From Rubrobacter xylanophilus (lineage in GTDB: Bacteria; Actinomycetota; Rubrobacteria; Rubrobacterales; Rubrobacteraceae), in assembly GCF_007164525.1 (NCBI RefSeq), contig NZ_AP019791.1, forward strand, positions 1,227,501-1,291,500: DNA of 64,000 nt. Direction: 5' to 3'. The translations under genes and the position numbers were made by a program. The notes under the pieces are model-generated. The model saw nothing but the letters and a program-made list of their open reading frames with translations, made no database searches and was not told where the DNA came from. Positions 1 through 64,000 of this stretch are shown in pieces; position 1 is the first letter of the stretch; each line of letters opens with the position of its first letter.

Positions 1-1327
1 CCGGGTCGTCGGCGCCCTCCACGCCCTTTATCCTGAAGCGCCGGTAGCGATCCTTCGCCGGGCGTCCCCCCTGGAAGACGACCATGGAGGCCACGGAGTT
101 GGTGCCCATGGTATTGGAGACGTCGTAGCACTCTATGCGCATCGGCAGCCGCGGGAGCGCCAGCTCCTCCCGCAGCCGGTCCAGGGTGGAGGCGAGGTTG
201 TCGCGCCGGGCCTCCTCCATCGCCCGCTCGTGCTCCAGCCCCACGCGGGCGTTCTCGAGCGCCAGCTCCAGCACCCGCCGCTTGTCCCCCCGCCTGGGGC
301 GGCGGACCTCCACCCGGGTACCCCGCCGCCGGGAGAGGTGCTCGGCTATGGGCGCGAGCGCCTCCTCGTCGGAGGAGGCGACCAGTATCTCCCGGGGCAC
401 GGCGGCGCTCTCGTAGTACTGGGGGATGAAGGAGAGGGCCACGCTCTCGGCGTCCTGTTCGCCGTAGTTGTCCAGCAGGAAGGAGTCGCGGCCCACGATC
501 TGACCGTCCCTAACGGCGAAGACCTGGACGCATGCCTCTTCACCCTCGGCGTAAGCCCCCACCGCGTCGAAGGAGTCCTCGGAGGCGATGGCGGCCCGCT
601 GGCGGTCGCGGACGTGCCTGAGCGCCGCCGCCTCGTCGCGCAGCCGGGCGGCGCGCTCGAAGTCCATCTCGGAGGCGGCCCGGCGCATCCCCTCCTCCCG
701 CTCCCGGATCAAACCGTCCACCCTCCCCTCCAGGAAGGCGATGACGTCGGCGATGATGCGGTCGTACTCCTCCTTGCTCACCGCCCCGATGCACGGCGCG
801 GCCGAGCGGCCGATGTGGTAGTTGAGGCAGGGGACGCCGCTCTTGCGGCCCGGCTCGGGTCCGCGGCATTTGCGGAACCGGAAGGTCTTGTTGAGGACGT
901 CCAGGGTGGCGTGGACGCTGCCGGCACTGGGGAAGGGCCCGAAGTACCGGTGACGCGGGTCGTGCGGGCCGCGGGTGGCGAAAACCCTGGGGTACTCGTC
1001 CCCGGTGGTGACGACGATGTACGGGTAGCTCTTGTCGTCCCGGAGCGAGGCGTTGAAGCGCGGGCGGTGGCGCTTTATGAGGTTGGCCTCGAGCACCAGC
1101 GCCTCGGCCTCGCTCCCGGCGGCGATGAAGTCTACCCGCCGCACCCGCTCTCTGAGCTCGGCTATCTTGGGGCGCCCGTCGCCGGAGCGGGTGAAGTAGC
1201 TGGCCACCCGGCTGCGGATGTTCTTGGCCTTTCCGACGTAGAGCACCCGGCCCTCCCCGTCCCTGAAGATGTACACCCCCGGCGAGGCGGGCAGGTGCGA
1301 GCGGTCGGGATAAACGTCCTGTGGCAT
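1..1327 (-). CDS. uvrC: UvrC, excinuclease ABC subunit C (3' end outside window)
   Basis: Dual-incision nuclease of nucleotide excision repair; acts with UvrA and UvrB on damaged DNA. The N-terminus reads [20 protein letters not shown], followed by [13 protein letters not shown], the GIY-YIG nuclease motif typical of UvrC. About 442 codons are present; the family is usually near 600 residues, so the C-terminal nuclease and helix-hairpin-helix part lies beyond the left edge. The start is the ATG at 1327-1325; a TATAAT lies only 10 bases upstream, so the mRNA may have almost no leader. This contrasts with uvrA and uvrB in this window, which lack ordinary start codons. Confidence 0.93.
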
Positions 1328-1337
1328 CGCAAAAGAG

Positions 1338-1343
1338 ATTATA
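1338..1343 (-). promoter_or_regulatory. Probable -10 box of uvrC
   Basis: The minus strand reads TATAAT here, ending 10 bases before the uvrC ATG. No good -35 hexamer is visible at 16-18 bp. If used, transcription would start within a few bases of the start codon. Confidence 0.4.
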
Positions 1344-1355
1344 TCCCCGGTGGGA

Positions 1356-1988
1356 TCAGCGTCCCGCACCGGGAGGGAGCATCTCCTTGCCCCCGGCCCG
1401 GGCGTACCCGAACCCCGCGACCCACCCCGCGGCGGCCCCGGAGAGCGCCGAGACGACGACGGAGGCGACCGCGAGCCAGCTCCCGCCGAGCGCGAGCACG
1501 AAGGCCCCGGAGGCGAGGGCGAGCAGCGCGGCGGCGCCGACGGCCCTCCGGGCCCGCCGCACGTCCCCGGCGAAGAGGGCATACAGGAGGAGGACCCCGG
1601 AGAGCGCGGCGAACGGGACGAAGGCGTAGGCGACGCCCCCCTCCTCCCCGAGCACCTCGAGCCAGACCACGAAAGAGCACCCGAGCCAGCCCACGACGGC
1701 GCCGAGCACGGCCCCGGCGCGGGTGGCGACCCGGCGGGCCGACCTCCGGGTGCGCAGCCCGAGCAGGGCGCCCAGGCCCATGGCGGGCAGGAACAGCAGG
1801 GTGGCGAAAAAGGCGATCCCCTCCAGCAGCGAGAAGACGTTCCACCCGCCGAAGAACCAGAAGGGCATGAAGAGCAGCGAGGCGGCCGCCAGAAAGGCCA
1901 GGGTGGCCATGTACACCCAAGTGACGCACCCGAAGGCCCTTCGGGCGCGCGGCGAGAGCCCTCCGCGCTCCTCCCCCCTAGAGGCCAC
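1356..1988 (-). CDS. Membrane protein of unknown function
   Basis: About 210 residues with roughly five hydrophobic segments (for example around [20 protein letters not shown] and [17 protein letters not shown]) separated by Arg-rich loops. I do not recognise a family. I chose the GTG at 1988, which overlaps the stop of the upstream phosphodiesterase gene by 11 bases and suggests translational coupling; an in-frame start at 2033 would overlap further. The gene ends just before uvrC and may be co-transcribed with it. Confidence 0.6.
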
Positions 1989-3480
1989 GCCCCACCGCCG
2001 CTCCCGCGAAGTGCTCCACCACCGCGGGGGCAACCTCCGTTATCCTGCGCGGCGCCCGGATGCCGGCCGCCAGGGCGAAGACCTCGGAATCGGCGGCGTG
2101 CAGCGAGCCGTGGTCGCTCGCCGAATGCGAGGCCCCGGAGACCTCCCCGAAGCTGTAGCCCGGCGCGGCCGAGAGGACCACATCCCCGGCCCGCGGGCTC
2201 TGCAGGCAGCCGCGCAGCCGCTCCAGGGCGTCCGGGTAGTCGCCGTAGAAGAGGGTCCCGTCGCCCTCCAATCGGAGGTCCAGGGCCTCGGGCTCGCCCT
2301 CCAGCTCCCACCGGCCGCCGAACGGGTCCCGGAATCCGCCGCCGGGTCTGAAGCGCAGCTCCCGACCGTCCCGGAAGACGAGGAACCAGTCCCCCTCCCG
2401 CCAGGCGGCGAGCTCCACCCCGCGGCGCTCGAGGGTTCTCCCGGCGACCTCCCCCGCGAGGCCCGGATCCCGCAGGTAGAGGAAGGCGGCCCGGCCGTTG
2501 GGGACCGCCACCATGTCCGTCCCGGGTCCGAGCGAGGCCCGGGGACCGAGGGAGAGCCGCAAACCCCGCAGGCCCGAGGAGAGGTCCACGTGGCTTTTGC
2601 GGGGCAGTAGCGGGGCGTGGCCGTGGTCGGAGACCACCAGCACCGCGTACCTCTCCAGGAGGGACTCCAGCCCCCCGGCGGCGGCGAAGAGCCTCCCCGC
2701 GTAACCGTCGAGCCGGGAGACGTAGCGGCGCTGGGCGGCGAGGCCCCCACGGTGGGAGACCTGGTCCCCCTGGAAGAAGTAGATGAGGGTGAAGGGTTCT
2801 GCCCCCTCCTCCAACAGTCGCTCGCCCACGGCGGCGGCGTACTCGTCGTTTATCCCGATGGAGCGGTGCAGCCCCCCGCTGCCCTTGAAGCCGTTCAGCC
2901 CGGTCTCGCGGCTGTAGAAGAGATCGCCGAGATAATATTCCCTGGGCCCCTCCACCGAACGCCCGAGAAAGCGCCCGCCGAGCAGGTAGCCTTCCACGGT
3001 CCGCATCCGCACCGGGTGCTCGTAGGGCCCGCGCCGGATGGGGAAGTGGACGCAGGCTCCCTCCACCCCGCTGCGGTGCAGGGTCTCGAAGACCGTCGGG
3101 GCCAGGAGGTCGTCCCGGTTCATCCGCCAGACGTGGTTGTGGAAGACCCGGATCGGTCCGCCGGCCAGGACCGTCTCGGTCTTGGCGCCGTAGATCACCA
3201 TCTCCCCCTCGCGCCGGTCATACCAGGCGTGCCCGACGATGCCGCTGCCGGCCGGGGAACGACCGGTGGCGATGGCGGCCGTGGCCGCCGGGGTGATGCT
3301 GGGGAAGACCGAGACGCAGTCCCACACGGCCTCCCCCGCCCCCGCCAGGGCCCCCAGTGCCGGAGCGTCGCCCTCGCGGATGGCGGCGCGCATCACGTCC
3401 GGCCGGATGCCGTCGAGCACCAGGAGCAAGACCGGCCGGCGGTCTTCGAGCTGTGTGGCGGGCTCTGCCAAAGCCCGCAT
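1978..3480 (-). CDS. Type I phosphodiesterase / alkaline-phosphatase superfamily protein
   Basis: 500 residues. The N-terminus contains [13 protein letters not shown] and, about 45 residues later, [19 protein letters not shown]. This is the metal-binding Asp plus nucleophile Thr/Ser region of nucleotide pyrophosphatase/phosphodiesterases. Further metal ligands are likely in [13 protein letters not shown] and [10 protein letters not shown]. No clear signal peptide, so probably cytoplasmic. Predicted to hydrolyse phosphodiester or pyrophosphate bonds of an unknown small substrate. Family assignment is solid; substrate is unknown. Confidence 0.85.
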
Positions 3481-3516
3481 ATTGTAACCGCAAAGGCGGG
3501 TGTTTAGAGGAGGCCG

Positions 3517-5022
3517 CTAGCGGGCCTCCTCCGCCACCTCCTCGATGTCCTCCCCGACGGCCAGCCGGCTGCGGTGCATGCCATAGGCGAAGTAGACGAC
3601 GAGCCCTATGGCCATCCAGACCAAAAACCGGATCCAGGTCCCCACCGCGAGGTTCAGCATCAGATAGATGCAGACCAGGGCGGCCAGGATAGGGACGACC
3701 GGCACCAGCGGCGTCCTGAAGGCCCGGGGAAGGTCGGGCCGGGTGCGCCGCAGGACTATGACCCCGATGGAGACCAGCACGAAGGCGAAGAGGGTGCCGA
3801 TGTTCACCAGCTCGGCGAGCGTCCCCAGCGAGAGGAAGCCCGCCAGCAGCGCGACCACCACCCCGGTGGTTATGGTGATCCTGTAGGGCGTCCTGAACCG
3901 CGGATGAACCTTCGCGAACCAGGGGGGCAGCAGGCGGTCGCGGCTCATCGCGAAGGCCACCCGGCTCTGGCCGAGCATCAGGATCATGGTCACCGTCGTG
4001 AGCCCGCAGATGGCGCCGATGGAGACCAGACCCGCCGCCCAGTCGAGACCGATGCGCGAGAAGGCGGTGGCCATGGGAGAGGCGGTGTTCAACTGCTGGT
4101 AGGGGACCAGCCCGGTCATCACCAGCGAGACGAGCACGTAGAGCACCGTGCAGATGGTGAGCGAGCCCAGGATGCCGATGGGCAAATCCCGCTGCGGGTT
4201 GCGGGTCTCCTCGGCCGTGGTGGCCACGATGTCGAAGCCGATGTAGGCGAAGAACACGATGGAGGCGCCGGTGATCATACCGGTGAATCCGTAAGAGCCC
4301 GCGCTGCCGAACAGCAGCTCCCACAGCGTCGTCTGGCTGAAGGAGAAGCCCTCACCGGCCGGGGCCGGCTCCCGCGGCGGGAGGAAGGGCGTCCAGTTCT
4401 CCGGGGTGACGAACCAGATGCCGTAGAGGATGAAGAACACGACCACCAAAAGCTTTATGGCGGTTATGATCTGGTTGAAGCGGGAGCTCAGGGTGATCCC
4501 CAAGACGAGGACGATGACCAGCAGGACCACGATGCCCACCGCCGGGAGGTTCACTATCCCGCCGTCGGCGGGGGCCGCGAGCAGCGACTCGGGCAGGCTT
4601 ATCCCGAAGAAGCTCTGCAGCACGCCGTCGAAGTACCCCGACCACCCCACCGAGACGGCCGAAGCCCCCACGATGAACTCCAGCACCAGGTCCCAACCGA
4701 TGATCCACGCCAGAAACTCCCCCAGCGAGGCGTAGGAGAAGGTATAGGCGCTCCCCGCGACCGGTACGGTGCTGGCGAACTCTGCGTAGCAGAGCGCCGC
4801 CAGAGCACAGGCCACCCCCGCCACCACGAAGGAGAGCGCGATCGCCGGCCCAGCGCTCGTGGCCGCAGCGACCCCGGTGAGGACGAAGATGCCCGTCCCG
4901 ATGATCACCCCGATCCCGAAGAGGGTGAGGTCCAGCGGTCCCAGCGCCTTGCGGAGCCTGAAGTCCGGGTGATCCGTGTCCCTGATGGACTGCTCTATGG
5001 ACTTGGTCCTCAGTATCCCCAT
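3517..5022 (-). CDS. APC-family amino-acid permease (CAT/YfnA-like)
   Basis: 501 residues with about 12 to 13 transmembrane helices. The first helix has the APC signature [15 protein letters not shown], with the unwound helix-1 Gly motif that contacts the amino acid. Predicted cation- or proton-coupled amino-acid uptake at the cytoplasmic membrane. The start at [12 protein letters not shown] (5022) fits the cationic amino-acid transporter N-terminus ending in [10 protein letters not shown] and has a GGGGGAG ribosome site; an upstream in-frame start at 5088 is less likely. Substrate not predictable from sequence alone. Confidence 0.9.
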
Positions 5023-5132
5023 GCGGGCTCCCCCTTCCATCTTCGCCAAGCCCCGCGTGCCGGACTCCGGACAGCCGCCACCACGCAAACCTTCCCTGCA
5101 CAGGAAAGCTTACTGGGCCCGAAACCCCGCCG

Positions 5133-6044
5133 CTAGCCGCCGGAAGACTGCTGCTCGGGGACGACGGGTTGCTGCTGCTGTTGCTGCTGCGAGGGTTGCT
5201 GGGGCGTCACAACCGGCTGCTGGGGCGTCACAACCGGCTGCTGCTGATCCTCCTGCTGCGGCTGCTGGGGCGTTATAACCGGCTGCTGCTGATCCTCCTG
5301 CTGCGGCTGCTGGGGCGTTATAACCGGCTGCTGTTGCTCCTCGTTCTCCCAGAACCAGGAGGAGCCGCCGGGCTGCTGCCGTTGCTGCTGCTGGGGCGTC
5401 ACCACCGGGGTCTGCCGCTGCGGGAGCTGCCGGCTCTCCGTCGCGGCGTCTCTCCCCGAGAAGAGCGTGCCCACGGAGGTGGAGGGACCGCTCCGCTGCT
5501 CCACCCCGGCGATCTCCCCACCGCCCGAGGAGGCAACCTGACACTTTCCCCACACCATGCACGAGAGCGTTCTCCCGCCGGTGAGCTCCGCCAGGGTCAC
5601 CCCGCTCATGGCGATGGCGAAGGCTATCACCGCCGGAACCAGTGCCCCGGCCAAGATCGACACCCGGCGACGAGACGAAAGATGAGCGAACCAGTCGAGC
5701 GCCGATCGCAGCCTCCCCGCCAGCCCCTCGCGGCGACCGTAGACGGCCATCCCGCCCTGCGCGGTCCGCTTTCTCTGGCCGATGCTGTCCCGGAACCTTC
5801 GGGGAACGTTGCGCACCTGCCCACTGAAGCTCTCCAGATAGGCCCTCAGAATCGCCGAACCGGCCGTGATGATCATGGTAGTCAGCGCCGCCCCGGCGAT
5901 GGTCCCGGCCACCCCGAAGCGTGAGGTGATGAGGGCCGCCGCCATGGAGGCCATTCCCGCGGCCAGCACCTGCGTCATGCTGACCACGGGGCCGCCAGCA
6001 TCCACGGCGTGGTGCTGCTCGGCCGGCTGCTGGTTCCTGTTCAC
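5133..6044 (-). CDS. Membrane-anchored protein with Pro/Gln repeat tail
   Basis: About 303 residues. The N-terminal half has a hydrophobic pair (around SMAAALITSRFGVAGTIAGA and TTMIITAGSAIL) and a second membrane segment near AGALVPAVIAFAIAMSG. The last 110 residues are low-complexity and built from repeats of QQPVITPQQPQQED, encoded by a 45-bp tandem repeat. The layout suggests a cytoplasmic domain, a membrane anchor and an exposed flexible stalk. Function unknown. The start is uncertain: GTG at 6044 is chosen, but a TTG at 6062 is in frame. Confidence 0.65.
   Translation of the reverse strand: MNRNQQPAEQHHAVDAGGPVVSMTQVLAAGMASMAAALITSRFGVAGTIAGAALTTMIITAGSAILRAYLESFSGQVRNVPRRFRDSIGQRKRTAQGGMAVYGRREGLAGRLRSALDWFAHLSSRRRVSILAGALVPAVIAFAIAMSGVTLAELTGGRTLSCMVWGKCQVASSGGGEIAGVEQRSGPSTSVGTLFSGRDAATESRQLPQRQTPVVTPQQQQRQQPGGSSWFWENEEQQQPVITPQQPQQEDQQQPVITPQQPQQEDQQQPVVTPQQPVVTPQQPSQQQQQQQPVVPEQQSSGG
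5205..5333. repeat. 45-bp tandem repeat inside the Pro/Gln tail
   Basis: Two full 45-bp units at 5226-5270 and 5271-5315 differ by only a few bases. They are flanked by a shortened 21-bp unit (5205-5225) and a partial unit from 5316. The units encode repeated Gln-Gln-Pro-Val-Ile/Val-Thr-Pro blocks. The array is in frame, so gain or loss of units changes the length but not the frame of the protein. Confidence 0.85.
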
Positions 6045-6178
6045 GGGCCATGAGATTACCAACAGGCGTGGGGGGTTTCAAAGGACGGGCGCGTATATTT
6101 TCACGGGGAGCGCAGGGAGCATCACCCGGGTAGAATGCCCGCGGGTATACCAGCGACTCAAGAGAAGGTTTCTGGAAG

Positions 6179-6640
6179 ATGACGGATTCGAAGAAGACCA
6201 AGTTCGCCGAGCTCTTCGAGGTCATAAAGGACTACGCCGGCAGGGAGTACGACTACCAGGACAAGGCCCTGCAGGTGATAGCCGGGGCCTACGTCTTCAT
6301 GTTCGAGCCGGAAGAGATGCCGGACGCCCGGCCGGTGGTGGACGAGATCCTCAGGCAGTACGACTACGTGTTCACCACCATAGAGCGGGGCAACCTGGAT
6401 CCCTTGAGCGTGGAGGCGGTGGTCCGCGTCGCCCGCTACCGGGAGGAGTACATGGAGTGGGGCATAGAGACGCTGTGCAAGGTGCTCACCGGCCTCTTCC
6501 GGCGCTCCCGGACCGACGAGACCTACACGGACTACGTGGAGGATACCCGGGTGGTCATCAGGGGGCTGGAGGACATCGTGGCGGGCTCGGTGCTGGAGGA
6601 GATCGTGGAGAACGCCGAGGGAGGCGGCAAGAAACCCTAG
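6179..6640 (+). CDS. Conserved hypothetical protein, helical
   Basis: 153 residues, acidic and Tyr-rich, beginning [20 protein letters not shown], with no membrane segment and no motif I recognise. A GAAGG sequence lies about 14 bases before the ATG. It is one of the few plus-strand genes here and converges on uvrA: the two stop codons share the palindrome CTAG at 6637-6640, so the transcripts run into each other with no room for a terminator. Confidence 0.65.
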
Positions 6641-9486
6641 CTCGCCGCCGCGATCTCGGGCAGAAGACCGCGCAGAAAGCGCCCGGTGTGCGAGGCCTCG
6701 ACCCGGGCCACCTCTTCCGGTGTGCCGGTTGCGACCACCTTCCCGCCCTCGTCGCCGCCTTCGGGGCCGAGGTCTATGATGTGGTCGGCCGAGCGTATCA
6801 CGTCCAAGTTGTGCTCGATGACGATCACGGTGTTGCCGGCGTCTACGAGCCGGTGCAGGATGCCGAGCAGCCGCTCGACGTCGGCGAAGTGCAGCCCCGT
6901 CGTCGGCTCGTCGAGGATGTAGAGGGTCTTGCCGGTAGCCTTCTTCCCGAGCTCGCTCGCGAGCTTGACCCGCTGGGCCTCGCCGCCGGAGAGGGTGGTG
7001 GCGGGCTGCCCGAGCCGGATGTAACCGAGACCGACGTCGCGCAGGGTCTCCATCCGGCGTAAGATCGGGGGCACCGAGGCGAAGAACTCGCATGCCTCGT
7101 CCACGGTCATCTCCAGCACGTCGGCGATGGAGCGTCCCTTGTAGGTGACGCGCAGGGTCTCGGCGTTGTAGCGGCGGCCCTTGCAGACCTCGCACGGGAC
7201 GTAGACGTCGGGGAGGAAGTGCATCTCGATTCGGATCTGACCGTCCCCCCGACAGGCCTCGCAACGCCCCCCCTTGACGTTGAAGCTGAACCGCCCGGGT
7301 TTGTAGCCCCGGATCTTCGCCTCCGGCGTGGCGGCGAAGAGACTCCGGATGTGGTCGAAGACCTTGGTGTAGGTCGCAGGGTTGGAACGCGGGGTCCTCC
7401 CTATCGGGCTCTGGTCGATGTCTATGACCTTGTCCAGCTGCTCGACCCCCTCGAGGCCCACATGCCGCCCGGGCCGGTGCTTGCCGCGGTTGACGCGGTT
7501 GGCGAGGGCCTTGTAGAGGATCTCGTTGACCAGCGTGCTCTTCCCGGAGCCCGAAACACCCGTCACGCACGTAAAGACCCCCAAAGGGAACTCCACGTCG
7601 ATGTTCTTCAGGTTGTGCTCGCTCGCCCCGAGCAGCGTGACGTGCCCCTTCGGCTTCCTTCTCTCTCCGGGCGGCTCTATCCGGCGGCGGCCCGCGAGGT
7701 AGTCGCCGGTGACCGAACGCGGCTCGGCGACGATGTCCTCGACCTTTCCCTGCGCGACGATCTCCCCGCCGTGCACCCCGGCGCCCGGCCCCACGTCCAC
7801 GATGTGATCCGCGGTCCTTATCGTCTCCTCGTCGTGCTCGACCACGATGAGGGTGTTGCCGAGGTCGCGCAGCCTGATGAGGGTGTTCAACAGGCGCCGG
7901 TTGTCCCGCTGGTGCAGCCCGATGGAGGGCTCGTCGAGCACGTACAGAACCCCCACGAGCCCGCTCCCGACCTGCGAGGCGAGCCGGATGCGCTGAGCCT
8001 CACCACCTGAGAGCGTCCCGGCCGAGCGGGAGAGCGTCAGGTAGCCGAGGCCGACGTCGACCAGAAAACCGAGCCGCTCCCGGATCTCCTTCACCACCCG
8101 CTCGGCGATCATCCACTCCCGCCGGGTGAACTCGACGCCGTCGAAGAAGGACTGCGCCTCGGTGACGCTCATCTCGGTGAACTCGTGGATGTTCTTGCCC
8201 CCCACGGTCACGGCCAGCGCCTCGGGCCTGAGGCGCGCCCCCTTGCACTTCGGACAGGGGACGTGGCTCATGTACTCCTCGATCCTCTCCTTGCGGTACT
8301 CGGAGTCCGTCTCGGCGTAGCGGCGCTCGAGGTTGCCTACGACCCCGTCGAAGCGCGTCATGTACCGCCGCTGGCGGCCGTAGCGGTTGCGGTAGGAGAC
8401 GTAGATGCTCTCCCCGCCCGTTCCGTAGAGGATGAGCCGCCGGTGCTCCTCGGGGAGCTCCCGCCACGGAGCATCCAGGTCTATCCCGTACTTCTCCGAG
8501 AGCGCCGAGAGCACGCTCGCGTGGTACTCGCTCTGGGAGTTGGCCCAGGGGGCTATGGCCCCCTCGTTCACGCTGAGCCCCTCGTTCGGGACCACGAGCC
8601 CCGGGTCTATCTCGAGCCGGCTCCCGAGCCCGTCGCAGCGGTCGCAGGCCCCGTGCGGGCTGTTGAACGAGAAGGTGCGCGGCTGAATCTCCGCGATCGA
8701 AGCCCCGCAGTTGGTGCAGGTGAAGTTCTCGGAAAAGAGCATCCTCTCGCCCACCGAACCGTCGCGCTCGACGGTCTCTATCTGCACCAGCCCCTCGGCC
8801 AGCCCGAGCGCGGTCTCGATGGAGTCCGTGAGGCGCCGCTCGATGCCCTCCCTCACCACCAGCCGGTCCACGACCACCTCGACGTCGTGCCGGCGGTTCT
8901 TGTCCAGCTCCAGCTCGACCGGCAGCTCGTGCACCTCGCCGTCCACCCGCACCCGGGCGTATCCATCCTCCGCGAGCTCCCGCAAGAGACGCCCGTACTC
9001 GCCCTTGCGCCCGCGCACCACCGGCGCGAGCACCATGAAGCGCGTCCTCTCCGGCAGCGCCAGTACCCTCTCCACCATCTGCTGCGGCGTGGAGCGGGCG
9101 ACCGGGAAGCCGCAGACGTGGCAGTGCGGCCGTCCCGCGCGAGCGTAGAGGAGGCGGAGGTAGTCGTAGATCTCGGTGACCGTCGCCACCGTGGAGCGGG
9201 GATTGTTCGAGGTCGTCTTCTGGTCGATGGAGACCGCCGGGGAGAGCCCGTCGATGTGGTCCACGTCCGGCTTGTCCATCTGTCCCAGGAACTGCCGGGC
9301 GTAGGCGGAGAGGCTTTCGACGTATCTCCTCTGCCCCTCGGCGTAGATGGTGTCGAAGGCGAGCGAGGACTTCCCGCTGCCGGAGAGGCCGGTGACCACG
9401 ACCAGCACGTCACGCGGGATGGAGACGGTGACGTTCTTCAGGTTGTGCTCGCGCGCCCCCCGGACGACTATGTGGCTCTCGGCTAT
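6637..9486 (-). CDS. uvrA: UvrA, excinuclease ABC subunit A, with apparent ATA start
   Basis: Damage-recognition ATPase of nucleotide excision repair. Two ABC modules are visible: Walker [15 protein letters not shown] and [14 protein letters not shown], and signatures [12 protein letters not shown] and [12 protein letters not shown]. Zinc-finger cysteines occur in [18 protein letters not shown] and CEACRGDG. The open frame runs back to an in-frame TAG at 9513-9511 and has no ATG, GTG or TTG before residue 27 of the family alignment. Reading ATA at 9486-9484 as the start gives [19 protein letters not shown], the standard UvrA N-terminus, with AGGGGGG six to seven bases upstream. A GTG at 9408 would delete the first beta strand. 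The gene is secure; the start codon is an inference. Confidence 0.93.
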
Positions 9487-9630
9487 CTCGCGCCCCCCTG
9501 GCTCGAGGCTCTACCGGGCAAGTATACGGCCTCCGCGAGGGAGGCCAAGGGGAAGATCTCCGCTGTCACCGGCTTATTCTACCACCCGGGCGGACCACCA
9601 CCGGCGCCGGTGGTGTATATATTTCCGGTC

Positions 9631-11322
9631 ATGGGCGACGGCATACCACTGGCCGATTTCACCCGCCTGCTGGCCGGGGAGGTGCAGGCCGAGTGCCTCT
9701 GTCAGGGCGAACCGGGCCGGCGGGTGGTCGGACTCACGGTGGAGGAGCCGGTGGAGGGATGGATCTCGCCGGGTGAGGCGGCGGTGACGGACCGCGCCGG
9801 GCTCGACGCCGCCTTCCTCAAGTCGCTCGCCGCGGCCGGGTGTCCGGCCGTGATCTGGCGCACCTCTCCGGAGCGCTCCCCCGGGGAAGCCCCGGACCTG
9901 GCCGCGGACCTCGGGCTGGGCCTGCTTCGGGTGCCGTCTGGAACGCCGCTGCGCCGGATACTCGCGGTCCTCTCCGACCGCGAGGGCCTCCTGCGCCGCT
10001 CCCACCGTGCCGTCAGGGAGATGTTGGAGGGGGCCGGAGAATGGAGTCCGGAGGAGGCAGCGGAGAGGATCTCCCGGCTGCTCGGACGCGACGTGGTGGT
10101 CGAGGACGCGGTGGGCCGGCTCGTCGCGAGCGGCGGGGAGAGCTCCCTGCGGGAGCTTCTGGAAGGCGAAGACCTGCGGGCCTCCCGACCCTCCACCGTG
10201 GACGAGACCCACCGCGACCGCCGCGACCGCTACGCCCGGCTTCCAGACGGCTTCCTCTCGGTGCCGGTGGAGCGGTGGCGGGTGGCGGGTCGGGAGCTCT
10301 TCTGGATCCCGCTCGGCTCGGCAAGCCCGGCGGGCTACCTGTGGGTGGATTGCGAGGAGGAGCCGCTCGGCACCGGCGACGTGATCACGCTCTACTGGGC
10401 CCGCCGGGTGCTGGAGGGGGCGCTGGGGCGGGAGAGGATCCGGCTGGAGACCGAGCTCGGGATGCGGGGCGACCTCATCGACGACCTCATCACCGGCCAC
10501 TACGGCTCCGTGGACCTCCTGCTGCAGCGGGCGCTCTACCTGGGGGCCGACCTCTCTCGCGGGGCGCTCGCGGTGATCGTGGACATCGACGACTTCGCCC
10601 GATACCTGGAGCGCCGCCGCCTGAAGGAGCCGGCCGTCCAGGAACTCAAACGGCGGCTGGCCGATGCGGTGCGGCTGCAGGCTCGCCAGCTCTTCCCGGG
10701 CTTCCTGCTGGGTCCCCGCTCGGACAACGTGATCCTCTTCCTCCCACCCTCCCAGGAGGTCCCCCCCGAGGCGCTCCCGGAGCGGGCGCTGGAGCTCTCC
10801 GGCCGGGTGCAGCGCTACGTCAGGGGACTTCTGCCGGACCTCACCGTCTCGGTCGGCGTCGGGCGCTACCGGGAAGACCCCGCCGAGCTGCCCGAGGCCT
10901 ACTCCGAGGCCGAGATGGCGCTCAGGATCGGCCACCGGATAAAGGGCCCCTCCTCGGTCTCCACCTTCGAGGAGACCGGCACCTACAAGCTGCTCTTCCG
11001 GGTGCTGCAGGAGAACCCGGGGGAGCTGGAGTCCTTCTACGCCGAGACCGTGGAGTCCGCCGTCCGCTACGACCTGCGCTACGGCACCGAGCTGGTCCAC
11101 ACCCTCCTCTCCTACCTGCGGAACGACGCCTCCACCTCCAGGACCGCCTCCGAGCTCTTCACCCACCGCCACACCATCCGCTACCGGCTGGAGAGGGTCA
11201 GGGAGCTCACCGGCCTGGACGTGGACAAGAGCGAGGACCGCGAGCGGCTCGCCCTGGGGATAAAGGCGATGCAGCTCCTCGGCCGGGCTCCCGAGAGGCC
11301 CTCCAGCCTCGCCGACCGCTAG
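9631..11322 (+). CDS. PucR/CdaR-family transcriptional regulator
   Basis: 563 residues. The C-terminus, [23 protein letters not shown], is the helix-turn-helix of PucR/CdaR regulators. It is preceded by a GGDEF-like fold region (about residues 310-450). The N-terminal 130 residues resemble a PucR-type sensory segment and a GAF-like region follows. The ATG at 9631 is taken because the frame upstream overlaps uvrA on the other strand. A TATATA stretch lies just upstream, so the transcript may be nearly leaderless. Divergent from uvrA. It may control the adjacent ammonium channel, since PucR proteins often govern nitrogen-compound catabolism, but that is inference. Confidence 0.82.
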
Positions 11323-11600
11323 CCGCTCCGCGGCCGTAGCGGTACACGGCGCCCGGAGAAGAAGGCGACGAGCACCGCACCCCGCAGAAAGCCGGTCGGT
11401 GGCGCCGCCGGCGCTCGCAGCGGGAACCCGGCACTCCGAATTCCACGAATGACGGCGGTCCACACGTCTGTACCCTCCACACAAAACACCGGACCCGCAG
11501 ACGCCGCCTGTTTGGACACCGGGCTAAAGACTTCCTCCCCCCGCCGGGACTAACCTGTTGCCCGAACACACAAGTCCCCCATCCAGGAAGGAGGAAAAGC

Positions 11601-13031
11601 GTGCGACGAGCAGGGCTCACGATCGCCGCAACACTCGCGCTGGTGACGCTGGCCCCGGCCGGGGCGCTGGCCCAGGGGGAAGGTCCCCCCGGCACCCGGG
11701 AGCTATCCCTGGCGCTGGACACCGTATGGGTGCTCGTAGCCGCCGTGCTGGTGCTCTTCATGCAGGCCGGGTTCGCGATGCTCGAGGTCGGGTTCTCCCG
11801 CATGAAGAACGTCGGGAGCGTGGTCGCCAAGATCCTCGCCAACCTCGCCATCGCCGCCGTCCTGTTCTGGGCTTTTGGGTTCGCCATCGCCTTCGGGACC
11901 GGCAACGCCCTCTTCGGGACCCAGGGCTGGTTTTTGGCCGTACCGGGCGAGGCGGTGAACGAGGTCTACGCCGGGTTAGCCTGGACGCAGGTGCCACTCT
12001 CGGCCAAGTTTCTCTTCCAGATGGCCTTCTGCGCGGTCTCCTTGGCGATCGTGTGGGGCACCATGCTGGAGCGGACCAAGTTCGCCGTCTACCTCGTCTT
12101 CGCCGTGGTCTTCGCCGGGGCGATCTACCCGATGGTGGGGCATTGGATCTGGGGCGGCGGATGGCTCACCGAGCTGGGGATGCAGGACTTCGCCGGCTCC
12201 ACGGTCGTCCACCTCTCCGGCGCCATGGCGGCGCTCGCCGGGACGCTGCTTCTGGGCCCCCGGCTCGGGAAGTACGATGACGAGGGACGCCCCGTGACCA
12301 TCCCCGGACACAACATGCCGCTGGCTGTGCTCGGCGTCCTGATACTCTGGATCGGCTGGTACGGTTTCAACCCCGGCTCGACCATGGCGGCAATCCCCCA
12401 GGTCGCCGACATCGCCCTCACCACAACCCTCGCGGCCGCCTCCGGCGTACTCGGGGCGATGGCGATGAGCTACCTCTACCGGCGGCACGTGGACGTGGGG
12501 ATGGCGGGCAACGGCGCCATCGCCGCGCTCGTCGCCATCACCGCCCCCTGCGCCTTCGTGGCGCCGTGGGCCTCGGTGGTCATAGGTTTCGTCGCCGGCG
12601 TGATCATGTACCTCACCCTGGTCTTCGTGGATCGCATAGGGGTGGACGACCCGCTCGGGGCCATCGCGGCCCACGGGATGGGCGGCATCTGGGGTACGCT
12701 CTCCGCCGGACTCTTCACCACCCCCGATCTCGCGGCGGTGGGCCGTCCCGGTCTCTTCTACGGCGGCGGGCTCTACCAGCTCGGGGTGCAGGCTCTCGGC
12801 ATCCTCGCCGCCGGCGGCTTCGTCTTCCTGGCCTCGCTCGCGGTCTTCGCGGTCCTGAAGGCGACGATCGGGCTGCGGGTCAAGCCGGAACAGGAGCTGA
12901 ACGGCCTGGACGTGAGCGAGCACGGCGTCTACGGCTACGCCGGCTTCCCGGAGCACCTGATCGCCACGGACCACCCGATCAACGGAAACGGTGGCGGTAC
13001 ACCGCGGACCTCGGTAGAGGGAGCGGCATAA
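11601..13031 (+). CDS. amt: Amt/AmtB ammonium channel
   Basis: 476 residues: a cleavable signal peptide (MRRAGLTIAATLALVTLAPA, then GALAQ) followed by about 11 transmembrane helices. Family motifs include DTVWVLVAAVLVLFMQAGFAM, the conserved Asp in DFAGSTVVHLSGAMAAL with the first pore His, and HGMGGIWGTLSAGLF with the second pore His. Imports ammonium. The start is GTG at 11601 with GGAAGGAGG about seven bases before it. No glnK (PII) gene follows, which is unusual for amt loci. The 278 bases upstream show no riboswitch I recognise. Confidence 0.95.
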   Translation: MRRAGLTIAATLALVTLAPAGALAQGEGPPGTRELSLALDTVWVLVAAVLVLFMQAGFAMLEVGFSRMKNVGSVVAKILANLAIAAVLFWAFGFAIAFGTGNALFGTQGWFLAVPGEAVNEVYAGLAWTQVPLSAKFLFQMAFCAVSLAIVWGTMLERTKFAVYLVFAVVFAGAIYPMVGHWIWGGGWLTELGMQDFAGSTVVHLSGAMAALAGTLLLGPRLGKYDDEGRPVTIPGHNMPLAVLGVLILWIGWYGFNPGSTMAAIPQVADIALTTTLAAASGVLGAMAMSYLYRRHVDVGMAGNGAIAALVAITAPCAFVAPWASVVIGFVAGVIMYLTLVFVDRIGVDDPLGAIAAHGMGGIWGTLSAGLFTTPDLAAVGRPGLFYGGGLYQLGVQALGILAAGGFVFLASLAVFAVLKATIGLRVKPEQELNGLDVSEHGVYGYAGFPEHLIATDHPINGNGGGTPRTSVEGAA

Positions 13032-13084
13032 AGGAGTGCCCCGCTCCCCGGGGTACGCGCACACGTCGGTTTCTTGGAGAGAAC

Positions 13085-13113
13085 GGAGCGCCGGGCATCG
13101 GGCCCGGCGCTCC
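13085..13113 (+). terminator. Hairpin after amt
   Basis: Perfect 12-bp stem (GGAGCGCCGGGC with GCCCGGCGCTCC) and a 5-base loop, 54 bases after the amt stop. No T-run follows, so it may end or stabilise the amt transcript, or set the level of the small gene after it. Confidence 0.5.
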
Positions 13114-13149
13114 ACGGCGAAACCGAGACACAGGAGGTTGCAGCGGAGA

Positions 13150-13434
13150 GTGGGAGCCCCCATAACAGAGGCAGCGGCGCAGCGGAACACGATCGTTCGG
13201 GTCTACGAGGACCGGGTGGAGCTCATCGGCGGCTGGATGGGAGAGCGGGTCGAGAAGATCCTTCACAGGGACATAGCCGACGTGAGGATACAGGGGCTGG
13301 TCAACTGCACCCTGCAGATCTCCAGCAGCAGCGGCAGGCTCTACCGGCTGAGCAGGATGGCCCTCCCGGACGCCCGGGCGGTGAAGGAGGCGATCGAACG
13401 CCAGAAGCAGAAGGCGGGACTCTACGAACCGTAG
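13150..13434 (+). CDS. Small PH-like domain protein
   Basis: 94 residues from GTG at 13150, with AGGAGG about 12 bases upstream. The pattern NTIVRVYEDRVELIGGWMG, then KILHRDIADVRIQG, TLQISSSSGRLYRL and a final helix PDARAVKEAIERQKQ resembles bacterial PH/SHOCT-associated domains (seven strands plus one helix). Probably a cytoplasmic or membrane-associated adaptor. A longer in-frame version from 13036 would cross the hairpin after amt and is unlikely. Confidence 0.6.
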   Translation: MGAPITEAAAQRNTIVRVYEDRVELIGGWMGERVEKILHRDIADVRIQGLVNCTLQISSSSGRLYRLSRMALPDARAVKEAIERQKQKAGLYEP

Positions 13435-13448
13435 CCCACAGGCCGGCC

Positions 13449-15458
13449 CTAGGAGACGACCTCCTGAAGCCGGCGCTCGAGGTCCCGGATCTCGTCCCGC
13501 AGCTTGGCCGCGTACTCGAACTTCAGCTCCTCGGCGGCCTCCAGCATCTCCGCCTGCAGCCGCGCGATGAGGTCGCGCAGCTCCTCCGGGTCCCCGGGGG
13601 TCTCCTCCACCCGACGCCTCCTCTCTGCCCGGTAGAGCCCCTTCGCCTCGGCGGCGATCAGGATGTCCGAGACCCCCTTCTTGATCGTGCGCGGCTCGAT
13701 GCCGTGGCGTTCGTTGTACTCCATCTGGATCCTGCGGCGGCGGTTGGTCTCCCCGATCGCCGCCCGCATCGCCTCGGTCTCTTTGTCCGCGTACATGATG
13801 ACCCGGCCGTTGACGTTGCGCGCCGCGCGGCCGATGGTCTGGATGAGCGCCCGCTCGCCGCGCAGGAAGCCCTCTTTGTCCGCATCCAGTATGGCGACGA
13901 GGCTCACCTCCGGCAGGTCGAGCCCCTCACGCAGCAGGTTTATCCCGACGAGCACGTCGAACTCGCCGCTGCGCAGGCCCCTTATGATCTGGATGCGCTC
14001 CAGCGTCTCGATGTTGGCGTGCATGTATCGGGCCCTCACCCCGTGCTCGAGGAGGTAGTCGGTGAGGTCTTCGGCCATCTTGATCGTGAGCGCGGTGACC
14101 AGCACCCGCTCGTCCCGCTCGACCCGCCGGTGGATCTCGTTCATCAGGTCGTCGATCTGACCCCGCGTCGGACGGACCTCGACCTCCGGGTCGACGAGCC
14201 CGGTGGGGCGGATGATCTGCTCGACTATCCGCTCGCTGTTCTCGAGCTCGTAGGGGCCCGGCGTGGCCGAGACGAAGACGAGCTGGTTGGTCTTCAGGAG
14301 GAACTCCTCCCACCTCAGCGGCCGGTTGTCCAGCGCCGAAGGCAGCCGGAAGCCGTGCTCCACCAGCGTCTCCTTGCGGCTGCGGTCGCCGTTGTACATC
14401 CCCCGGATCTGCGGCAGCGTGATGTGCGACTCGTCGACGAAGGTGACGTAGTCGTCCGGGAAGTAGTCGAGCAGGGTGTACGGCGTCGAGCCCGCGGGCC
14501 GGCCGTCGAGGTGCCGGGAGTAGTTCTCGATCCCGGAGCAGTAGCCGAGCTCCCGCAGCATCTCCAGGTCGTACTGGGTCCGCTGCCGGAGCCGGTAGGC
14601 CTCGAGCATCTTCCCCTCACGCTCGAGCTCGGCGTAGCGCTCCTCGAGCTCCTCCTCGATGCTCTTTATCGCGCGCTCGAGCTTCTCCTCACCGGTGACG
14701 AAGTGGGTCGCCGGGTAGATCGTGAGCGTCTCCGGCTCGCGCAGCACCTCCCCGGTCAGCGGGTCGACCTCGGCGATGCTCTCCACCTCGTCGCCGAAGA
14801 AGGAGATGCGGTAGACCGTGTCCTGGTAGGCCGGGTGTATCTCCAGCACGTCCCCTCGGACCCGGAAGTTGCCGCGGGAGAGCTGGTAGTCGTTGCGGGC
14901 GTACTGGATGCGCACGAGGTCGCGCAGCACGTCGTCCAGGTCGTAGAAGCCGCCCTGCTCCAGCAGGACCATCTTCTGCCGGTACTCCTCCGGGCTCCCG
15001 AGGCCGTAGATCGCCGAGACGCTCGCCACCACGATCACGTCGCGCCGGGTGAAGAGCGCGCTGGTGGCCGAGTGCCTAAGGCGGTCTATGTCCTCGTTGA
15101 TCTGGGCGTCCTTCTCGATGAAGGTGTCGGTCTGGGGGACGTAGGCCTCGGGCTGGTAGTAGTCGTAGTAGCTCACGAAGTACTCGACGGCGTTGTTGGG
15201 GAAGAACTCGGAGAACTCGCTCGCGAGCTGGGCCGCTAGCGTCTTGTTGTGCGCGATGACGAGCGCCGGACGCCCCGCCCGCTCGATGACCCGCGCCATC
15301 GTGTGCGTCTTGCCGCTGCCGGTCACCCCGAGCAACGTCTGCGCCCGCAGCCCGGATTCGAGCCCCTCCGCGAGGCGCTCTATGGCCCGGGGCTGGTCGC
15401 CGGTGGGCCGGTACTCGCTGCTTACCCGGAAGCCGCCGCTGCCGCTAGGTGTTCCGAT
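13449..15458 (-). CDS. uvrB: UvrB, excinuclease ABC subunit B, start codon unusual
   Basis: DNA helicase-like subunit that loads UvrC at lesions. Walker A is in [14 protein letters not shown]; the beta-hairpin region [21 protein letters not shown] and helicase motif [30 protein letters not shown] are clear. The C-terminal UVR motif ([28 protein letters not shown]) contacts UvrC. About 669 residues, normal for the family. The family N-terminus aligns at [14 protein letters not shown], but no ATG, GTG or TTG lies nearby in frame. The best-placed codon is ATC at 15458-15456, seven bases after GGGAGG, inside the end of the transglycosylase gene. The gene is certain; the start is tentative. Confidence 0.93.
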
Positions 15459-16062
15459 CCAGATTCCTCCCGTAGAGCTCCTCGTACCTGGAGCGGGCCT
15501 CGAGGACGGTGTCCACGTAGTTTCTGGTCTCCTCGAAGGGGATGTCCCGCCGGATGTCGAAGTCTTCGTCCGAGAGCCAGCCGTCCACGCTGCCCACCCC
15601 GGAATTATACGCCGCGAGCATGAGCCTCTCATCGCCGAGATACCGCTCCTCCAGGTAGGCGAGGTACCACACGCCCATCCTGAGGTTGACGAGGGGATCT
15701 TCGCGATAATCCCCGACGATGCCGCTGTGACGCCGGATGAAGCTTGCGGTGGGCGGCGTGATCTGCATGAGCCCGTGCGCCCCTTTGTGCGAGACGGCCT
15801 CCTGCCGGAAGCGGCTCTCGGCGTAGATCACGGCGGCGACGAAGGCGGGCTCGAGCCCCCGACCGCGGGCCTCCTCCCGGATGGCCTCCTCGTAGCGCAG
15901 CGGGTACATGGCCCGCTGGACGGCGGCCGGGGGCTCGGAGAGCACCCCGTAGAGCGCGTACAGCCCGGTGGCCAGCGCCGCCAGGGAGACCAGAAGGCCC
16001 GCGAACCTCCGCCGCCGGGCCCTCGATCTGCCGTACCTGCTCCTTCTGGCCTTAGCTACCGC
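15445..16062 (-). CDS. Soluble lytic transglycosylase-like protein (SLT domain)
   Basis: About 205 residues: Arg-rich N-terminus, one membrane anchor ([22 protein letters not shown]) and an SLT lysozyme-fold domain. The catalytic Glu is in [14 protein letters not shown], followed by [13 protein letters not shown] and [11 protein letters not shown]. Cleaves peptidoglycan glycan strands outside the membrane. The start is unclear: the frame before the membrane segment has no standard start downstream of coaE. A GTA codon at about 16062, seven bases after GAGAGGGGG and overlapping the coaE stop, is the best placed; an ATG at 16221 would lie deep in coaE. Confidence 0.82.
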
Positions 16063-16648
16063 CGGACCCCCTCTCTGCGAGCAGCCTCTCCCACAATGCC
16101 CTGGCCTGCTCCCTGAGTCTATCCGGCCCCCCGTCGTTTTCCACCACCACGTCGGCGAGGCGCGCCTTCTCCTCCGCGGAAAGCTGCCGGCCCTCGATCG
16201 CCTGGAAGCGCTCTTCCCCAACCCCCCGCTCCGATGCCCAGCCCCGGCGCCGCTCCTCGGGGGTGAGGACGGCGACGGTGCAGTCGAAGTCGTACCGGTC
16301 GCCCCCCTCGAAGAGGAGCGGTATCTCGGCCACGAAGACCGGGGCGCGGGAGGCGGAGACCCTGCGCCCTATCTCCCGGCGCACCAAAGGATGCAGTATG
16401 CCCTCCAGCTCGCGCAGCGCCCCCTCGTCGCCGAAGACCCGCTCCCCGAGCCGCCGCCGGTCCACTCCACGCTCCCCGAGCACCTCCCCGCCGAAGCGCT
16501 CGGCTACCCTGGCTATGGTCTCCGGGTCGGAGGCGAGCAGCCGGTGGACGATCTCGTCGGCCGAGACCGTCTCGGCGCCCAGCTCCCCCAGCATCCGCAC
16601 GAAGGTGCTCTTGCCGGACGCGAAGGGGCCGGTGACCGCCACGGTCAC
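16052..16648 (-). CDS. coaE: Dephospho-CoA kinase
   Basis: 198 residues, normal length. Starts at GTG (MTVAVTGPFASGKSTFVRML) with the P-loop GPFASGKS. The DEIVHRLL segment and HPLVRREI motif of CoaE follow. Phosphorylates the 3'-hydroxyl of dephospho-CoA in the last step of CoA synthesis. Lies 38 bases downstream of rpsA in the same direction, an order conserved in Actinobacteria. Confidence 0.92.
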   Translation of the reverse strand: MTVAVTGPFASGKSTFVRMLGELGAETVSADEIVHRLLASDPETIARVAERFGGEVLGERGVDRRRLGERVFGDEGALRELEGILHPLVRREIGRRVSASRAPVFVAEIPLLFEGGDRYDFDCTVAVLTPEERRRGWASERGVGEERFQAIEGRQLSAEEKARLADVVVENDGGPDRLREQARALWERLLAERGSGGS

Positions 16649-16686
16649 CGGCCCTCTCGGGTCCTTCCGCTGTCGGGAAGCTGCGG

Positions 16687-17922
16687 CTATCGCTCCTCGA
16701 GGTCCAGATCCTTCAGGGCGTCGAAGGCGCCGGTGCGCAGCCCGCTCTCGCGCGGCCGCCGCTCCTCGCGCTCCTCGCGCCGCCGCTCCTCACGCCGCCG
16801 CTCCTCGCGCTCCTCACGCTTCGGGCGCAGCGAGAGGGAGAGCCTGCGGCGCCGCGGGTCCACGTCTATCACGCGGGCGTCCACCTCGTCGCCACTGCGG
16901 ACGATCTCGTCCGGGGTCTCGACGTGGTGCTCGGCCAGCTCGGAGATGTGGATCAGACCCTCCACCCCCTCGGCGACCTCCACGAAGGCCCCGAAGGAGA
17001 CCAGCTTGGTCACCCGGCCGTGGATGACGTCGCCCACGTTGACCCGCTCGACGACCTCCTGCCAGGGGTCCTTGCGGGTCTGCTTGAGGCCGAGCGAGAT
17101 CCGCTCGCGCTCGCGGTCCACCTCCAGCACCTTGACCTCGACCTCCTCGCCGACCTGGACCACCTCGCTCGGGTGGTCGACGTGGTTCCAGGAGAGCTCG
17201 GAGATGTGGATCAGACCGTCTATCCCGTCCAGATCCACGAAGGCGCCGAAGTCCACCAGGTTCGAGACGGTGCCCTTTACGATGTCCCCCTCGTTGAGGG
17301 AGTTGAGGATCCGCTCGCGCTCCTCCTTGCGCTCCTCCTCCAGCACCGCCCGGCGGGAGAGCACCACGTTGTTGCGGCTGCGGTTGAGCTCTATGACCTT
17401 GCACTCCAGCCGCCGCCCGAGGTACTCCTCCAGGTTTCTCACCCGCCGGATGTCCACGAGGCTCGCCGGCAGGAAGCCCCGCAGGCCGATGTCCAGTATG
17501 AGGCCGCCCTTGACCACCTCGATGACCGGGCCCTCGACGTTGCGCTGCTCCCGGTAGGCCTCCTCTATCTTGTTCCAGGCCCGCTCGAAGGCGGCCCGCT
17601 TGGCCGAGAGGATGAGCCGCCCGTCGGCGTCCTCCTTCTGCAGCACCAGCGCCTCCAGCCGCTGGCCCAGCTCCACCACGTCCTTCGGGTCCGCCCCCTT
17701 GCGGATGGTCAACTCGTTGGCCGGGATGAGCCCCTCGGACTTGTAACCTATGTCGACGAGAACCTCGTCCTTGTCTATCCGGACGACCTCGCCCTCGACG
17801 ATGTCGCCGTCCTGGAAGTCGATCAGGACGCTCTCGTCCACCGGGACTATCTCCCCGTTCTCCTCGCGGAAGAAGTCCCTCATGCTCTGCTCGTGTGAGA
17901 CCCTATTTGAAGTTTCCGTCAT
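16687..17922 (-). CDS. rpsA: Ribosomal protein S1
   Basis: 411 residues with four S1 RNA-binding repeats (starting near [55 protein letters not shown] and [20 protein letters not shown]). A basic/acidic Arg-Glu tail follows. Helps mRNA bind the 30S subunit. Start chosen at [18 protein letters not shown] (17922) because an earlier in-frame start at 17982 would precede the likely promoter region. Confidence 0.93.
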
Positions 17923-17965
17923 GTACCGCTCTTGCTTTCCTTCCACATCTCGCTTGCAACAACCG

Positions 17966-17971
17966 ATTATA
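17966..17971 (-). promoter_or_regulatory. Probable -10 box of rpsA
   Basis: TATAAT on the minus strand, 43 bases before the rpsA start and within the 89-base gap to polA. The hexamer 16 to 18 bp upstream is a poor -35. Confidence 0.5.
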
Positions 17972-18011
17972 ACAGGAGCCAACCGGACTAATCGGCCACA
18001 GATTCGTTATT

Positions 18012-20510
18012 TTACCCGCCCCCGAGCGGTTTGACACGCCCCCACCGCTCGCCGGCCTTGACCTCGACCTCGAGCGGCGGGTCGAGGTCGTAGGCGGCGA
18101 CCATCCTCTCGGCGGCGAGCGCGGCGACCTCCTCGACCCTGTCGCGGTCCACGTCGAAGACGAGCTCGTCGTGCACCTGCATGAGCATGTCGGCTCCGAG
18201 GGATCCGATGCGGGGGGCGAGGTCGACCATGGCCACCTTGATGATGTCCGCCGCGCTGCCCTGCACGCGGGCGTTGAAGGCTATGCGCTCGCCGAGCTTC
18301 CTGACGTTCTTGTTTTTGTTGCGCAGCTCGGGCACGTAACGACGCCGGCCGAAGAGGGTCGTGGCGTAACCGAGCTCCTCGGCCTCGGCGAGGCTCTTGC
18401 GGATGAACTCGGTCACCCTGGGGTGGCGCTCGAAGTAGCGCTGGATGTAACGGTCGGCCTCGGCCGGGTGGACGTTGCCCAGCCGGGTGGCGAGCCCGTA
18501 GCCGGAGATGCCGTACAGGATGCCGAAGTTCACCATCTTGGCCCGCCGCCGGAGCTCGGGGGTGACGCTCTCGGGCCTCACGTCGAAGACCTCGGCGGCG
18601 GTGCGGGTGTGGATGTCCTCGCCGTTCTTGAACGCCTCGACCAGCGCGGGCTCCCGGCTCATGTGGGCCAGGATCCTGAGCTCTATCTGCGAGTAGTCGG
18701 CGACCACCAGGACCCGCCCCGGGGAGGCGGTGAAGGCGTCCCGGATGCGCATCCCGGTCTCGGTGCGCACCGGGATGTTCTGCAGGTTGGGGGAGTCGCT
18801 GGAGATCCGGCCCGTCGCCGTGGTGGTCTGGTTGAGGGTGGTGTGGATCCTGCCGTCCTCCCCGACGAGCTTGAGCAGCCCCTCCACGTAGGTGCCCTTG
18901 AGCTTGGCGAGCTCGCGCCAGGCGATGATCTTCTCGGCCACGGGGTGCTCGATGGCGAGCTGCTGCAGGACCTTGGCATCGGTGGAGTAGCCGGTCTTGG
19001 TCCGGCGCACCGGGGGCAGGCCGAGCTCCTCGAAGAGCACCTCGGAGAGCTGTTTGGGCGAGCCTATGTTGAAAGGATGCCCGACGTGCTCGAAGATCTC
19101 CTCCTCGAGCTCCGCGATGCGCCCCTCTATCTCCCGTCCCACCTCCTCCAGCGTCCGGACGTCGACCGGCATCCCGACCCGCTCCATCCCGGCGAGCACG
19201 TCGGCGAGCGGCAGCTCCACCTCGTAGTAGAGCCGGGAGAGCCCCATCTCCTTCAGCTCGGCGTCGAGGCGCGGGACGAGCGCCCTCACCAGCGCCGCCC
19301 GCCGGGCCGCCTCCCGGACCACCGGCTCGGGGTGCCGGGCCTCGACGTCGGAGACTCCCCGCTCGGCGGCCAGCGCGTCCAGGTCGTAGCTCCCAAGTCC
19401 GGGCTTGACGAGGTAGCCGGCCAGGTAGGTGTCGAAGTGGGCGCCGCGCACCCCGACCCCCTTGGCGTCGTGCACCTGCAGCGGCCGCTCCGGGAGCCCC
19501 TGCACGAGCCGCACCTCGTCCTCGGCCACCGCCGCGCACCACCGGCCGTCCCCGGCGGGCGCGACGGCCACCGGCTCCAGTGAGGGCTCCACCTCATCCT
19601 CCACGACCCGCACCGCGCTCTCCGGCCGCGGCCGCCCGCCGCCGCTCACCGGAAGCCCGGCTATGCGCGGCTCCAGGCTCCTGAACTCGTAGCGCCGGAG
19701 CAGGACGTCCCGCACCCCGGGCGCCACGCCCCTGAAGCGCAGCCGCTCCGGATCGAACTCCACCGGGACGTCGAAGCGCATCCGGGCCAGCTCCAGCGAG
19801 AGAAAGGCGTTCTCCCGCCCCTCCTCCAGCTTCCGGCGGGTGCCCTTCGCCTCCACCTCCTCCAGATGCTCGTAGATGCCCTCGACGGAGCCGAAGCGCC
19901 TAAGGAGGCTCGCAGCGCTCTTCGGCCCGATCCCGCGCACCCCGGGGATGTTGTCCGAGGGGTCGCCGACCAGGGCCTTGTAGTCCGGGATCTGCTCCGG
20001 GGCGACCCCGTACTCCTCCATGACCTCCCGCCGGCCGTAGACCTTCGTCTCCGAGACCCCGCGCGTGGTCCGCAACACCCGCACCCGGCCGTCCACGAGT
20101 TGCATCGCGTCCTGATCCCCGGTGACGATGTACAGCTCCACCCCCTCGGGGAGCCGGCGGGAGACGGTGGCCAGCACATCGTCCGCCTCGAAGCCCTCCA
20201 CCCGGACCACGGGGATGTTCATGGCCTCCAGGATCTCGTCCAGATGGTCGAGCTGCACCCTCAGCTCCTCGGGCATCGCGCTCCGCTGGGCCTTGTACTC
20301 CGGATAGACCTCCGTCCGGAAGGCCGGGAGCCCCCCGTCCCACACCACCCCGATGCCGACCTCCTCCTCGGAGTCGAGCAGCTTCAGGACCATGCTGGTG
20401 AAGCCGTAGAGGGCGTTGGTGGGAAGCCCGCTGGAGGTCGCTATGCTCTGGGGCAGCGCGTAGAACGCCCGGTAGAGCAAGGAGTAGCCGTCGATCAGGT
20501 AGACACGCAT
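18012..20510 (-). CDS. polA: DNA polymerase I
   Basis: 832 residues. The 5'-3' exonuclease domain (about 1-290) starts MRVYLIDGYSLLYRAFYALP and carries EADDVLATV and the metal-binding TGDQDAMQLV. The middle region, in the position of the proofreading exonuclease, shows no DEDD acidic residues and is probably inactive. The polymerase domain has motif A DYSQIELRILAHMS, the O-helix RRRAKMVNFGILYG and motif C QVHDELVFDV. Fills gaps after excision repair and replaces RNA primers, which fits the uvr neighbourhood. A TATAAT lies nine bases upstream of the ATG, so the mRNA is likely leaderless. Confidence 0.96.
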   Translation of the reverse strand: MRVYLIDGYSLLYRAFYALPQSIATSSGLPTNALYGFTSMVLKLLDSEEEVGIGVVWDGGLPAFRTEVYPEYKAQRSAMPEELRVQLDHLDEILEAMNIPVVRVEGFEADDVLATVSRRLPEGVELYIVTGDQDAMQLVDGRVRVLRTTRGVSETKVYGRREVMEEYGVAPEQIPDYKALVGDPSDNIPGVRGIGPKSAASLLRRFGSVEGIYEHLEEVEAKGTRRKLEEGRENAFLSLELARMRFDVPVEFDPERLRFRGVAPGVRDVLLRRYEFRSLEPRIAGLPVSGGGRPRPESAVRVVEDEVEPSLEPVAVAPAGDGRWCAAVAEDEVRLVQGLPERPLQVHDAKGVGVRGAHFDTYLAGYLVKPGLGSYDLDALAAERGVSDVEARHPEPVVREAARRAALVRALVPRLDAELKEMGLSRLYYEVELPLADVLAGMERVGMPVDVRTLEEVGREIEGRIAELEEEIFEHVGHPFNIGSPKQLSEVLFEELGLPPVRRTKTGYSTDAKVLQQLAIEHPVAEKIIAWRELAKLKGTYVEGLLKLVGEDGRIHTTLNQTTTATGRISSDSPNLQNIPVRTETGMRIRDAFTASPGRVLVVADYSQIELRILAHMSREPALVEAFKNGEDIHTRTAAEVFDVRPESVTPELRRRAKMVNFGILYGISGYGLATRLGNVHPAEADRYIQRYFERHPRVTEFIRKSLAEAEELGYATTLFGRRRYVPELRNKNKNVRKLGERIAFNARVQGSAADIIKVAMVDLAPRIGSLGADMLMQVHDELVFDVDRDRVEEVAALAAERMVAAYDLDPPLEVEVKAGERWGRVKPLGGG

Positions 20511-20519
20511 CCACCGGGG

Positions 20520-20525
20520 ATTATA
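20520..20525 (-). promoter_or_regulatory. -10 box of polA (leaderless start)
   Basis: Minus strand TATAAT separated from the polA ATG by nine bases, so transcription should begin at or next to the start codon. It lies in the 55-bp divergent gap with trmB. Confidence 0.5.
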
Positions 20526-20565
20526 CCGCGGCCGCGCTCTCCCCCCACACCCTGCTACCTTATAT

Positions 20566-21240
20566 ATGATGACCCGCAGGAAACTCGGCAGGATGAAGGT
20601 CCGGCCTCCGGACCCCGAGACGGAGCGGCGCTACCTGCTGCGCTTCACCGGCCGGCAGCTCTACCACGAGGCGGAGCGCCTGCCCGGCCTCTCCTCGCCG
20701 GAGCTCTTCGGCGACGAGCGGCCCCTGGAGCTCGACGTGGGCTGCGGCACCGGGGAGTACATCTGCCATCTCGCGCAGAGCGACCCGGAAGCCAACTTCG
20801 TCGGCGTGGACCTGCACCTGAAGTCGCTGCACAAGGCGGTCGGGCGGGCGGCGGAGGCCGGCCTCGAGAACATAAAGTTCATCTGCGCAGATTTCCGGCA
20901 GATGTACCCGCTGCTCAGGCCGGCCGCGCTGCGCGCCGCCTACCTGCACTTCCCCGACCCCGGCATAAAGCCCCGCTACCGCAAGCGGCGGCTGTTCAAC
21001 GAGCGGTTCCTGGAGGAGATGCATCGTGCGGTCGTCCCGGGCGGGAAGCTGAGCCTCGTCACCGACGACGAGGACTACTTCCGGCAGATGCTGGAGCTCA
21101 TCGAGCGTGATGGACGGTGGAGGCGCACCCACGAGGAGCCCTACCTGGTCGGGTTCGATCCCCCGGTGAAGTCCCGGTTCCAGCGTATGTGGGAGCGCCG
21201 GGGGAGGACCATCTACCGCTTCGAGCTCGCGCGTCCCTAG
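20566..21240 (+). CDS. trmB: tRNA (guanine-N7-)-methyltransferase
   Basis: 224 residues. The SAM-binding loop is LELDVGCGTGEYICHLA, followed by FVGVDLHLKSLHKA and the TrmB signature YLHFPDPGIKPRYRKRRLF. Methylates G46 in the tRNA variable loop. Divergent from polA. It ends in a CTAG shared with the stop of the convergent thioesterase gene, the same arrangement as at 6637-6640. Confidence 0.92.
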   Translation: MMTRRKLGRMKVRPPDPETERRYLLRFTGRQLYHEAERLPGLSSPELFGDERPLELDVGCGTGEYICHLAQSDPEANFVGVDLHLKSLHKAVGRAAEAGLENIKFICADFRQMYPLLRPAALRAAYLHFPDPGIKPRYRKRRLFNERFLEEMHRAVVPGGKLSLVTDDEDYFRQMLELIERDGRWRRTHEEPYLVGFDPPVKSRFQRMWERRGRTIYRFELARP

Positions 21241-21707
21241 GCGCGGCCCTCGAAGGACTCTATCTTCTCCCGGACCCAGCCCGGGATGGGAACGGCGCGG
21301 CCCTCCCCAGCCGAGAAGGAGACGTAGACGATCTCCGCATCGAGCACCGTGCTCTCCTCCGCCATCTCGCCGTGCGGCAGGATCCTGAACCGGCCCGTGA
21401 AGCTGGAATTCCCGAGCCGAGGGATAGAGACCCACACGTCCAGCAGGTCGTCCAGCCGGGCGGGCCGGCGGAAGTCCAGCGTGGCCCTCACCAGCGCGAT
21501 GTCGAAGAGCGAGGAATCCAGGAACTCTATCCCGAGGTTGCGGAAGTACTCGGTGATCGCCACGTCCAGGTACGTGAGGTAGTGGGCGTTGTAGACCACC
21601 TTCTGGCCGTCGATCTCCGAGTACCTGACGCGCAGCGTGTGGGAGAAGCGGAAGTCCCCCACCCACCTCCTCCTTTCCGCCGAAGAGAGCCTCAGCAACA
21701 CGGTCAT
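21237..21707 (-). CDS. Acyl-CoA thioesterase, 4HBT hot-dog fold (YbgC/FadM type)
   Basis: 156 residues. Core motif is VRYSEIDGQKVVYNAHYLTYLD, with the catalytic Asp and the Tyr-x-Asn that align with 4-hydroxybenzoyl-CoA thioesterases. Expected to hydrolyse acyl-CoA thioesters. The GTA/ATG-rich start region is ambiguous; the ATG at 21707 is kept. Confidence 0.85.
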   Translation of the reverse strand: MTVLLRLSSAERRRWVGDFRFSHTLRVRYSEIDGQKVVYNAHYLTYLDVAITEYFRNLGIEFLDSSLFDIALVRATLDFRRPARLDDLLDVWVSIPRLGNSSFTGRFRILPHGEMAEESTVLDAEIVYVSFSAGEGRAVPIPGWVREKIESFEGRA

Positions 21708-21795
21708 CTTACCCGAGCACGCGCACCGCAGCCAGGCGACGTCTCCCCCTGCGACGTCGCACGAGCCTGCGAAAAGGAGCGCACAACGACCATGC

Positions 21796-21801
21796 TATAC
21801 T
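21796..21801 (+). promoter_or_regulatory. Probable -10 box of tRNA-Leu
   Basis: TATACT, 13 bases before the mature 5' end of the tRNA, a normal distance for a tRNA promoter. No consensus -35. Confidence 0.4.
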
Positions 21802-21814
21802 AGCTTTCATCCGC

Positions 21815-21898
21815 GCCGGAGTGGCGGAACCGGTAGACGCGCCGGACTCAAAATCCGGTGGCCTTCGGGCCGTGTGGGTTCGAGTCCCACCTCCGGCA
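21815..21898 (+). tRNA. tRNA-Leu, anticodon CAA; integration site of the element
   Basis: 84-base cloverleaf. Acceptor stem GCCGGAG pairs with CTCCGGC, discriminator A. The anticodon stem CCGGA/TCCGG holds loop CTCAAAA, giving CAA. A long variable arm (GGCCTTCGGGCC) marks a class II tRNA, and the T-loop is GGTTCGAGTCCC. CCA is not fully encoded. An integrase gene begins 100 bases beyond, with no second tRNA fragment inside the window, so the 3' part of this gene is the likely attachment core. Confidence 0.95.
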
Positions 21899-21948
21899 CA
21901 GTACGAATCTCCTGCAAAAGCGGCGAAAACCTGGTCCACAAAGAGGAT

Positions 21949-21975
21949 GCCCCGGCTTTCTCGCCGGGGCCGTTT
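21949..21975 (+). terminator. Rho-independent terminator after tRNA-Leu
   Basis: Stem GCCCCGG/CCGGGGC with an 8-base loop followed by CGTTT. Placed to end the tRNA transcript, and it may also end the int transcript from the other side. Confidence 0.6.
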
Positions 21976-21997
21976 ACTGCAACCGTACTGCAACCCG
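21976..21997. repeat. Tandem 11-mers, possible integrase arm sites
   Basis: ACTGCAACCGT at 21976-21986 is followed at once by ACTGCAACCCG at 21987-21997, between the tRNA and the int stop codon. Short direct repeats here are typical arm-type binding sites of tyrosine integrases; the assignment is by position only. Confidence 0.4.
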
Positions 21998-23125
21998 TCA
22001 GCTGAGGGCTTCTTCGAGGGCGCGGGCGGCGCTGTCTTGCATATCGGGGAGCACGTGCGAGTAGGTGTCGAGGGTGATAGCGATGTTGGAGTGCCCCAGC
22101 ATCTCCGAGACGACCTTGGGGTTGACGTTCTTGGTGAGCAGCAGCGTCGCGCAGGTGTGCCGCAGGTCGTGGAAGCGGGTCTTCTCCGGCAGTTTCGCGC
22201 GCTTGAGGAGCGGCTTGAATTGGCGTGAGGTGATGTCGCGTCGGTCGAGGGGCTCGCCGGTCTCGGAGGCGAACACGAGCCCGTTCTCTTGCCACAGGGA
22301 GCCGGCCCGGTCTATTTCTTCCAGCTGGCGCGCCAGGTGGGCTCTGAGGGCGTCCACAGCGCTCCTGGTCAGGCTGACGCGGCGACGGCTGCCCTTGGTC
22401 TTGGGCGCGGCGAGGCGGGGGCCGCCCCTCGCCGTGGTCAGGGTACGCTTGACGTGCAGAGATCCTGTCTCCAGGTCCACGTCCTCCCACTTGAGGCCCA
22501 GGAGTTCGCCCTGCCTGAGCCCGGTGTGGACGGCGAGCGCGTAGAGGGCTTCGAGGCGATCGCCGCGGGCCGCGTCGAGCAGCATCTTGACCTGCTCCGG
22601 GGTGAGGGGCCGGATCTCCTCCCGGCGTACCTGCGGGGGCTTGACGGCCTCCGTGGCGTTGCGCGGGATGAGTCCATCGTGGACGGCCTGCTTGAGCGCC
22701 TTGTGGAGCGTGACGTGGATGTACTGCACGGTACGGGGGCTCAAGGTTTGGAGCTTCTCCTTGTAGAGAGCGCGCACGTGGGTCGGGGATAGGACCTTGA
22801 GCTTGACGTCGCCCAGCATGGGGATAATGTGTGTCCGCGAGATCTGCTCGTACCGCTCGTAGGTGGTGTTCCTGACCGTGTCCTTCACGGAATCTTCCAG
22901 CCAGCGGGAGAGATACTCGCGGAGCTTGAGGCCCTCCGCGTCGAAGACAAGCCCGCCCTCGCGGTCGGAGAGCGCCCTGGCCAGCTTCTTCGCCACCTCC
23001 GCTCTCGTCTTGCCATAGAGCGTCTTGCGCTTGCGCCCGTTTGCGGTGTGCACGTAGTACTGGGCCATCCAGCCGCCATTCTTGCGGCGGGAGATGGTCC
23101 CTTCGCCGTTTCCCCTCTTGCCCAA
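21998..23125 (-). CDS. int: Tyrosine integrase of the element
   Basis: 375 residues. An AP2-like arm-binding N-terminus (GKRGNGEGTISRRKNGGW) is followed by a SAM-like core-binding domain (about 75-165). The catalytic domain has Arg204 (HTGLRQGELLGL), Lys244, His319 and Arg322 (HDLRHT), His345 (LGHS) and Tyr355 (DTYSHV), all intact. Catalyses integration and excision at the adjacent tRNA-Leu. Transcribed toward the tRNA, and probably paired with one of the small HTH proteins at the right end acting as excisionase. Confidence 0.95.
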   Translation of the reverse strand: MGKRGNGEGTISRRKNGGWMAQYYVHTANGRKRKTLYGKTRAEVAKKLARALSDREGGLVFDAEGLKLREYLSRWLEDSVKDTVRNTTYERYEQISRTHIIPMLGDVKLKVLSPTHVRALYKEKLQTLSPRTVQYIHVTLHKALKQAVHDGLIPRNATEAVKPPQVRREEIRPLTPEQVKMLLDAARGDRLEALYALAVHTGLRQGELLGLKWEDVDLETGSLHVKRTLTTARGGPRLAAPKTKGSRRRVSLTRSAVDALRAHLARQLEEIDRAGSLWQENGLVFASETGEPLDRRDITSRQFKPLLKRAKLPEKTRFHDLRHTCATLLLTKNVNPKVVSEMLGHSNIAITLDTYSHVLPDMQDSAARALEEALS

Positions 23126-23128
23126 AAC

Positions 23129-23329
23129 CTACTCCTCCTTCAGCAGCTCCTCGGGCTCCACCCCGAGGGCCTCGGCCAGCTTACGGATCGTGCGGGGATG
23201 CGCCCCCTGCCGGCCGCTCTCTATGCGCCAGATCGTGTTGTGGGAGACGCCGGAGAGCTCCTCCAGCTCCCGCATCGAGAGCACCTTTCGCCTCCTCAAC
23301 TCCTTCAACCGCTCCGTATCCACCTCCAT
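23129..23329 (-). CDS. Xre-type HTH regulator
   Basis: 66 residues, essentially one HTH_3 domain: LKELRRRKVLSMRELEELSG, then VSHNTIWRIESGRQ and PRTIRKLAEALGV. Start at MEVDTERLKELRR; a longer frame from 23527 has no domain support. It sits three bases upstream of int, so it is likely to control integrase expression. Confidence 0.8.
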   Translation of the reverse strand: MEVDTERLKELRRRKVLSMRELEELSGVSHNTIWRIESGRQGAHPRTIRKLAEALGVEPEELLKEE

Positions 23330-23427
23330 GCCCCGTAGCTTACCTGCTCTCGTGATGATCCTACGGCATAACGTAGACGATCTAAATACAAATAGTAGGC
23401 GCGAGAGTATAAAAAGCGGGGCGACCG

Positions 23428-23829
23428 TCAAGCCGCCCCTGCCTTTGTCGTGAGCTCCACCCTGTAGAGATCGAGCGCCTCGGCGCTCACCCGGCCCCAG
23501 CGCCTGCGCCCGAGCAGGGAGAACCACGGCTTACCGTAGCGCCTGAGCGTTTCGAGGCCACCGAGCCTGCCCCATCGGGCGAAGTCGCCGGATTGCGAGT
23601 GACCGGCACGATGCTCGGAGGCCGGGATCGGTGCGGCCGAGGTCTCGATCAGGCTGACCAGGTTCTCGCGAGAGATGTCGGGATCTACCCCGTAGCGGAA
23701 CGCTTCCTCTTCCCAATCGAACCACGCCTGGAGACCCGCCCCGTCGAGCTCGCCGGAGGCCGCCCGGTCGAAGAAACCGAGCAGGCACCGGGGGACGCGG
23801 TGGTGGACCTCAAAGCGGCAGGCGGCCAT
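23428..23829 (-). CDS. HNH-like small protein of the element
   Basis: 133 residues. The N-terminal segment CRFEVHHRVPRCLLGFFD and the later SRENLVSLIET are spaced like the first half and the Asn of HNH endonucleases. A third His-rich stretch is EHRAGHSQSGDFARWG, followed by basic residues. Assignment to HNH nucleases is by motif only; the final metal-binding His is not certain. Overlaps the next gene's stop by one base. Confidence 0.5.
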   Translation of the reverse strand: MAACRFEVHHRVPRCLLGFFDRAASGELDGAGLQAWFDWEEEAFRYGVDPDISRENLVSLIETSAAPIPASEHRAGHSQSGDFARWGRLGGLETLRRYGKPWFSLLGRRRWGRVSAEALDLYRVELTTKAGAA

Positions 23830-24104
23830 CAGGCCGCCCTCCGCCCCGCCAGGACCAGAGCCCGGCGCTGCTTCGCCGCCCAGATGAGCGCGGCGAAGAG
23901 GTGCTTGCAGGGCTGCCGACGACGACGCCAGTCGGCGCAGCCGCAGCGCCCCTCGCCGGCCAGCGACACCCGGTAGCTGCGGCCGGGTTGACTACAGGAC
24001 GGCACGGAGAGGCCGCCAGCGGGCATGGGCCGGATCTCGGCGCCGCGATCATGCCAGAGCGCGAGGCCCCGACGCGCACGACGCGCTACACTGGACTCAC
24101 TCAA
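23829..24104 (-). CDS. SWIM zinc-finger protein
   Basis: About 91 residues. YRVSLAGEGRCGCADWRRRR followed by QPCKHLFAALIWAA gives the CxC...CxH zinc motif of SWIM domains, which bind DNA or protein. I chose TTG at 24104 because AAAGGAG lies ten bases upstream; the frame upstream of it shows no domain. Start and ribosome site are in a hairpin (see 24102-24122). Confidence 0.65.
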   Translation of the reverse strand: MSESSVARRARRGLALWHDRGAEIRPMPAGGLSVPSCSQPGRSYRVSLAGEGRCGCADWRRRRQPCKHLFAALIWAAKQRRALVLAGRRAA

Positions 24105-24122
24105 AGGAACCACTCTCCTTTG
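24102..24122 (-). promoter_or_regulatory. Hairpin sequestering the SWIM gene ribosome site
   Basis: On the mRNA strand CAAAGGA and TCCTTTG form a perfect 7-bp stem with a 7-base loop. One arm holds the Shine-Dalgarno sequence and the other the TTG start. The site could also be a protein operator. Confidence 0.4.
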
Positions 24123-24128
24123 GGTCAG

Positions 24129-24168
24129 GCCCCAGGGTGTTGGCGCACCGCTGGGGCGTTTCTCTTTT
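24129..24168 (+). terminator. Plus-strand terminator in an otherwise empty region
   Basis: Stem GCCCCAG (24129-24135) and CTGGGGC (24151-24157), extended by GTG/CAC, then GTTTCTCTTTT. It points in the plus direction, although no plus-strand gene ends here; it may stop read-through or belong to a small RNA. Confidence 0.45.
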
Positions 24169-24828
24169 CCGCACCCCACCTTCCAGGCGGAGCGCGACCT
24201 GGGGGCGAAACGAGCGACGGGACGAAGGGAACGCAAGGGGAAGCTCCGCTTAGGCGAAAAGTTTTGCGGAGCAAACCCCTTGTGGGCGGCCAGCAAAGCT
24301 GGCCGAGTTTTCGCCGACCCTTGCGTGGACGACTCCCGTCGCTACGCTGCTAGCCCTTCGCGCGCTTCCCCGCGCTCGGCCTTTGTGGAACGGAGAGGAC
24401 GCTTGTTGCGTGGAGGTGATCTCTTACACAGAAGGCGGTCCGGCGGGCGGCAGCCGGCCGGTTGCCGAGCTTCGTCCAACACGACAGATGGCTCGGGGGC
24501 GGGGTGCCGACCCTGCGGGGCGGCACTCCGCCTTTACACCGCGGCGCTGCTCGTGGGCGTTCGATGAGGGCCGGGGTCGGCGGAGCGTAAGCGGAGCCGA
24601 CTGCGGTCCGTCTCGTGGAGCTTCACCGTCCGCCCTCGCACACAACGGGAGCACAGCCCATCCCTGCCAGGTTGCCGCAGGCAACCCCGAAGGGGCAGCA
24701 TAGGGCCGCCTGGGAGGTGGGTGTGCGAGTCTCTATGGAGAGAACCGATGTCCTGACCTGAGGGAGCCTGCGTCAACTCGTGGACGAAGCCACCATATAG
24801 CCTGGCGTCTTCTCAAATTGATGAAATT
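24169..24828. other. Gap without a recognisable gene
   Basis: About 660 bases between the SWIM gene and the sedolisin gene. Open frames exist on both strands but show no domain, ribosome site or codon pattern I trust. One inverted repeat (GCTCCGC and GCGGAGC around 24251-24280) is visible. GC is high like the integrase side, whereas the next gene is clearly lower, so this may be a junction between imported blocks. Confidence 0.5.
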
Positions 24829-26274
24829 CTATTCGCTACTGATCTCCCGGCGTGTAGTAGCTCCCGGTTCATCCAATAAAGTTGAGATAAGCCTGCGGAC
24901 GTTGGGGGTTCCCAGGCCCGTCGGTATGTCGTAGTTGGATTTGGCCTCAAAACCTTCCGAAGAGATCCCGTTGTTACCCACCGTCACGTCGTGGAAAGCT
25001 CTGGCGTACCTAGCTCGATCAGCTCCTATTCTGTAAAGAGTCGGATTGAGAAATCCGAGAGGTCGCCCGGCGGCCTGGTTGGCTAGCGCCGCGATGGCCG
25101 CCCATTGAGGTGTTCCTGCACTGGTGCCGCCGGAGAAATAGAAACCGTTTCCTTCTTCCAGGAAGCCGTAGTAGACCAAGACCCCGGTATAACTCGAAGC
25201 GTTGTAGCCGACATCCGCAGTGGTCCTGGCATTCATGCCGGAGAGTGCTTGCTGATAAGGTGGGGCTTCGAAGATTTTGCTTGGCGCCCCACCGGTCGCC
25301 CGAGTATTGCCAAGCTTGCAGCCGTACGGGCACAGGGCGGGATCGGAGTCGTTCCAGACTATCTCATTACGATATTCACCTGCGTCGTTGGCGAAGAGAG
25401 AGGTACCACCGACTGCGGTGACCAGAGGATCCGAAGCAGGGAAGAGCGCGTTGGGCACCTCGTAACCGTTCTCTGCCCCTGCATCGCCCGCTGCCGCGAA
25501 GACGCTAATATTCCCGGCTTGAGCGTCTTCGTATATCTTGTGCGCCTGCCTGAGGTGTAGGTTGTTACCTTTGCCTCTTATAGAACCTTCCGGCGCACCG
25601 AAGCTCAAGGGCATTACCTCCCCGAGGTTGTTATCGATCACGAAGCGTTGAGCGCGATTGATCGAGTTCCCCTTGCTATTCGGTGCCACCACGAGATTGA
25701 TCGTGGCTTCGGGCGCTATCGCGTGGGCCCATTGCACGTCTAAGCTGGTCTCCGCGGCCCAGGAGGTCTGCGCGGGATGTTGCTCCGGCTTATAAGGCCG
25801 TTTGCCTCCAGGGTAGAACAGATTGAACTTGGGCTTGGGCAAGCCGAAAGCTTCACTGAAAGTTTCCAGATCCTCCCTGATGGTAGGACTACCGTAAGCC
25901 ACAACGATCGCGATACTCTGTCCTTCTCCGGTGAGGTCATCCGGGACGTTGTAAGCAGCGCGGATGTGCTCCGGCGCGTAGCAGGCGAAACCGAACTGCG
26001 TCTTGCATTGAGAAGGGGTGTAGGGGAACGTTTGCTGATTAGCGGTGTTTCTTGCTGCGGGAGCGTCCGCGGTGGGGACACGTTGGTAAGGAGGGTCCGT
26101 CACGTACTCTATGGGAGAGCGATTCGATCCGTCCTCCTCCTGGGCTTTCGGTTGCCCGTTTGCTCCCGATGCTGCCGTAAGAGAGAGTATGAGGCAGCCG
26201 GTAACCAGCAACGACTTTAGAAGCCATTGCGCCTTGTGCTCACCTTCGGTCCTGGCGCGTGATGAACCGGACAA
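24829..26274 (-). CDS. Secreted sedolisin-family (S53) serine protease, candidate leader peptidase
   Basis: 481 residues with a signal peptide (hydrophobic core LLVTGCLILSLTAASG). The catalytic residues of sedolisins are all present: Glu175 and Asp179 (ETSLDVQW), oxyanion Asp264 (AAAGDAGAENG) and Ser385 (SGGTSAGTPQWA). A calcium-site tail FHDVTVG...YDIPTGLGTPN follows. The usual long S53 propeptide is missing. TTG start at 26274 with GGAGGAG upstream, 12 bases after the lanT stop. Its place at the end of lanBCDT suggests that it removes the lantibiotic leader, the job done by subtilisin-type (S8) LanP enzymes in epidermin-type clusters. The LanA leader ends in Pro-Gln rather than Pro-Arg, consistent with a different protease. 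Confidence 0.85.
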   Translation of the reverse strand: MSGSSRARTEGEHKAQWLLKSLLVTGCLILSLTAASGANGQPKAQEEDGSNRSPIEYVTDPPYQRVPTADAPAARNTANQQTFPYTPSQCKTQFGFACYAPEHIRAAYNVPDDLTGEGQSIAIVVAYGSPTIREDLETFSEAFGLPKPKFNLFYPGGKRPYKPEQHPAQTSWAAETSLDVQWAHAIAPEATINLVVAPNSKGNSINRAQRFVIDNNLGEVMPLSFGAPEGSIRGKGNNLHLRQAHKIYEDAQAGNISVFAAAGDAGAENGYEVPNALFPASDPLVTAVGGTSLFANDAGEYRNEIVWNDSDPALCPYGCKLGNTRATGGAPSKIFEAPPYQQALSGMNARTTADVGYNASSYTGVLVYYGFLEEGNGFYFSGGTSAGTPQWAAIAALANQAAGRPLGFLNPTLYRIGADRARYARAFHDVTVGNNGISSEGFEAKSNYDIPTGLGTPNVRRLISTLLDEPGATTRREISSE

Positions 26275-26286
26275 GATCGTCTCCTC

Positions 26287-28215
26287 CTACGGCGTTCTAG
26301 AATCTTCGGAGTTCGTGGCGGATTTCGCCCTCGTGCAGTTCTTCGGAGTCGGGCTCGAACTTTTCTGATTACCGCCGAGTTGCTTCGTGTAGAGCCTGCG
26401 GTAGAGCGTGCTGGACCCCATCAGCTCCGCGTGGGTTCCCTGGGCCACGATTCGACCGGAGTCGAGCACGACTATGCGATCCGCGTTCACCACCGTGGAC
26501 AAACGATGGGCTATGACGAGAGCGGTTTTCTGCGCCATCAAACGGGAGACGGCGTCCTGTACCAGGGCCTCACTCTCGGCGTCGAGGTTGCTCGTCGCCT
26601 CGTCGAGAACGAGGATCCCAGGATCCGAAAGCAGGGTGCGCGCTATGGATAGGCGCTGCCTTTGGCCTCCTGAGAGCTTGACTCCCCGTTCTCCTATCAG
26701 GCTGTCGTACCCGTTTTCGAGACCGGATACGAACTCGTGCGCGTTAGCCGCCCGGGCCGCGGCTTCGACCTCGGCGTCGGTCGCGGAGAGTTTCCCGTAA
26801 CGGATGTTGTCGCGCACCGTGCCGGAGAAGAGCGCCACGTCCTGGGCGACCAGACCTATCCGAGAGCGTAGCGCTCGGAGACCCAGCTCCCGGATGTCCG
26901 TGCCGTCTACGAAAATCTCGCCGGAGTCGATCTCGTAGAAGCGCAAGAGTAGAGAGACGAGGGTGGATTTGCCGGCCCCGCTCGGGCCGACCAGGGCAAC
27001 CGTCTCTCCCGGACTCACATCGAAGCTGACCTCGTGTAGGACTTTCTCCCCGTTGTCGTAAGAGAAGCTAACGTCGCTGAACTCTATGCGGCCTTCCGCA
27101 TTCTCGGAGTGGCCGTTTTGCGAAGCATCCAAGTCCTCGCCCGCCGTGTCCATCAGCGAGAAGATGCGGTCGGAAGCTGCCAGGGCCTGCTGGAGCTGGG
27201 TGTACTGGCCGGTGAGGCCGGTCGCCGGGCCACTCATCATCACCATGTAGATCAAGAAGGCCACGAACTCGCCCGCCGGGAGGGTCCCGACTACCACCCG
27301 GTGTCCACCGTAGTACAGCACGCCGATGAGCGTGGACACGACTATCAGCATCACCGCGGGGCCAAGGATCGCCGAAATCTTCGCTTGCCGCATAGAAGCG
27401 TCAAAGACCTTCTGCGCTCCGTCCGCGAAGCGCTGCTGCTCGTGGTCTTCGCGGGCGAAGCTCTTCACCACCCGGATGGCGCCGAAGGTTTGCTCCATGA
27501 TCGACGTGAGATCGGCCACGTTTTTCTGTACCTCGCCCGTTACCTTCCTGACCTGGCGCCCAAAGATGGCGCCTACCGCCACGACGAATGGAACCGCGAC
27601 GAATATCAGGAGGCTCATACGCCAATCCAGAACGAACATCAGGACGGCCGCTCCCAGAACGGTGACGACCTGCGAGACGATCTCCACCAGGTTGTTCGAG
27701 ACGAGATTGCGTATGAGCGTAGTGTCGTTCGAGATGCGACTTATCAGCTCCCCGGTCCTCTCCCGGTCGAAGTAGTTGAGGGGGAAGCGTTGCGTCCTGG
27801 AGTAGACTCGGACCATCAAGTCTTTCACGAAGCTCTGTCCAGCGTAGGCCAGAAGGTAGATCCTCGCGGAAGAGAAGATGCCCTGGACCGCAAAGAGGAG
27901 GAGCAGGCTCGTTGCGAGGACGCCTAGGGCGCCTTCGCTTCCGGACAGGATGCCGTCCATGAAATACTGAACCGACCATGGTAGGGCGAGCGTGGCTCCC
28001 GTCGCGCCCAGCGTCGCAAGCCCGGCGAGAAGCAAGGGTCTCCACATGGGCCGGATCAATCCGGCCAGCCGAAAGACGGTGTTCTCCTTTGCCGGATCGT
28101 TAGGGTCGGTTGCGTCGGCAGTGAGGTGCGTCCCGGCCTCGGCTGATGCCATTTCGTCGAAGTTGCCGGAGCGACGAGCCGCTCTTTCTTGGTAGGTTGT
28201 TCTCTGTCCGGCCAT
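26287..28215 (-). CDS. lanT: ABC transporter, fused membrane and ATPase domains (LanT-type exporter)
   Basis: 642 residues, MsbA-like half transporter with six transmembrane helices (about 50-350) and an ATPase domain. The ATPase has Walker A GPSGAGKST, signature LSGGQRQRLSIA and Walker B ILVLDEATS. No N-terminal C39 peptidase domain, so it exports without cleaving. This fits class I lantibiotics, where a separate protease removes the leader outside the cell. Begins two bases after the lanD stop. Confidence 0.88.
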   Translation of the reverse strand: MAGQRTTYQERAARRSGNFDEMASAEAGTHLTADATDPNDPAKENTVFRLAGLIRPMWRPLLLAGLATLGATGATLALPWSVQYFMDGILSGSEGALGVLATSLLLLFAVQGIFSSARIYLLAYAGQSFVKDLMVRVYSRTQRFPLNYFDRERTGELISRISNDTTLIRNLVSNNLVEIVSQVVTVLGAAVLMFVLDWRMSLLIFVAVPFVVAVGAIFGRQVRKVTGEVQKNVADLTSIMEQTFGAIRVVKSFAREDHEQQRFADGAQKVFDASMRQAKISAILGPAVMLIVVSTLIGVLYYGGHRVVVGTLPAGEFVAFLIYMVMMSGPATGLTGQYTQLQQALAASDRIFSLMDTAGEDLDASQNGHSENAEGRIEFSDVSFSYDNGEKVLHEVSFDVSPGETVALVGPSGAGKSTLVSLLLRFYEIDSGEIFVDGTDIRELGLRALRSRIGLVAQDVALFSGTVRDNIRYGKLSATDAEVEAAARAANAHEFVSGLENGYDSLIGERGVKLSGGQRQRLSIARTLLSDPGILVLDEATSNLDAESEALVQDAVSRLMAQKTALVIAHRLSTVVNADRIVVLDSGRIVAQGTHAELMGSSTLYRRLYTKQLGGNQKSSSPTPKNCTRAKSATNSEDSRTP

Positions 28216-28217
28216 CT

Positions 28218-28829
28218 TCAGCCGACCCGGGCCTCGACCGGTTGACGTTGCCGCCGGATGTCTTGCAGTCTCTCGACCAGCTCTTCGGGGCCTGGAACGA
28301 CCCAGTTATCGCGCATCTCCCCCGAAGCGACTTCGAACGCCGTCGTCAGTTCTGGCTGTATGATCTTGTGGCCGTCCTCCTGCAAGAGACGAACGTTCCT
28401 CTGCACCGCCTTCTTGCGCCACATGGCGTCGTTGGCGTTCGGGCAGAAGATCACGGGTCTGGGAGAGGCCAGGATCGAGCTGGTGAGCAGGTTCGGCGCG
28501 ATCCCATGGGCGACCATGCCGAGCAGGTTGGCCGTGGCGGGGATCACCACGAACTCCTCAGCCCACCGGGAGAGTTCGACATGGCCGGGCCTCCGTTCCA
28601 TAGAGAGCTCCCCGTCCGTGAACACCCCGTCGCAGAACAGGGCGACGGTGGAAGGCGGGAGTATCCCGGCTGCGGCGTCGGTCATGATCACCCTTACCTC
28701 ATCGGCCAGCAGCGCCCGGAAGGCGGCCAGGTATGCTTGGATACCCAGAACCGCAACTGATCCTGATACCCCGACGAGCAAACGATCTATCCGACTTTCG
28801 GTCCGGACGTTCGCCTCTGTGTCCATCAC
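28218..28829 (-). CDS. lanD: EpiD-like flavoprotein cysteine decarboxylase
   Basis: 203 residues, HFCD fold with FMN. Active-site His83 (GHVELSRW), PATANL at 97-102 (EpiD has PASANT) and PNANDAMW at 130-137 (family PxMNxxMW). Oxidatively decarboxylates the C-terminal Cys of the precursor to an enethiol that closes the AviCys ring. The LanA core here ends Ser-Tyr-Cys-Cys, exactly the EpiD substrate type, so substrate and enzyme fit. Confidence 0.9.
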   Translation of the reverse strand: MMDTEANVRTESRIDRLLVGVSGSVAVLGIQAYLAAFRALLADEVRVIMTDAAAGILPPSTVALFCDGVFTDGELSMERRPGHVELSRWAEEFVVIPATANLLGMVAHGIAPNLLTSSILASPRPVIFCPNANDAMWRKKAVQRNVRLLQEDGHKIIQPELTTAFEVASGEMRDNWVVPGPEELVERLQDIRRQRQPVEARVG

Positions 28830-28889
28830 CTCTTCCTTCCTTTGTTGTTCGGTAGGTTTTCCGGCTATCTCAGGCTCTTTCAGCCGCGA

Positions 28890-30281
28890 TCAGGCGATTA
28901 AAAAAGCCGTGTCCCATTGCCGCTGGGGGCCTTCGCGCGCCACCGACAGCAGGCTCAGCGCCACGCCCGCAGCCCCTTCGAGCAAGCTCGCCGAGTCCAG
29001 GCCGTGCTGACCCTTCTCCGTGGGCACCTTGTCCTTGAAGCCAAAGGCGGAGTCCGGATCGAACTCCCGCAGTGCCTGTTCGGTCAAACCTTCGAGTAGT
29101 CGTGAGGCTTCCAGGTCTTGGCTGTCCTGGATGAACCGGTGCGATATCCTCAACAGGCCGGAGGTACCATGGCAGAAGTTCGGTCCGTCGAGGTTTCTGT
29201 TCGCCGGCGGACGGCGAAACACGGAGGCCATGCCCTCGAGTGCCGCCTCGCGCAACTCGGGATCTTCTAGCGCCCGTCCGGCCAACCACAGCGCCCGAGC
29301 CACTCCTGGGGTTCCGTAACACCAGGCCTCGCGCCTGATGTGCGGTCCCGCCGAAACACCGCCGATCTCTTCCTCCAGACGTACTCGATCCGGCCAGTAG
29401 TAGCCGTAGTCATCTTTCCGCCTACACCCGAGCAGCCATCCGGCCATGCGACGAGCGGCCTCCGCTTGTCCCGGAACCTCCACGCCTTCTAGCGAGGCGA
29501 GCGACAGTAGCGCCACGGGTCCCGCGATGCCGTGAGCCATGCCGCAGTTGAAGTTGCCCGCGGGGTACAGTTCCCGGTCCTGTCTCAGGAACTGGTTCTC
29601 CGCAGGGAGATACCAGCCCGGAACCTCGCGGCCTCCGACCTCGACCGACTCCGCGAGATAGACCAGGTAACTCAGGACCTTGAGAAGGGTCTCATGGTTG
29701 CCGGGACGGTCACTCGCGAGTAGAAGGTAACGTCCCGTGCCCGAGAGGCCGGAGACCACGTCGTAGGCGGACGCCAGAGCCCCTGTCTGGACCTTGCTCC
29801 GTACTCTTTCCTTGTGGATGATCTGTTCTGTACGTTCGGCGACCAGGGCATCCAATCGGTCCAGCAGTCTGCCGTACCGGGAGCGTCCGCGGGATGAGAT
29901 CAGGGCCGCGAAGGCCACGGCGCAAACCCCGTTAAAGAGCGACGGGAGCCCCGTGTCTCCGGCCGCCAGGATCGGGCCGCAGGCCGCGAGGTGCTCGTGC
30001 GCCGCGGCGTCCCAGCCGACCTCCGGCTCCAGGCGATCGAGCTCCGCGAAGAGCAACGCCACGCCCGGATAGCCGTGGGACAGCGAAACTCCTTCCCAGG
30101 GATGCGTGTTGAAGACGGGGTTCACGTTCCCTGGTGCCGTCGCCAACTCCTTTACTCTCGCCGGCGATCTCAGGCGATCTGCCACCTCATGGACGGCCTC
30201 CATCGCCCGCTGCCTCACGGAGGCGGACAGCGTAACCTCGAAAGGCTCCGGCCGGCGATCCTCGAACCCGCAAGCCTTCAT
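28890..30281 (-). CDS. lanC: LanC lanthionine cyclase
   Basis: 463 residues, alpha-toroid fold. Zinc ligands Cys321 (WCYGTPG), Cys370 and His371 (NFCHGTSG), and the conserved His250 in NCGMAHGIAGP. Adds Cys thiols across dehydrated Ser/Thr to form the lanthionine rings. The start overlaps the lanB stop in ATGA, so translation is probably coupled. Confidence 0.94.
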   Translation of the reverse strand: MKACGFEDRRPEPFEVTLSASVRQRAMEAVHEVADRLRSPARVKELATAPGNVNPVFNTHPWEGVSLSHGYPGVALLFAELDRLEPEVGWDAAAHEHLAACGPILAAGDTGLPSLFNGVCAVAFAALISSRGRSRYGRLLDRLDALVAERTEQIIHKERVRSKVQTGALASAYDVVSGLSGTGRYLLLASDRPGNHETLLKVLSYLVYLAESVEVGGREVPGWYLPAENQFLRQDRELYPAGNFNCGMAHGIAGPVALLSLASLEGVEVPGQAEAARRMAGWLLGCRRKDDYGYYWPDRVRLEEEIGGVSAGPHIRREAWCYGTPGVARALWLAGRALEDPELREAALEGMASVFRRPPANRNLDGPNFCHGTSGLLRISHRFIQDSQDLEASRLLEGLTEQALREFDPDSAFGFKDKVPTEKGQHGLDSASLLEGAAGVALSLLSVAREGPQRQWDTAFLIA

Positions 30282-33200
30282 TCCGTCGCCTCCGCCCGCT
30301 GGCGGTTGCTGTACACTGCATTCCTCGCGAAGGCGAGGGCCTTATTCTCGGGTTCGCGTTCCACACCCAGAAGCCTGTTGCAGTGCATGTGTACGACGCT
30401 GCCCGCTATGCGCTCCGGCGAGTTCCACAGCCGCCCTGCTGCTTCCAGGACTCTCAGCTTCTCCCCGTAGGCCCTTAGCGCATCCTCGCGTAGCCCCCAG
30501 GCGTCGAGCACCTCCCGTCCGCCCGGCAAGGAACGCAGGTGAAATCGGCCCTTCTCGGGATCCGCCAGATCCATCAGCCTCTCGCGGCGTGCCCGGAATT
30601 CCTCTCTGAACGCGCTCTTGTCGGCGGCGGACGTTAGCCACTCCAGCCGGCGCTCGGATGCCCAGCCCAATCCTTCCAGGATACGGACGATGCCGATGGC
30701 TGCGAGCTCCGCTGGTTTGAGGTCTACCTGCTTGCCGACCAGCAATCGCAGTAGAGCAGCAGTGGCCCGACTATCAGCGGCGAAGAGCGATTCCGCTTCG
30801 CCCATCGCCTCCGGGCCGCCGTAACGCTCTGCCTCCCGCTCGTAAGTGTTCAGCGAGAGGTCCTTCAACGCTCCCCGCGTTCGCAGCTCTTCGGCCCAGT
30901 TGTGCAAGGCCGGCAGCAGGCGAGCGGCGAGGATACCGGACTCGCCGCGGAAGCGGAGGCGCAAGTGAGGTTCCGGATCCGCGTAGCGGATGTAAAACCA
31001 CTCCTCGGCGCAGCCCTCTTCCACCATCGTTTCGGCGAATCTGTTCAGAGTTCCCGCAATAAAGCTGTCCTGCCGGTCGCGAGCGAGATACAGCTTGGTA
31101 AACAACCAGTCGCTGCCCGGCAGCCGGACGAGATCCCCAGAAGGTAGTCGGCGAGGTGCTTCTCCCGAAGGCACAATGGATCGACGGGAACTTCGGGTGC
31201 GCAGCAGCGGAAATACACACTCGGTGAGGTGCGTGCCGCCAGAACCTTCTACCCATCGATTGTCGAAACCCCCGAGCATCTCGTGCAGCGTCACCCGCTC
31301 CTTAGACTGAAGCTCGCGCCGCAGGTCCGCAGCGTGCAGGGGATTGCCGAGATCGAGTAGCACCCGCTGATCATTCGCGACCATGAAGACGTGTCGAGGA
31401 ACACCCCATACTTTCTTCCAGCGCTCGAAAGCGATCTTCCATTGGTTTTTGTCTTCAAGGTCCGTCTCATTGCCGTCCCCCATCAGGCGAAGGTCCACGT
31501 TCCACTGGGCCGGGGAGAGGATCGTCTTGGAGTAGCGTATCCTGGGCAGCTTTGGCGCCCCGCTCATCTCGGGGCCCCACGAGAACGGCTCCCATAACTT
31601 TACCCCCTCATGGGCCAGCTCGTACAAGAAGCGGCACACGTTCGGCGCGCCCTGAGGGTTGAGCATGTTGTTCGGGGCTATAACTATCTCCTTGCCCAGG
31701 GAGATGGATCTCACGTAGAACCGGTCGAGCGTCGCGCCGACCCACAGGTCGCTCAACTCTAGAACCCGTGTTCCCTTCCCGTGGGGGTACGTGCCCACCA
31801 CCACGCGGTAGTCTCGCCAGCTCGGCGCCAGACTCACGTTTGCCGAGCGTCCCGCCCTGGGTTGGTAGACGAGATCGACGAACTCTACGCCGGGCCGTAA
31901 CGCGGCAACCTGCTCGTGGACCTCTCGAAGCTTACCCCTGGCAGGAGGGTCCATGACGTCCAGGAAGCGGCCGAAGGACATGCCGGCGGCGTGCGAGCCG
32001 GGATTCGGGCATAGAACGGTCCGGAAATCACCCTCGTCCACCGCCCGGGCAGACTTCGCGACGACCTGGGCGTAGAGTTCCAGGGAGACGGGTGCAGATT
32101 CCTCGTCATGGTCTTCTGGGGCTAGGGCTGTGATCACCTCTGTCGTAAGCGCGATCTCCTCTTCGCCGCGGATCAACGCTCCCATCGCAAGTTGCGTTAG
32201 CAAAGGGCTTTCCCCCTCGCTCTTTGGAGCCGAGCTCTTGTCCGGATCGCGATGGCCTTCGGGAGCGGTATAGGTAGCCGGAGTTCCGAGTCCCGTCTCC
32301 TCATCGAGGAGCTCCAGCACGGGAACCTCGCGGTCGACCCCGTAACGTTCGAGGAAATCCCGGTGATAGGAACGCAGGTGTCCAACGCCCCGGCCTCTCG
32401 TAGAGAGGCGCCACAGGAGTTCGCCGACGCGGGCCATCTCCTCTCCGACCTTGCGATGCAGCCGTACGGGCTTCTCGCGCTCTAGCACGAGGCCCACATC
32501 TATTTGAATCGGGGTATCTTCCTCGGCGATCTTCTTCATCCTGCTCTTCAGCGCCCGGTACGCTCCCAGGCCGCCTCCGATCGGAAGCCGGTCGTAGGCG
32601 CGCATCGCTTCACGCACCTCTTCGAGTGCTGTTCGTTCCTCTTCAGCTCCGGCGACTGTGGACAGCTGCGAGATCACGTATCCCAACGGGTCGGTCTCCG
32701 AAAGCGGAGGGCGCAGAGAGCTTAGAAGAAACTCTTGCCGGAAGAGTTGCTCCAGCAGAAGCGCTATCCGATCGGCGCCGGCGTTCGAGTACCGCTCGCC
32801 TATGCGATCCTCCAGCTCTCTGAATGGTATGCCCGATCCGGCGAGGTGGAGAGCGTCCCTGACCGGCGGTGTGTAACGTAGCGAGACCGCTTCAGTCCTC
32901 TCGCCGTCGGACGATAGCCCGTGCTGGGTGAAGTAGGGCAACACTACCCGCTCTCCTCGTACCAGGACGGTGGGGTTGGTGGATACGATCAGCTGCCGCA
33001 CCACGTCCGACCGTTCTTCGAGGTGTCGAACCACGCGCATCATCCACCGCATGTCGGGCCGGGTGCGCTTGCGGTGCGCCCTCGCCTCTGGAAGGCAAGC
33101 GCTCGTGCGCTCCCCAAACGCGCCCATGGCGACCCCGGAGAAGAGGCCGAACGGGGTAGCCCTGGTCGTCATGCGAGAGAAGTAACGGGAGGCCGTAAGC

Positions 33201-33526
33201 GCCCTCTGGCGTGCCTTGCGCGGCTTGACCTTGCCCTCGAGCCGCTGGAGCGCAGCGTGGAGGTTTGGGCTCGCAACAGCGATTGCTTCCTCAAAGACCT
33301 CTGCTCCCACGGACCTCACCAGTTGAGGGACCCGGTTGACGTAGGCATCCTCTGCATCGGATTTGTTTTCGGTACTTGAGAACGCCTTCGAGTAGTCTTC
33401 GAGTGACAGGAGAGGAGCGCGCAGCATAAAGAAGTTGGCTGGTGCGAACAAGGATCGCGGGCCACGGTTCGTGGTCTCCCCCGAACGTGGGTTCTGGTCC
33501 GCAACATTCCTCGTTTCGACTATCAT
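30278..33526 (-). CDS. lanB: LanB lantibiotic dehydratase (full length, class I)
   Basis: 1082 residues. The N-terminal glutamylation domain spans about 1-760 (starts around FFMLRAPLLSLEDYSKAF and has SRYFSRMTTRATPFGLFSGVAMG). The C-terminal elimination domain, SpaB type, is about 800-1075 (LYLARDRQDSFIAGTLN, EEWFYIRYADPEPHLRLRFRG). Uses glutamyl-tRNA to dehydrate Ser and Thr in the LanA core. Separated from lanA by 120 bases with a strong hairpin, so it is probably expressed at a lower level than the precursor. Confidence 0.95.
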   Translation of the reverse strand: MIVETRNVADQNPRSGETTNRGPRSLFAPANFFMLRAPLLSLEDYSKAFSSTENKSDAEDAYVNRVPQLVRSVGAEVFEEAIAVASPNLHAALQRLEGKVKPRKARQRALTASRYFSRMTTRATPFGLFSGVAMGAFGERTSACLPEARAHRKRTRPDMRWMMRVVRHLEERSDVVRQLIVSTNPTVLVRGERVVLPYFTQHGLSSDGERTEAVSLRYTPPVRDALHLAGSGIPFRELEDRIGERYSNAGADRIALLLEQLFRQEFLLSSLRPPLSETDPLGYVISQLSTVAGAEEERTALEEVREAMRAYDRLPIGGGLGAYRALKSRMKKIAEEDTPIQIDVGLVLEREKPVRLHRKVGEEMARVGELLWRLSTRGRGVGHLRSYHRDFLERYGVDREVPVLELLDEETGLGTPATYTAPEGHRDPDKSSAPKSEGESPLLTQLAMGALIRGEEEIALTTEVITALAPEDHDEESAPVSLELYAQVVAKSARAVDEGDFRTVLCPNPGSHAAGMSFGRFLDVMDPPARGKLREVHEQVAALRPGVEFVDLVYQPRAGRSANVSLAPSWRDYRVVVGTYPHGKGTRVLELSDLWVGATLDRFYVRSISLGKEIVIAPNNMLNPQGAPNVCRFLYELAHEGVKLWEPFSWGPEMSGAPKLPRIRYSKTILSPAQWNVDLRLMGDGNETDLEDKNQWKIAFERWKKVWGVPRHVFMVANDQRVLLDLGNPLHAADLRRELQSKERVTLHEMLGGFDNRWVEGSGGTHLTECVFPLLRTRSSRRSIVPSGEAPRRLPSGDLVRLPGSDWLFTKLYLARDRQDSFIAGTLNRFAETMVEEGCAEEWFYIRYADPEPHLRLRFRGESGILAARLLPALHNWAEELRTRGALKDLSLNTYEREAERYGGPEAMGEAESLFAADSRATAALLRLLVGKQVDLKPAELAAIGIVRILEGLGWASERRLEWLTSAADKSAFREEFRARRERLMDLADPEKGRFHLRSLPGGREVLDAWGLREDALRAYGEKLRVLEAAGRLWNSPERIAGSVVHMHCNRLLGVEREPENKALAFARNAVYSNRQRAEATE

Positions 33527-33581
33527 CTCATTGTCACCGTCCTTCGGGATCTGAAGTGGAGAGTGGAAACCTCTTACACCA

Positions 33582-33615
33582 GAAGGGAGGGCGCCGGTGG
33601 CGACGCCCTCCCTTC
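33582..33615 (-). terminator. Hairpin between lanA and lanB
   Basis: 12-bp perfect stem (GAAGGGAGGGCG with CGCCCTCCCTTC) and a 10-base loop, 32 bases after the lanA stop. No T-run. Such attenuating or stabilising stems behind the precursor gene are common in lantibiotic operons, and a similar stem follows the second precursor. Confidence 0.65.
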
Positions 33616-33646
33616 GCTCTACGAGCGGCCCTTGCGGGCACCGGAG

Positions 33647-33835
33647 CTAGCAGCAGTAGCTGTTGAAGCTCCCGGTCTTCGCGCATCCGGGCGTACAGAG
33701 GGAGTAGCTCGTGATCTGCGGCTCCACGTCCCCGCTGCCCTTGCTTACCTGGATGTCCAGATCGAAGAGCTCCCCGGCATCGGCGCTGCCCGCGGTATCC
33801 CGATTGAGGGCCTTGCTCTCATAAGCTACAGTCAT
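33647..33835 (-). CDS. lanA: Epidermin/gallidermin-type lantibiotic precursor LanA
   Basis: 62 residues. Leader of 40 residues with the class I motif FDLDIQV at 24-30, ending in VEPQ. Core of 22 residues: ITSYSLCTPGC, then AKTGSFNSYCC. From memory it matches gallidermin at 19 of 22 positions and mutacin 1140 at 18 of 22. All ring residues are kept: Ser3-Cys7, Thr8-Cys11, Ser16-Cys21 and the Ser19/Cys22 AviCys pair; Thr14 should become Dhb. Thr2 and Ser5 are extra dehydratable residues. ATG at 33835 with GGAAGGAGG upstream; the longer open frame from 33955 crosses the promoter and is rejected. Confidence 0.96.
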   Translation of the reverse strand: MTVAYESKALNRDTAGSADAGELFDLDIQVSKGSGDVEPQITSYSLCTPGCAKTGSFNSYCC

Positions 33836-33855
33836 GTTTGCCTCCTTCCTTTGGA

Positions 33856-33950
33856 TCGCTGTAGCCCAACGAGCCCCACGGTATTCGAGTCCCGGGACTA
33901 CCGCAGCCGGTTTTAGAGATTGTTTAGAGAACGTTTGGAGAAACTTTACG
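33856..33950 (-). promoter_or_regulatory. lanA promoter module, copy 1 of a 95-bp repeat
   Basis: Matches 48046-48140 at 87 of 95 bases. It holds direct repeats spaced exactly 11 bp (TTTAGA at 33912, TTTAGA at 33923, TTTGGA at 33934, TTTACG at 33945, plus-strand reading) directly upstream of where a -35 would be. GAATAC is at the -10 position (33886-33881) about 46 bases before the lanA ATG. Eleven-bp spacing is that of OmpR-family tandem sites, so the LanR-like regulator at 49774-50484 is the likely activator. Confidence 0.75.
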
Positions 33951-33957
33951 GTCATCC

Positions 33958-34167
33958 TTAATCGGTCAGTTCCTCACGCTCCACAGCCTGCCCAAAGACT
34001 CTGTGCAGCGGTTTCAGTTGAATCCTGATAGGTCCTGTAATCTCCTCCAAGGTGCCATCTCCGCCTACCGTTACATCGCGATCACCCTCCCCTTCTTTGG
34101 CCGAGCACCGAGTGCAGCTCGGGCTACTCTCGTAAGAATCCTTGCGAACCGCCCAGGAAGCGTGCAA
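33958..34167 (-). CDS. Small open frame upstream of lanA, doubtful
   Basis: 69-codon frame with four Cys/His residues near the N-terminus and RIQLKPLHRVFGQAVEREELTD at the end. No recognisable domain and no convincing ribosome site. It lies between the MerR-controlled membrane genes and the lanA promoter. May be a chance frame or a remnant. Confidence 0.25.
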   Translation of the reverse strand: MHASWAVRKDSYESSPSCTRCSAKEGEGDRDVTVGGDGTLEEITGPIRIQLKPLHRVFGQAVEREELTD

Positions 34168-34200
34168 CCGTCGCCTTCCTCTACTACGTACGATGCTTCC

Positions 34201-34584
34201 TTAACCCAGACGCTGCCCTACCACATACGCGGTCAGGACCACTACTCCAAAGATGATCGAGGCACCAATAATCAAGGCGAGGGTTAGGCCGCCGACGATG
34301 AGGATGCTGCGTAGCTGCTCACGCTTCTGTTGCTGGCGTTTTTGGCAGGGCGACGGGTGAAGAGATGGCAACGCCACCTTCCGGAAGACCTCGGTAAACA
34401 ATAAGAAAGCAAACCCGCCGATAAACAAGCCGAGTCCGGTACCCCAACCGTCGAGCCTTGCGAAGTCGCTCAACCAATCCGGGTCCATGAAGTGCGCAAC
34501 TAACGCCGAGCCGACCATTACCACCGGCAAGGCTGCCAAGAGGAGGGCAATATCCTGTATCCGCCTCGGAGCTTCAGATGCCAT
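34201..34584 (-). CDS. Small membrane protein, unknown
   Basis: 127 residues with about four hydrophobic segments (around IALLLAALPVVMVGSALVAH, GTGLGLFIGGFAFLLFTEVF and ILIVGGLTLALIIGASIIFG). A basic Gln/Lys/Arg loop lies in the middle. No known family. Lies 45 bases after the next membrane gene and is probably co-transcribed with merR. Its position beside a lantibiotic operon would suit an accessory immunity or transport role, but nothing in the sequence proves that. Confidence 0.55.
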   Translation of the reverse strand: MASEAPRRIQDIALLLAALPVVMVGSALVAHFMDPDWLSDFARLDGWGTGLGLFIGGFAFLLFTEVFRKVALPSLHPSPCQKRQQQKREQLRSILIVGGLTLALIIGASIIFGVVVLTAYVVGQRLG

Positions 34585-34629
34585 TACGAAGCGCGCGGCA
34601 AAAGAGCCCAGCGATGTTTGTCTACCGCG

Positions 34630-35532
34630 TTAGCGGACAGCCCTGTTCTGAAGATTGTCACCGTCCGAACCGTTGATGCCTTCGGCAGCCGACGCTTCGA
34701 CGCGCAGGCGTAGTTCTCGCACGAGCCGCTCCGGCTCGTCCGCGGCGAGGTGGACAACGGAAAACGGCGGGCTCTCTTTGAGGAAGCCGTCTATGGAATG
34801 CGGAGCACGCAGGCGCAGCGTGACGTTCGTCCTGCCGCCGATGGCCAGGTAAAGAGTATCCTCTTCAGGAACGGATTGGAGGCCGTCGTGGAATTTGGGA
34901 GCCCGCCGGTTCGTGCGCTCGACATCCGTTATCTCCACGTAAGGGATGAATCCTTCCGTAAACGCGCCGTAGCGGATCCGGATCCCCCCTTCTTCGAGGC
35001 GGTGTGGGAGGGTGACGATGGAGGCGTAGAAACCGAGGAGCCAGAAGATCGCGTAGACGCCGACGATCAGAAGCGCCCACTTCACCCAGGCCCAGGGAAC
35101 GAACAGGTACGCGAGCAGATGCACGGCGAACAACTCGATCGGGGCCGTCAGGACTACCAGCGGTACGATCATGCGCAGGGCGGAGCGTTTGTGGTAGCCG
35201 AACTCGCTTTCCGAAGGCTTCGCCCTACCGAAGACCCAGCGAAACAGAGATGCCAGAACTTTCGGTTCATGCACGATAAGCCGTGCCACCTTTCTGGGGA
35301 GCGCCAGCGCCAGACCATTTTCGAGCGCCGCCCAGGCATCGAGTCCTTCTTCTCTTTCTCGCCGATAGCGCCTGACGATGAGCAAGACCCCTCCTATGCC
35401 CACCAGCGCGAGCAGGGCTTCCAAGCCCACCACGACGAGTATCGCATCGCCCAGTTCCATCGTGCCCGACCAGACGAGGAACGCTCCCGCTACGATCAGG
35501 AGCGGAAAAAGCATCTTGAAGACGCGTCTCAT
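34630..35532 (-). CDS. Membrane protein with PH-like C-terminal domain
   Basis: About 300 residues. Two N-terminal transmembrane segments (LLIVAGAFLVWSG and ALLALVGIGGVLLIV) and two more near 140-185. A soluble C-terminal part (RIRYGAFTEGFIPYVEITDVERT, TLYLAIGGRTNVTLRLR) has the beta pattern of bacterial PH domains. The ATG at 35532 overlaps the merR stop (TGATG), so the two are translationally coupled. Function unknown. Confidence 0.65.
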   Translation of the reverse strand: MRRVFKMLFPLLIVAGAFLVWSGTMELGDAILVVVGLEALLALVGIGGVLLIVRRYRREREEGLDAWAALENGLALALPRKVARLIVHEPKVLASLFRWVFGRAKPSESEFGYHKRSALRMIVPLVVLTAPIELFAVHLLAYLFVPWAWVKWALLIVGVYAIFWLLGFYASIVTLPHRLEEGGIRIRYGAFTEGFIPYVEITDVERTNRRAPKFHDGLQSVPEEDTLYLAIGGRTNVTLRLRAPHSIDGFLKESPPFSVVHLAADEPERLVRELRLRVEASAAEGINGSDGDNLQNRAVR

Positions 35533-36350
35533 CACGCATTCCCTTTCTCGGATAGGAGCCTTTGTGTCATCTCCATGCACTTCTTCTGAGACGGTGACAT
35601 GGTGCCCAGCATGATCTTCGACAGCGTGCTCTCCATCGGTCCTGGCCCCCAGGCTGCTCCTTCCAGGAGGACCTCCTGGAAGGGGTTTTTCTCGAAGTAC
35701 GCCGCGTAGTCCCTGGCGAGGAGATCTACCTCGCGGGAGTCCTCGGAAAGGCCTGCCAGCGCCGCGAAGCGTTCTCCCAAGCCAAGTAGCCTTTCGTATT
35801 CCTCCGGACGCTCTGCCAGATAGCGGATAAGGGTCTCTTGAAATTCTCTATACCCTTCCGGCCACCGAAAGGCGTCCATTGCTCCCCAAAATCTCTTCTC
35901 CTGCTCCAGCAGTTCCGGGCTGATGTGTCGCAGCCGCTCGCCAAAGTGCTGATGCGCGAGCTTTAACGCATACGGTTCGTCGTCCGCTTCTTCGAGATCC
36001 TTCCCGGCGAGCATCTCGCGGAGACGAGCGCGTCTCTGTCCGAGATCTTCGAGCTGGCTCTCAACCTCCCCGAGCAGCAGCTCCAGCACATGCCTGAGCT
36101 CGGTGCCGGAGTCGCTCCGGCCAAGGATCGCCTTGATCCTCTCCAGGGAGAGCCCGAGGGTTTGCAGCCTCTTTATCCGGTTCAGCCGCACAACATCGTC
36201 CGCCGTGTAGAGACGGTAGCCGGACTCGGAACGCTCTACCTGTTCGAGCAGCCCCAGCTTCTCGTAGTGCCGCACCGCCTTCGGCGTGATGCCGAGGAGA
36301 CCCGCAACTTCCCCGATCAAAAGCTGCTCTCTTGATCTTCCGTATCGCAT
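35532..36350 (-). CDS. MerR-family regulator with large effector domain (possibly TipA-like)
   Basis: 272 residues. Winged-helix MerR domain LLIGEVAGLLGITPKAVRHYEKLGLLEQV...YRLYTADDVVRLNRIKRLQTLG, then a coiled coil (about 75-125). The helical C-terminal half (ELLEQEKRFWGAMDAFRWPEGYREFQETLIRYLAERPEEYERL) vaguely recalls TipAS antibiotic-binding domains. Start at MRYGRSREQ, just downstream of a textbook 19-bp-spacer MerR promoter (36361-36391). Likely autoregulated and likely to control the SDR-ABC unit through the related site at 39514-39544. Ligand unknown; a hydrophobic peptide or drug is plausible. Confidence 0.82.
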   Translation of the reverse strand: MRYGRSREQLLIGEVAGLLGITPKAVRHYEKLGLLEQVERSESGYRLYTADDVVRLNRIKRLQTLGLSLERIKAILGRSDSGTELRHVLELLLGEVESQLEDLGQRRARLREMLAGKDLEEADDEPYALKLAHQHFGERLRHISPELLEQEKRFWGAMDAFRWPEGYREFQETLIRYLAERPEEYERLLGLGERFAALAGLSEDSREVDLLARDYAAYFEKNPFQEVLLEGAAWGPGPMESTLSKIMLGTMSPSQKKCMEMTQRLLSEKGNA

Positions 36351-36360
36351 CTCTACCGAG

Positions 36361-36391
36361 AGTCTAAAGGTTGTCCTTGGGGCAAGGTCAA
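36361..36391 (-). promoter_or_regulatory. MerR-type operator-promoter of the merR gene
   Basis: Minus strand TTGACC (36391-36386), 19-bp spacer, TAGACT (36366-36361). The spacer contains CCTTG...CAAGG symmetry. The over-long spacer is the hallmark of MerR-activated promoters. The -10 lies ten bases before the ATG, so the message is nearly leaderless. Confidence 0.7.
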
Positions 36392-36668
36392 CCCTCACCT
36401 CAGCCTCGACAGATGGTTCTACGGGCACTGGGACGACGTACACCCGCGAAAACTGTACGTGTTGCTCTTCCGGAGCAGTATCGCCCAGACTTTGTGGCAT
36501 GATCCGGATGGATGGCCGAATGAGCCGAGTACTTTCGAGTACTTTCTGCTACGAGAAGTGGGCGAGCCCCACGGCTGCTCGCCCACCGAGTGGCAACAGC
36601 CTGCGTTAAACTTCCGAGCCTGCCTCTCAGACGTAATGATGAGGCCAAAGGCCGGACCTGTGCTCTGC

Positions 36669-37508
36669 TCATGTCACGTCCCTACCCTTGAGGAGCAGCG
36701 CGGAGAGTATCATAAACGCTACGGCGTAGACCCCGAGCGTGATGACCGCTCTCGAGGGCTCGACTGCCTCGCCGGCGGTTCCGCCGAAGCCCACGGGAAG
36801 CGCCCCGAACGACTCGGCGAGATCTATGGAGTTCTTGAAGGGTAGCAACTTGCCTACATCTTCGACCGTCTCGCTCTGAGCAGAAAGCCCCACGAAGATG
36901 CTCTCCAGCACCAGGAGGTAGACGAGCCCGAGCCCGATGGCCAAAGCCGTGCCGCGCAAGAGGGTGGCGAGAAACACTCCCAGCGCCGCGAAGGTTCCGA
37001 GGATGAGCCAGCCCGCTCCGAAGCCTTTGAGGAACTCCTGTGCGGAGGGCCACTCGACGCTCTCTTTCTCCAGGCCCGCAACCACGTAGCTGGAGAGGGC
37101 GCCGACGGCCATGATAGCTGCGGTGAGGATCAGCAAGGTCAGAGCCAGCGCGAAGACCTCGCCGAAAAAGAGTTTGAGCCTGCCCGGTCTCTGGGTGAGG
37201 GTGACCTTGAGGGTGTCCCAGCCGTACTCGCTGCCCACGGAGAGGGCTCCCAGGATCAGGGCCAGAGCGCTGCCGAAGTTGGCGAAGCTGGCGAGCACGG
37301 TCGGTAGCATGTCCTCCGGCAAGAGGGAGCGCAGGATGGCGTCCCTGGCCTCCGGGGGCACCCCGGCGTCCTCCGGGGAGTTTACGGTGAAGGTGTAGAC
37401 GAAGAGGTAGCTGAAGAGCACCACGGCCGCCGCGAAGATCAGGGCCACGACCCACGTCGCGGGGCGCTTGCGCAGCTTCAGCAACTCCGCCGCAAAGCTC
37501 CTCGCCAT
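36669..37508 (-). CDS. ABC-2 type transporter permease
   Basis: 279 residues with six hydrophobic segments (for example VVALIFAAAVVLFSYLFVY, ALALTLLILTAAIMAVGAL and FMILSALLLKG). Topology is that of ABC-2 permeases of bacitracin/lantibiotic-type exporters. Its start touches the stop of the ATPase gene (37508), giving a tightly coupled ATPase-permease pair. Substrate unknown; the location inside the RiPP region suggests peptide export or resistance. Confidence 0.85.
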   Translation of the reverse strand: MARSFAAELLKLRKRPATWVVALIFAAAVVLFSYLFVYTFTVNSPEDAGVPPEARDAILRSLLPEDMLPTVLASFANFGSALALILGALSVGSEYGWDTLKVTLTQRPGRLKLFFGEVFALALTLLILTAAIMAVGALSSYVVAGLEKESVEWPSAQEFLKGFGAGWLILGTFAALGVFLATLLRGTALAIGLGLVYLLVLESIFVGLSAQSETVEDVGKLLPFKNSIDLAESFGALPVGFGGTAGEAVEPSRAVITLGVYAVAFMILSALLLKGRDVT

Positions 37509-38428
37509 CAGACCGCCTCCCCGCCGGTGAGCTCCAGGAAGACCTCTTCGAGGGACTGCCCCGCCGGGCGCATCTCGCTCACCCGCAGCCCCGCGCTGAC
37601 GAGCTTGGCGTTGATCTCGGCCGCACGCTCCGGGTCGGTGACGAGATGGAGTATCCCGTCCGACGCTCGGACCTCCTCGACCCCAGCGAGCCGCTTCGCT
37701 ATCTCCAGAGCCTCCTCGACCGGCTCTGCCCGGATGGCGAGGCCCTGCCGACCTCGCAGCTCTGCCACGGTGCCTTCAGCGACGAGCTTTCCCTTCTGGA
37801 TAACGCCTACCCGGTTGCATATCTGCTCTACTTCGCCCAGCAGGTGGCTGGAGAGCAGGACCGTTCGCTCGCCCCGACCAAGCTCTCTTATGAGGCCGCG
37901 CATGTCGGCCATACCCCTGGGGTCCAGCCCATTCGTCGGCTCGTCGAGTATCAGGAGATCGGGGTCCTTCAAGAGCGCCGCCGCCACGCCCAGCCGCTGC
38001 TTCATGCCCAATGAGTACTTCTTGTACTTATCCCTGGCCCTCCCGGAGAGCTCTACCTGGGAGAGAGCTTCGTCGATGCGGACGCGCGGAGCGCCGGAGT
38101 AGCGCGCCATCACCTTCAGGTTGTCGCGTCCGGAGAGGTAGGGGTAGAAGGCCGGGGACTCGACCAAAGAGCCCACCTTCGAGAGGCCGGCTTCGGATCC
38201 CGGACTTTCCCCAAGAACCTCAGCGGTGCCGGAAGTGGGCCGGATCAGACCCAAGAGCATCCGCAAGGTCGTGGTCTTGCCCGCACCGTTGGGGCCCAAG
38301 AAGCCGTAGACCTCCCCGCGCCTCACGCTGAGGTCCAACGAGTCGACGGCGGTGATCCCCGAACCATAGCGTTTGGTTAAGCCGTCGGTCTTCACGGCAA
38401 GGCTTTGCCTTATGGCATTCTCGTTCAC
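37508..38428 (-). CDS. ABC transporter ATP-binding protein (drug/peptide efflux type)
   Basis: 306 residues. Walker A FLGPNGAGKTT (about 43-53), signature YSLGMKQRLGVA, Walker B LLILDEPTNGLDP, and a C-terminal extension of the CcmA/BcrA type (VAELRGRQGLAIRAEPVEEA). GTG start at 38428 with GGAAGGAG seven bases upstream; a longer frame from 38653 carries only Arg-rich nonsense. Partner of the permease at 36669. Confidence 0.9.
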   Translation of the reverse strand: MNENAIRQSLAVKTDGLTKRYGSGITAVDSLDLSVRRGEVYGFLGPNGAGKTTTLRMLLGLIRPTSGTAEVLGESPGSEAGLSKVGSLVESPAFYPYLSGRDNLKVMARYSGAPRVRIDEALSQVELSGRARDKYKKYSLGMKQRLGVAAALLKDPDLLILDEPTNGLDPRGMADMRGLIRELGRGERTVLLSSHLLGEVEQICNRVGVIQKGKLVAEGTVAELRGRQGLAIRAEPVEEALEIAKRLAGVEEVRASDGILHLVTDPERAAEINAKLVSAGLRVSEMRPAGQSLEEVFLELTGGEAV

Positions 38429-38520
38429 TGCCAGACTCCTTCCTACCTGTACCACTGAGAGCCTTCGGTTTATAGAGGACCGAGCTCTGTTCATCCTTTG
38501 ATCCAACCTGCCAGATCCCT

Positions 38521-39279
38521 TTACTTCGGCGGCATGCGCATCGCGGCGTCGAGACGGATAACCTCGCCGTTCAGCATCTCGTTCTCGATAACGTGTCGTA
38601 CGAGCGCGGCGTACTCTTCCGAACACCCTGGCCTCGGAGGAAACGTAGCCCACTTAGGGAGTTCCTCCAGTAGGTGGGCACGGGCACCTTCGGGGAGGCT
38701 GGCCAGCATCGGGGTGTCGAAGATACCGGGGGCGATGGTCATCACGCGGATTCCATGACGGGCGAGTTCCCTGGCTATGGGTAGCGTCATTCCAACTATG
38801 CCTGCTTTGGAGGCGGAGTAGGCGGCCTGCCCCACTTGGCCATCGAACACCGCGACGGACGCGGTGTTGACGATGACTCCCCGTTCGCCGCTTTCCGACG
38901 GCTCATTCTTTCGCATCGCCAACGCAGCGAGCCTGATCACGTTGAAGGTGCCAACCAGGTTGACCCGCACGACCTCCGAGAAAGAGTCGAGGGAGTGTGC
39001 GCCTTCCCGGCCGAGCACCTTCTCGACCACGGTTACGCCGGCGCAGTTGATCGCACCATGTAACCCGCCGAACTCCTCCACGGCGGCACCTACGGCGGCT
39101 TGCACGCCCTCCTCGTCGGTCACATCGGTCCGCACGAAGCGGATGTTTTCGTGTGTGGGTGTGCCTCTGCGGCCAGCGATCACGACGCGGGCTCCCGCCC
39201 CTGCAAGAATGCGCACGGTAGCCTCGCCGAGACCGGAGCTACCACCAGTAACGAGGAAGACGCGTTCCTCTACTCGCAT
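38521..39279 (-). CDS. Short-chain dehydrogenase/reductase
   Basis: 252 residues. NAD(P) loop TGGSSGLG (11-18), NAG-type motif INCAG, catalytic Ser141, Tyr154 and Lys158 (YSASKAG). Closest in style to type II 3-hydroxyacyl-CoA dehydrogenases (17-beta-HSD10-like), which act on beta-hydroxyacyl substrates. It could serve as a ketoreductase for the KASIII-type pathway at 41890 or reduce an N-terminal 2-oxoacyl group as ElxO does in epilancin. But a MerR-type promoter lies 235 bases upstream, so it may instead belong with the ABC genes. Confidence 0.85.
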
Positions 39280-39698
39280 CGGAGCCGCACCACCAAGATG
39301 ATGTTGGTAGACATGCGCTCGATGCTTATGGCTGCGCTCACCTTTCCCGCTCCTTCTTTTCCCCGTCGATGGTTTTCCCGGTGTGCCCAGGCTCATTCGG
39401 CAGTTCCGGCCGCTGAGATTAGTAGGCGGTCTTGGGCATCTCCGCCGTGGGCTTAACTCGCCTGACTTCAATAGCTTGCTCCCATCCAAATCCTCTCTTG
39501 ACTCCTGGCCGTGAGCATAGACTTTGCCCTACGGACAAGGTCAAGGCAGAGGGCTCTTATCCTGGGCCTGAGGACGTGCCACCCCGAAGCTGCGAGGGCG
39601 GTGTGCAGAATGTGCTCTTGCGGGTTTCGCTTCTTTCGGTATCGATCGGGCACTGGTTGCTTTGTTCGTCACCGGGGTTCAGTCAGCTCTCACCGTCG
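39280..39698. other. Non-coding gap with a MerR-type promoter
   Basis: 419 bases between the SDR and MDR genes. A 61-codon minus-strand frame (39468-39653) shows no domain. The only clear signal is the MerR-like operator at 39514-39544. A 227-base untranslated leader would result, which may hide further control; I see no strong hairpin. Confidence 0.5.
39514..39544 (-). promoter_or_regulatory. Second MerR-type operator-promoter
   Basis: Minus strand TTGACC (39544-39539), 19-bp spacer, TATGCT (39519-39514). The 31-bp site shares about 21 bases, including the first nine, with the operator of the merR gene at 36361-36391. It would drive the SDR and ABC genes. Confidence 0.55.
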
Positions 39699-40799
39699 TC
39701 ACTCCTCAGCTACTATCGCTCGTCGGCCAACCCTCACTTCATTGGTCCCTTTGAGGTTCGTAGATGTTTGCTGCCTTCTCGCAGGGTGTTGCGTAAGGGA
39801 TCGTCTTTCTCCCTCTGCAAGCCGGTCGGTAGCCAACACCACTTTGCCGGTGATTCGGCGCGCAGCCTGGGTCTTCAAGGCATCTGCCGCCTGCTCCAAT
39901 GGGAAGGTGTGGGAGGGGCGAGGATCAACTACTCCCTCGGAATACCACCCGAGTGCCTCGGCAATAGAGGCCCGTACCTTCTCGGGATCTCTCATGAGAT
40001 AGCCGCCCCAATCCGTGCCGAGGACTGTGCAACTTCTCAGCAGGATCCGCCAAGCCGGTGCCTCGGGTATTCGGCCGCCGGCGAAGCCGATGGTGAGAAT
40101 CCTGCCCTCCCATGTCACGCAGCGCAAGGACTCGTCGAAGGCGTCGCCGCCAACCGGATCAATGACTACGTCGGCACCTCGTCCGTCGGTAATTTCGAGG
40201 ACCCTGTCTCGGATGTTATCCCGCCCATAGTAGATCGTGTGGTCGGCCCCGCGCTCGGCGGCTACCTCTAGGTGCGCGGGACTACCCGCTGTGGCGATCA
40301 CGGTGGCTCCCAACCTCTTGCCGATTTCCACGGCTGCGCGACCGACGTTGCCAGCGGCCCCATGGACCACAAGGACCTCTCCAGGCTCTAGACGTGCCCT
40401 ATACACAAGGGCGAGGTGGGCGGTGCCGTACGCGACGGGGAAAGCGGCAGCGGTCGTAAAATCCATCCCTTCTGGGATCGGAAGGACATGGGTCGAGGGA
40501 ACAACCACCTCCTCGGCGTAGCCGCCGTGCTCCAGTGCTGCCATAACCCGGTCGCCGGGTTTCAGTTCGTCTACGTCCTCGCCGATCCTCGTGGCCACGC
40601 CGGAGACCTCGAAGCCCGGGCTGAAAGGGAATGGGGGCTTAAGCTGATAGCGCCCCGCAATCATGAGATTGTCGGCGAAGTTCACGCCAGAAGCGTGTAC
40701 CGAGATTCGTACGTCTCGGGCGCCGCCGGACATCGAATCCACCTTTTCGAAGGAAAGATTCGAGGGATCCCCCCACCGTCTGCAAAGCATCGCCCTCAT
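39699..40799 (-). CDS. MDR-superfamily NADPH:quinone oxidoreductase / enoyl-reductase-like
   Basis: 366 residues. Zinc-free medium-chain reductase: SGVNFADNLMIAGRYQLKPPFPFSPGFEVSG, cofactor loop VHGAAGNVGRAAVEIGKRLGA, VVIDPVGGDAFD. This family includes quinone reductases and the enoylreductase domains of polyketide synthases. A 40-residue non-conserved tail follows ITGKVVLAT. Start at MRAMLCRRWGDPSNLSF; AGGAGG lies 11 bases upstream. Probably the last gene of the second RiPP operon, where it could saturate an acyl chain. Confidence 0.85.
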   Translation of the reverse strand: MRAMLCRRWGDPSNLSFEKVDSMSGGARDVRISVHASGVNFADNLMIAGRYQLKPPFPFSPGFEVSGVATRIGEDVDELKPGDRVMAALEHGGYAEEVVVPSTHVLPIPEGMDFTTAAAFPVAYGTAHLALVYRARLEPGEVLVVHGAAGNVGRAAVEIGKRLGATVIATAGSPAHLEVAAERGADHTIYYGRDNIRDRVLEITDGRGADVVIDPVGGDAFDESLRCVTWEGRILTIGFAGGRIPEAPAWRILLRSCTVLGTDWGGYLMRDPEKVRASIAEALGWYSEGVVDPRPSHTFPLEQAADALKTQAARRITGKVVLATDRLAEGERRSLTQHPARRQQTSTNLKGTNEVRVGRRAIVAEE

Positions 40800-40884
40800 C
40801 TTGCCATCGTCCTCCTGTTGCTCCCTACCGGGAATCGTTGCTTGCATGTTTTGACGAACCTGCACAAAGCAGCATTGGATATGT

Positions 40885-41721
40885 TTACGAAAGTACCCGG
40901 CAGGCAACGAGTCGCATCGGCCAATTCTGGGTACCCGCCGCGGAAGCTGTCTCATCGTCCATGTAAATGTCTTCACTGTCCATGATCTCGAAACCTAACC
41001 CTGTCAGTTCGGCACCTAGCTCGTTTGCGTCGAGCACAGTGCAAGCGGTGTTTGATAGAAAGCGCCTGGTCTGACCTAATGAGGAGACGAGCTCCGTATA
41101 CAGATTAGTCACCTGGTAGTTCTCGTCCGGGTTCCGACGACACCCTAGCAGCATGAAACCGCGCATTCCTGGTGCCCCGGTGGGAATGATGAAGTGGCTC
41201 TCGCTTGGTCGCTCGCCTGGGATGGTCGGAAGGTAATCGAAGAGCAGAACTCCCCCAGGATGAAGGTGTCGCCGCGCGGTCGCAAGAACGAGCCTGCGCT
41301 CCTCCGTCGCCAACAGCAACGGGATGGTCAGCCCACCGATAACTGTGTAGTCGAAGGTACGTTCTAGATCTAGGGTTCTCGCATCACCTTCGATGAGGGT
41401 GATGTTAGGGTCGATTTTCGGGTGGATAGATCTAATTTTGCTCCGCCCTCTGTGCAGCATGTCCTTCGACAGATCAACTCCGGTAACGCCATGGCCTGCG
41501 CAGGCGAACGGAATCGCCGTGCGCCCGCTCCCGCACCCCAAGTCGAGAACTTCCTGGCGCCCTTCCCTCATATGTTCCAGATACCATCCGATGTCGCCTT
41601 CGAACCGCTGAAAGGAATCGGCATAAAACGAGGCGTATACTCCTTCGAACGGTGGCAGTATCTCGGTCTTCGGTAGATCTAACTCTTTGATTTGCCGAAA
41701 GATCCCAAAAAACTGTTCCAC
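40885..41721 (-). CDS. SAM-dependent methyltransferase
   Basis: About 278 residues. Class I methyltransferase fold with the SAM loop VLDLGCGSGRTAIPFACAG, then VTGVDLSKDML, EGDARTLDL and a proline-rich acceptor strand LLFDYLPTIPG. GTG at 41721 chosen because GGGAG lies seven bases upstream; a TTG two codons earlier is also possible. Substrate unknown; a peptide N-terminus or the acyl product of the neighbouring ketosynthase are candidates. Confidence 0.82.
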   Translation of the reverse strand: MEQFFGIFRQIKELDLPKTEILPPFEGVYASFYADSFQRFEGDIGWYLEHMREGRQEVLDLGCGSGRTAIPFACAGHGVTGVDLSKDMLHRGRSKIRSIHPKIDPNITLIEGDARTLDLERTFDYTVIGGLTIPLLLATEERRLVLATARRHLHPGGVLLFDYLPTIPGERPSESHFIIPTGAPGMRGFMLLGCRRNPDENYQVTNLYTELVSSLGQTRRFLSNTACTVLDANELGAELTGLGFEIMDSEDIYMDDETASAAGTQNWPMRLVACRVLS

Positions 41722-41889
41722 TCCCAAACTCCCTGCTAGCTAACCTCGCCTGTGAGTTGCTTCGAAGGTTCGAACGACGACCGCTACTGCCCCACTACGC
41801 TCAATTGGACACCAAACTAACGAAGCACGCATAGGAAGGGTACCGCGTGTTGGTCCCAAGCTTCCTTCGCTGCGGTTCACGATCCAGAT

Positions 41890-42966
41890 CTAGAGTGCCG
41901 GATCAAAGAAATCCCCGGGCTCGCACCACCGCATCAATGTTGCCCCGTAGTTGAGGCCGGAGCCGAATGCAGCGGTTACGATAAGGCTGCCCGCTCTCAG
42001 ATAACCTTGCTCAGCGGCCTCCCAGACGGCCAGCGGCACCGAAGCGCTCGCCGTGTTCCCGAACTTCTCGCAATTGGTGAACGTTTTTTCGATAGGCTGG
42101 CCCAAAGCCTCCATTATCTTGTGCACAATCTTCTGGTTGGCTTGATGTGTGATAAAGAGGTCGATGTCGTCGAGTTCCATACCGTTTTCCTCTACGAGTT
42201 CCCGGATCTGTTGCGGAACTCGGGTTAGGGCAAACTCTCGCACCTCCCTCCCGGTCATCGTGAAGTACTGCTCGCGGCGAGCGAGGACCTCCGCGGACAC
42301 GGGCAGCTCTCTCCCACCCGCGGGCACGTAAGCCGAGTAGTAACCCGCAGGATGACTTCGGAGCGATGTAGAAACAATCCCGGTGCCAGAACGGCAGGAT
42401 CGTAGAAGATAGCAAGCAGCGCCGTCGCCCATGATCACGCAGGTTCGCCGATCTTCCCAGTCCACAATCTTCGAACTCACGTCCGCTAAAACTATCGCGA
42501 CGGTACGGTATCGCCCAGATTGCACGTACTGGGTGCCGACGTCGAGAGCAAAGACTCCACCTGGACACCCGCCACTGTGCACGTCGAATCCCGCGGCATC
42601 CTCTAACCCGGCTTTTCGCAGTATCGCAGAGGCGAGGGACGGAGTGAGATGGTCGGGCGTATAAGTCCCGCAAATGAGAAGATCGACGTCGCTCAAGCCG
42701 ATTCTCGCGCTCCGGCATGCTTCCTGCAACGCTTGCAGTCCGAGGTCCGAGGAGGTCTCATCGTCGGCCGCGATGTAGCGCGTGTGGATGCCCAAATGAT
42801 GCTTGATCCACCCATCGCTGGTGTCGACCAGCTGTGCCAACTCGTCGTTAGAGACGACCCGTCGCGGGACGTAGGCGCCCAACGCAAAAATTCCGACTCC
42901 CTGGCTTTTACCCAAGTCTCGGTTCTGATCGGCGTAAGCGGCTTCTGCCGTCGGGTTACGGTTCAT
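41890..42966 (-). CDS. Beta-ketoacyl-ACP synthase III (FabH-like)
   Basis: 358 residues with the full FabH triad: Cys134 (SGGCPGGVFAL), His274 (ITHQANQKI) and Asn304 (EKFGNTASAS). N-terminal motif SDGWIKHHLGIHTRYI matches the family. Starts carbon chains by condensing an acyl-CoA with malonyl-ACP, or catalyses C-O/C-N acyl transfer in specialised relatives. No fab operon or ACP gene is near, so it is a dedicated secondary-metabolism enzyme, most simply one that supplies or attaches an acyl group to the second RiPP. Confidence 0.9.
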   Translation of the reverse strand: MNRNPTAEAAYADQNRDLGKSQGVGIFALGAYVPRRVVSNDELAQLVDTSDGWIKHHLGIHTRYIAADDETSSDLGLQALQEACRSARIGLSDVDLLICGTYTPDHLTPSLASAILRKAGLEDAAGFDVHSGGCPGGVFALDVGTQYVQSGRYRTVAIVLADVSSKIVDWEDRRTCVIMGDGAACYLLRSCRSGTGIVSTSLRSHPAGYYSAYVPAGGRELPVSAEVLARREQYFTMTGREVREFALTRVPQQIRELVEENGMELDDIDLFITHQANQKIVHKIMEALGQPIEKTFTNCEKFGNTASASVPLAVWEAAEQGYLRAGSLIVTAAFGSGLNYGATLMRWCEPGDFFDPAL

Positions 42967-42986
42967 AGCTAGCCCTCCCGTCAGAG

Positions 42987-43424
42987 TCACACTGGTATGC
43001 AAATGTCGATGAGGTTCTCAAGCTCTCCGATCTGATATGACATCTTTAGGCGCTCCATAACCCCTGCGCGCTTGATGACGATTCCGTCCCGGAAGCCGTA
43101 GAAGGCGATTCCCCTGACGCGGTAGAAGCTTGGCTCTCGGTTTGCTAGCACCCAGGAGCCAGACATCTCGTACGTCCAGACGACGTAGTTACCTTCGGAA
43201 ATGGTGTCTAGGATACGTACTTCGTGATCCGGGGAGAGCTCAAATATGCGCCGAAGCCTGTCCTGTAAATCCTCCGGACTCGGGCCCTCATCTTCGTAAC
43301 GCATATCGTCGACATGTACCGAGTCGTCGGAGAAGTCGGCGAACGCCTCGACATCATGGTCGTTCCAAACCCGCTCGACGTACTTGGCCAGAACTTCTCT
43401 GACCGAGGTCTCGGCCTCACTCAT
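42987..43424 (-). CDS. SnoaL-like (NTF2-fold) protein, second of a pair
   Basis: 145 residues, pattern VREVLAKYVERVWNDHDVEAFADFSDDSVHVDD, then DHEVRILDTISEGNYVVWTYEMSGSW, typical of SnoaL/limonene-epoxide-hydrolase cone folds that bind small hydrophobic ligands or polyketides. The catalytic role is unknown. Overlaps the preceding SnoaL gene by four bases. Confidence 0.75.
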   Translation of the reverse strand: MSEAETSVREVLAKYVERVWNDHDVEAFADFSDDSVHVDDMRYEDEGPSPEDLQDRLRRIFELSPDHEVRILDTISEGNYVVWTYEMSGSWVLANREPSFYRVRGIAFYGFRDGIVIKRAGVMERLKMSYQIGELENLIDICIPV

Positions 43425-43873
43425 CGCAGCTGGTATCCCATCTGCATCAGAAGAGACGCCACATCGGAATGGTTTATCTCTTCCTTAATGAGAGAGCCCT
43501 CAAACTTGCTGATTGTGATACCGATGAGGACAACGTCTCGGAACTCCGGCCAGTTCATCGCCGCCTTCCGCGCAACCCCGACCATATCTTCCGCGCTGCG
43601 CAATTTACCGAGTATCCTCCATTGCCAAGCCACCCGGGAGTCCTCACTGATCGCCTGAACGACCTCGAGCCTCGCCTCCTCGAACATGCCCAGCAACTTC
43701 TCTATGTTTTGTCGCAACTGATCGATGCCGTTGAAGACCGGCTCATCGTACAGATTGAGCATCTTCGCCTCTGGATGGAAGAACTCTCCTATTGATTCGA
43801 ACCGTTGCTGGTTCCAGACCACGTCGACGTACTCGTTGATTAACTGGACCCTGGTTGTCTTGTTCTCAGACAT
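43421..43873 (-). CDS. SnoaL-like (NTF2-fold) protein, first of a pair
   Basis: 150 residues: INEYVDVVWNQQRFESIGEFFHPEAKM, then ARLEVVQAISEDSRVAWQWRILGKLR. Same fold family as the next gene but with low identity between them. Tandem pairs of this kind can form heteromers. Overlaps the stop of the GNAT gene by eight bases, so it is part of the operon. Confidence 0.75.
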   Translation of the reverse strand: MSENKTTRVQLINEYVDVVWNQQRFESIGEFFHPEAKMLNLYDEPVFNGIDQLRQNIEKLLGMFEEARLEVVQAISEDSRVAWQWRILGKLRSAEDMVGVARKAAMNWPEFRDVVLIGITISKFEGSLIKEEINHSDVASLLMQMGYQLR

Positions 43874-44456
43874 GTTCCTCTCTATCTAGCTTGAAGGGCA
43901 ACTCCCATTCGCTCTTAAGCACGGAGCCGAGGCGAGCGTCTTTGACCCCTGAAGCCATGGGGATGTGTTGGCGGAGGAACCCCTCCCACTTAAAACCCAA
44001 ACGTTCCGCCATGCGTAGCGAAGCCGTGTTATCCGTAGCTATGGGTCCCCACAACTTTTGGGCAGGTGTCTCAGAGAAGAGGACCTCGATCGCAAGCGCG
44101 AAAACCTCCGTCCCTACACCCTTAGCGCCATCAGGCCGACGACCGACCAAGATCTCTCCCTCCCACAGGTAATGGGGTGGGCCGTTCTTTGACAGGAAGT
44201 TTACGAATGCCACCTGCTCGCCGACCGCGTCGTCAGCTACGAGGGCTAGAAAGTAAAAAGGCCCTGGGTCTTCGTCCGAGGGGGTTAGCAAGGCGCGCAC
44301 GTCCATCTGCTCCGCTTCTTCTGGGTCTGCCCTAGCTATGTACTCTGGGCTTAACTCGGGATCGAATATCCAACCGCCTATCAAGTCTATGTCTCGCTCC
44401 TGGATGCGCCGGATGCCGAATCTCGGTCCTCGAAGTAGATAGCCTTCCTGTGTCAC
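43866..44456 (-). CDS. GNAT N-acyltransferase, RimJ/RimL type
   Basis: 196 residues. Substrate-side motif FGIRRIQERDIDLIGGWIFDP and the CoA-binding pattern GRRPDGAKGVGTEVFALAI followed by DNTASLRMAERLGFKWEGFLR identify RimJ/RimL-type acetyltransferases. Starts at GTG just after the LanD stop; GAAAGGG upstream. Likely acylates an amine of the peptide. A GNAT that joins a polyketide acyl chain to a RiPP is known from goadvionin, which makes its position beside a ketosynthase notable. Confidence 0.8.
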   Translation of the reverse strand: MTQEGYLLRGPRFGIRRIQERDIDLIGGWIFDPELSPEYIARADPEEAEQMDVRALLTPSDEDPGPFYFLALVADDAVGEQVAFVNFLSKNGPPHYLWEGEILVGRRPDGAKGVGTEVFALAIEVLFSETPAQKLWGPIATDNTASLRMAERLGFKWEGFLRQHIPMASGVKDARLGSVLKSEWELPFKLDREEHV

Positions 44457-44460
44457 GGTG

Positions 44461-45069
44461 TCACCCTTTCTCTTTTGCTCGCTTAACACGGTCGGTTGAG
44501 GAATTAGGGGAAACAGCACCTAATCGCCACAACGTTTGCAGCAATTTCGCGAAAGGGACTGGTGATCCTTCCTCTAATCGCCCCGTCGTGACGCTCATCC
44601 CGCTCACCGTATCGAGTACATGATGGCCGTGTTCGCGTAGCCTGTGGATCATCCACTTGCTCTGGGCCTTGTTGAGCGAAGCCCCACCCGCAGAAGGCGC
44701 TACCACGACCGGAGCCTCGGTTGTTGCCACAACGGCCGTAGGAATGTCGTCACTCAATCCATGGGCTATCCTCGCGCAGAAATCCAGGCTAGCCGGAAAG
44801 ACGATTACGACTTCGGACCATTCTGCGAGAAGGAGGTGTTCAGCGCCGGCTGATTGATCCTCCTGCCAGCCGGGGCCGGAGACCGGATTGCCGGAGATGG
44901 CGCTTAGCGCAGTCGGGGTTACGAACTTCTTTGCGCCCGCCGTGATAGCGAGTCGGATCTCGCAATCGTAGCTTTGCTTCAGTAAAGCGATCCAGCTAGG
45001 CAGGAACGCTGTACCAAGTGCACCCGTAGCCAAGAACAACAGTCGCCGGAAGCCAAGATCCTCAGACAC
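44461..45069 (-). CDS. Second LanD-like flavoprotein cysteine decarboxylase
   Basis: 202 residues, HFCD family but only distantly like the LanD at 28218. Active-site His78 (GAEHLLLAEW), PASLDF at 92-97, and PSAGGASLNKAQSKW for the substrate clamp. Predicted to decarboxylate the C-terminal Cys53 of the precursor at 47023 to form an AviCys/AviMeCys ring. Overlaps the HopA1-like gene by eight bases, so it is in the same operon. Confidence 0.85.
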   Translation of the reverse strand: MSEDLGFRRLLFLATGALGTAFLPSWIALLKQSYDCEIRLAITAGAKKFVTPTALSAISGNPVSGPGWQEDQSAGAEHLLLAEWSEVVIVFPASLDFCARIAHGLSDDIPTAVVATTEAPVVVAPSAGGASLNKAQSKWMIHRLREHGHHVLDTVSGMSVTTGRLEEGSPVPFAKLLQTLWRLGAVSPNSSTDRVKRAKEKG

Positions 45070-45982
45070 GGCGCGCTTCTACCTCCAGGGATTCTGGACG
45101 TCCGTCCAGCCTCACCCTCTGGCGTTCGAGCAGGGCCTGAAGGTGGCGCCATGCGGTAGCTTTGGTGCATGGTCCCGGAACCTCTTCGCGTATGGCCATC
45201 CATATCTCTTCCGCGCAGGTCAGCCCATGGCTAGCTAGTGGGCGATCGGCCGGGGCAAGCGCGACGGCAACCCCTCGGCTCTCCGGTAGCGCAAATCCGG
45301 GAGTAAGTTCGTCTCTGACGTCATGAGGAAGCACCTGGTCGACCAGACTCGCCACTTCGGGCACCGAGGATCTAGGAACGTAGACGACGCAACAGTCCGG
45401 TCTGCGCGCAGCGTCCCTGTTGTTAACTACCTTTGCTTGGTATAGGACCCCCGAGCCACGAAGTGCGGCCATGAGGGTATGCCAACCATCTTCTAGCCCG
45501 TCGGGAGATAGACTGATGTAGACGCGCCCATCCAGAGGGACGGAGTTGGGTGGGGCGCCGTCCAGTACAACCCACCCAGGAAGTGCTCGGCGTCGCAAGG
45601 CGGTAAGCGCAACCTCATACTCACCCTCGCTACTGCTGCGCTTACCGGAAACGGGACGACAGCAACTCTCCGGTGCCGAGATGAGCATCCCATCGTTTCG
45701 TTGCAGCACCGCACGCCCGCCCTTGCGTCCAACCAACCTCCATCGGGATCGCCAGCGTCGCCAAGCAAGGTACGGGCGGCACAACTCATCGACAAGGGCT
45801 TCGTCTTCGCGGGCGGCAAGCTCGTCTTCGGCAACCGTACCGTGCAGGTGAATTGCACGGTACAACCCTAGTACTTTGGCAGCGTCATCGGCGTCTCGTG
45901 TCCGGGCTTCCTCAGGGACACACCGCAGCAAGACTTCGTCGTAGTATGAATACAAGGCACGCTGCAAATCCACGCTGCTCAC
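45062..45982 (-). CDS. HopA1-like protein (class V lanthipeptide / thioamitide dehydration partner)
   Basis: 306 residues. Contains the HopA1 effector-family pattern: an N-terminal helical part (LYSYYDEVLLRCVPEEARTRD), then VYISLSPDGLEDGWHTLMAALRGSGVLYQAKVVNN, DCCVVYVPRSSV and a C-terminal HGLTCAEEIWMAI. Homologues are LxmY in lexapeptide and TvaD in thioviridamide clusters, where they work with a kinase homologue and a LanD. Start GTG at 45982 overlaps the APH-like stop as GTGA. Family assignment is from pattern memory. Confidence 0.75.
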   Translation of the reverse strand: MSSVDLQRALYSYYDEVLLRCVPEEARTRDADDAAKVLGLYRAIHLHGTVAEDELAAREDEALVDELCRPYLAWRRWRSRWRLVGRKGGRAVLQRNDGMLISAPESCCRPVSGKRSSSEGEYEVALTALRRRALPGWVVLDGAPPNSVPLDGRVYISLSPDGLEDGWHTLMAALRGSGVLYQAKVVNNRDAARRPDCCVVYVPRSSVPEVASLVDQVLPHDVRDELTPGFALPESRGVAVALAPADRPLASHGLTCAEEIWMAIREEVPGPCTKATAWRHLQALLERQRVRLDGRPESLEVEARRV

Positions 45983-46947
45983 AATCCCTTCGAACTCACC
46001 GTCAGCCAGCGGTCGAGGAGCTCCGGATGCCACAGCAATCTACTTGAGGTTTTGACGAGAAGCCTTGGTATACGGTCGAACGCCCCGGTCGACTCAACGT
46101 GGACAAAGGCTCTACACAGCAAGCTCAAGCCAGATCCTCGTGCGATGAGGCGCGCATCGGGACAATGCCCCGTGATGTGCCCGTAGTGGTGCAGCAATGC
46201 CTTGGCTGCTTGAAGGGCAGCCCGGCCGTGCTCACCGATCACACTCCACGGGATTTTTTTCCTGCCATATGATGGAGCAGCCACCGTCTGGTAAAGGAGA
46301 CCTCCAAGGAGGCTAGAAAAGTCGGCTTCGGGACGAGCTAGCCCAGCGTTTTCCCAGTCGATGAGGCGCACGAAGTTGCGATTAGGCTCGACGAGTACGT
46401 TGTCAGGCTTGGCGTCCCCATGTACAAAGGCATCACCCGCAGCCAACTCCTCGGCGGTCCGCCTTAACTCTTCCGCTATTCCGAGGCTGTGCACATGGGC
46501 AAGCAACTCCTCCAACCCGGTGCTCAGTAAGTGCCACCGTTCAGCCTCGACAGGCCATGTGGGGAAGACCTCTAGACGGGCTGGCTCGAGATCGTAGTCC
46601 GGCTCGGCAGTGTGAATCGCTGCGAAAATTTCGGCCAACGGGCTCATTACGGTTGCGAGCGCTTGCCAGTCGAGCGCACGATCAAAGAGTGCGAGCCAGT
46701 CGGTGCGGTCTGGCAGCAAGAGCGCTTCCATACTGCTAACAACAGGCTGGTCCGCTACCGGCATTCCCGTTCGAGTTCGCAGTTCGGAGGCGAGTCCTTG
46801 CAGTAGGTTCTCAGTGGCTATGTCGCGGCGCTGCATGTCGAAAACGTTGGTACGAGGCTCAGGCCGCCTCTTCTCGATCAAAGCAGCTCCGCCCCTCGTC
46901 ACCCGACGCAGGAAGGAATGACCGGTGATGGTAGTTTGACGAGACAT
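45979..46947 (-). CDS. APH/kinase-fold protein (LxmK/TvaC-like)
   Basis: 322 residues. Kinase-fold signature FVHGDAKPDNVLV (His176, Asp178, Asn183) and IDWENAG (Asp197). The N-lobe is short and lacks a clear Gly-rich loop. In class V lanthipeptides and thioamitides such a protein is thought to phosphorylate Ser/Thr before elimination. Directly follows the hairpin behind the precursor gene. A plain aminoglycoside resistance kinase is less likely because of the HopA1 and LanD partners. Confidence 0.78.
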   Translation of the reverse strand: MSRQTTITGHSFLRRVTRGGAALIEKRRPEPRTNVFDMQRRDIATENLLQGLASELRTRTGMPVADQPVVSSMEALLLPDRTDWLALFDRALDWQALATVMSPLAEIFAAIHTAEPDYDLEPARLEVFPTWPVEAERWHLLSTGLEELLAHVHSLGIAEELRRTAEELAAGDAFVHGDAKPDNVLVEPNRNFVRLIDWENAGLARPEADFSSLLGGLLYQTVAAPSYGRKKIPWSVIGEHGRAALQAAKALLHHYGHITGHCPDARLIARGSGLSLLCRAFVHVESTGAFDRIPRLLVKTSSRLLWHPELLDRWLTVSSKGL

Positions 46948-46972
46948 GACCCCTTGCTGGTTCGTGTAGCTC

Positions 46973-47017
46973 GTGGATGAGGCGTGGCCGAACGTTGCCC
47001 GGCCACGCCTCGTCCAC
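46973..47017 (-). terminator. Hairpin between second precursor and its modification genes
   Basis: 18-bp stem with one wobble pair (arms 46973-46990 and 47000-47017) and a 9-base loop, starting a few bases after the precursor stop. No T-run, so partial termination or RNA protection is likely, as at 33582-33615. Confidence 0.65.
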
Positions 47018-47022
47018 CTAAA

Positions 47023-47184
47023 TCAGCACTTGACGATGAGCGTGCCGATCGTGCCCTTCATCATCGGGCCGGACTGATCCAGAAGCCATACCGGCGCCTC
47101 CTCGCCGTTCAGCTCCTCCTGCTCGTCAAGCTCCTCGCGCTCCGCGAGCTCGCCGAAGAGAGCATCCAGACTCTCGATAACCAC
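47023..47184 (-). CDS. Precursor peptide of a second, AviMeCys-type RiPP
   Basis: 53 residues beginning at GTG with AGGAGG six bases upstream. Strongly acidic leader (MVIESLDALFGELAEREELD, then EQEELNGEEAPVWLLDQ) and a C-terminal region SGPMMKGTIGTLIVKC. The last six residues, Thr-Leu-Ile-Val-Lys-Cys, have the same spacing as the AviMeCys ring segment of thioamitides (for example Thr-Val-Ala-Phe-His-Cys in thioalbamide). Ser38, Thr45 and Thr48 can be dehydrated. A hairpin follows and then the kinase, HopA1 and LanD genes. The leader cleavage site is not known. Confidence 0.8.
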   Translation of the reverse strand: MVIESLDALFGELAEREELDEQEELNGEEAPVWLLDQSGPMMKGTIGTLIVKC

Positions 47185-47301
47185 GATGTCCCTCCTTTCC
47201 TCTTGTTCGCCGACAACGTGTCCCGCACCATACCGTCAATCGTCGACATGCGCGTCACTCCTTTGGAGTGATTCTCATCACCCTACCGGGGTAATGGCGC
47301 T

Positions 47302-47904
47302 TCAACCTGAAAGCTCCCGTCGGCTTTCAACACCCAGCTTCCTTAAGACCTTTTTGACGTGGGTCTTAACCGTGTTTAGGCTCAAGCAAAGTTTGTGCGA
47401 AATCTCCCTATTGGTGCGTCCTTCCATGAGCAGGGACAACACTTCTCGCTCCCTGTCTGTCAGTCCGGCCCCCTCAATCTTCGCCCTCAATCCCTCTGGG
47501 CCATTCTCTTGTATGGGTCCCAGGATCCAGTCTCTCTGCCCTTCGTGAATCCTGACCGCCACCTCGGGAAGCCTCTCGCCGCACCCGAGCCCTTTGTGTA
47601 GGTAACCGTCAGCTCCTACCAGATCCGCCGCGATGATGGTCCTCTGTGAACTGCACGCCGCGTACACCAAAACCCGAGGCGGACACGGTAGCGATTTCAC
47701 CTCCCTGCAAGCTTCTAGTGCGCTTGCTTCTCCTTCCAGATCAAAGTCGAGGATTACTAAGTCAGGGCGCAGTTCTTCGATTCGGCTAAGAATCTCTTCC
47801 GCGCTTTGGATTTCCGCCACTACCTCTATCTCTTCTGTCTGTTCCAACATGATCCGCGCGCCGAGCCGTCCAGCGGGGTAGCTACCTCCCAAAAGAACTC
47901 TCAT
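47302..47904 (-). CDS. Atypical NarL/LuxR-family regulator
   Basis: 200 residues. Receiver domain plus LuxR HTH (LTDREREVLSLLMEGRTNREISHKLCLSLNTVKTHV). The phosphorylation Asp53 (VILDFDL) and the Lys near LHKG remain, but the acidic pair normally at residues 6 to 8 is replaced (MRVLLGGSYP instead of xLLxDDHP). Such receivers usually do not switch by phosphorylation. The start is MRVLLGG at 47904. First gene after promoter copy 2; no cognate kinase is adjacent, so it may respond to a ligand such as the peptide product. Confidence 0.85.
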   Translation of the reverse strand: MRVLLGGSYPAGRLGARIMLEQTEEIEVVAEIQSAEEILSRIEELRPDLVILDFDLEGEASALEACREVKSLPCPPRVLVYAACSSQRTIIAADLVGADGYLHKGLGCGERLPEVAVRIHEGQRDWILGPIQENGPEGLRAKIEGAGLTDREREVLSLLMEGRTNREISHKLCLSLNTVKTHVKKVLRKLGVESRRELSG

Positions 47905-48237
47905 TTGTCGCCTCTCTTCCCCTGCCAGGCCTCCGCCGGTAGAAGGAAAGTCAAGCAATCCTTATCGAAACCCAGTCCCAGACGCTTCTCACGTCCGGCC
48001 AAATGTAAGCCTTTCTCCACTCATCGAACTCCTTCTTTCTTCAACTCGCTATAGCCCGACGAGCCACACGGTATTCGAGTTCCGGGACTACCGCCGCCGA
48101 TTTTAGAGATTGTTTAGAGAACCTTTGGAGAACCTTTACGGAATGGTCAAATCCTATAGGCCCGGTTGGGTCAGCGCCCAGGGACCGGGATAAGTGGTGC
48201 ACGTAGGAATATTGCGCGAAGCCCGGATCGAAAGAGT
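47905..48237. other. Gap between luxR-type gene and lanK, with promoter copy 2
   Basis: 333 bases. The outer part is the 95-bp promoter module (48046-48140). Between it and the regulator gene lies a minute 11-codon frame (47989-48024, ATG with AAGGAG before it) at the position lanA takes in copy 1. Nothing else recognisable. Confidence 0.55.
48046..48140 (-). promoter_or_regulatory. Promoter module of the second operon, copy 2 of the 95-bp repeat
   Basis: Eight differences from copy 1 (33856-33950). The 11-bp-spaced boxes (TTTAGA at 48102 and 48113, TTTGGA at 48124, TTTACG at 48135) and the GAATAC -10 (48076-48071) are untouched. Drives transcription toward the LuxR-type regulator and the second precursor. 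Confidence 0.75.
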
Positions 48238-49767
48238 TTAGTCCGTTTGGTAGCGAGAGCCCGGCTCCGGGGCCACGGAGGCAAAGGAGCCAGGAGGCCT
48301 TATCGGTGCGGAGCCTCTCAAGGGCAGGCGGAAGGTCACCTCAAGCCCTCCCTCAGGGAGGTTGCGAGCCGAGATCTCGCCATCCTGGGTTTCTACTAGC
48401 AGCTTCGAGATGTAGAGACCGAGCCCGAGCGTCTTCTTGGTGTTGGGATCGGCAGCATTGTTCGTCCCCCGGTACGCCTTGTCGAAGATGCGCGGCACCT
48501 CGTGTTCGGGGACGCCGGGTCCGGTGTCCCGGACCGCCACACACAGACTACCCGCGTCCCACGAGTATGCTACGGTTACTTTGCCTCCGGTCGGCGTGTA
48601 GCGAAGCGCATTCTCGAAGAGGTTGTCGAGCATCTGCTCCAGACGATGCGGGTCTATGTAAACCTCTCCAGACCTCTCACCGTTCCCGCTCGGCGGCTCA
48701 AGCTCGAACCGCATGCCGTGCTCGCTGGCACGAAGCCCGTAGGCCGCCCCTTTGCGGGCGAACTCCCTAGTAAGATCTGTCGGTTGCGGCTGTATCGAGA
48801 AGTTGGTCTGCTCGAGGTTCACGACGAGCATTATGTCGTCCAGCAGCTTCATGATCCGGTGGCTGCTCTCCTCCATGACCCGCAGGTAGCGCTCCAGCCT
48901 CTGCGCCCTCTTGTCCTCTCCGGCCCGCATGAGGCCCTCCACGTGTCCCTGGATGACGGTGACCGGCGTCCTGAGGTCGTGGGATAGGGCCGCCACCATC
49001 TCGCGCACCTCTTCGGCTTGGCGCCACTCCCGGGTCAGAGACTCCTGAAGCTCCTTACGCAGGTCCTCGAAGGCCCTACAGAGCTCTCCGAGTTCGTCCG
49101 GCTTGTCGTAACCGATGCTGAAGTCCAGATCCCTGTTCCGGATCTTCTCCACCGCGGCCCTGAGCTCTCCGACGGGCTTGTTGATCCTGCGCCCGAGCCT
49201 CCACGCGAAGACGAGGGTGGCTAAGATCAGGAAGACCACCGGCAGCAGGGCGGCCAGCGCGACCTGCGAGATCAAAGCAACACGCTGCGTGGTGCTGAGC
49301 GCCGAGTTGTCCAGTGGGTACTTGAGCAACAGGTAGCCGCTCACCTCCCCATCGTCGACCAGTGCGAGGGTTTCCTCCCGGTAGTCGTCGCTGACCAGGA
49401 TCTCATTCACCCGCTCGGCAAGCTCTCTGGCCGTGAGGGGCAGGGAGAAGCTTGCCGCGTCCCCGCTCACGAAGTCGCCTCGCCGGTCGAGGACCACGTA
49501 ATCGACGCCGTCGGCGGCATCCACCCTCCGCTCCCACTTCGAGCGTGCCGCCTCATCGTTAGCCAGCAGGGGTTCGGAGTGGCTCCTGGCGTACCGTTGC
49601 AGGTCGTCCACCTGTTGCTCGACCTTGGGAAGGCTCTCGCCCTGCTGCCGGAGCGAGTAGAAGATCACACCCACGGCGATCGCTGAGGCTAGCCCGGTAA
49701 CCACTATGATGCCCACGAAGCTTAGGACGAACAGGCGCCTGAAACCCTGATTACGCACGGCGCGCAA
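48238..49767 (-). CDS. lanK: Sensor histidine kinase, LanK-like
   Basis: 509 residues. First membrane helix (about 11-35), an extracytoplasmic sensor region of about 125 residues, second helix (about 165-188), HAMP, and HisKA with His263 (AALSHDLRTPVTVIQGH). The HATPase has an N-box in MLDNLFENALRYT and DTGPGVPEHEVPRIF. Expected to sense the mature lantibiotic or membrane stress. The gene begins six bases after the lanR stop. Confidence 0.92.
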   Translation of the reverse strand: MRAVRNQGFRRLFVLSFVGIIVVTGLASAIAVGVIFYSLRQQGESLPKVEQQVDDLQRYARSHSEPLLANDEAARSKWERRVDAADGVDYVVLDRRGDFVSGDAASFSLPLTARELAERVNEILVSDDYREETLALVDDGEVSGYLLLKYPLDNSALSTTQRVALISQVALAALLPVVFLILATLVFAWRLGRRINKPVGELRAAVEKIRNRDLDFSIGYDKPDELGELCRAFEDLRKELQESLTREWRQAEEVREMVAALSHDLRTPVTVIQGHVEGLMRAGEDKRAQRLERYLRVMEESSHRIMKLLDDIMLVVNLEQTNFSIQPQPTDLTREFARKGAAYGLRASEHGMRFELEPPSGNGERSGEVYIDPHRLEQMLDNLFENALRYTPTGGKVTVAYSWDAGSLCVAVRDTGPGVPEHEVPRIFDKAYRGTNNAADPNTKKTLGLGLYISKLLVETQDGEISARNLPEGGLEVTFRLPLRGSAPIRPPGSFASVAPEPGSRYQTD

Positions 49768-49773
49768 AACACC

Positions 49774-50484
49774 TCACCCGGTCGTGGGATCCCACTTGTA
49801 TCCCACACCCCACACCGTAGATATGTAGGTGTTGTTCGGGTCGGCAGCTTCGAGTTTCTTGCGTATCCTCTTGACGTGCTCGGTGACCGTGTCCGTGTAC
49901 CCGGTAGCTTCGAGGTCCCAGATCCTGCTGTAAAGCCGCTCCCTGGAGAAGACCTGACGCGGGTGCAGCGCGAGTAGCTCGACGATCTCGAACTCCTTGC
50001 GGGTCATGGGTATGGGCGCCCCCAGGTAGCGCACTTCGTGCGCGTCCAGGTCCACGGTGAGTCCCCCGAATGAAAGTACGGCGAGCTTCTCTCGCTCGGG
50101 CCTGGAGCGCCGCTGTCGCCTCAGGTGGGCTTCGACGCGGGCCAATAGCTCCTTGATGCTGAACGGCTTCATGACGTAGTCGTCGGCGCCCATGCTGAAG
50201 CCCAACACCTTGTCCACGTCGCTCTGCTTGGCGGAGAGAAGGAGTATTGGTATGTCCATGTCCTCCCTCAGGACGCGGCAGACGGTGTAGCCGTCGACCT
50301 TCGGCATCATGATGTCCAGGATCACGAGGTCCGGATCCTTCCGGCGGGCCACCTCCAGGGCCCTCTCGCCGTCCGTTGCGGTCACGACGGCGTAGCCCTC
50401 GTCCTCCAGGGCGTCTTTTATGAAGTCGACGATCCTATCCTCGTCGTCCACAAGAAGTATGGTCGCTCCGGAATCCATCCGCAT
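49774..50484 (-). CDS. lanR: OmpR-family response regulator, LanR-like
   Basis: 236 residues. Acidic pair Asp13/Asp14, phosphorylated Asp57 (VILDIMM), conserved Lys in YVMKPFSIKEL, and a winged-helix DNA-binding domain (TEHVKRIRKKLEAADPNNTYISTVWGVGYKW). All active residues are present. Probable binder of the 11-bp-spaced repeats in both copies of the promoter module. Confidence 0.92.
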   Translation of the reverse strand: MRMDSGATILLVDDEDRIVDFIKDALEDEGYAVVTATDGERALEVARRKDPDLVILDIMMPKVDGYTVCRVLREDMDIPILLLSAKQSDVDKVLGFSMGADDYVMKPFSIKELLARVEAHLRRQRRSRPEREKLAVLSFGGLTVDLDAHEVRYLGAPIPMTRKEFEIVELLALHPRQVFSRERLYSRIWDLEATGYTDTVTEHVKRIRKKLEAADPNNTYISTVWGVGYKWDPTTG

Positions 50485-50486
50485 GA

Positions 50487-51010
50487 TTATATCCTTAGGT
50501 TTCTTTGCTCATGAGCTGTCCTGCTCCATAGGACGGCGGCCCAGCCCGCGACGGCGTACGCCAGTGGCACCGCAAAGAGCAAGGGATTGTGAAGCTCCGA
50601 AGGTGTTTCGGCTGGAGCGGCGAACGGGAGATCTCCGCCCGCACCGGCGGGCAGGAAGATCTGGCCGCCAATGCGGGCTCCGATCAGTAGCGCGGCCAGA
50701 AGGACCTTCACTGCAACAATGGTGACCAAAATGCGGACAATGGGACTCAAGCTGGTCTCGGCGGTTTCTTGTTGCCCATCCGACCTCGCGAATCGTCGGA
50801 TGGAGAGACAAGCTGCGCCAAAGTCGACGGTAAAGACCGGTGAGAATAAAGAACCCAGGCCGACACCGAAACCCTGGTTAGGTTTTCCCCGCCGACCAGA
50901 GGGAACGCCCCGGCGGTGAGTACACCCGCCGCGGTCAAGAGACCGATCGCTACCCGGAACTTCGTATCCGTCAAAGCAACCCCGACTTCGTTCTTGAGTT
51001 GGTCGAGCAT
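50487..51010 (-). pseudogene. Small membrane protein with internal -1 frameshift
   Basis: Two frames together make one plausible membrane protein of about 174 residues. The N-terminal part starts MLDQLKNEVGVALTDTKFRV (ATG 51010, touching the lanG end) and hits nonsense after about 60 residues. The C-terminal part (GSLFSPVFTVDFGAACLS, then IVRILVTIVAVKVLLAALLIG and LLFAVPLAYAVAGWAAVLW) is one base behind. The junction lies near the run GGGGAAAAC at about 50886. Could be decay, a sequencing slip or programmed frameshifting. Position between lanG and lanR suggests an extra immunity protein. Confidence 0.6.
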
Positions 51011-51013
51011 CCT

Positions 51014-51775
51014 TCAGATGACTTCTCGTCGGCCGAACCAGAGGATGCTCGTCGCCGCGAGGAAGAGCGCGAGCGCGAGAGCCATGCCGCAGACGACAGC
51101 GACGTAGACACCGGGGGAGAACCCTGCGGGTAGCCGCGTGATCGTGCCCTCGAAGAAGCCTAAAACAGGCAACGCCATCCGGGCGGGCCAGGACCAGGGA
51201 ACAACCCACCACACGCCCGATCCCAGACCGGTGCCTCCTATGAGCGCCGCGGCGAGGAGCCCCGGAACGCCGAGCGCAACGGACGCTCCTAAACCCCATG
51301 CCGTAGCCACCCAGAGATGGAGCGCCTGAAGCGGCAAAGCGGCGAGCCAGCTCAGAAGACCGGCGACCAGCAGCGCGCTCCAGGGAGCCTCGGGCAAGCC
51401 TATGCCCATACCGGAGATCGCCGTGAAGACGCTCAGCAACAACGAACTCGCTAGAGTGGCCAAGGCCAGTATCGTCAGCTTACCCCCGTACAATGCGGCC
51501 GGGCTGACCGGGCGCACACGTAGCCCGTACCAGTTGCCCGCCTGAGCCTCGTGTGCCGCCGCCAGCCCGGCGAGGAGCGCGGCACCGGCCGGAACAGACA
51601 GCAGGGTCCATAGCTGAAAGACCAGCCTGAAGAGGGCATCCCATGTCATGGGATGCCCGCCCGCTAGCAAGTACCAGGTAAGGCAGGCCACCAGACCCGC
51701 CGGAGCCAGCAGTACGAGCTTCGGGATGGACGTGCGGCGATACTTGAGCGACTCGGAGAGGAGAATACCGCCCAT
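51014..51775 (-). CDS. lanG: Lantibiotic-immunity ABC permease, LanG (MutG) type
   Basis: 253 residues, six hydrophobic segments, N-terminus LLSESLKYRRTSIPKLVLLAPAGLVACLTWYL, which matches the MutE/MutG style of lantibiotic protection permeases. Begins directly after the lanE stop (TAG then ATG). Works with LanF and LanE to expel the lantibiotic from the membrane. Confidence 0.82.
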   Translation of the reverse strand: MGGILLSESLKYRRTSIPKLVLLAPAGLVACLTWYLLAGGHPMTWDALFRLVFQLWTLLSVPAGAALLAGLAAAHEAQAGNWYGLRVRPVSPAALYGGKLTILALATLASSLLLSVFTAISGMGIGLPEAPWSALLVAGLLSWLAALPLQALHLWVATAWGLGASVALGVPGLLAAALIGGTGLGSGVWWVVPWSWPARMALPVLGFFEGTITRLPAGFSPGVYVAVVCGMALALALFLAATSILWFGRREVI

Positions 51776-52537
51776 CTACCTCACCTCTTTCCTCGAGAAC
51801 CACAGCGAACCCGCAGCGAGCAAGGCGGCTGCAACAATGAGTGCCAGCCCGAGGATCACCGGGACGATGCTCGAGTCCCACAACGGGTCCCCCGATCCCA
51901 GGGGGACCCCGTTGGCGTGGATGCCGATGATCGGGATGACTACCCGTATCGGCCAAGCCCAGGGCACGAAGTGGACCAAGTCGCTGGATTCGGCGGTCAG
52001 TGCGCCCGAGATAAAACCGACCACGCCGACGACGACGGACGCGCCGAAACCCCCCGCCGTGGCCACCCAGAGCTGGATCACCAGGATAGGCAACGCGGCG
52101 ATCCAGGGCAGAAACGCTCCCAAGAGTAGGGTGTCGAGCGGGATCGGAGCTCCGATCACGACCGCTCCTACAACGGCCACCGTCGCCGCAAGGATTGCTG
52201 TGCTGAGCAAGGTGTGCAGCGCGAGAACGAGCAGTTTGGCGCCGAAGAGCACCGCGGGCGGTTGCGGGCGCGCGCGCAATAGCACCCAAGCGCCGGCCCT
52301 CTTCTCGTACCAGGCGGCGAGGGCGGCCAGAAGCGCGGCACCCATCGGAACCCAGAGTATCGGCCACCAGTTGTAGACCACGCCGAGAAAGAGCGGCCAC
52401 GTGGTCTCGGATTCTCCCAGCAGCCCGACCATGGCGTAGGAGAGGACCAACCCCACGGGACCGAGCGCTACCAGCCAGTGGGTAAAGGTCCGCCGGTACT
52501 TTATCCTCTCTGAGTCGAAGGCGCGGACCAGGGTCAT
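51776..52537 (-). CDS. lanE: Lantibiotic-immunity ABC permease, LanE (MutE) type
   Basis: 253 residues with six transmembrane segments; N-terminus FDSERIKYRRTFTHWLVALGPVGLVLSYAMVG is homologous in layout to LanG. ATG overlaps the lanF stop by four bases. Forms the heteromeric permease with LanG. Confidence 0.84.
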   Translation of the reverse strand: MTLVRAFDSERIKYRRTFTHWLVALGPVGLVLSYAMVGLLGESETTWPLFLGVVYNWWPILWVPMGAALLAALAAWYEKRAGAWVLLRARPQPPAVLFGAKLLVLALHTLLSTAILAATVAVVGAVVIGAPIPLDTLLLGAFLPWIAALPILVIQLWVATAGGFGASVVVGVVGFISGALTAESSDLVHFVPWAWPIRVVIPIIGIHANGVPLGSGDPLWDSSIVPVILGLALIVAAALLAAGSLWFSRKEVR

Positions 52538-53454
52538 GCCTTCACCTCCGTCCTCTCGCCGCTCTCCTCCCGGTCCGTAAGACGCATGAACAGCGATTCC
52601 AGGTCATCCCTGCGGTAATTCACGCCGTTGATCGGGATGCCCTCCTTGCTAAGTTCGGCTACTAGACCGGCCGACTCTTCTTCGGCAACCGGTACGAATA
52701 GGGTGTTGTCCTGACGATCGGCGTCAGGAAAGCGCTCTCGTACGATCCTCAGCGCCTCGTCGGCGCGGGCGGTGCGCAACTCGAGACGCCCCTGTCCTTT
52801 CTCCACGAGATCCGAGAGGGTCCCCTGGTAGCGAAGTTCGCCGTTGCTGATGATGCCGACATGGCTCACTACCTGGGAGACCTCGGCGAGGATGTGGCTC
52901 GACACAACCACCGTGATGCCCCGCTGCGCGAAGGAGTGAAGAAGCGCGCGCATCTCCCGGATCCCTTTGGGATCCAACCCGTTCGTAGGCTCGTCCAGGA
53001 TGAGTAAGCTGGGCTCACCCACGAGGGCCACGGCGATGCCCAAGCGTTGCTTCATCCCCAGAGAATAGCTGGAGACCTTCTTGCGACCGGCCTCTTCCAG
53101 ATCCACCTGCTCCAAGACTTCGCCTATCCTCCTCTTCGGCAGACCCAGGAGCCTCGTGTGCACGGCCAGGTTCTCCCGGCCGGTCAGGTGCTGGTAGAGC
53201 GCGGGGGTCTCTATCAACGCGCCGACCTCTTTCAGGTGATTCCGCCGCCATCTCTCGCCGAAGAGCCGCACCTCCCCGCCTGTGGGTCGCAGCAAACCCG
53301 TGACCAGCTTCAAGACAGTGGTCTTGCCCGCGCCATTGGGTCCAAGCAACCCATACACGGATCCCTCGGGAACCTCGATGTCGAGGCTTTTCACGGCGAA
53401 TCGCCCGCCATACCGTTTGCTCAAAGACACCGCTTCGACAACTATCGCGCTCAT
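52534..53454 (-). CDS. lanF: Lantibiotic-immunity ABC ATPase, LanF
   Basis: 306 residues from ATG at 53454 (AGGAGG three bases upstream; an earlier in-frame start is dismissed). Walker A LLGPNGAGKTTVL, signature YSLGMKQRLGIA, Walker B LLILDEPTNGLDP and the bacitracin-type tail. First gene of a lanFEG-X-lanRK unit that lies upstream of, and in the same direction as, operon 2. The site at 53617-53641 upstream may be a LanR box. Confidence 0.9.
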   Translation of the reverse strand: MSAIVVEAVSLSKRYGGRFAVKSLDIEVPEGSVYGLLGPNGAGKTTVLKLVTGLLRPTGGEVRLFGERWRRNHLKEVGALIETPALYQHLTGRENLAVHTRLLGLPKRRIGEVLEQVDLEEAGRKKVSSYSLGMKQRLGIAVALVGEPSLLILDEPTNGLDPKGIREMRALLHSFAQRGITVVVSSHILAEVSQVVSHVGIISNGELRYQGTLSDLVEKGQGRLELRTARADEALRIVRERFPDADRQDNTLFVPVAEEESAGLVAELSKEGIPINGVNYRRDDLESLFMRLTDREESGERTEVKA

Positions 53455-53766
53455 GCTCCTCCTGTTCTGTAATTCCCCGTAACGGAATGACGTACAGGCG
53501 CGAGGTTGGCCAACGAAGATCAAGAACGTGAGACCATACTAGAATCACTTGGGTCATCCTCGTTGCCATCTCCACCACGTGCCGACTTGCCCATCTCATC
53601 TGCACATCGTACGGTGCGTTTCTAAGGAAAATCTAAACAATAGAGCCCATGGGTGAAACTTTTGACAAACCCTTGATAAATAGGACCAACTCGGCCATAC
53701 GAGGTAGCAACAACTACACTATGGCAACTCTTTTGCTTGCCGACTCCATCATCTCATGATTGGGGA
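53455..53766. other. Gap upstream of lanF
   Basis: 312 bases with no credible gene. Holds the possible LanR box and, on the plus strand, a TTGACA near 53663 without a paired -10. The boundary of the RiPP block with the replication-type genes. Confidence 0.45.
53617..53641 (-). promoter_or_regulatory. Possible LanR box upstream of lanF
   Basis: Minus strand ATTGTTTAGA followed 11 bp later by CTTAGA. ATTGTTTAGA occurs in the lanA and operon-2 boxes, there on the other strand relative to transcription. Weaker match with only two repeats. Confidence 0.35.
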
Positions 53767-54744
53767 TTAGCTCGCCCACGATTCCATGTCGGGACAGGCG
53801 TTCCACAATCCCGCGCCCCTCTCCTCGGCCTCTTCCCTGGCTCGTTCGAACTCACGCCGGTAAGTGTGAGGGAAGTCGGTGGTGCGGGCGAGCCCCAGCT
53901 CTATGAGGTCCTCGTTGAAGAGTCGCTCGTAGCGACCATCGCCGTCGGCGTCGAGGTAGACGTAGGCAAGGGTGCGGCCGTAAGCGTCTTCCGAATCTCC
54001 GATGCGCGGTATCTCCAACCTCACGAGCCGGTCGGCGAGAATCTGCTTCGTGTATTCGCTTGCCTGTGGTCCGAAGCAGCCTATGGGCTGGTCGGGGGCT
54101 ACGGTCTCCGGGGTGTCTACTCCTATGAGTCTGACCGGGGTGCTGCGGCCCTGTGCCTCGACCTCGATGGTGTCTCCGTCGATCACCTTCGTTACTCTGC
54201 CGTAGAGGGTGTCTGCTCCGCCCAGGCGGTATATCAGGCCGTCGAAGCCCACGCGACTCACCGGGTAGAACAGCAACGCGAACATGAGGGCGAGTGCAAC
54301 GAACACCCTCTCGGAGTTGCCGCCACTGACGACGCGGTACTCGTCCCTGCCGGGGAAGACGGCGATGAGGCGCGAGGGCCAGAAGAGCTGCACCCCTCCG
54401 AGCGTCATCATGTCGGCGAAGAGGTGGCTGCCGTATCCGACGCCCACGGCTATCGTCGAAGAGGATTGTCCGGTGATCCACCACAGCAGCGAGCCGAGAG
54501 AGATCGTGGCTAGGATCAGGGCGAGCAGGGAGTGCAAGAAACTCCTGTGTCCGAAGAGTCGGTTAAGATCCTCGGAGACGCTGCCGAGCTGGTGTCCGAG
54601 CCAACTCTTTGGGTAGTCGGCGTCGGGCAGGACGGAGCAGACCGCCGCTGCGAGGACCGAGGGCGTCTCGTAGTGGAAGTCGAAGACAGCGGAGGCTGCG
54701 AACAGGCAGCACTCGCCGAAGACTATGTGGGTGGCTACCTTCAT
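53767..54744 (-). CDS. DUF457/YdjM-type membrane hydrolase fused to a thermonuclease
   Basis: 325 residues in two parts. Residues 1-165: YdjM-like metal-dependent membrane protein with His6, HRSFLHS (His66, His71) and GYGSHLFADMM (His107, Asp111), and four membrane segments. Residues 180-320: staphylococcal-nuclease fold with the catalytic Arg205, Glu213 and Arg257 (VRLIGVDTPE, AYGRTLAYVYLD) and a calcium Asp in VIDGDTIEV. The nuclease should face outside. Fusion of the two is unusual; it may degrade DNA at the cell surface. Confidence 0.8.
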   Translation of the reverse strand: MKVATHIVFGECCLFAASAVFDFHYETPSVLAAAVCSVLPDADYPKSWLGHQLGSVSEDLNRLFGHRSFLHSLLALILATISLGSLLWWITGQSSSTIAVGVGYGSHLFADMMTLGGVQLFWPSRLIAVFPGRDEYRVVSGGNSERVFVALALMFALLFYPVSRVGFDGLIYRLGGADTLYGRVTKVIDGDTIEVEAQGRSTPVRLIGVDTPETVAPDQPIGCFGPQASEYTKQILADRLVRLEIPRIGDSEDAYGRTLAYVYLDADGDGRYERLFNEDLIELGLARTTDFPHTYRREFERAREEAEERGAGLWNACPDMESWAS

Positions 54745-54753
54745 GAAGTATCC

Positions 54754-55389
54754 CTACTCGTCCCTGGGCCTCTGCATCTTGAAGAAGAAGGGTCGTAAGC
54801 CGTACATGAGGGCGAAGGCTATGCCTGCGAGGATGTAGAGGCTCTGGTCGTCGAGGCCCAGAGAGACGTACCTTACGGCCATCGCTACCGCGGCCACCAC
54901 GAAGATGACCGGCGTCATGTCTATGTAGCGCTTCTCGTCTTCGAGCCTGAGTTCCTCTACCTCTGCTCCCAGCCTCTCTATGGCGGTACGTCCCGTGCCT
55001 GCAAGATGACCTTCGACCACGACCTTGCGGCTCTTCACTACTGGCCCCAGGACGTGCTCGATCTCGCCCATAGAGGAGCGGTAGAGGGCTCGCTGCAAGC
55101 CGGCTTCGTCCACATCACGGCCTCTCACCTCGCCGAGCCGCTTAGGGTCGAGCAGGCCCTTCCTCCACGCTTCGAGCGCCAGATGGACGAGTGCGGCCTT
55201 CCTCGCGCCCGCCGGGATACGGAAGTCCTCGCCGGCACTACCGCCGATCCCGCTTTGGTGACGGTGGCGGGACGTGTCGAAACCCCGACCCGGGCGGCCG
55301 GCGCTCCCCGATGAGAAGTCGGGGAAGCCTCCTCTACCGGACGGTCGCCGCCCGTTCCTGCCATTGCTTTTTGAGGTGTCGAAATCCAA
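54754..55389 (-). CDS. Hypothetical protein with C-terminal membrane pair
   Basis: 211 residues. Gly/Arg/Ser-rich disordered N-terminus (about 1-50), a helical middle region (RKAALVHLALEAWRKGLL, SMGEIEHVLGPVVKSRKVV) and two transmembrane segments at the end (MTPVIFVVAAVAMAVRYVSL, LYILAGIAFALMYGLRPFFF). No family recognised. Nine bases upstream of the nuclease-fusion start, so probably in the same operon. Confidence 0.6.
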   Translation of the reverse strand: MDFDTSKSNGRNGRRPSGRGGFPDFSSGSAGRPGRGFDTSRHRHQSGIGGSAGEDFRIPAGARKAALVHLALEAWRKGLLDPKRLGEVRGRDVDEAGLQRALYRSSMGEIEHVLGPVVKSRKVVVEGHLAGTGRTAIERLGAEVEELRLEDEKRYIDMTPVIFVVAAVAMAVRYVSLGLDDQSLYILAGIAFALMYGLRPFFFKMQRPRDE

Positions 55390-55466
55390 GTGCCTTGTCT
55401 TCCTCGCATGCGTGTGATCTTCTCTCTTATATAACCTTTCTCACACATCTCTCTGCACTTTGGTTA

Positions 55467-55724
55467 TCAGCAATGGCCTTCTTTGCGCACCGCGTCGAGG
55501 TCGAGGTCCCGCCGGTCGAGGAGCACCCGCACCAGCTCGTACTCGTTCTCCCGGATGCGACGCGCGAGCCGCCGGGCGCGGGCTTCGGAGAGGGAGCGCA
55601 GGCCGTCGAGAGCGATGCCGTAGTCGAGCGGGCCTCCGTCGGGATCATCTTCGACCCAGAGCGTGAGACCAAGAGCCCGGAGCTCCAGGTACAAAGCCCG
55701 GGCGGTGTCGCAGTGTCCGTTCAT
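55467..55724 (-). CDS. Small helical protein of the element
   Basis: About 85 residues: ARALYLELRALGLTLWVEDD, DYGIALDGLRSLSEARARRL and RRIRENEYELVRVLLDRRD. Resembles the next gene in layout (paired short helices with an LRELGxxL pattern) and overlaps it by four bases. Function unknown. Confidence 0.55.
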   Translation of the reverse strand: MNGHCDTARALYLELRALGLTLWVEDDPDGGPLDYGIALDGLRSLSEARARRLARRIRENEYELVRVLLDRRDLDLDAVRKEGHC

Positions 55725-56068
55725 CGCTTCTCCCCCTTTCGCCGACGGCGGGCTCTGGCGTCTTCGAGGACCCAGGGCGGGCAATCGGAGGTTGCAATCT
55801 CGTGCCACTCGCCGGTGGTGGGGTCGTGGAGAGAGACGTATCCGGGCTCGCGGGACCACTTTATGATGAGGCCGCGGCGGTCGGCCTCTTCAAGCCTCCG
55901 GCGTTCGCGTTCGAGGAGACGGATCAGGGCTCGCTTGTGCTCGCGGAGGGCGCTGCGCAGCTCTTCGGTGATGGCCCCGGCCGGAGCGTCCACGTGGAGC
56001 ATGAGGCCGTCAGCTTCTAGACGAATATCGCGTTCGCGCAGTTCCTCCAGCAAGGTACCCGCGCTCAT
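55721..56068 (-). CDS. TubC-docking-like small protein next to the primase
   Basis: 115 residues. LLEELRERDIRLEADGLMLHVDAPAGAITEELRSALREHKRALIRLL fits the TubC N-terminal docking-like domain often placed beside phage and element primases. The second half (KWSREPGYVSLHDPTTGEWHEI) is unrecognised. Overlaps the primase stop by four bases. Confidence 0.6.
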   Translation of the reverse strand: MSAGTLLEELRERDIRLEADGLMLHVDAPAGAITEELRSALREHKRALIRLLERERRRLEEADRRGLIIKWSREPGYVSLHDPTTGEWHEIATSDCPPWVLEDARARRRRKGEKR

Positions 56069-58677
56069 AGGGTGAACCTCTCGCGCCCGTCATCGTGATG
56101 ATCCCCGTCTGCGGATCTTGCGTCGGTAGCGTCGGCGGGAGCAGAGGCCGGCGAGCCCTCCGCTCTTGCGTTGGCGCCGTTGTTGCCGTTGTCGCTGTTG
56201 TCACCTTCTGGCTCGCGCGGGTCTACGGTATTGTTCTTGCCGTTGTTACCGTTGGTCCCGTTGTCACCCTCCGATACGGGGTCTACGGCGACAACGGGGT
56301 CTACGGCGTTTTTGGCAGGTTCCTGTGCGGGCTCTACGAGCGCGAGCTTGAGGACCCGCCTGGACTTGCCCTCGCGTCCGCCGGTCTTGCGCCAGCCTTG
56401 CACAGCCTCCAGCACCGGCGAGCGCTCGCCGATACGGAGCACGAGTTTTGAGAGCTCTTCGGGGCGACCGGGGAGCGATGCGGCCTCCCGCTCGTCGAGC
56501 GCCCGGTGAAGATCGGTGGCGCTCCCCTCCCACTTTCCTCCCGACTCTTCGAGCAGATCTCGTAACCCTCCGGCGAGAAGATCCAGCGAATCGGGCGCCG
56601 AGAGCTCGGCGTAGACCCGGCGGGCGTGGGCCTTAAAGTAGCCGAGGAGCCTGACGGCAGCTTCCACGTCCTCCGCCTCGACACGCTCCTCCCGGACTCC
56701 GGTCTCGGCGCACCGGCAAACGGCGAGGACGAGCGAGAGTCGGGCGAGGTAGCCGCGCAGCTTGGCCCACACGCCTTCGAGCCTGCGCGGGAAGCCGGGA
56801 TCCAGCACCTCGGCTCCCAGGGCGTCCACGGCTTGGGCGAAGAGCCTTCTAGCCTCCGGCGTGAGCTTGAGGGGTTTCGGGTTGGGATCGCCGTGCTCGT
56901 CGGTGGCGAGCTTCAGGTTCGCGAGGTTATCGTACAGGGCGGCGTATCGCTCCTCGGCCTCGGCGCTGACCTCCTCCTCGGTGAAGCGGATCCGGCGCGG
57001 GGCGGGGTAGGCGAAGAGGAAGCGGTCCATGAGGCCGTCCTCGGCCCCGCCGCCGAGCTCGCCGAGCATGGCCGGCTGTATGCCGCCGAAGAGGGAGACG
57101 AAGGGCCTGGCGACGATGATGGGCTCCCCCATGCGGCTCTTTCGGTCCACGACCACCTCGTCTCCCGACCAGAACGAGAGCCAGTGCTGTCTATCGGAGC
57201 CCTTGCCCCCCTTGTACTGGTCCATGGAGCGGACCCATCCGGCGAGCTCGTCGCGGTGAACGAGCAGGCCACGCGGATTGTCCTCCAGGATGCCTACGAG
57301 CGCCTCGACCGTGGTGTCGCTCGCCACGCAGCGACCCATCGAGGGAGCCTCCGGCATCTCGGGCGCCGGCTCGCCGGACTTGGCGGCGTCCCGTTTTTCG
57401 ACCTCCCATTCCCGGAGCTCGCGGCTCCAGTCCTCCTTCTCCTCGGCGTAGGCCCGCGAGAGCGCGCGCTGGCGCTCGAAGGCGGGCTTCTTGGCGACCT
57501 TGGCCGCCGGGGTCTTCATGGCTCCGGGGCTCGCGACCACGGCGACGAAGAGGGAGGCCCACTCGCGCCAGCCGCCCTTGATCTCGACGACGCAGCTGGT
57601 GCCGACGGCGCTGCTGAGGACGGCGAGCATCGGCAAGGCGACGAGTTCGGGAGCACAGCCTAAAGCGTCGGTCGCCTCCTCGATCAGGGGCCGGCAGGAT
57701 GAGGGCATGGCTTCGACCGGGAACGCAGGTGCTTCCGGCAACGAGGGTAGGGGCGAAGGACCGTTCGGGATGGAGATCCCGGAACTCCGGTGATGCCCGT
57801 TGCGTGACGGCCCTGCTCCGTTCTGGCCGGGTGTGTAGAAATCCGTCATCCCGTCGAGGGCGCGAGAGATGGTGCGGCGGCGGTAGTCCTTGCGGTCCCA
57901 CTTCTCGCGCGCGAGGCCGGAGCGGGAGAAGAGGGAGGCTATCCGGTCCTCGTCGGGGCCTACCCAGAAGGCGAGCATGGAGCACAGCGCGAGGTCTGCC
58001 TCGGAGTCGGAGGGATATCCGGAGCTGTCCCCGACCCAGAGGCGGGAGAACCGCTCCCCATTCGCGGCGCTTATCGCCCGGTGCAGAACCTCCGCGTCGT
58101 CGAGGTTGTTGTCGGGAGCCGCGGCGCCGTTCGCGGAGGGGAACGCTCCCTCGTGCCGGGAGAAAAGGCAGGCGTGGAGTGCGGCGATGCGCTCTTGACG
58201 GTCCTCGATCCGATGAGACGCGCCGGGTAAGCGGCGACCGGTAACGGTGAAGAAGCGACCCCGGTCGTACATCTCGAACCTGCCCCTGCGGTTACCGCCC
58301 TCGGGCAGCTTCGCCTTCACGATTATGTGCAGGCCGGTGCCAGAAGGGGAGAGTTCCGTGTAGGAGTCGAGCTTCCGGACGATCTCCATCGCCCACGGCT
58401 CGACCTCGCCGGTCTCGGGGTCCACGCAGCCGTCGAGGTCCACGCCGCAAAAGGGGTCAGCGGCGGTGAAGACGAAGCCGATGCCCTCGTAGCCCCTCTC
58501 GCGGGCGGTCTCTCGTGCCTCGGCAAAGGCGCCCCAGCTCGTGGGATCGTCGCAGCGGGCGCGTAGGCCGGATGCCGGTGAGTAAGGAACTTTCGTTAGC
58601 TTGCCGCCCCTCTCCTCGGCGCGCCAGCACACCCACTGGCGAAGCTCTCTCAAGCTCGTCCCGGTGCTCACGTCCAC
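56065..58677 (-). CDS. Primase/helicase-like replication protein (DUF3987 type)
   Basis: 870 residues. N-terminal primase-polymerase region (RQWVCWRAEERGGKLTKVPYSPASG, FCGVDLDGCVD, SPSGTGLHIIVKAKL; metal acids in DLDG) as in NrS-1-type elements. A DUF3987-like ATPase region follows (about 300-700; VVASPGAMKTPAAKVAKKPAFE, VHRDELAGWVRSMDQYKGG). Last 70 residues are Asn/Gly/Asp-rich low complexity. Probably replicates the element. The next gene upstream is a small HTH protein. Confidence 0.8.
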   Translation of the reverse strand: MDVSTGTSLRELRQWVCWRAEERGGKLTKVPYSPASGLRARCDDPTSWGAFAEARETARERGYEGIGFVFTAADPFCGVDLDGCVDPETGEVEPWAMEIVRKLDSYTELSPSGTGLHIIVKAKLPEGGNRRGRFEMYDRGRFFTVTGRRLPGASHRIEDRQERIAALHACLFSRHEGAFPSANGAAAPDNNLDDAEVLHRAISAANGERFSRLWVGDSSGYPSDSEADLALCSMLAFWVGPDEDRIASLFSRSGLAREKWDRKDYRRRTISRALDGMTDFYTPGQNGAGPSRNGHHRSSGISIPNGPSPLPSLPEAPAFPVEAMPSSCRPLIEEATDALGCAPELVALPMLAVLSSAVGTSCVVEIKGGWREWASLFVAVVASPGAMKTPAAKVAKKPAFERQRALSRAYAEEKEDWSRELREWEVEKRDAAKSGEPAPEMPEAPSMGRCVASDTTVEALVGILEDNPRGLLVHRDELAGWVRSMDQYKGGKGSDRQHWLSFWSGDEVVVDRKSRMGEPIIVARPFVSLFGGIQPAMLGELGGGAEDGLMDRFLFAYPAPRRIRFTEEEVSAEAEERYAALYDNLANLKLATDEHGDPNPKPLKLTPEARRLFAQAVDALGAEVLDPGFPRRLEGVWAKLRGYLARLSLVLAVCRCAETGVREERVEAEDVEAAVRLLGYFKAHARRVYAELSAPDSLDLLAGGLRDLLEESGGKWEGSATDLHRALDEREAASLPGRPEELSKLVLRIGERSPVLEAVQGWRKTGGREGKSRRVLKLALVEPAQEPAKNAVDPVVAVDPVSEGDNGTNGNNGKNNTVDPREPEGDNSDNGNNGANARAEGSPASAPADATDARSADGDHHDDGRERFTL

Positions 58678-58856
58678 CTCCTCGCGATGGCGCGATGGCG
58701 CGCCTCCTGGAGGGCGGCGCGCTCCTGGGCGGCGCTCTTTGCGGCGGACCAGTCCCTCCTGCGGACGGCGTCTAGCTCCTCCAGGGCAAGCTTCTCGATC
58801 CTGGAGGTCAGGGTGCCGGTGGGCTCCTGAGCCGCGGATTCGTTCGCGCTACGCAC
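58668..58856 (-). CDS. Small hypothetical protein
   Basis: 62 residues, one predicted long helix (SRIEKLALEELDAVRRRDWSAAKSAAQERAALQEARHRA). Overlaps both neighbours by about eight to ten bases, which favours it being real. Confidence 0.5.
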   Translation of the reverse strand: MRSANESAAQEPTGTLTSRIEKLALEELDAVRRRDWSAAKSAAQERAALQEARHRAIARRWT

Positions 58857-59049
58857 GAGCGGTCCTCCCGGTACGCCGGACGCGCAGCCGTTCTATGTCC
58901 CGTCGCGTGTAGTAGCGGTGGCCGCTCTCGGGGTCGCGCTTAGCGCGGGGAAAGAAGCCTCGCTCTTCGCCCTTCCCGAGCCACTCGGCGGAGATGCCGA
59001 GCTCTCTTGCCGCCTCCGAGATCCTGTACGTTCGCCTGTTCTCGCCCAT
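58849..59049 (-). CDS. Small MerR-like HTH protein (excisionase-like)
   Basis: 66 residues. RISEAARELGISAEWLGKGEERGFFPRAKRDPESGHRYYTRRDIERL is the winged-helix signature of MerR/AlpA-type DNA binders. Start chosen at MGENRRTYR. The palindrome at 59086-59114 lies 37 bases upstream. Probably controls the primase operon or excision. Confidence 0.75.
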   Translation of the reverse strand: MGENRRTYRISEAARELGISAEWLGKGEERGFFPRAKRDPESGHRYYTRRDIERLRVRRTGRTARA

Positions 59050-59085
59050 GCCCCTCAAGGTAGAAGACGGGCGACGACTTGAGTA

Positions 59086-59114
59086 CCGGAATTCGGCGGG
59101 TCGCCGAATTCCGG
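59086..59114. repeat. 29-bp palindrome, copy 1
   Basis: Arms CCGGAATTCGGC and GCCGAATTCCGG around five bases. The identical arms recur at 62545-62573, both preceded by CTTGAGTA. Lies upstream of the MerR-like gene and just after the stop of the 59129 gene. Operator or terminator. Confidence 0.85.
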
Positions 59115-59128
59115 GGTGAAGCAGAGGT

Positions 59129-60526
59129 TCAGGCCGAGCCGGGCTCTTCTTTCCTCTCCCGGTTCTGCTCCCTCTCCTCCTCGACGTGCTTTAAGGCCTC
59201 CTCGTAGGGGATGCCGAAGGCCTCCGCCAGATCCTCCGCCTCACGCTCGACCTCGCTCATACCGCGCCGGCGCTTCGCCTCTTCCTTCATGGCCTCTACC
59301 TGGCCCTGCCAGCCCTCCTCGCCCAAGCCCATCTTGAGGAACCTCCTGCCGCGCCCGACCATCTTGCGGACGGTCGGATGATCTCCTTTATAAGAAAAGT
59401 CTCTGGGCGGGGACACGCCGAGCCTTTTGCCGATCTCGCGGTAGGTGAGGCCCTCCACGTCCTTCAAGACGGCGGCCTTCACGTCCCTTCCGACGGAACG
59501 GGCGACGGGCACCGTTCCTCGCCCGGGTACCCCGTACTCCACGAAGGCCATGAGCTTGCGCAGAGAGTCGAGGAACTCGTTGACGTAAGCGCAGGTCTCC
59601 CCGAGGAGCGCGGCCTTCTCTTCGAGGGGTTGCTCGTCGAAGCCCGGGCGGTGGTAGCGCAAGAGAAGCAGAACGTAGTCGAGGGTCTGATGGTAGCGAA
59701 GGTCTTCGAGGTCCTCGACAAGCTCCCCTCCGGAGCGCCGCTCGTCCAAAGCCCGGGTCCAACGGTCCCAAACGGACTCCCCGTAAGAGGGGAAGATCTC
59801 GGGAAGGATCTTGCGCAGCCGCGCCACGTCCAGCGGGCGGCCTTCGAGCGCGGTCACGGCGGCGAAGATGGCCTCGTCGGTGCGCAAAGGTGCTTCGGAG
59901 ACGACGATCTCCCGGTATCCGCCTTCCTCGGAGCGGGGGCCGTTAAGGTTCAGCCAGATGGTCTGCCGAGAACCCCCCAGGCGCACCGGGTACGCCGCGC
60001 CGTAGATCGGGAGCGACTCGGTCGGCGCGGGAGAGAGGTCGTCGGCCTGCTGCTTGAGCGGCAACCCGAGCGACTCCTCCATGCCGTAGTAACCCACCCG
60101 GGAAAGCTCTTCCAGCCACTCCCTCGCGAACGCTCGCAGGTCGGAGAAGGCGAAGGCCATGCCGGCGTAGAGGTTTTCCCTGTACGCTTCTACATCGCCG
60201 TCCCAGGGGGCGCGGTCCCACGGGTCCTTCGGCGGGCCGGGCGGAGGAAGCGCCACCCGCGTCCAGCCGGTCTCGAAGAACTCTTCTTGTCCTTCGGCGG
60301 ACATACCGGCGAGGAGCGCCGAGAGCTCCGGGAACCCGCCCAACGCCCTCCCCCGCTCGAAGCGCTCCTTAACCTCGGCGCGGAAGCCCTCATCCTCTGA
60401 GATGCGCTCGGCGAACGAGCGGCCGTAAGCCTCCAGAGCCGGACCGAAGGCGGGTCCGAACAGGCCCTTTATCTCCTCCAAGAGCCTCCGCCGGCGAACC
60501 TCCGACTCTCCCCCCATACGGTCCAT
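59129..60526 (-). CDS. Hypothetical protein with C-terminal HTH
   Basis: About 465 residues, mostly helical and Glu-rich. LTYREIGKRLGVSPPRDFSYKGDHPTVRKMVGRGRRFLKMGLG near residue 365 looks like a helix-turn-helix. The rest is unrecognised. Start MDRMGGESEVRRRRLLEEI at 60526; the longer in-frame region upstream overlaps the repressor gene and is low-complexity. Confidence 0.6.
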   Translation of the reverse strand: MDRMGGESEVRRRRLLEEIKGLFGPAFGPALEAYGRSFAERISEDEGFRAEVKERFERGRALGGFPELSALLAGMSAEGQEEFFETGWTRVALPPPGPPKDPWDRAPWDGDVEAYRENLYAGMAFAFSDLRAFAREWLEELSRVGYYGMEESLGLPLKQQADDLSPAPTESLPIYGAAYPVRLGGSRQTIWLNLNGPRSEEGGYREIVVSEAPLRTDEAIFAAVTALEGRPLDVARLRKILPEIFPSYGESVWDRWTRALDERRSGGELVEDLEDLRYHQTLDYVLLLLRYHRPGFDEQPLEEKAALLGETCAYVNEFLDSLRKLMAFVEYGVPGRGTVPVARSVGRDVKAAVLKDVEGLTYREIGKRLGVSPPRDFSYKGDHPTVRKMVGRGRRFLKMGLGEEGWQGQVEAMKEEAKRRRGMSEVEREAEDLAEAFGIPYEEALKHVEEEREQNRERKEEPGSA

Positions 60527-60606
60527 GCTGTCGGTTGAGTGGGCCGGCAAAGAACGTGGCCCACACGCCTCCTCCCTGGTTAACTCTCGTCGAACTCTTG
60601 CTTCGG

Positions 60607-61239
60607 CTAACGCCGTCTGGGCGGGTGGATCACGTAGACCACGCGCCCCTGCACCTTCAGGTCCTCCTCCGGCACGAGCAGGTCCTCGTGGCCGCCGTTC
60701 TCCGCCCTGAGCCTGACCATCTCGCCCTCCCGGTAGAGCCGCTTGACGGTGACCTCCTCGCCGTTCCGCAGGAGAGCCACGACCACGCTGCCGTCCGGCG
60801 GGTCCTCGTCCTCCTCGACGACGAGCAGGTCGCCGTCGGCGATGTGCGCCCCGATCATGGACTGCCCGACGACCCGGAGCAGGTAGCGGATGCTGCCGGC
60901 GGGGGAGCCCAAGAGCTCCGCGACCAGCGAGTACGCCTCGTCGCCCACTGCCACGGCCTCCAGGCCCCGCCCGGCGGCGATGCGTCCCATCAGGGGCAAC
61001 CGACCGGCGGCTTCCCATCCCCTCTCGGTGAGCTTGACGTCGCGGGCCTTCCTGCCGCCCTCCCTCCGGACGTAGCCGGCCTCCTCCAGCTTGCGCAGGT
61101 GCTTATACGCCGTCTGAGAACTTCGCAGGCCCACGGCCTCACCCACCTCGCGCACGCTCGGCGGCCCCTCGCCCGCGGCATTCCTGCGCACCAGGTAGCG
61201 CAGCATCTCCATCCTTACTTCCAGGTTCTCCCGCACCAT
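60607..61239 (-). CDS. LexA-like S24 repressor of the element
   Basis: 210 residues. Winged HTH (GPPSVREVGEAVGLRSSQTAYKHLRKLEEAG), Ala89-Gly90 cleavage site (GRIAAGRG) and the Ser127 (VGQSMIGAHI) and Lys166 (EVTVKRLYRE) dyad. Expected to be cut in a RecA-dependent way during DNA damage and so induce the element. Start MVRENLEVRMEML with GGAGG nine bases upstream. It has its own operator (61298-61315). Confidence 0.88.
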   Translation of the reverse strand: MVRENLEVRMEMLRYLVRRNAAGEGPPSVREVGEAVGLRSSQTAYKHLRKLEEAGYVRREGGRKARDVKLTERGWEAAGRLPLMGRIAAGRGLEAVAVGDEAYSLVAELLGSPAGSIRYLLRVVGQSMIGAHIADGDLLVVEEDEDPPDGSVVVALLRNGEEVTVKRLYREGEMVRLRAENGGHEDLLVPEEDLKVQGRVVYVIHPPRRR

Positions 61240-61273
61240 AGGTAGGTACCTCCGCAAAACGCTCTGGAGGGTC

Positions 61274-61315
61274 ACTCTAGCAGACCTCGGTACTATCAGC
61301 AAACTGGAGTTTGCT
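61274..61315 (-). promoter_or_regulatory. Repressor promoter with overlapping operator
   Basis: Minus strand -35 TTGCTG (61302-61297), 17-bp spacer, -10 TAGAGT (61279-61274). The perfect palindrome AGCAAACTGGAGTTTGCT (61298-61315) covers the -35, so a bound repressor would block its own promoter. Confidence 0.65.
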
Positions 61316-61387
61316 ATATGTTGTTCAGCTGCCAGGCTCGGTGGAGACGGCGGTTACGCGCGCTGAGTTGTGGTGTAAAATATGGTT

Positions 61388-61415
61388 GCGGGCGTTAGCG
61401 AAGCTGATGGCCCGC
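61388..61415. terminator. Hairpin downstream of the DUF3800 gene
   Basis: Stem GCGGGC/GCCCGC with a 16-base loop. GTTTTCTTT follows on the plus strand and ATATTTT lies beyond on the minus strand. Probably ends the DUF3800 transcript. Confidence 0.4.
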
Positions 61416-61446
61416 GTTTTCTTTGCCGCGATTTGTTTCCTATACC

Positions 61447-62184
61447 TTACGAGAAGGGCTTGAACTCCCAGACCCCGAAGTATGGCGGCCCTCCGACGTC
61501 GAGCGTGCGGCAGAGGTCTTGCCTGCCCAGGTGCCTCTTGAGGACGTTCAGCACGGAGAGCTTGGCCGCGTTGGGCGGGTGCACGCCTCTTTTCAGTTTG
61601 CAGTCGTAGACGACCAGGCCCAGCAGCACGTCCACCAGCTGGACGAACAGCGAGGCATCCGACTCCAGCATGCAGACATTAAAGATCGGGGGCGTAGCCG
61701 GCGGGGTGCCGCTCGGTGCGTATCGAGAGATCTTGGCGACCTCTTCCTCGAAGAACAGCGTTGAAGCTTTGGGTTTGGTCAGGTAGTCGGCGAGCACGGC
61801 TGCTTGCTCATTCTCGGCGATGATGTGTCTGAGGAGGATTTTGGCGTAGGAGATCTGGGCCTCCCACGAGGACCGGAAGTAGCTTTCCAGGTCGAAGCCG
61901 GGATGCTGCTTGTCCACCAGGAAAGCCTTGAAGTAGAGGGCGGGGAACTCGAAGAAGAGGTCCACCAGGTCCACGTAGAGGTGGCGGTTGGTGTTGTTTA
62001 TGCGGTTGAACTTGAACTCGAAACGCGGGTCTATCCCGGAACGGGCTCTTGCGGCCAGGACATCGAGCTCCCTGTAGAGGGTGGCGGTCTTTTCCAGCTT
62101 CAGGGCGCCGAGGGCGAAGAAGGGCTGGGCCGGGTCGCGGGTCAGGACGCCCGTCTCGTCCACGAAGATCCAAACGTTTTTCAT
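61447..62184 (-). CDS. DUF3800 protein
   Basis: 245 residues. IFVDETGVLTRDPAQPFFALGALKLEK opens the family, an RNase H-like fold with the conserved Asp9-Glu10. A later acidic site is CMLESDASLFVQLVDVLLGLVVYDCK. Often carried on mobile elements and in defence islands; activity undetermined. Confidence 0.8.
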   Translation of the reverse strand: MKNVWIFVDETGVLTRDPAQPFFALGALKLEKTATLYRELDVLAARARSGIDPRFEFKFNRINNTNRHLYVDLVDLFFEFPALYFKAFLVDKQHPGFDLESYFRSSWEAQISYAKILLRHIIAENEQAAVLADYLTKPKASTLFFEEEVAKISRYAPSGTPPATPPIFNVCMLESDASLFVQLVDVLLGLVVYDCKLKRGVHPPNAAKLSVLNVLKRHLGRQDLCRTLDVGGPPYFGVWEFKPFS

Positions 62185-62284
62185 GGCCGAAGATCATGAC
62201 AGCCGGCGGCCTGCGGCGCCAGCATCCGCGGCCCACGTCCGGCAGCTGCGAAAGCGCCGGAGCCGCCTGCCGACGGCACCGCGC

Positions 62285-62482
62285 TCACCTCCCGGCGACA
62301 TCAAAGTAACGCTGGCCCTCCACCCAACGGTCGAGCTCCTTGCGGCTGACCCGCACGCTGCGCCCGATCCTGACCGCCGGGATCTCACCCGAAGCGACGA
62401 GCTCGTAGGCCCGGCTGCGCGCTATTCGCAAGACCTCCGCCACCTCCGGAACCTTTAGCCACTCGTGCTGCCGTTCGTTCAC
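62285..62482 (-). CDS. Excisionase-type HTH protein
   Basis: 65 residues: WLKVPEVAEVLRIARSRAYELVASGEIPAVRIGRSVRVSRKELDRWVE is the HTH_17/AlpA winged helix found in excisionases. The second 29-bp palindrome lies 63 bases upstream. Candidate directionality factor for the integrase. Confidence 0.8.
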   Translation of the reverse strand: MNERQHEWLKVPEVAEVLRIARSRAYELVASGEIPAVRIGRSVRVSRKELDRWVEGQRYFDVAGR

Positions 62483-62544
62483 GTATCCCTCCTCTGTTCG
62501 ATTGCGGCTACGGGGATGCTACGGCGTGGTGCGGTGCTTGAGTA

Positions 62545-62573
62545 CCGGAATTCGGCTACCTGCCGAATTCCGG
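62545..62573. repeat. 29-bp palindrome, copy 2
   Basis: Same 12-base arms as 59086-59114, different 5-base centre, same CTTGAGTA flank. Upstream of the excisionase-like gene and after the helicase stop. Confidence 0.85.
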
Positions 62574-62638
62574 GTATCGGTAACGGTAAACAAAGTCAGA
62601 ACGCTACCGGCTGACCCTTGCGGAGTACTGCTACGATA

Positions 62639-64000
62639 CTAAGAGGACGAGCTCGCGAGCTGTTCGGCCCGTCGTTGCCCGACATACTGGCGCAGCTCGT
62701 CGGCCGGGAGTGAAAGTACGTCTTTAGGCGTCGCGCATCCCGCGTTGTAGAGCGCGAGGTACTCGCCTCTCGGCAAGCTGACGGGAAGGTCGAGCAGTCC
62801 GACGGCACCGGCCGGTAGGCCTGCTTCCAACCGCTTCAAGAGCGTATCGACGGCCGCCTCGTCGGGACCTTCGCCGAGGAGCAGGACATCCGCGATGTCG
62901 TACGCAGCACGCAGGTAGAGTCGCGTCCGGTCGGCGTAGCCAACGACGTCGCCCGCCCCGACACTCCCAGCGAAGGGAGTAACGGTAAATCGCCGCTCTA
63001 TTGACTCGATGGGCTCGCCTTCTATCCACGCCCGGAGGATAGCCGCGCGCTTGCATCGAGCGTAGAAGTCGTGCAGGTCCTTCGCTCCTCGCTGGAGCCC
63101 GGCCGTAACCTCGGGGCCGTAGTAGAGCGTCACGTCGCGCTGCCACACCGACTCCTTTGTACCCTTCTTGAAGATCGAGGTGTAGCCGCCAACCTCCGGG
63201 AGAGCCTGGATGTACGCCATTAGACCCTCTGCCGTCAGGCCGCCCGAAACCCTCCTGAGGAGGTCGACGAGCTTCATCGCTGACCCGAACGAGAGCCTTG
63301 AACTTCCGCAGGCTCTCCCTAGTAGGCTGAGCCGCAGCTGCCCCTCCTCTTCTTCGACGAGGCCCAGCGCTTCCATCTTCTCTAGCAGCTTCGCCAAACG
63401 TCCCTGCGCCCAGTCGTGCCATCCCGGATCCTGGATGCTCCCAAGGTACCCGCCGTATGTGTTGGCAAGCAGCCGTACGACCTCGCTTCTGGGGACCCGA
63501 TCGACCTGGGCCAGGAGCCGGAGGATCCACGTCTCGATATCTGAGGGACTGAAGGAGGAGCGGATCGGCTCCGGCTCGCCCTTGACGTACCGGCGGAAGA
63601 GGTTCTCGCGTTCGAAGGCGTTGTTCGCCAGCAACACACTCCGCCCTTGCTCTGTGAGGCCGAGGCGGCCAGCGCGCCCGGCCATGTTCTTGTACTCGGC
63701 TACGGTGAAGTCCCGCCTTTCGTCACCGTAGAAGAAGGTTTCGACGATGATGACCGTGTTGGCGGGCGTGTTGACACCGGCGGCGACCGTGGTCGTCGCC
63801 GCTACAACACGGATCGTGCCTTCGGGGTCCCGGAACGCCTGCTCCACAGCCACCCGCTCCTCCCGCGTCAAATTCGAGTTGTGGAAAGCGGTTCCTCCTT
63901 CAAGTGCCTGGCGCAGGCTCGCGGAGGATGTCGAGGGGTCATGCTCGGGCAGCTGCTCCAGCACGTCGGAAGCGGGCGGGAGGCCCAGCTCATTCGCGAG
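62639..64000 (-). CDS. Ski2-like DEAD/DEAH helicase, C-terminal part (5' end outside window)
   Basis: About 450 residues visible. Helicase motifs V and VI: IRVVAATTTVAAGVNTPANTVII and EYKNMAGRAGRLG. The frame continues upstream past 64000 (LANELGLPPASDV is still coding), so motifs I to III lie outside. Hel308/Ski2-type C-terminal helical domains follow, ending in a helix-hairpin-helix-like YNAGCATPKDVLSLPADELRQYVG. Role could be DNA repair or phage defence. Confidence 0.8.
   Translation of the reverse strand, partial: LANELGLPPASDVLEQLPEHDPSTSSASLRQALEGGTAFHNSNLTREERVAVEQAFRDPEGTIRVVAATTTVAAGVNTPANTVIIVETFFYGDERRDFTVAEYKNMAGRAGRLGLTEQGRSVLLANNAFERENLFRRYVKGEPEPIRSSFSPSDIETWILRLLAQVDRVPRSEVVRLLANTYGGYLGSIQDPGWHDWAQGRLAKLLEKMEALGLVEEEEGQLRLSLLGRACGSSRLSFGSAMKLVDLLRRVSGGLTAEGLMAYIQALPEVGGYTSIFKKGTKESVWQRDVTLYYGPEVTAGLQRGAKDLHDFYARCKRAAILRAWIEGEPIESIERRFTVTPFAGSVGAGDVVGYADRTRLYLRAAYDIADVLLLGEGPDEAAVDTLLKRLEAGLPAGAVGLLDLPVSLPRGEYLALYNAGCATPKDVLSLPADELRQYVGQRRAEQLASSSS

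What the first reader, a model, noticed from the sequence alone, without database searches (positions are those of the whole stretch)
38521..47184. Second RiPP operon with kinase/HopA1/LanD trio and a Thr-x4-Cys precursor
The precursor at 47023 ends Thr-Leu-Ile-Val-Lys-Cys, the ring spacing of thioamitide AviMeCys. APH-like, HopA1-like and LanD-like genes follow in overlapping order, as in class V lanthipeptides and thioamitides. No YcaO/TfuA pair, no LanM/LanKC and no LxmX-like protein were seen, so the product would be AviMeCys-containing but not thioamidated, and differs from known clusters.
Basis: partly seen in the sequence, partly recalled or inferred. Interest (0 to 1): 0.92.

Follow-up and report, generated by a model that had tools for sequence, protein, structure and literature searches.

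The report
Lipoavitide-like AviMeCys peptide gene cluster
This is a gene cluster that very probably makes a small ribosomal peptide with a C-terminal thioether (AviMeCys) ring and a short fatty-acyl cap, a divergent relative of the recently described lipoavitides sitting in a distant actinobacterial lineage; it is real and useful, but its kind is already known.

Summary
A 53-aa ORF (47184-47023, -) ending T-L-I-V-K-C lies 75 bp upstream of overlapping genes for an APH-fold kinase, a HopA1-type lyase and a LanD-type decarboxylase. It is the only one of 555 small ORFs in the window that ends T-x4-C. HMMs confirm all three enzymes. The kinase model's best PDB matches are LxmK (lexapeptide dehydratase) and TvaE, ahead of small-molecule kinases. 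The genome has no YcaO.

The same order (precursor-kinase-HopA1-LanD-GNAT-SnoaL-KAS III...methyltransferase) occurs in Streptomyces sp. G44 and WAC 01529, Prauserella and Phytoactinopolyspora. It matches the logic of lipoavitides (Ren et al. 2024): AviMeCys peptide capped by a KAS III-made acyl group. So this is a divergent lipoavitide-type cluster, apparently acquired horizontally.

Points of interest: Lys replaces the penultimate His; a second SnoaL and a different KAS III and reductase are present; no kinase-fold LanX cyclase was found. A cluster-specific SnoaL follows the kinase/HopA1/LanD trio even where KAS III is missing, making it a candidate AviMeCys cyclase (untested).

The parts
47302..47958 (-). 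LuxR-type response regulator upstream of the precursor (possible cluster regulator)
   Evidence: GerE 8.2e-18, Response_reg 1.8e-10
47023..47184 (-). Precursor peptide; probable core ...K-GTIGTLIVKC, T-x4-C at the C-terminus
   Evidence: relatives end K-[GS]S-[VI]-x-[YW]-T-x3-HC
45979..46947 (-). LanK-type peptide kinase (APH fold), HGDxxxxN and DWE motifs intact
   Evidence: PF01636 1.5e-9; catalytic residues invariant in the 8 aligned kinases; AlphaFold2 model closest to LxmK 9dk2/9dk3; tree
45062..46033 (-). HopA1-type phospho-Thr lyase partner (LanY)
   Evidence: PF17914 1.5e-12
44461..45069 (-). LanD flavoprotein Cys decarboxylase
   Evidence: PF02441 1.1e-15; PDB 7cfu 8e-27; active-site His invariant
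43866..44456 (-). GNAT acyltransferase, predicted to attach the acyl cap
   Evidence: PF13302 8.4e-13; best hit in two Streptomyces genomes is the GNAT of the homologous cluster
43421..43873 (-). SnoaL-like protein S1 (NTF2 fold); family found only in this cluster type
   Evidence: PF07366/PF12680; model pLDDT 93, closest to SnoaL-like cyclases; distribution
42987..43424 (-). SnoaL-like protein S2, shared with Streptomyces sp. HB132
   Evidence: PF12680 9.6e-13; 80 bits to HB132 S2
41890..42966 (-). KAS III (FabH-like), distinct from the genome's housekeeping FabH (34% identical)
   Evidence: PRK09352 9.8e-97
40885..41727 (-). Methyltransferase, daptide-MTase-like (below that family's cut-off)
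   Evidence: PF13649 9.3e-18; NF041820 134 bits, cut-off 175
39699..40796 (-). Zinc-type quinone oxidoreductase / enoyl-reductase-like protein
   Evidence: ADH_zinc_N 8.6e-25; TIGR02824 1.3e-71
38521..39279 (-). SDR ketoreductase (FabG / 3-hydroxyacyl-CoA dehydrogenase-like)
   Evidence: PF00106 3.1e-44; only strong SDR match in two Streptomyces genomes lies 8-9 kb from the homologous cluster
36669..38455 (-). ABC exporter/immunity pair (ATPase 37508-38455, permease 36669-37508), probably belonging to the cluster
   Evidence: ABC_tran 1.3e-28, ABC2_membrane_2 1.3e-9; about 92 bp after the SDR

Best explanation
A lipoavitide-type RiPP cluster. The kinase phosphorylates the two core Thr residues and the HopA1 protein eliminates phosphate to give Dhb. 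LanD oxidatively decarboxylates the C-terminal Cys to an enethiol, which adds to Dhb five residues upstream to close an AviMeCys ring (T-L-I-V-K-C). KAS III condenses a CoA starter with a malonyl- or methylmalonyl-type extender; SDR, possibly a SnoaL, and the enoyl-reductase-like protein process the keto-acyl chain. After leader removal (probably after ...MMK) the GNAT acylates the new N-terminus. The methyltransferase N-methylates an amine, perhaps the ring Lys. Shown: gene content, order, tight linkage, families, homologous clusters. Inferred: every chemical step, cleavage site, acyl identity, methyltransferase target.
For: Families confirmed. Precursor to KAS III is one run with gaps of -55 to +75 bp. 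Same order precursor-K-Y-D-GNAT-SnoaL-KAS III, then methyltransferase, in Streptomyces sp. G44, WAC 01529, Prauserella cavernicola and Phytoactinopolyspora limicola, whose precursors also end T-x4-C after MPxAK. Window kinase groups with this cluster type, apart from thioamitide/class V kinases (99/98 and 94/89). GNAT and SDR pick out the cluster copies in two Streptomyces genomes among 18-25 and 85-106 candidates. KAS III is additional to an intact housekeeping fabH. Published lipoavitides are N-terminally lipidated RiPPs with acyltransferase LpvE and are cited as non-modular fatty acid synthase products; the KAS III and AviMeCys details are recalled from that abstract, which is not held.
Against: Window KAS III does not group with the cluster KAS III of the relatives (AU p = 0.04; long branches). 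Precursor leader similarity is not significant. Whether the relatives are the published lipoavitide clusters, or GNAT is homologous to LpvE, could not be tested. QOR and SDR are more loosely linked (88-419 bp gaps) and SDR has two paralogues elsewhere in the genome. No ACP or extender-loading gene was seen.
Confidence: 0.68

Rival explanations
1. Non-lipidated AviMeCys peptide: K-Y-D make the ring; GNAT only acetylates (N-cap or self-protection), and the KAS III/SDR/QOR genes serve another small molecule or are decaying passengers.
For: KAS III is phylogenetically unlike that of the relatives; SDR and QOR are separated by larger gaps; KAS III-less relatives exist (S. aurantiacus, Virgisporangium, Streptomyces sp. 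HB132).
Against: GNAT, SnoaL and KAS III are translationally coupled or nearly so to the trio; KAS III sits in the same slot in four other genomes; its active-site Cys, His and Asn motifs are intact by inspection.
Confidence: 0.17
2. The SnoaL-like S1 (with S2) is not an acyl-chain dehydratase but the cyclase that guides enethiol addition to Dhb, doing the job of the kinase-fold LanX of class Va lanthipeptides and thioamitides. (Compatible with the best explanation for the rest.)
For: S1-family proteins occur in all four KAS III-containing relatives, in two relatives without KAS III, and in none of the other LanD loci collected; Virgisporangium has a different SnoaL_2 gene beside its kinase. 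No second APH-fold protein found in the window; the next one in the genome is about 56 kb from K. Fold is closest to polyketide cyclases. LanX is needed for correct ring closure in rosins (PMC12291118).
Against: LanX can be too divergent for these searches (my kinase HMM found only one APH protein even in thioamitide-like loci); in rosin assays without RosX the enethiol also reacted non-enzymatically; a dehydratase or isomerase role in acyl synthesis is equally natural for an NTF2 fold.
Confidence: 0.25
3. Ordinary class Va lanthipeptide or thioamitide cluster.
For: Same trio K/Y/D; T-x4-C ring as in thioamitides; LanD nearest to RiPP flavoproteins in PDB.
Against: No YcaO; single Cys, so no Lan ring; kinase tree separates them.
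Confidence: 0.04

Closest known systems
Lipoavitides (Ren et al., Nat Chem 2024, doi 10.1038/s41557-024-01491-3)
   Same: AviMeCys enzymes plus KAS III, tailoring enzymes and a dedicated acyltransferase for an N-terminal acyl cap (lipidation and LpvE; KAS III and the 4-hydroxy-2,4-dimethylpentanoyl group from my own knowledge of the abstract)
   Different: Sequence comparison with the lpv genes was not possible. Against the homologous clusters found here, the window has Lys rather than His before Cys, an extra SnoaL, a different KAS III and reductase, no DUF6624, and lies in a different lineage
Clusters of Streptomyces sp. G44, S. sp. WAC 01529, Prauserella cavernicola, Phytoactinopolyspora limicola
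   Same: Order precursor-K-Y-D-GNAT-SnoaL-KAS III, with a methyltransferase following
   Different: They have an ADH between KAS III and methyltransferase and DUF6624 after it; their K, Y, D and SnoaL are only about 20-40% identical to the window's
Streptomyces sp. HB132 cluster (L061)
   Same: Closest K and Y, and a SnoaL pair orthologous to S1 and S2; closest D in the tree
   Different: No GNAT or KAS III in the held stretch; cluster lies at a contig edge, precursor not seen
Thioamitides (thiostreptamide S4, thioviridamide)
   Same: Kinase/HopA1/LanD and T-x4-C AviMeCys ring (PMC8153245)
   Different: No YcaO; acyl genes instead
Class Va lanthipeptides (lexapeptide, cacaoidin, rosins)
   Same: LanK/LanY/LanD; kinase model closest to LxmK
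   Different: Single Cys, no Lan ring; no LanX found
Lipolanthines (microvionin)
   Same: Lipidated, decarboxylated-Cys RiPP idea
   Different: They use a class III LanKC (PMC12076493 names MicKC); none here

Membership tests
Lipoavitide-type RiPPs | AviMeCys machinery (kinase, HopA1 lyase, LanD) with a T-x4-C precursor | tested here: met
Lipoavitide-type RiPPs | KAS III and tailoring enzymes co-encoded | tested here: met
   distinct from housekeeping fabH
Lipoavitide-type RiPPs | Dedicated acyltransferase (LpvE) | tested here: inconclusive
   GNAT present and best match of the relatives' cluster GNAT; LpvE sequence not available
Lipoavitide-type RiPPs | Precursor leader homology | tested here: inconclusive
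   Shuffles reached the observed score in 9-21% against the four KAS III-containing relatives; shared K-[GS]-[ST]-[VI] and T-x3-[HK]-C pattern only
Lipoavitide-type RiPPs | N-terminal 4-hydroxy-2,4-dimethylpentanoyl or other acyl group in the product | not testable with these tools
   needs mass spectrometry
Thioamitides | YcaO thioamidation enzyme | tested here: not met
   No PF02624 match in the complete genome
Class Va lanthipeptides | Lan/MeLan ring in addition to AviMeCys (two Cys) | tested here: not met
   One Cys in the precursor
Class Va lanthipeptides | LanX kinase-fold cyclase | tested here: inconclusive
   Only one APH-family protein in the window; a divergent LanX could be missed
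Class Va lanthipeptides | NCBIfam LxmK equivalog cut-off | tested here: not met
   27.5 bits against cut-off 315
Lipolanthines | Class III LanKC synthetase | tested here: not met
   No LANC_like domain in any of the cluster proteins; the only one found is in the neighbouring class I operon

The most novel reading that the evidence does not exclude
The SnoaL-like proteins that accompany this kinase/HopA1/LanD clade are a new class of AviMeCys cyclase, replacing the kinase-fold LanX, and the methyltransferase converts the ring Lys (in place of the His found in relatives) into an N-methylated, fixed-charge residue.
Probability: 0.2. Interest if true: 0.78.

Novelty: new variant of a known kind. 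Interest (0 to 1): 0.56.

Why it matters
It extends the RiPP/fatty-acid hybrid (lipoavitide) logic to a lineage far from Streptomyces and gives a divergent, natural variation set: different KAS III, different reductase, Lys-containing ring. Comparing clusters with and without KAS III separates genes that follow the ring machinery (SnoaL) from genes that follow the acyl cap, which makes the open question of who closes the AviMeCys ring without LanX directly testable.

Tried and rejected
Ordinary resistance kinase or CoA-pathway enzyme: rejected. Thioamitide: rejected. Precursor leader homology to relatives: tried, not significant. One clade for cluster KAS III: weakly rejected (p 0.04), long branches, left open. 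LanD Asn-to-Asp in the PASANT-type motif looked like a catalytic loss but relatives vary there too (PATL[DNE]F), so not taken as inactivating. PDB sequence searches for K, Y and S1 gave nothing. Only distant HopA1 relatives in 397 same-phylum genomes (best E 1.1e-9 outside the own genome) and none in 36 same-family genomes. No Rfam RNA in 24-56 kb. Promoter and terminator scans not above chance. The lipoavitide paper itself is not held.
Full report
Observation. On the minus strand, a 53-aa ORF (47184-47023) with a clear ribosome-binding site encodes MVIESLDALFGELAEREELDEQEELNGEEAPVWLLDQSGPMMKGTIGTLIVKC. It is the only one of 555 ORFs of 30-110 aa in the window ending T-x4-C, and it lies in the 354-bp gap between a LuxR-type regulator and the kinase gene. 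The following genes overlap or nearly touch: kinase, HopA1, LanD, GNAT, SnoaL S1, SnoaL S2, KAS III, with gaps of -55 to +20 bp; then methyltransferase, zinc oxidoreductase, SDR and an ABC pair with wider gaps.

Families. Pfam places the first three proteins in APH (PF01636, 1.5e-9), HopA1 (PF17914, 1.5e-12) and Flavoprotein (PF02441, 1.1e-15), and the next in GNAT, SnoaL, SnoaL and ACP_syn_III. NCBIfam gives a weak LxmK match (27.5 bits, far below cut-off), beta-ketoacyl-ACP synthase III above cut-off, a daptide-like methyltransferase below cut-off, a PIG3-type oxidoreductase below cut-off and FabG-like SDR matches. The LanD's best PDB sequence matches are 7cfu (8e-27) and 6jls (1.2e-16), entries that I believe from memory to be thioamitide LanDs, ahead of CoaBC, CypD, MrsD and EpiD. 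An AlphaFold2 model of the kinase (pLDDT 80) is closest to LxmK of the lexapeptide dehydratase (9dk2, 9dk3, 9dk1) and next to TvaE (8jsu), before any antibiotic or choline kinase. HGD, the catalytic-loop Asn and DWE are invariant in the eight aligned kinases, so this is an active-type LanK rather than a LanX, whose characterised member RosX lacks those residues (PMC12291118).

Related clusters. LanD searches of 394 Streptomyces genomes and of the species-level genome collection returned clusters with the order K-Y-D-GNAT-SnoaL-KAS III-ADH-methyltransferase-DUF6624 in Streptomyces sp. G44 and WAC 01529, Prauserella cavernicola and Phytoactinopolyspora limicola (families checked for the two Streptomyces clusters). 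Their precursors end ...MPTAKGSVIYTTMLHC...MPVAKSSVVWTVTAHC...MPVAKSSVTYTVAVHC and ...MPVAKSSITYTIVIHC; the window's ends ...GPMMKGTIGTLIVKC. The pattern (Lys, Gly/Ser, Ser/Thr, Val/Ile, then Thr-x3-His/Lys-Cys) is shared, but leader similarity does not pass a shuffle test. The kinase tree puts the window protein with these clusters and HB132, apart from other kinase/HopA1 systems (99/98 and 94/89). The closest overall relative by K, Y and SnoaL pair is Streptomyces sp. HB132. For GNAT and SDR, the best matches in two Streptomyces genomes are the copies in or beside the homologous cluster, against 18-25 GNAT and 85-106 SDR candidates.

Mechanism. Kinase/HopA1 pairs are the Thr dehydratase of thioamitides and class V lanthipeptides (PMC8153245; PMC12291118); LanD makes the enethiol; addition to Dhb gives AviMeCys. 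Published lipoavitides are N-terminally lipidated RiPPs with acyltransferase LpvE. From my own knowledge of the abstract (paper not held), their cap is a 4-hydroxy-2,4-dimethylpentanoyl group begun by a KAS III from isobutyryl-CoA and methylmalonyl-CoA. The window has KAS III, SDR, SnoaL, enoyl-reductase-like protein and GNAT in the right places, so I infer an acyl-capped AviMeCys peptide. Acyl identity, cleavage site and methyltransferase target are inferences. Masses calculated by hand: core GTIGTLIVKC after two dehydrations and oxidative decarboxylation [M+H]+ 922.55; with the lipoavitide cap 1050.64.

What differs. (a) Penultimate Lys instead of His, with a methyltransferase homologous to the relatives' (168-198 bits) retained; thioamitides bis-methylate His to give a permanent charge (PMC8153245), so Lys N-methylation is a natural but untested guess. 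(b) Two SnoaL proteins. (c) KAS III outside the relatives' clade (AU p 0.04) though in the same slot; long branches prevent a firm claim. (d) A PIG3-type oxidoreductase rather than the relatives' ADH, and no DUF6624. (e) No LanX found, with the caveat that my kinase HMM finds only one APH protein even in thioamitide-like loci.

SnoaL. S1-family proteins occur in all four KAS III-containing relatives, in HB132 and in S. aurantiacus, where no KAS III was found, and in none of the other LanD loci; Virgisporangium has a different SnoaL_2 gene beside its kinase. The S1 model (pLDDT 93) is closest to SnoaL-like polyketide cyclases. So SnoaL follows the ring machinery more closely than the acyl machinery, which raises the possibility that it closes the AviMeCys ring. 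The HB132 cluster lies at a contig edge, so genes may be missing there.

Origin. The region has 57-64% G+C against about 66-72% at the window's left end. HopA1 is absent from the 36 other same-family genomes searched, so horizontal acquisition is likely. The host is a 3.02-Mb, single-contig actinomycete whose name I was not given.

Verdict. Observation confirmed; interpretation partly supported. A divergent lipoavitide-type cluster: new variant of a known kind, interest 0.56.

Noticed in passing
24829-33832 (-): Adjacent class I lanthipeptide operon with an epidermin/gallidermin-like precursor (33647-33832...FDLDIQVSKGSGDVEPQITSYSLCTPGCAKTGSFNSYCC; TIGR03731 2.5e-18), LanB, LanC, LanD, ABC exporter and an S8-like protease. 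The last 16 residues look identical to those of epidermin/gallidermin (recalled), in an actinomycete.
   Followed up: partly
48238-53523 (-): Histidine kinase, response regulator and ABC-2 transporter genes between the cluster and the flank; looks like a lantibiotic-sensing/immunity module that either RiPP operon could use.
   Followed up: no
56065-58677 (-): DUF3987 / NrS-1 polymerase HBD replication-type protein, suggesting a mobile element next to the low-GC RiPP region.
   Followed up: no
G000:C1:1045320-1046081 and 2719967-2720728: Two paralogues of the cluster SDR at 68% and 63% identity elsewhere in the genome; the SDR may have been recruited from the host's acyl-CoA metabolism.
   Followed up: no
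L076 (Streptomyces xanthophaeus NRRL B-5414), 7654-10552 and beyond: Another kinase/HopA1/LanD cluster with a precursor ending TTLSLHC and a methyltransferase 342 bits to that of Streptomyces sp. G44, but no SnoaL or KAS III match.
   Followed up: no
L062 and L072: KAS III-less relatives keep a zinc ADH and DUF6624; the ADH there may be a dehydroamino-acid reductase rather than an acyl enzyme.
   Followed up: no
38300-48300: No sigma-70-like promoter match at all (0 against 3.6 expected in shuffles).
   Followed up: no
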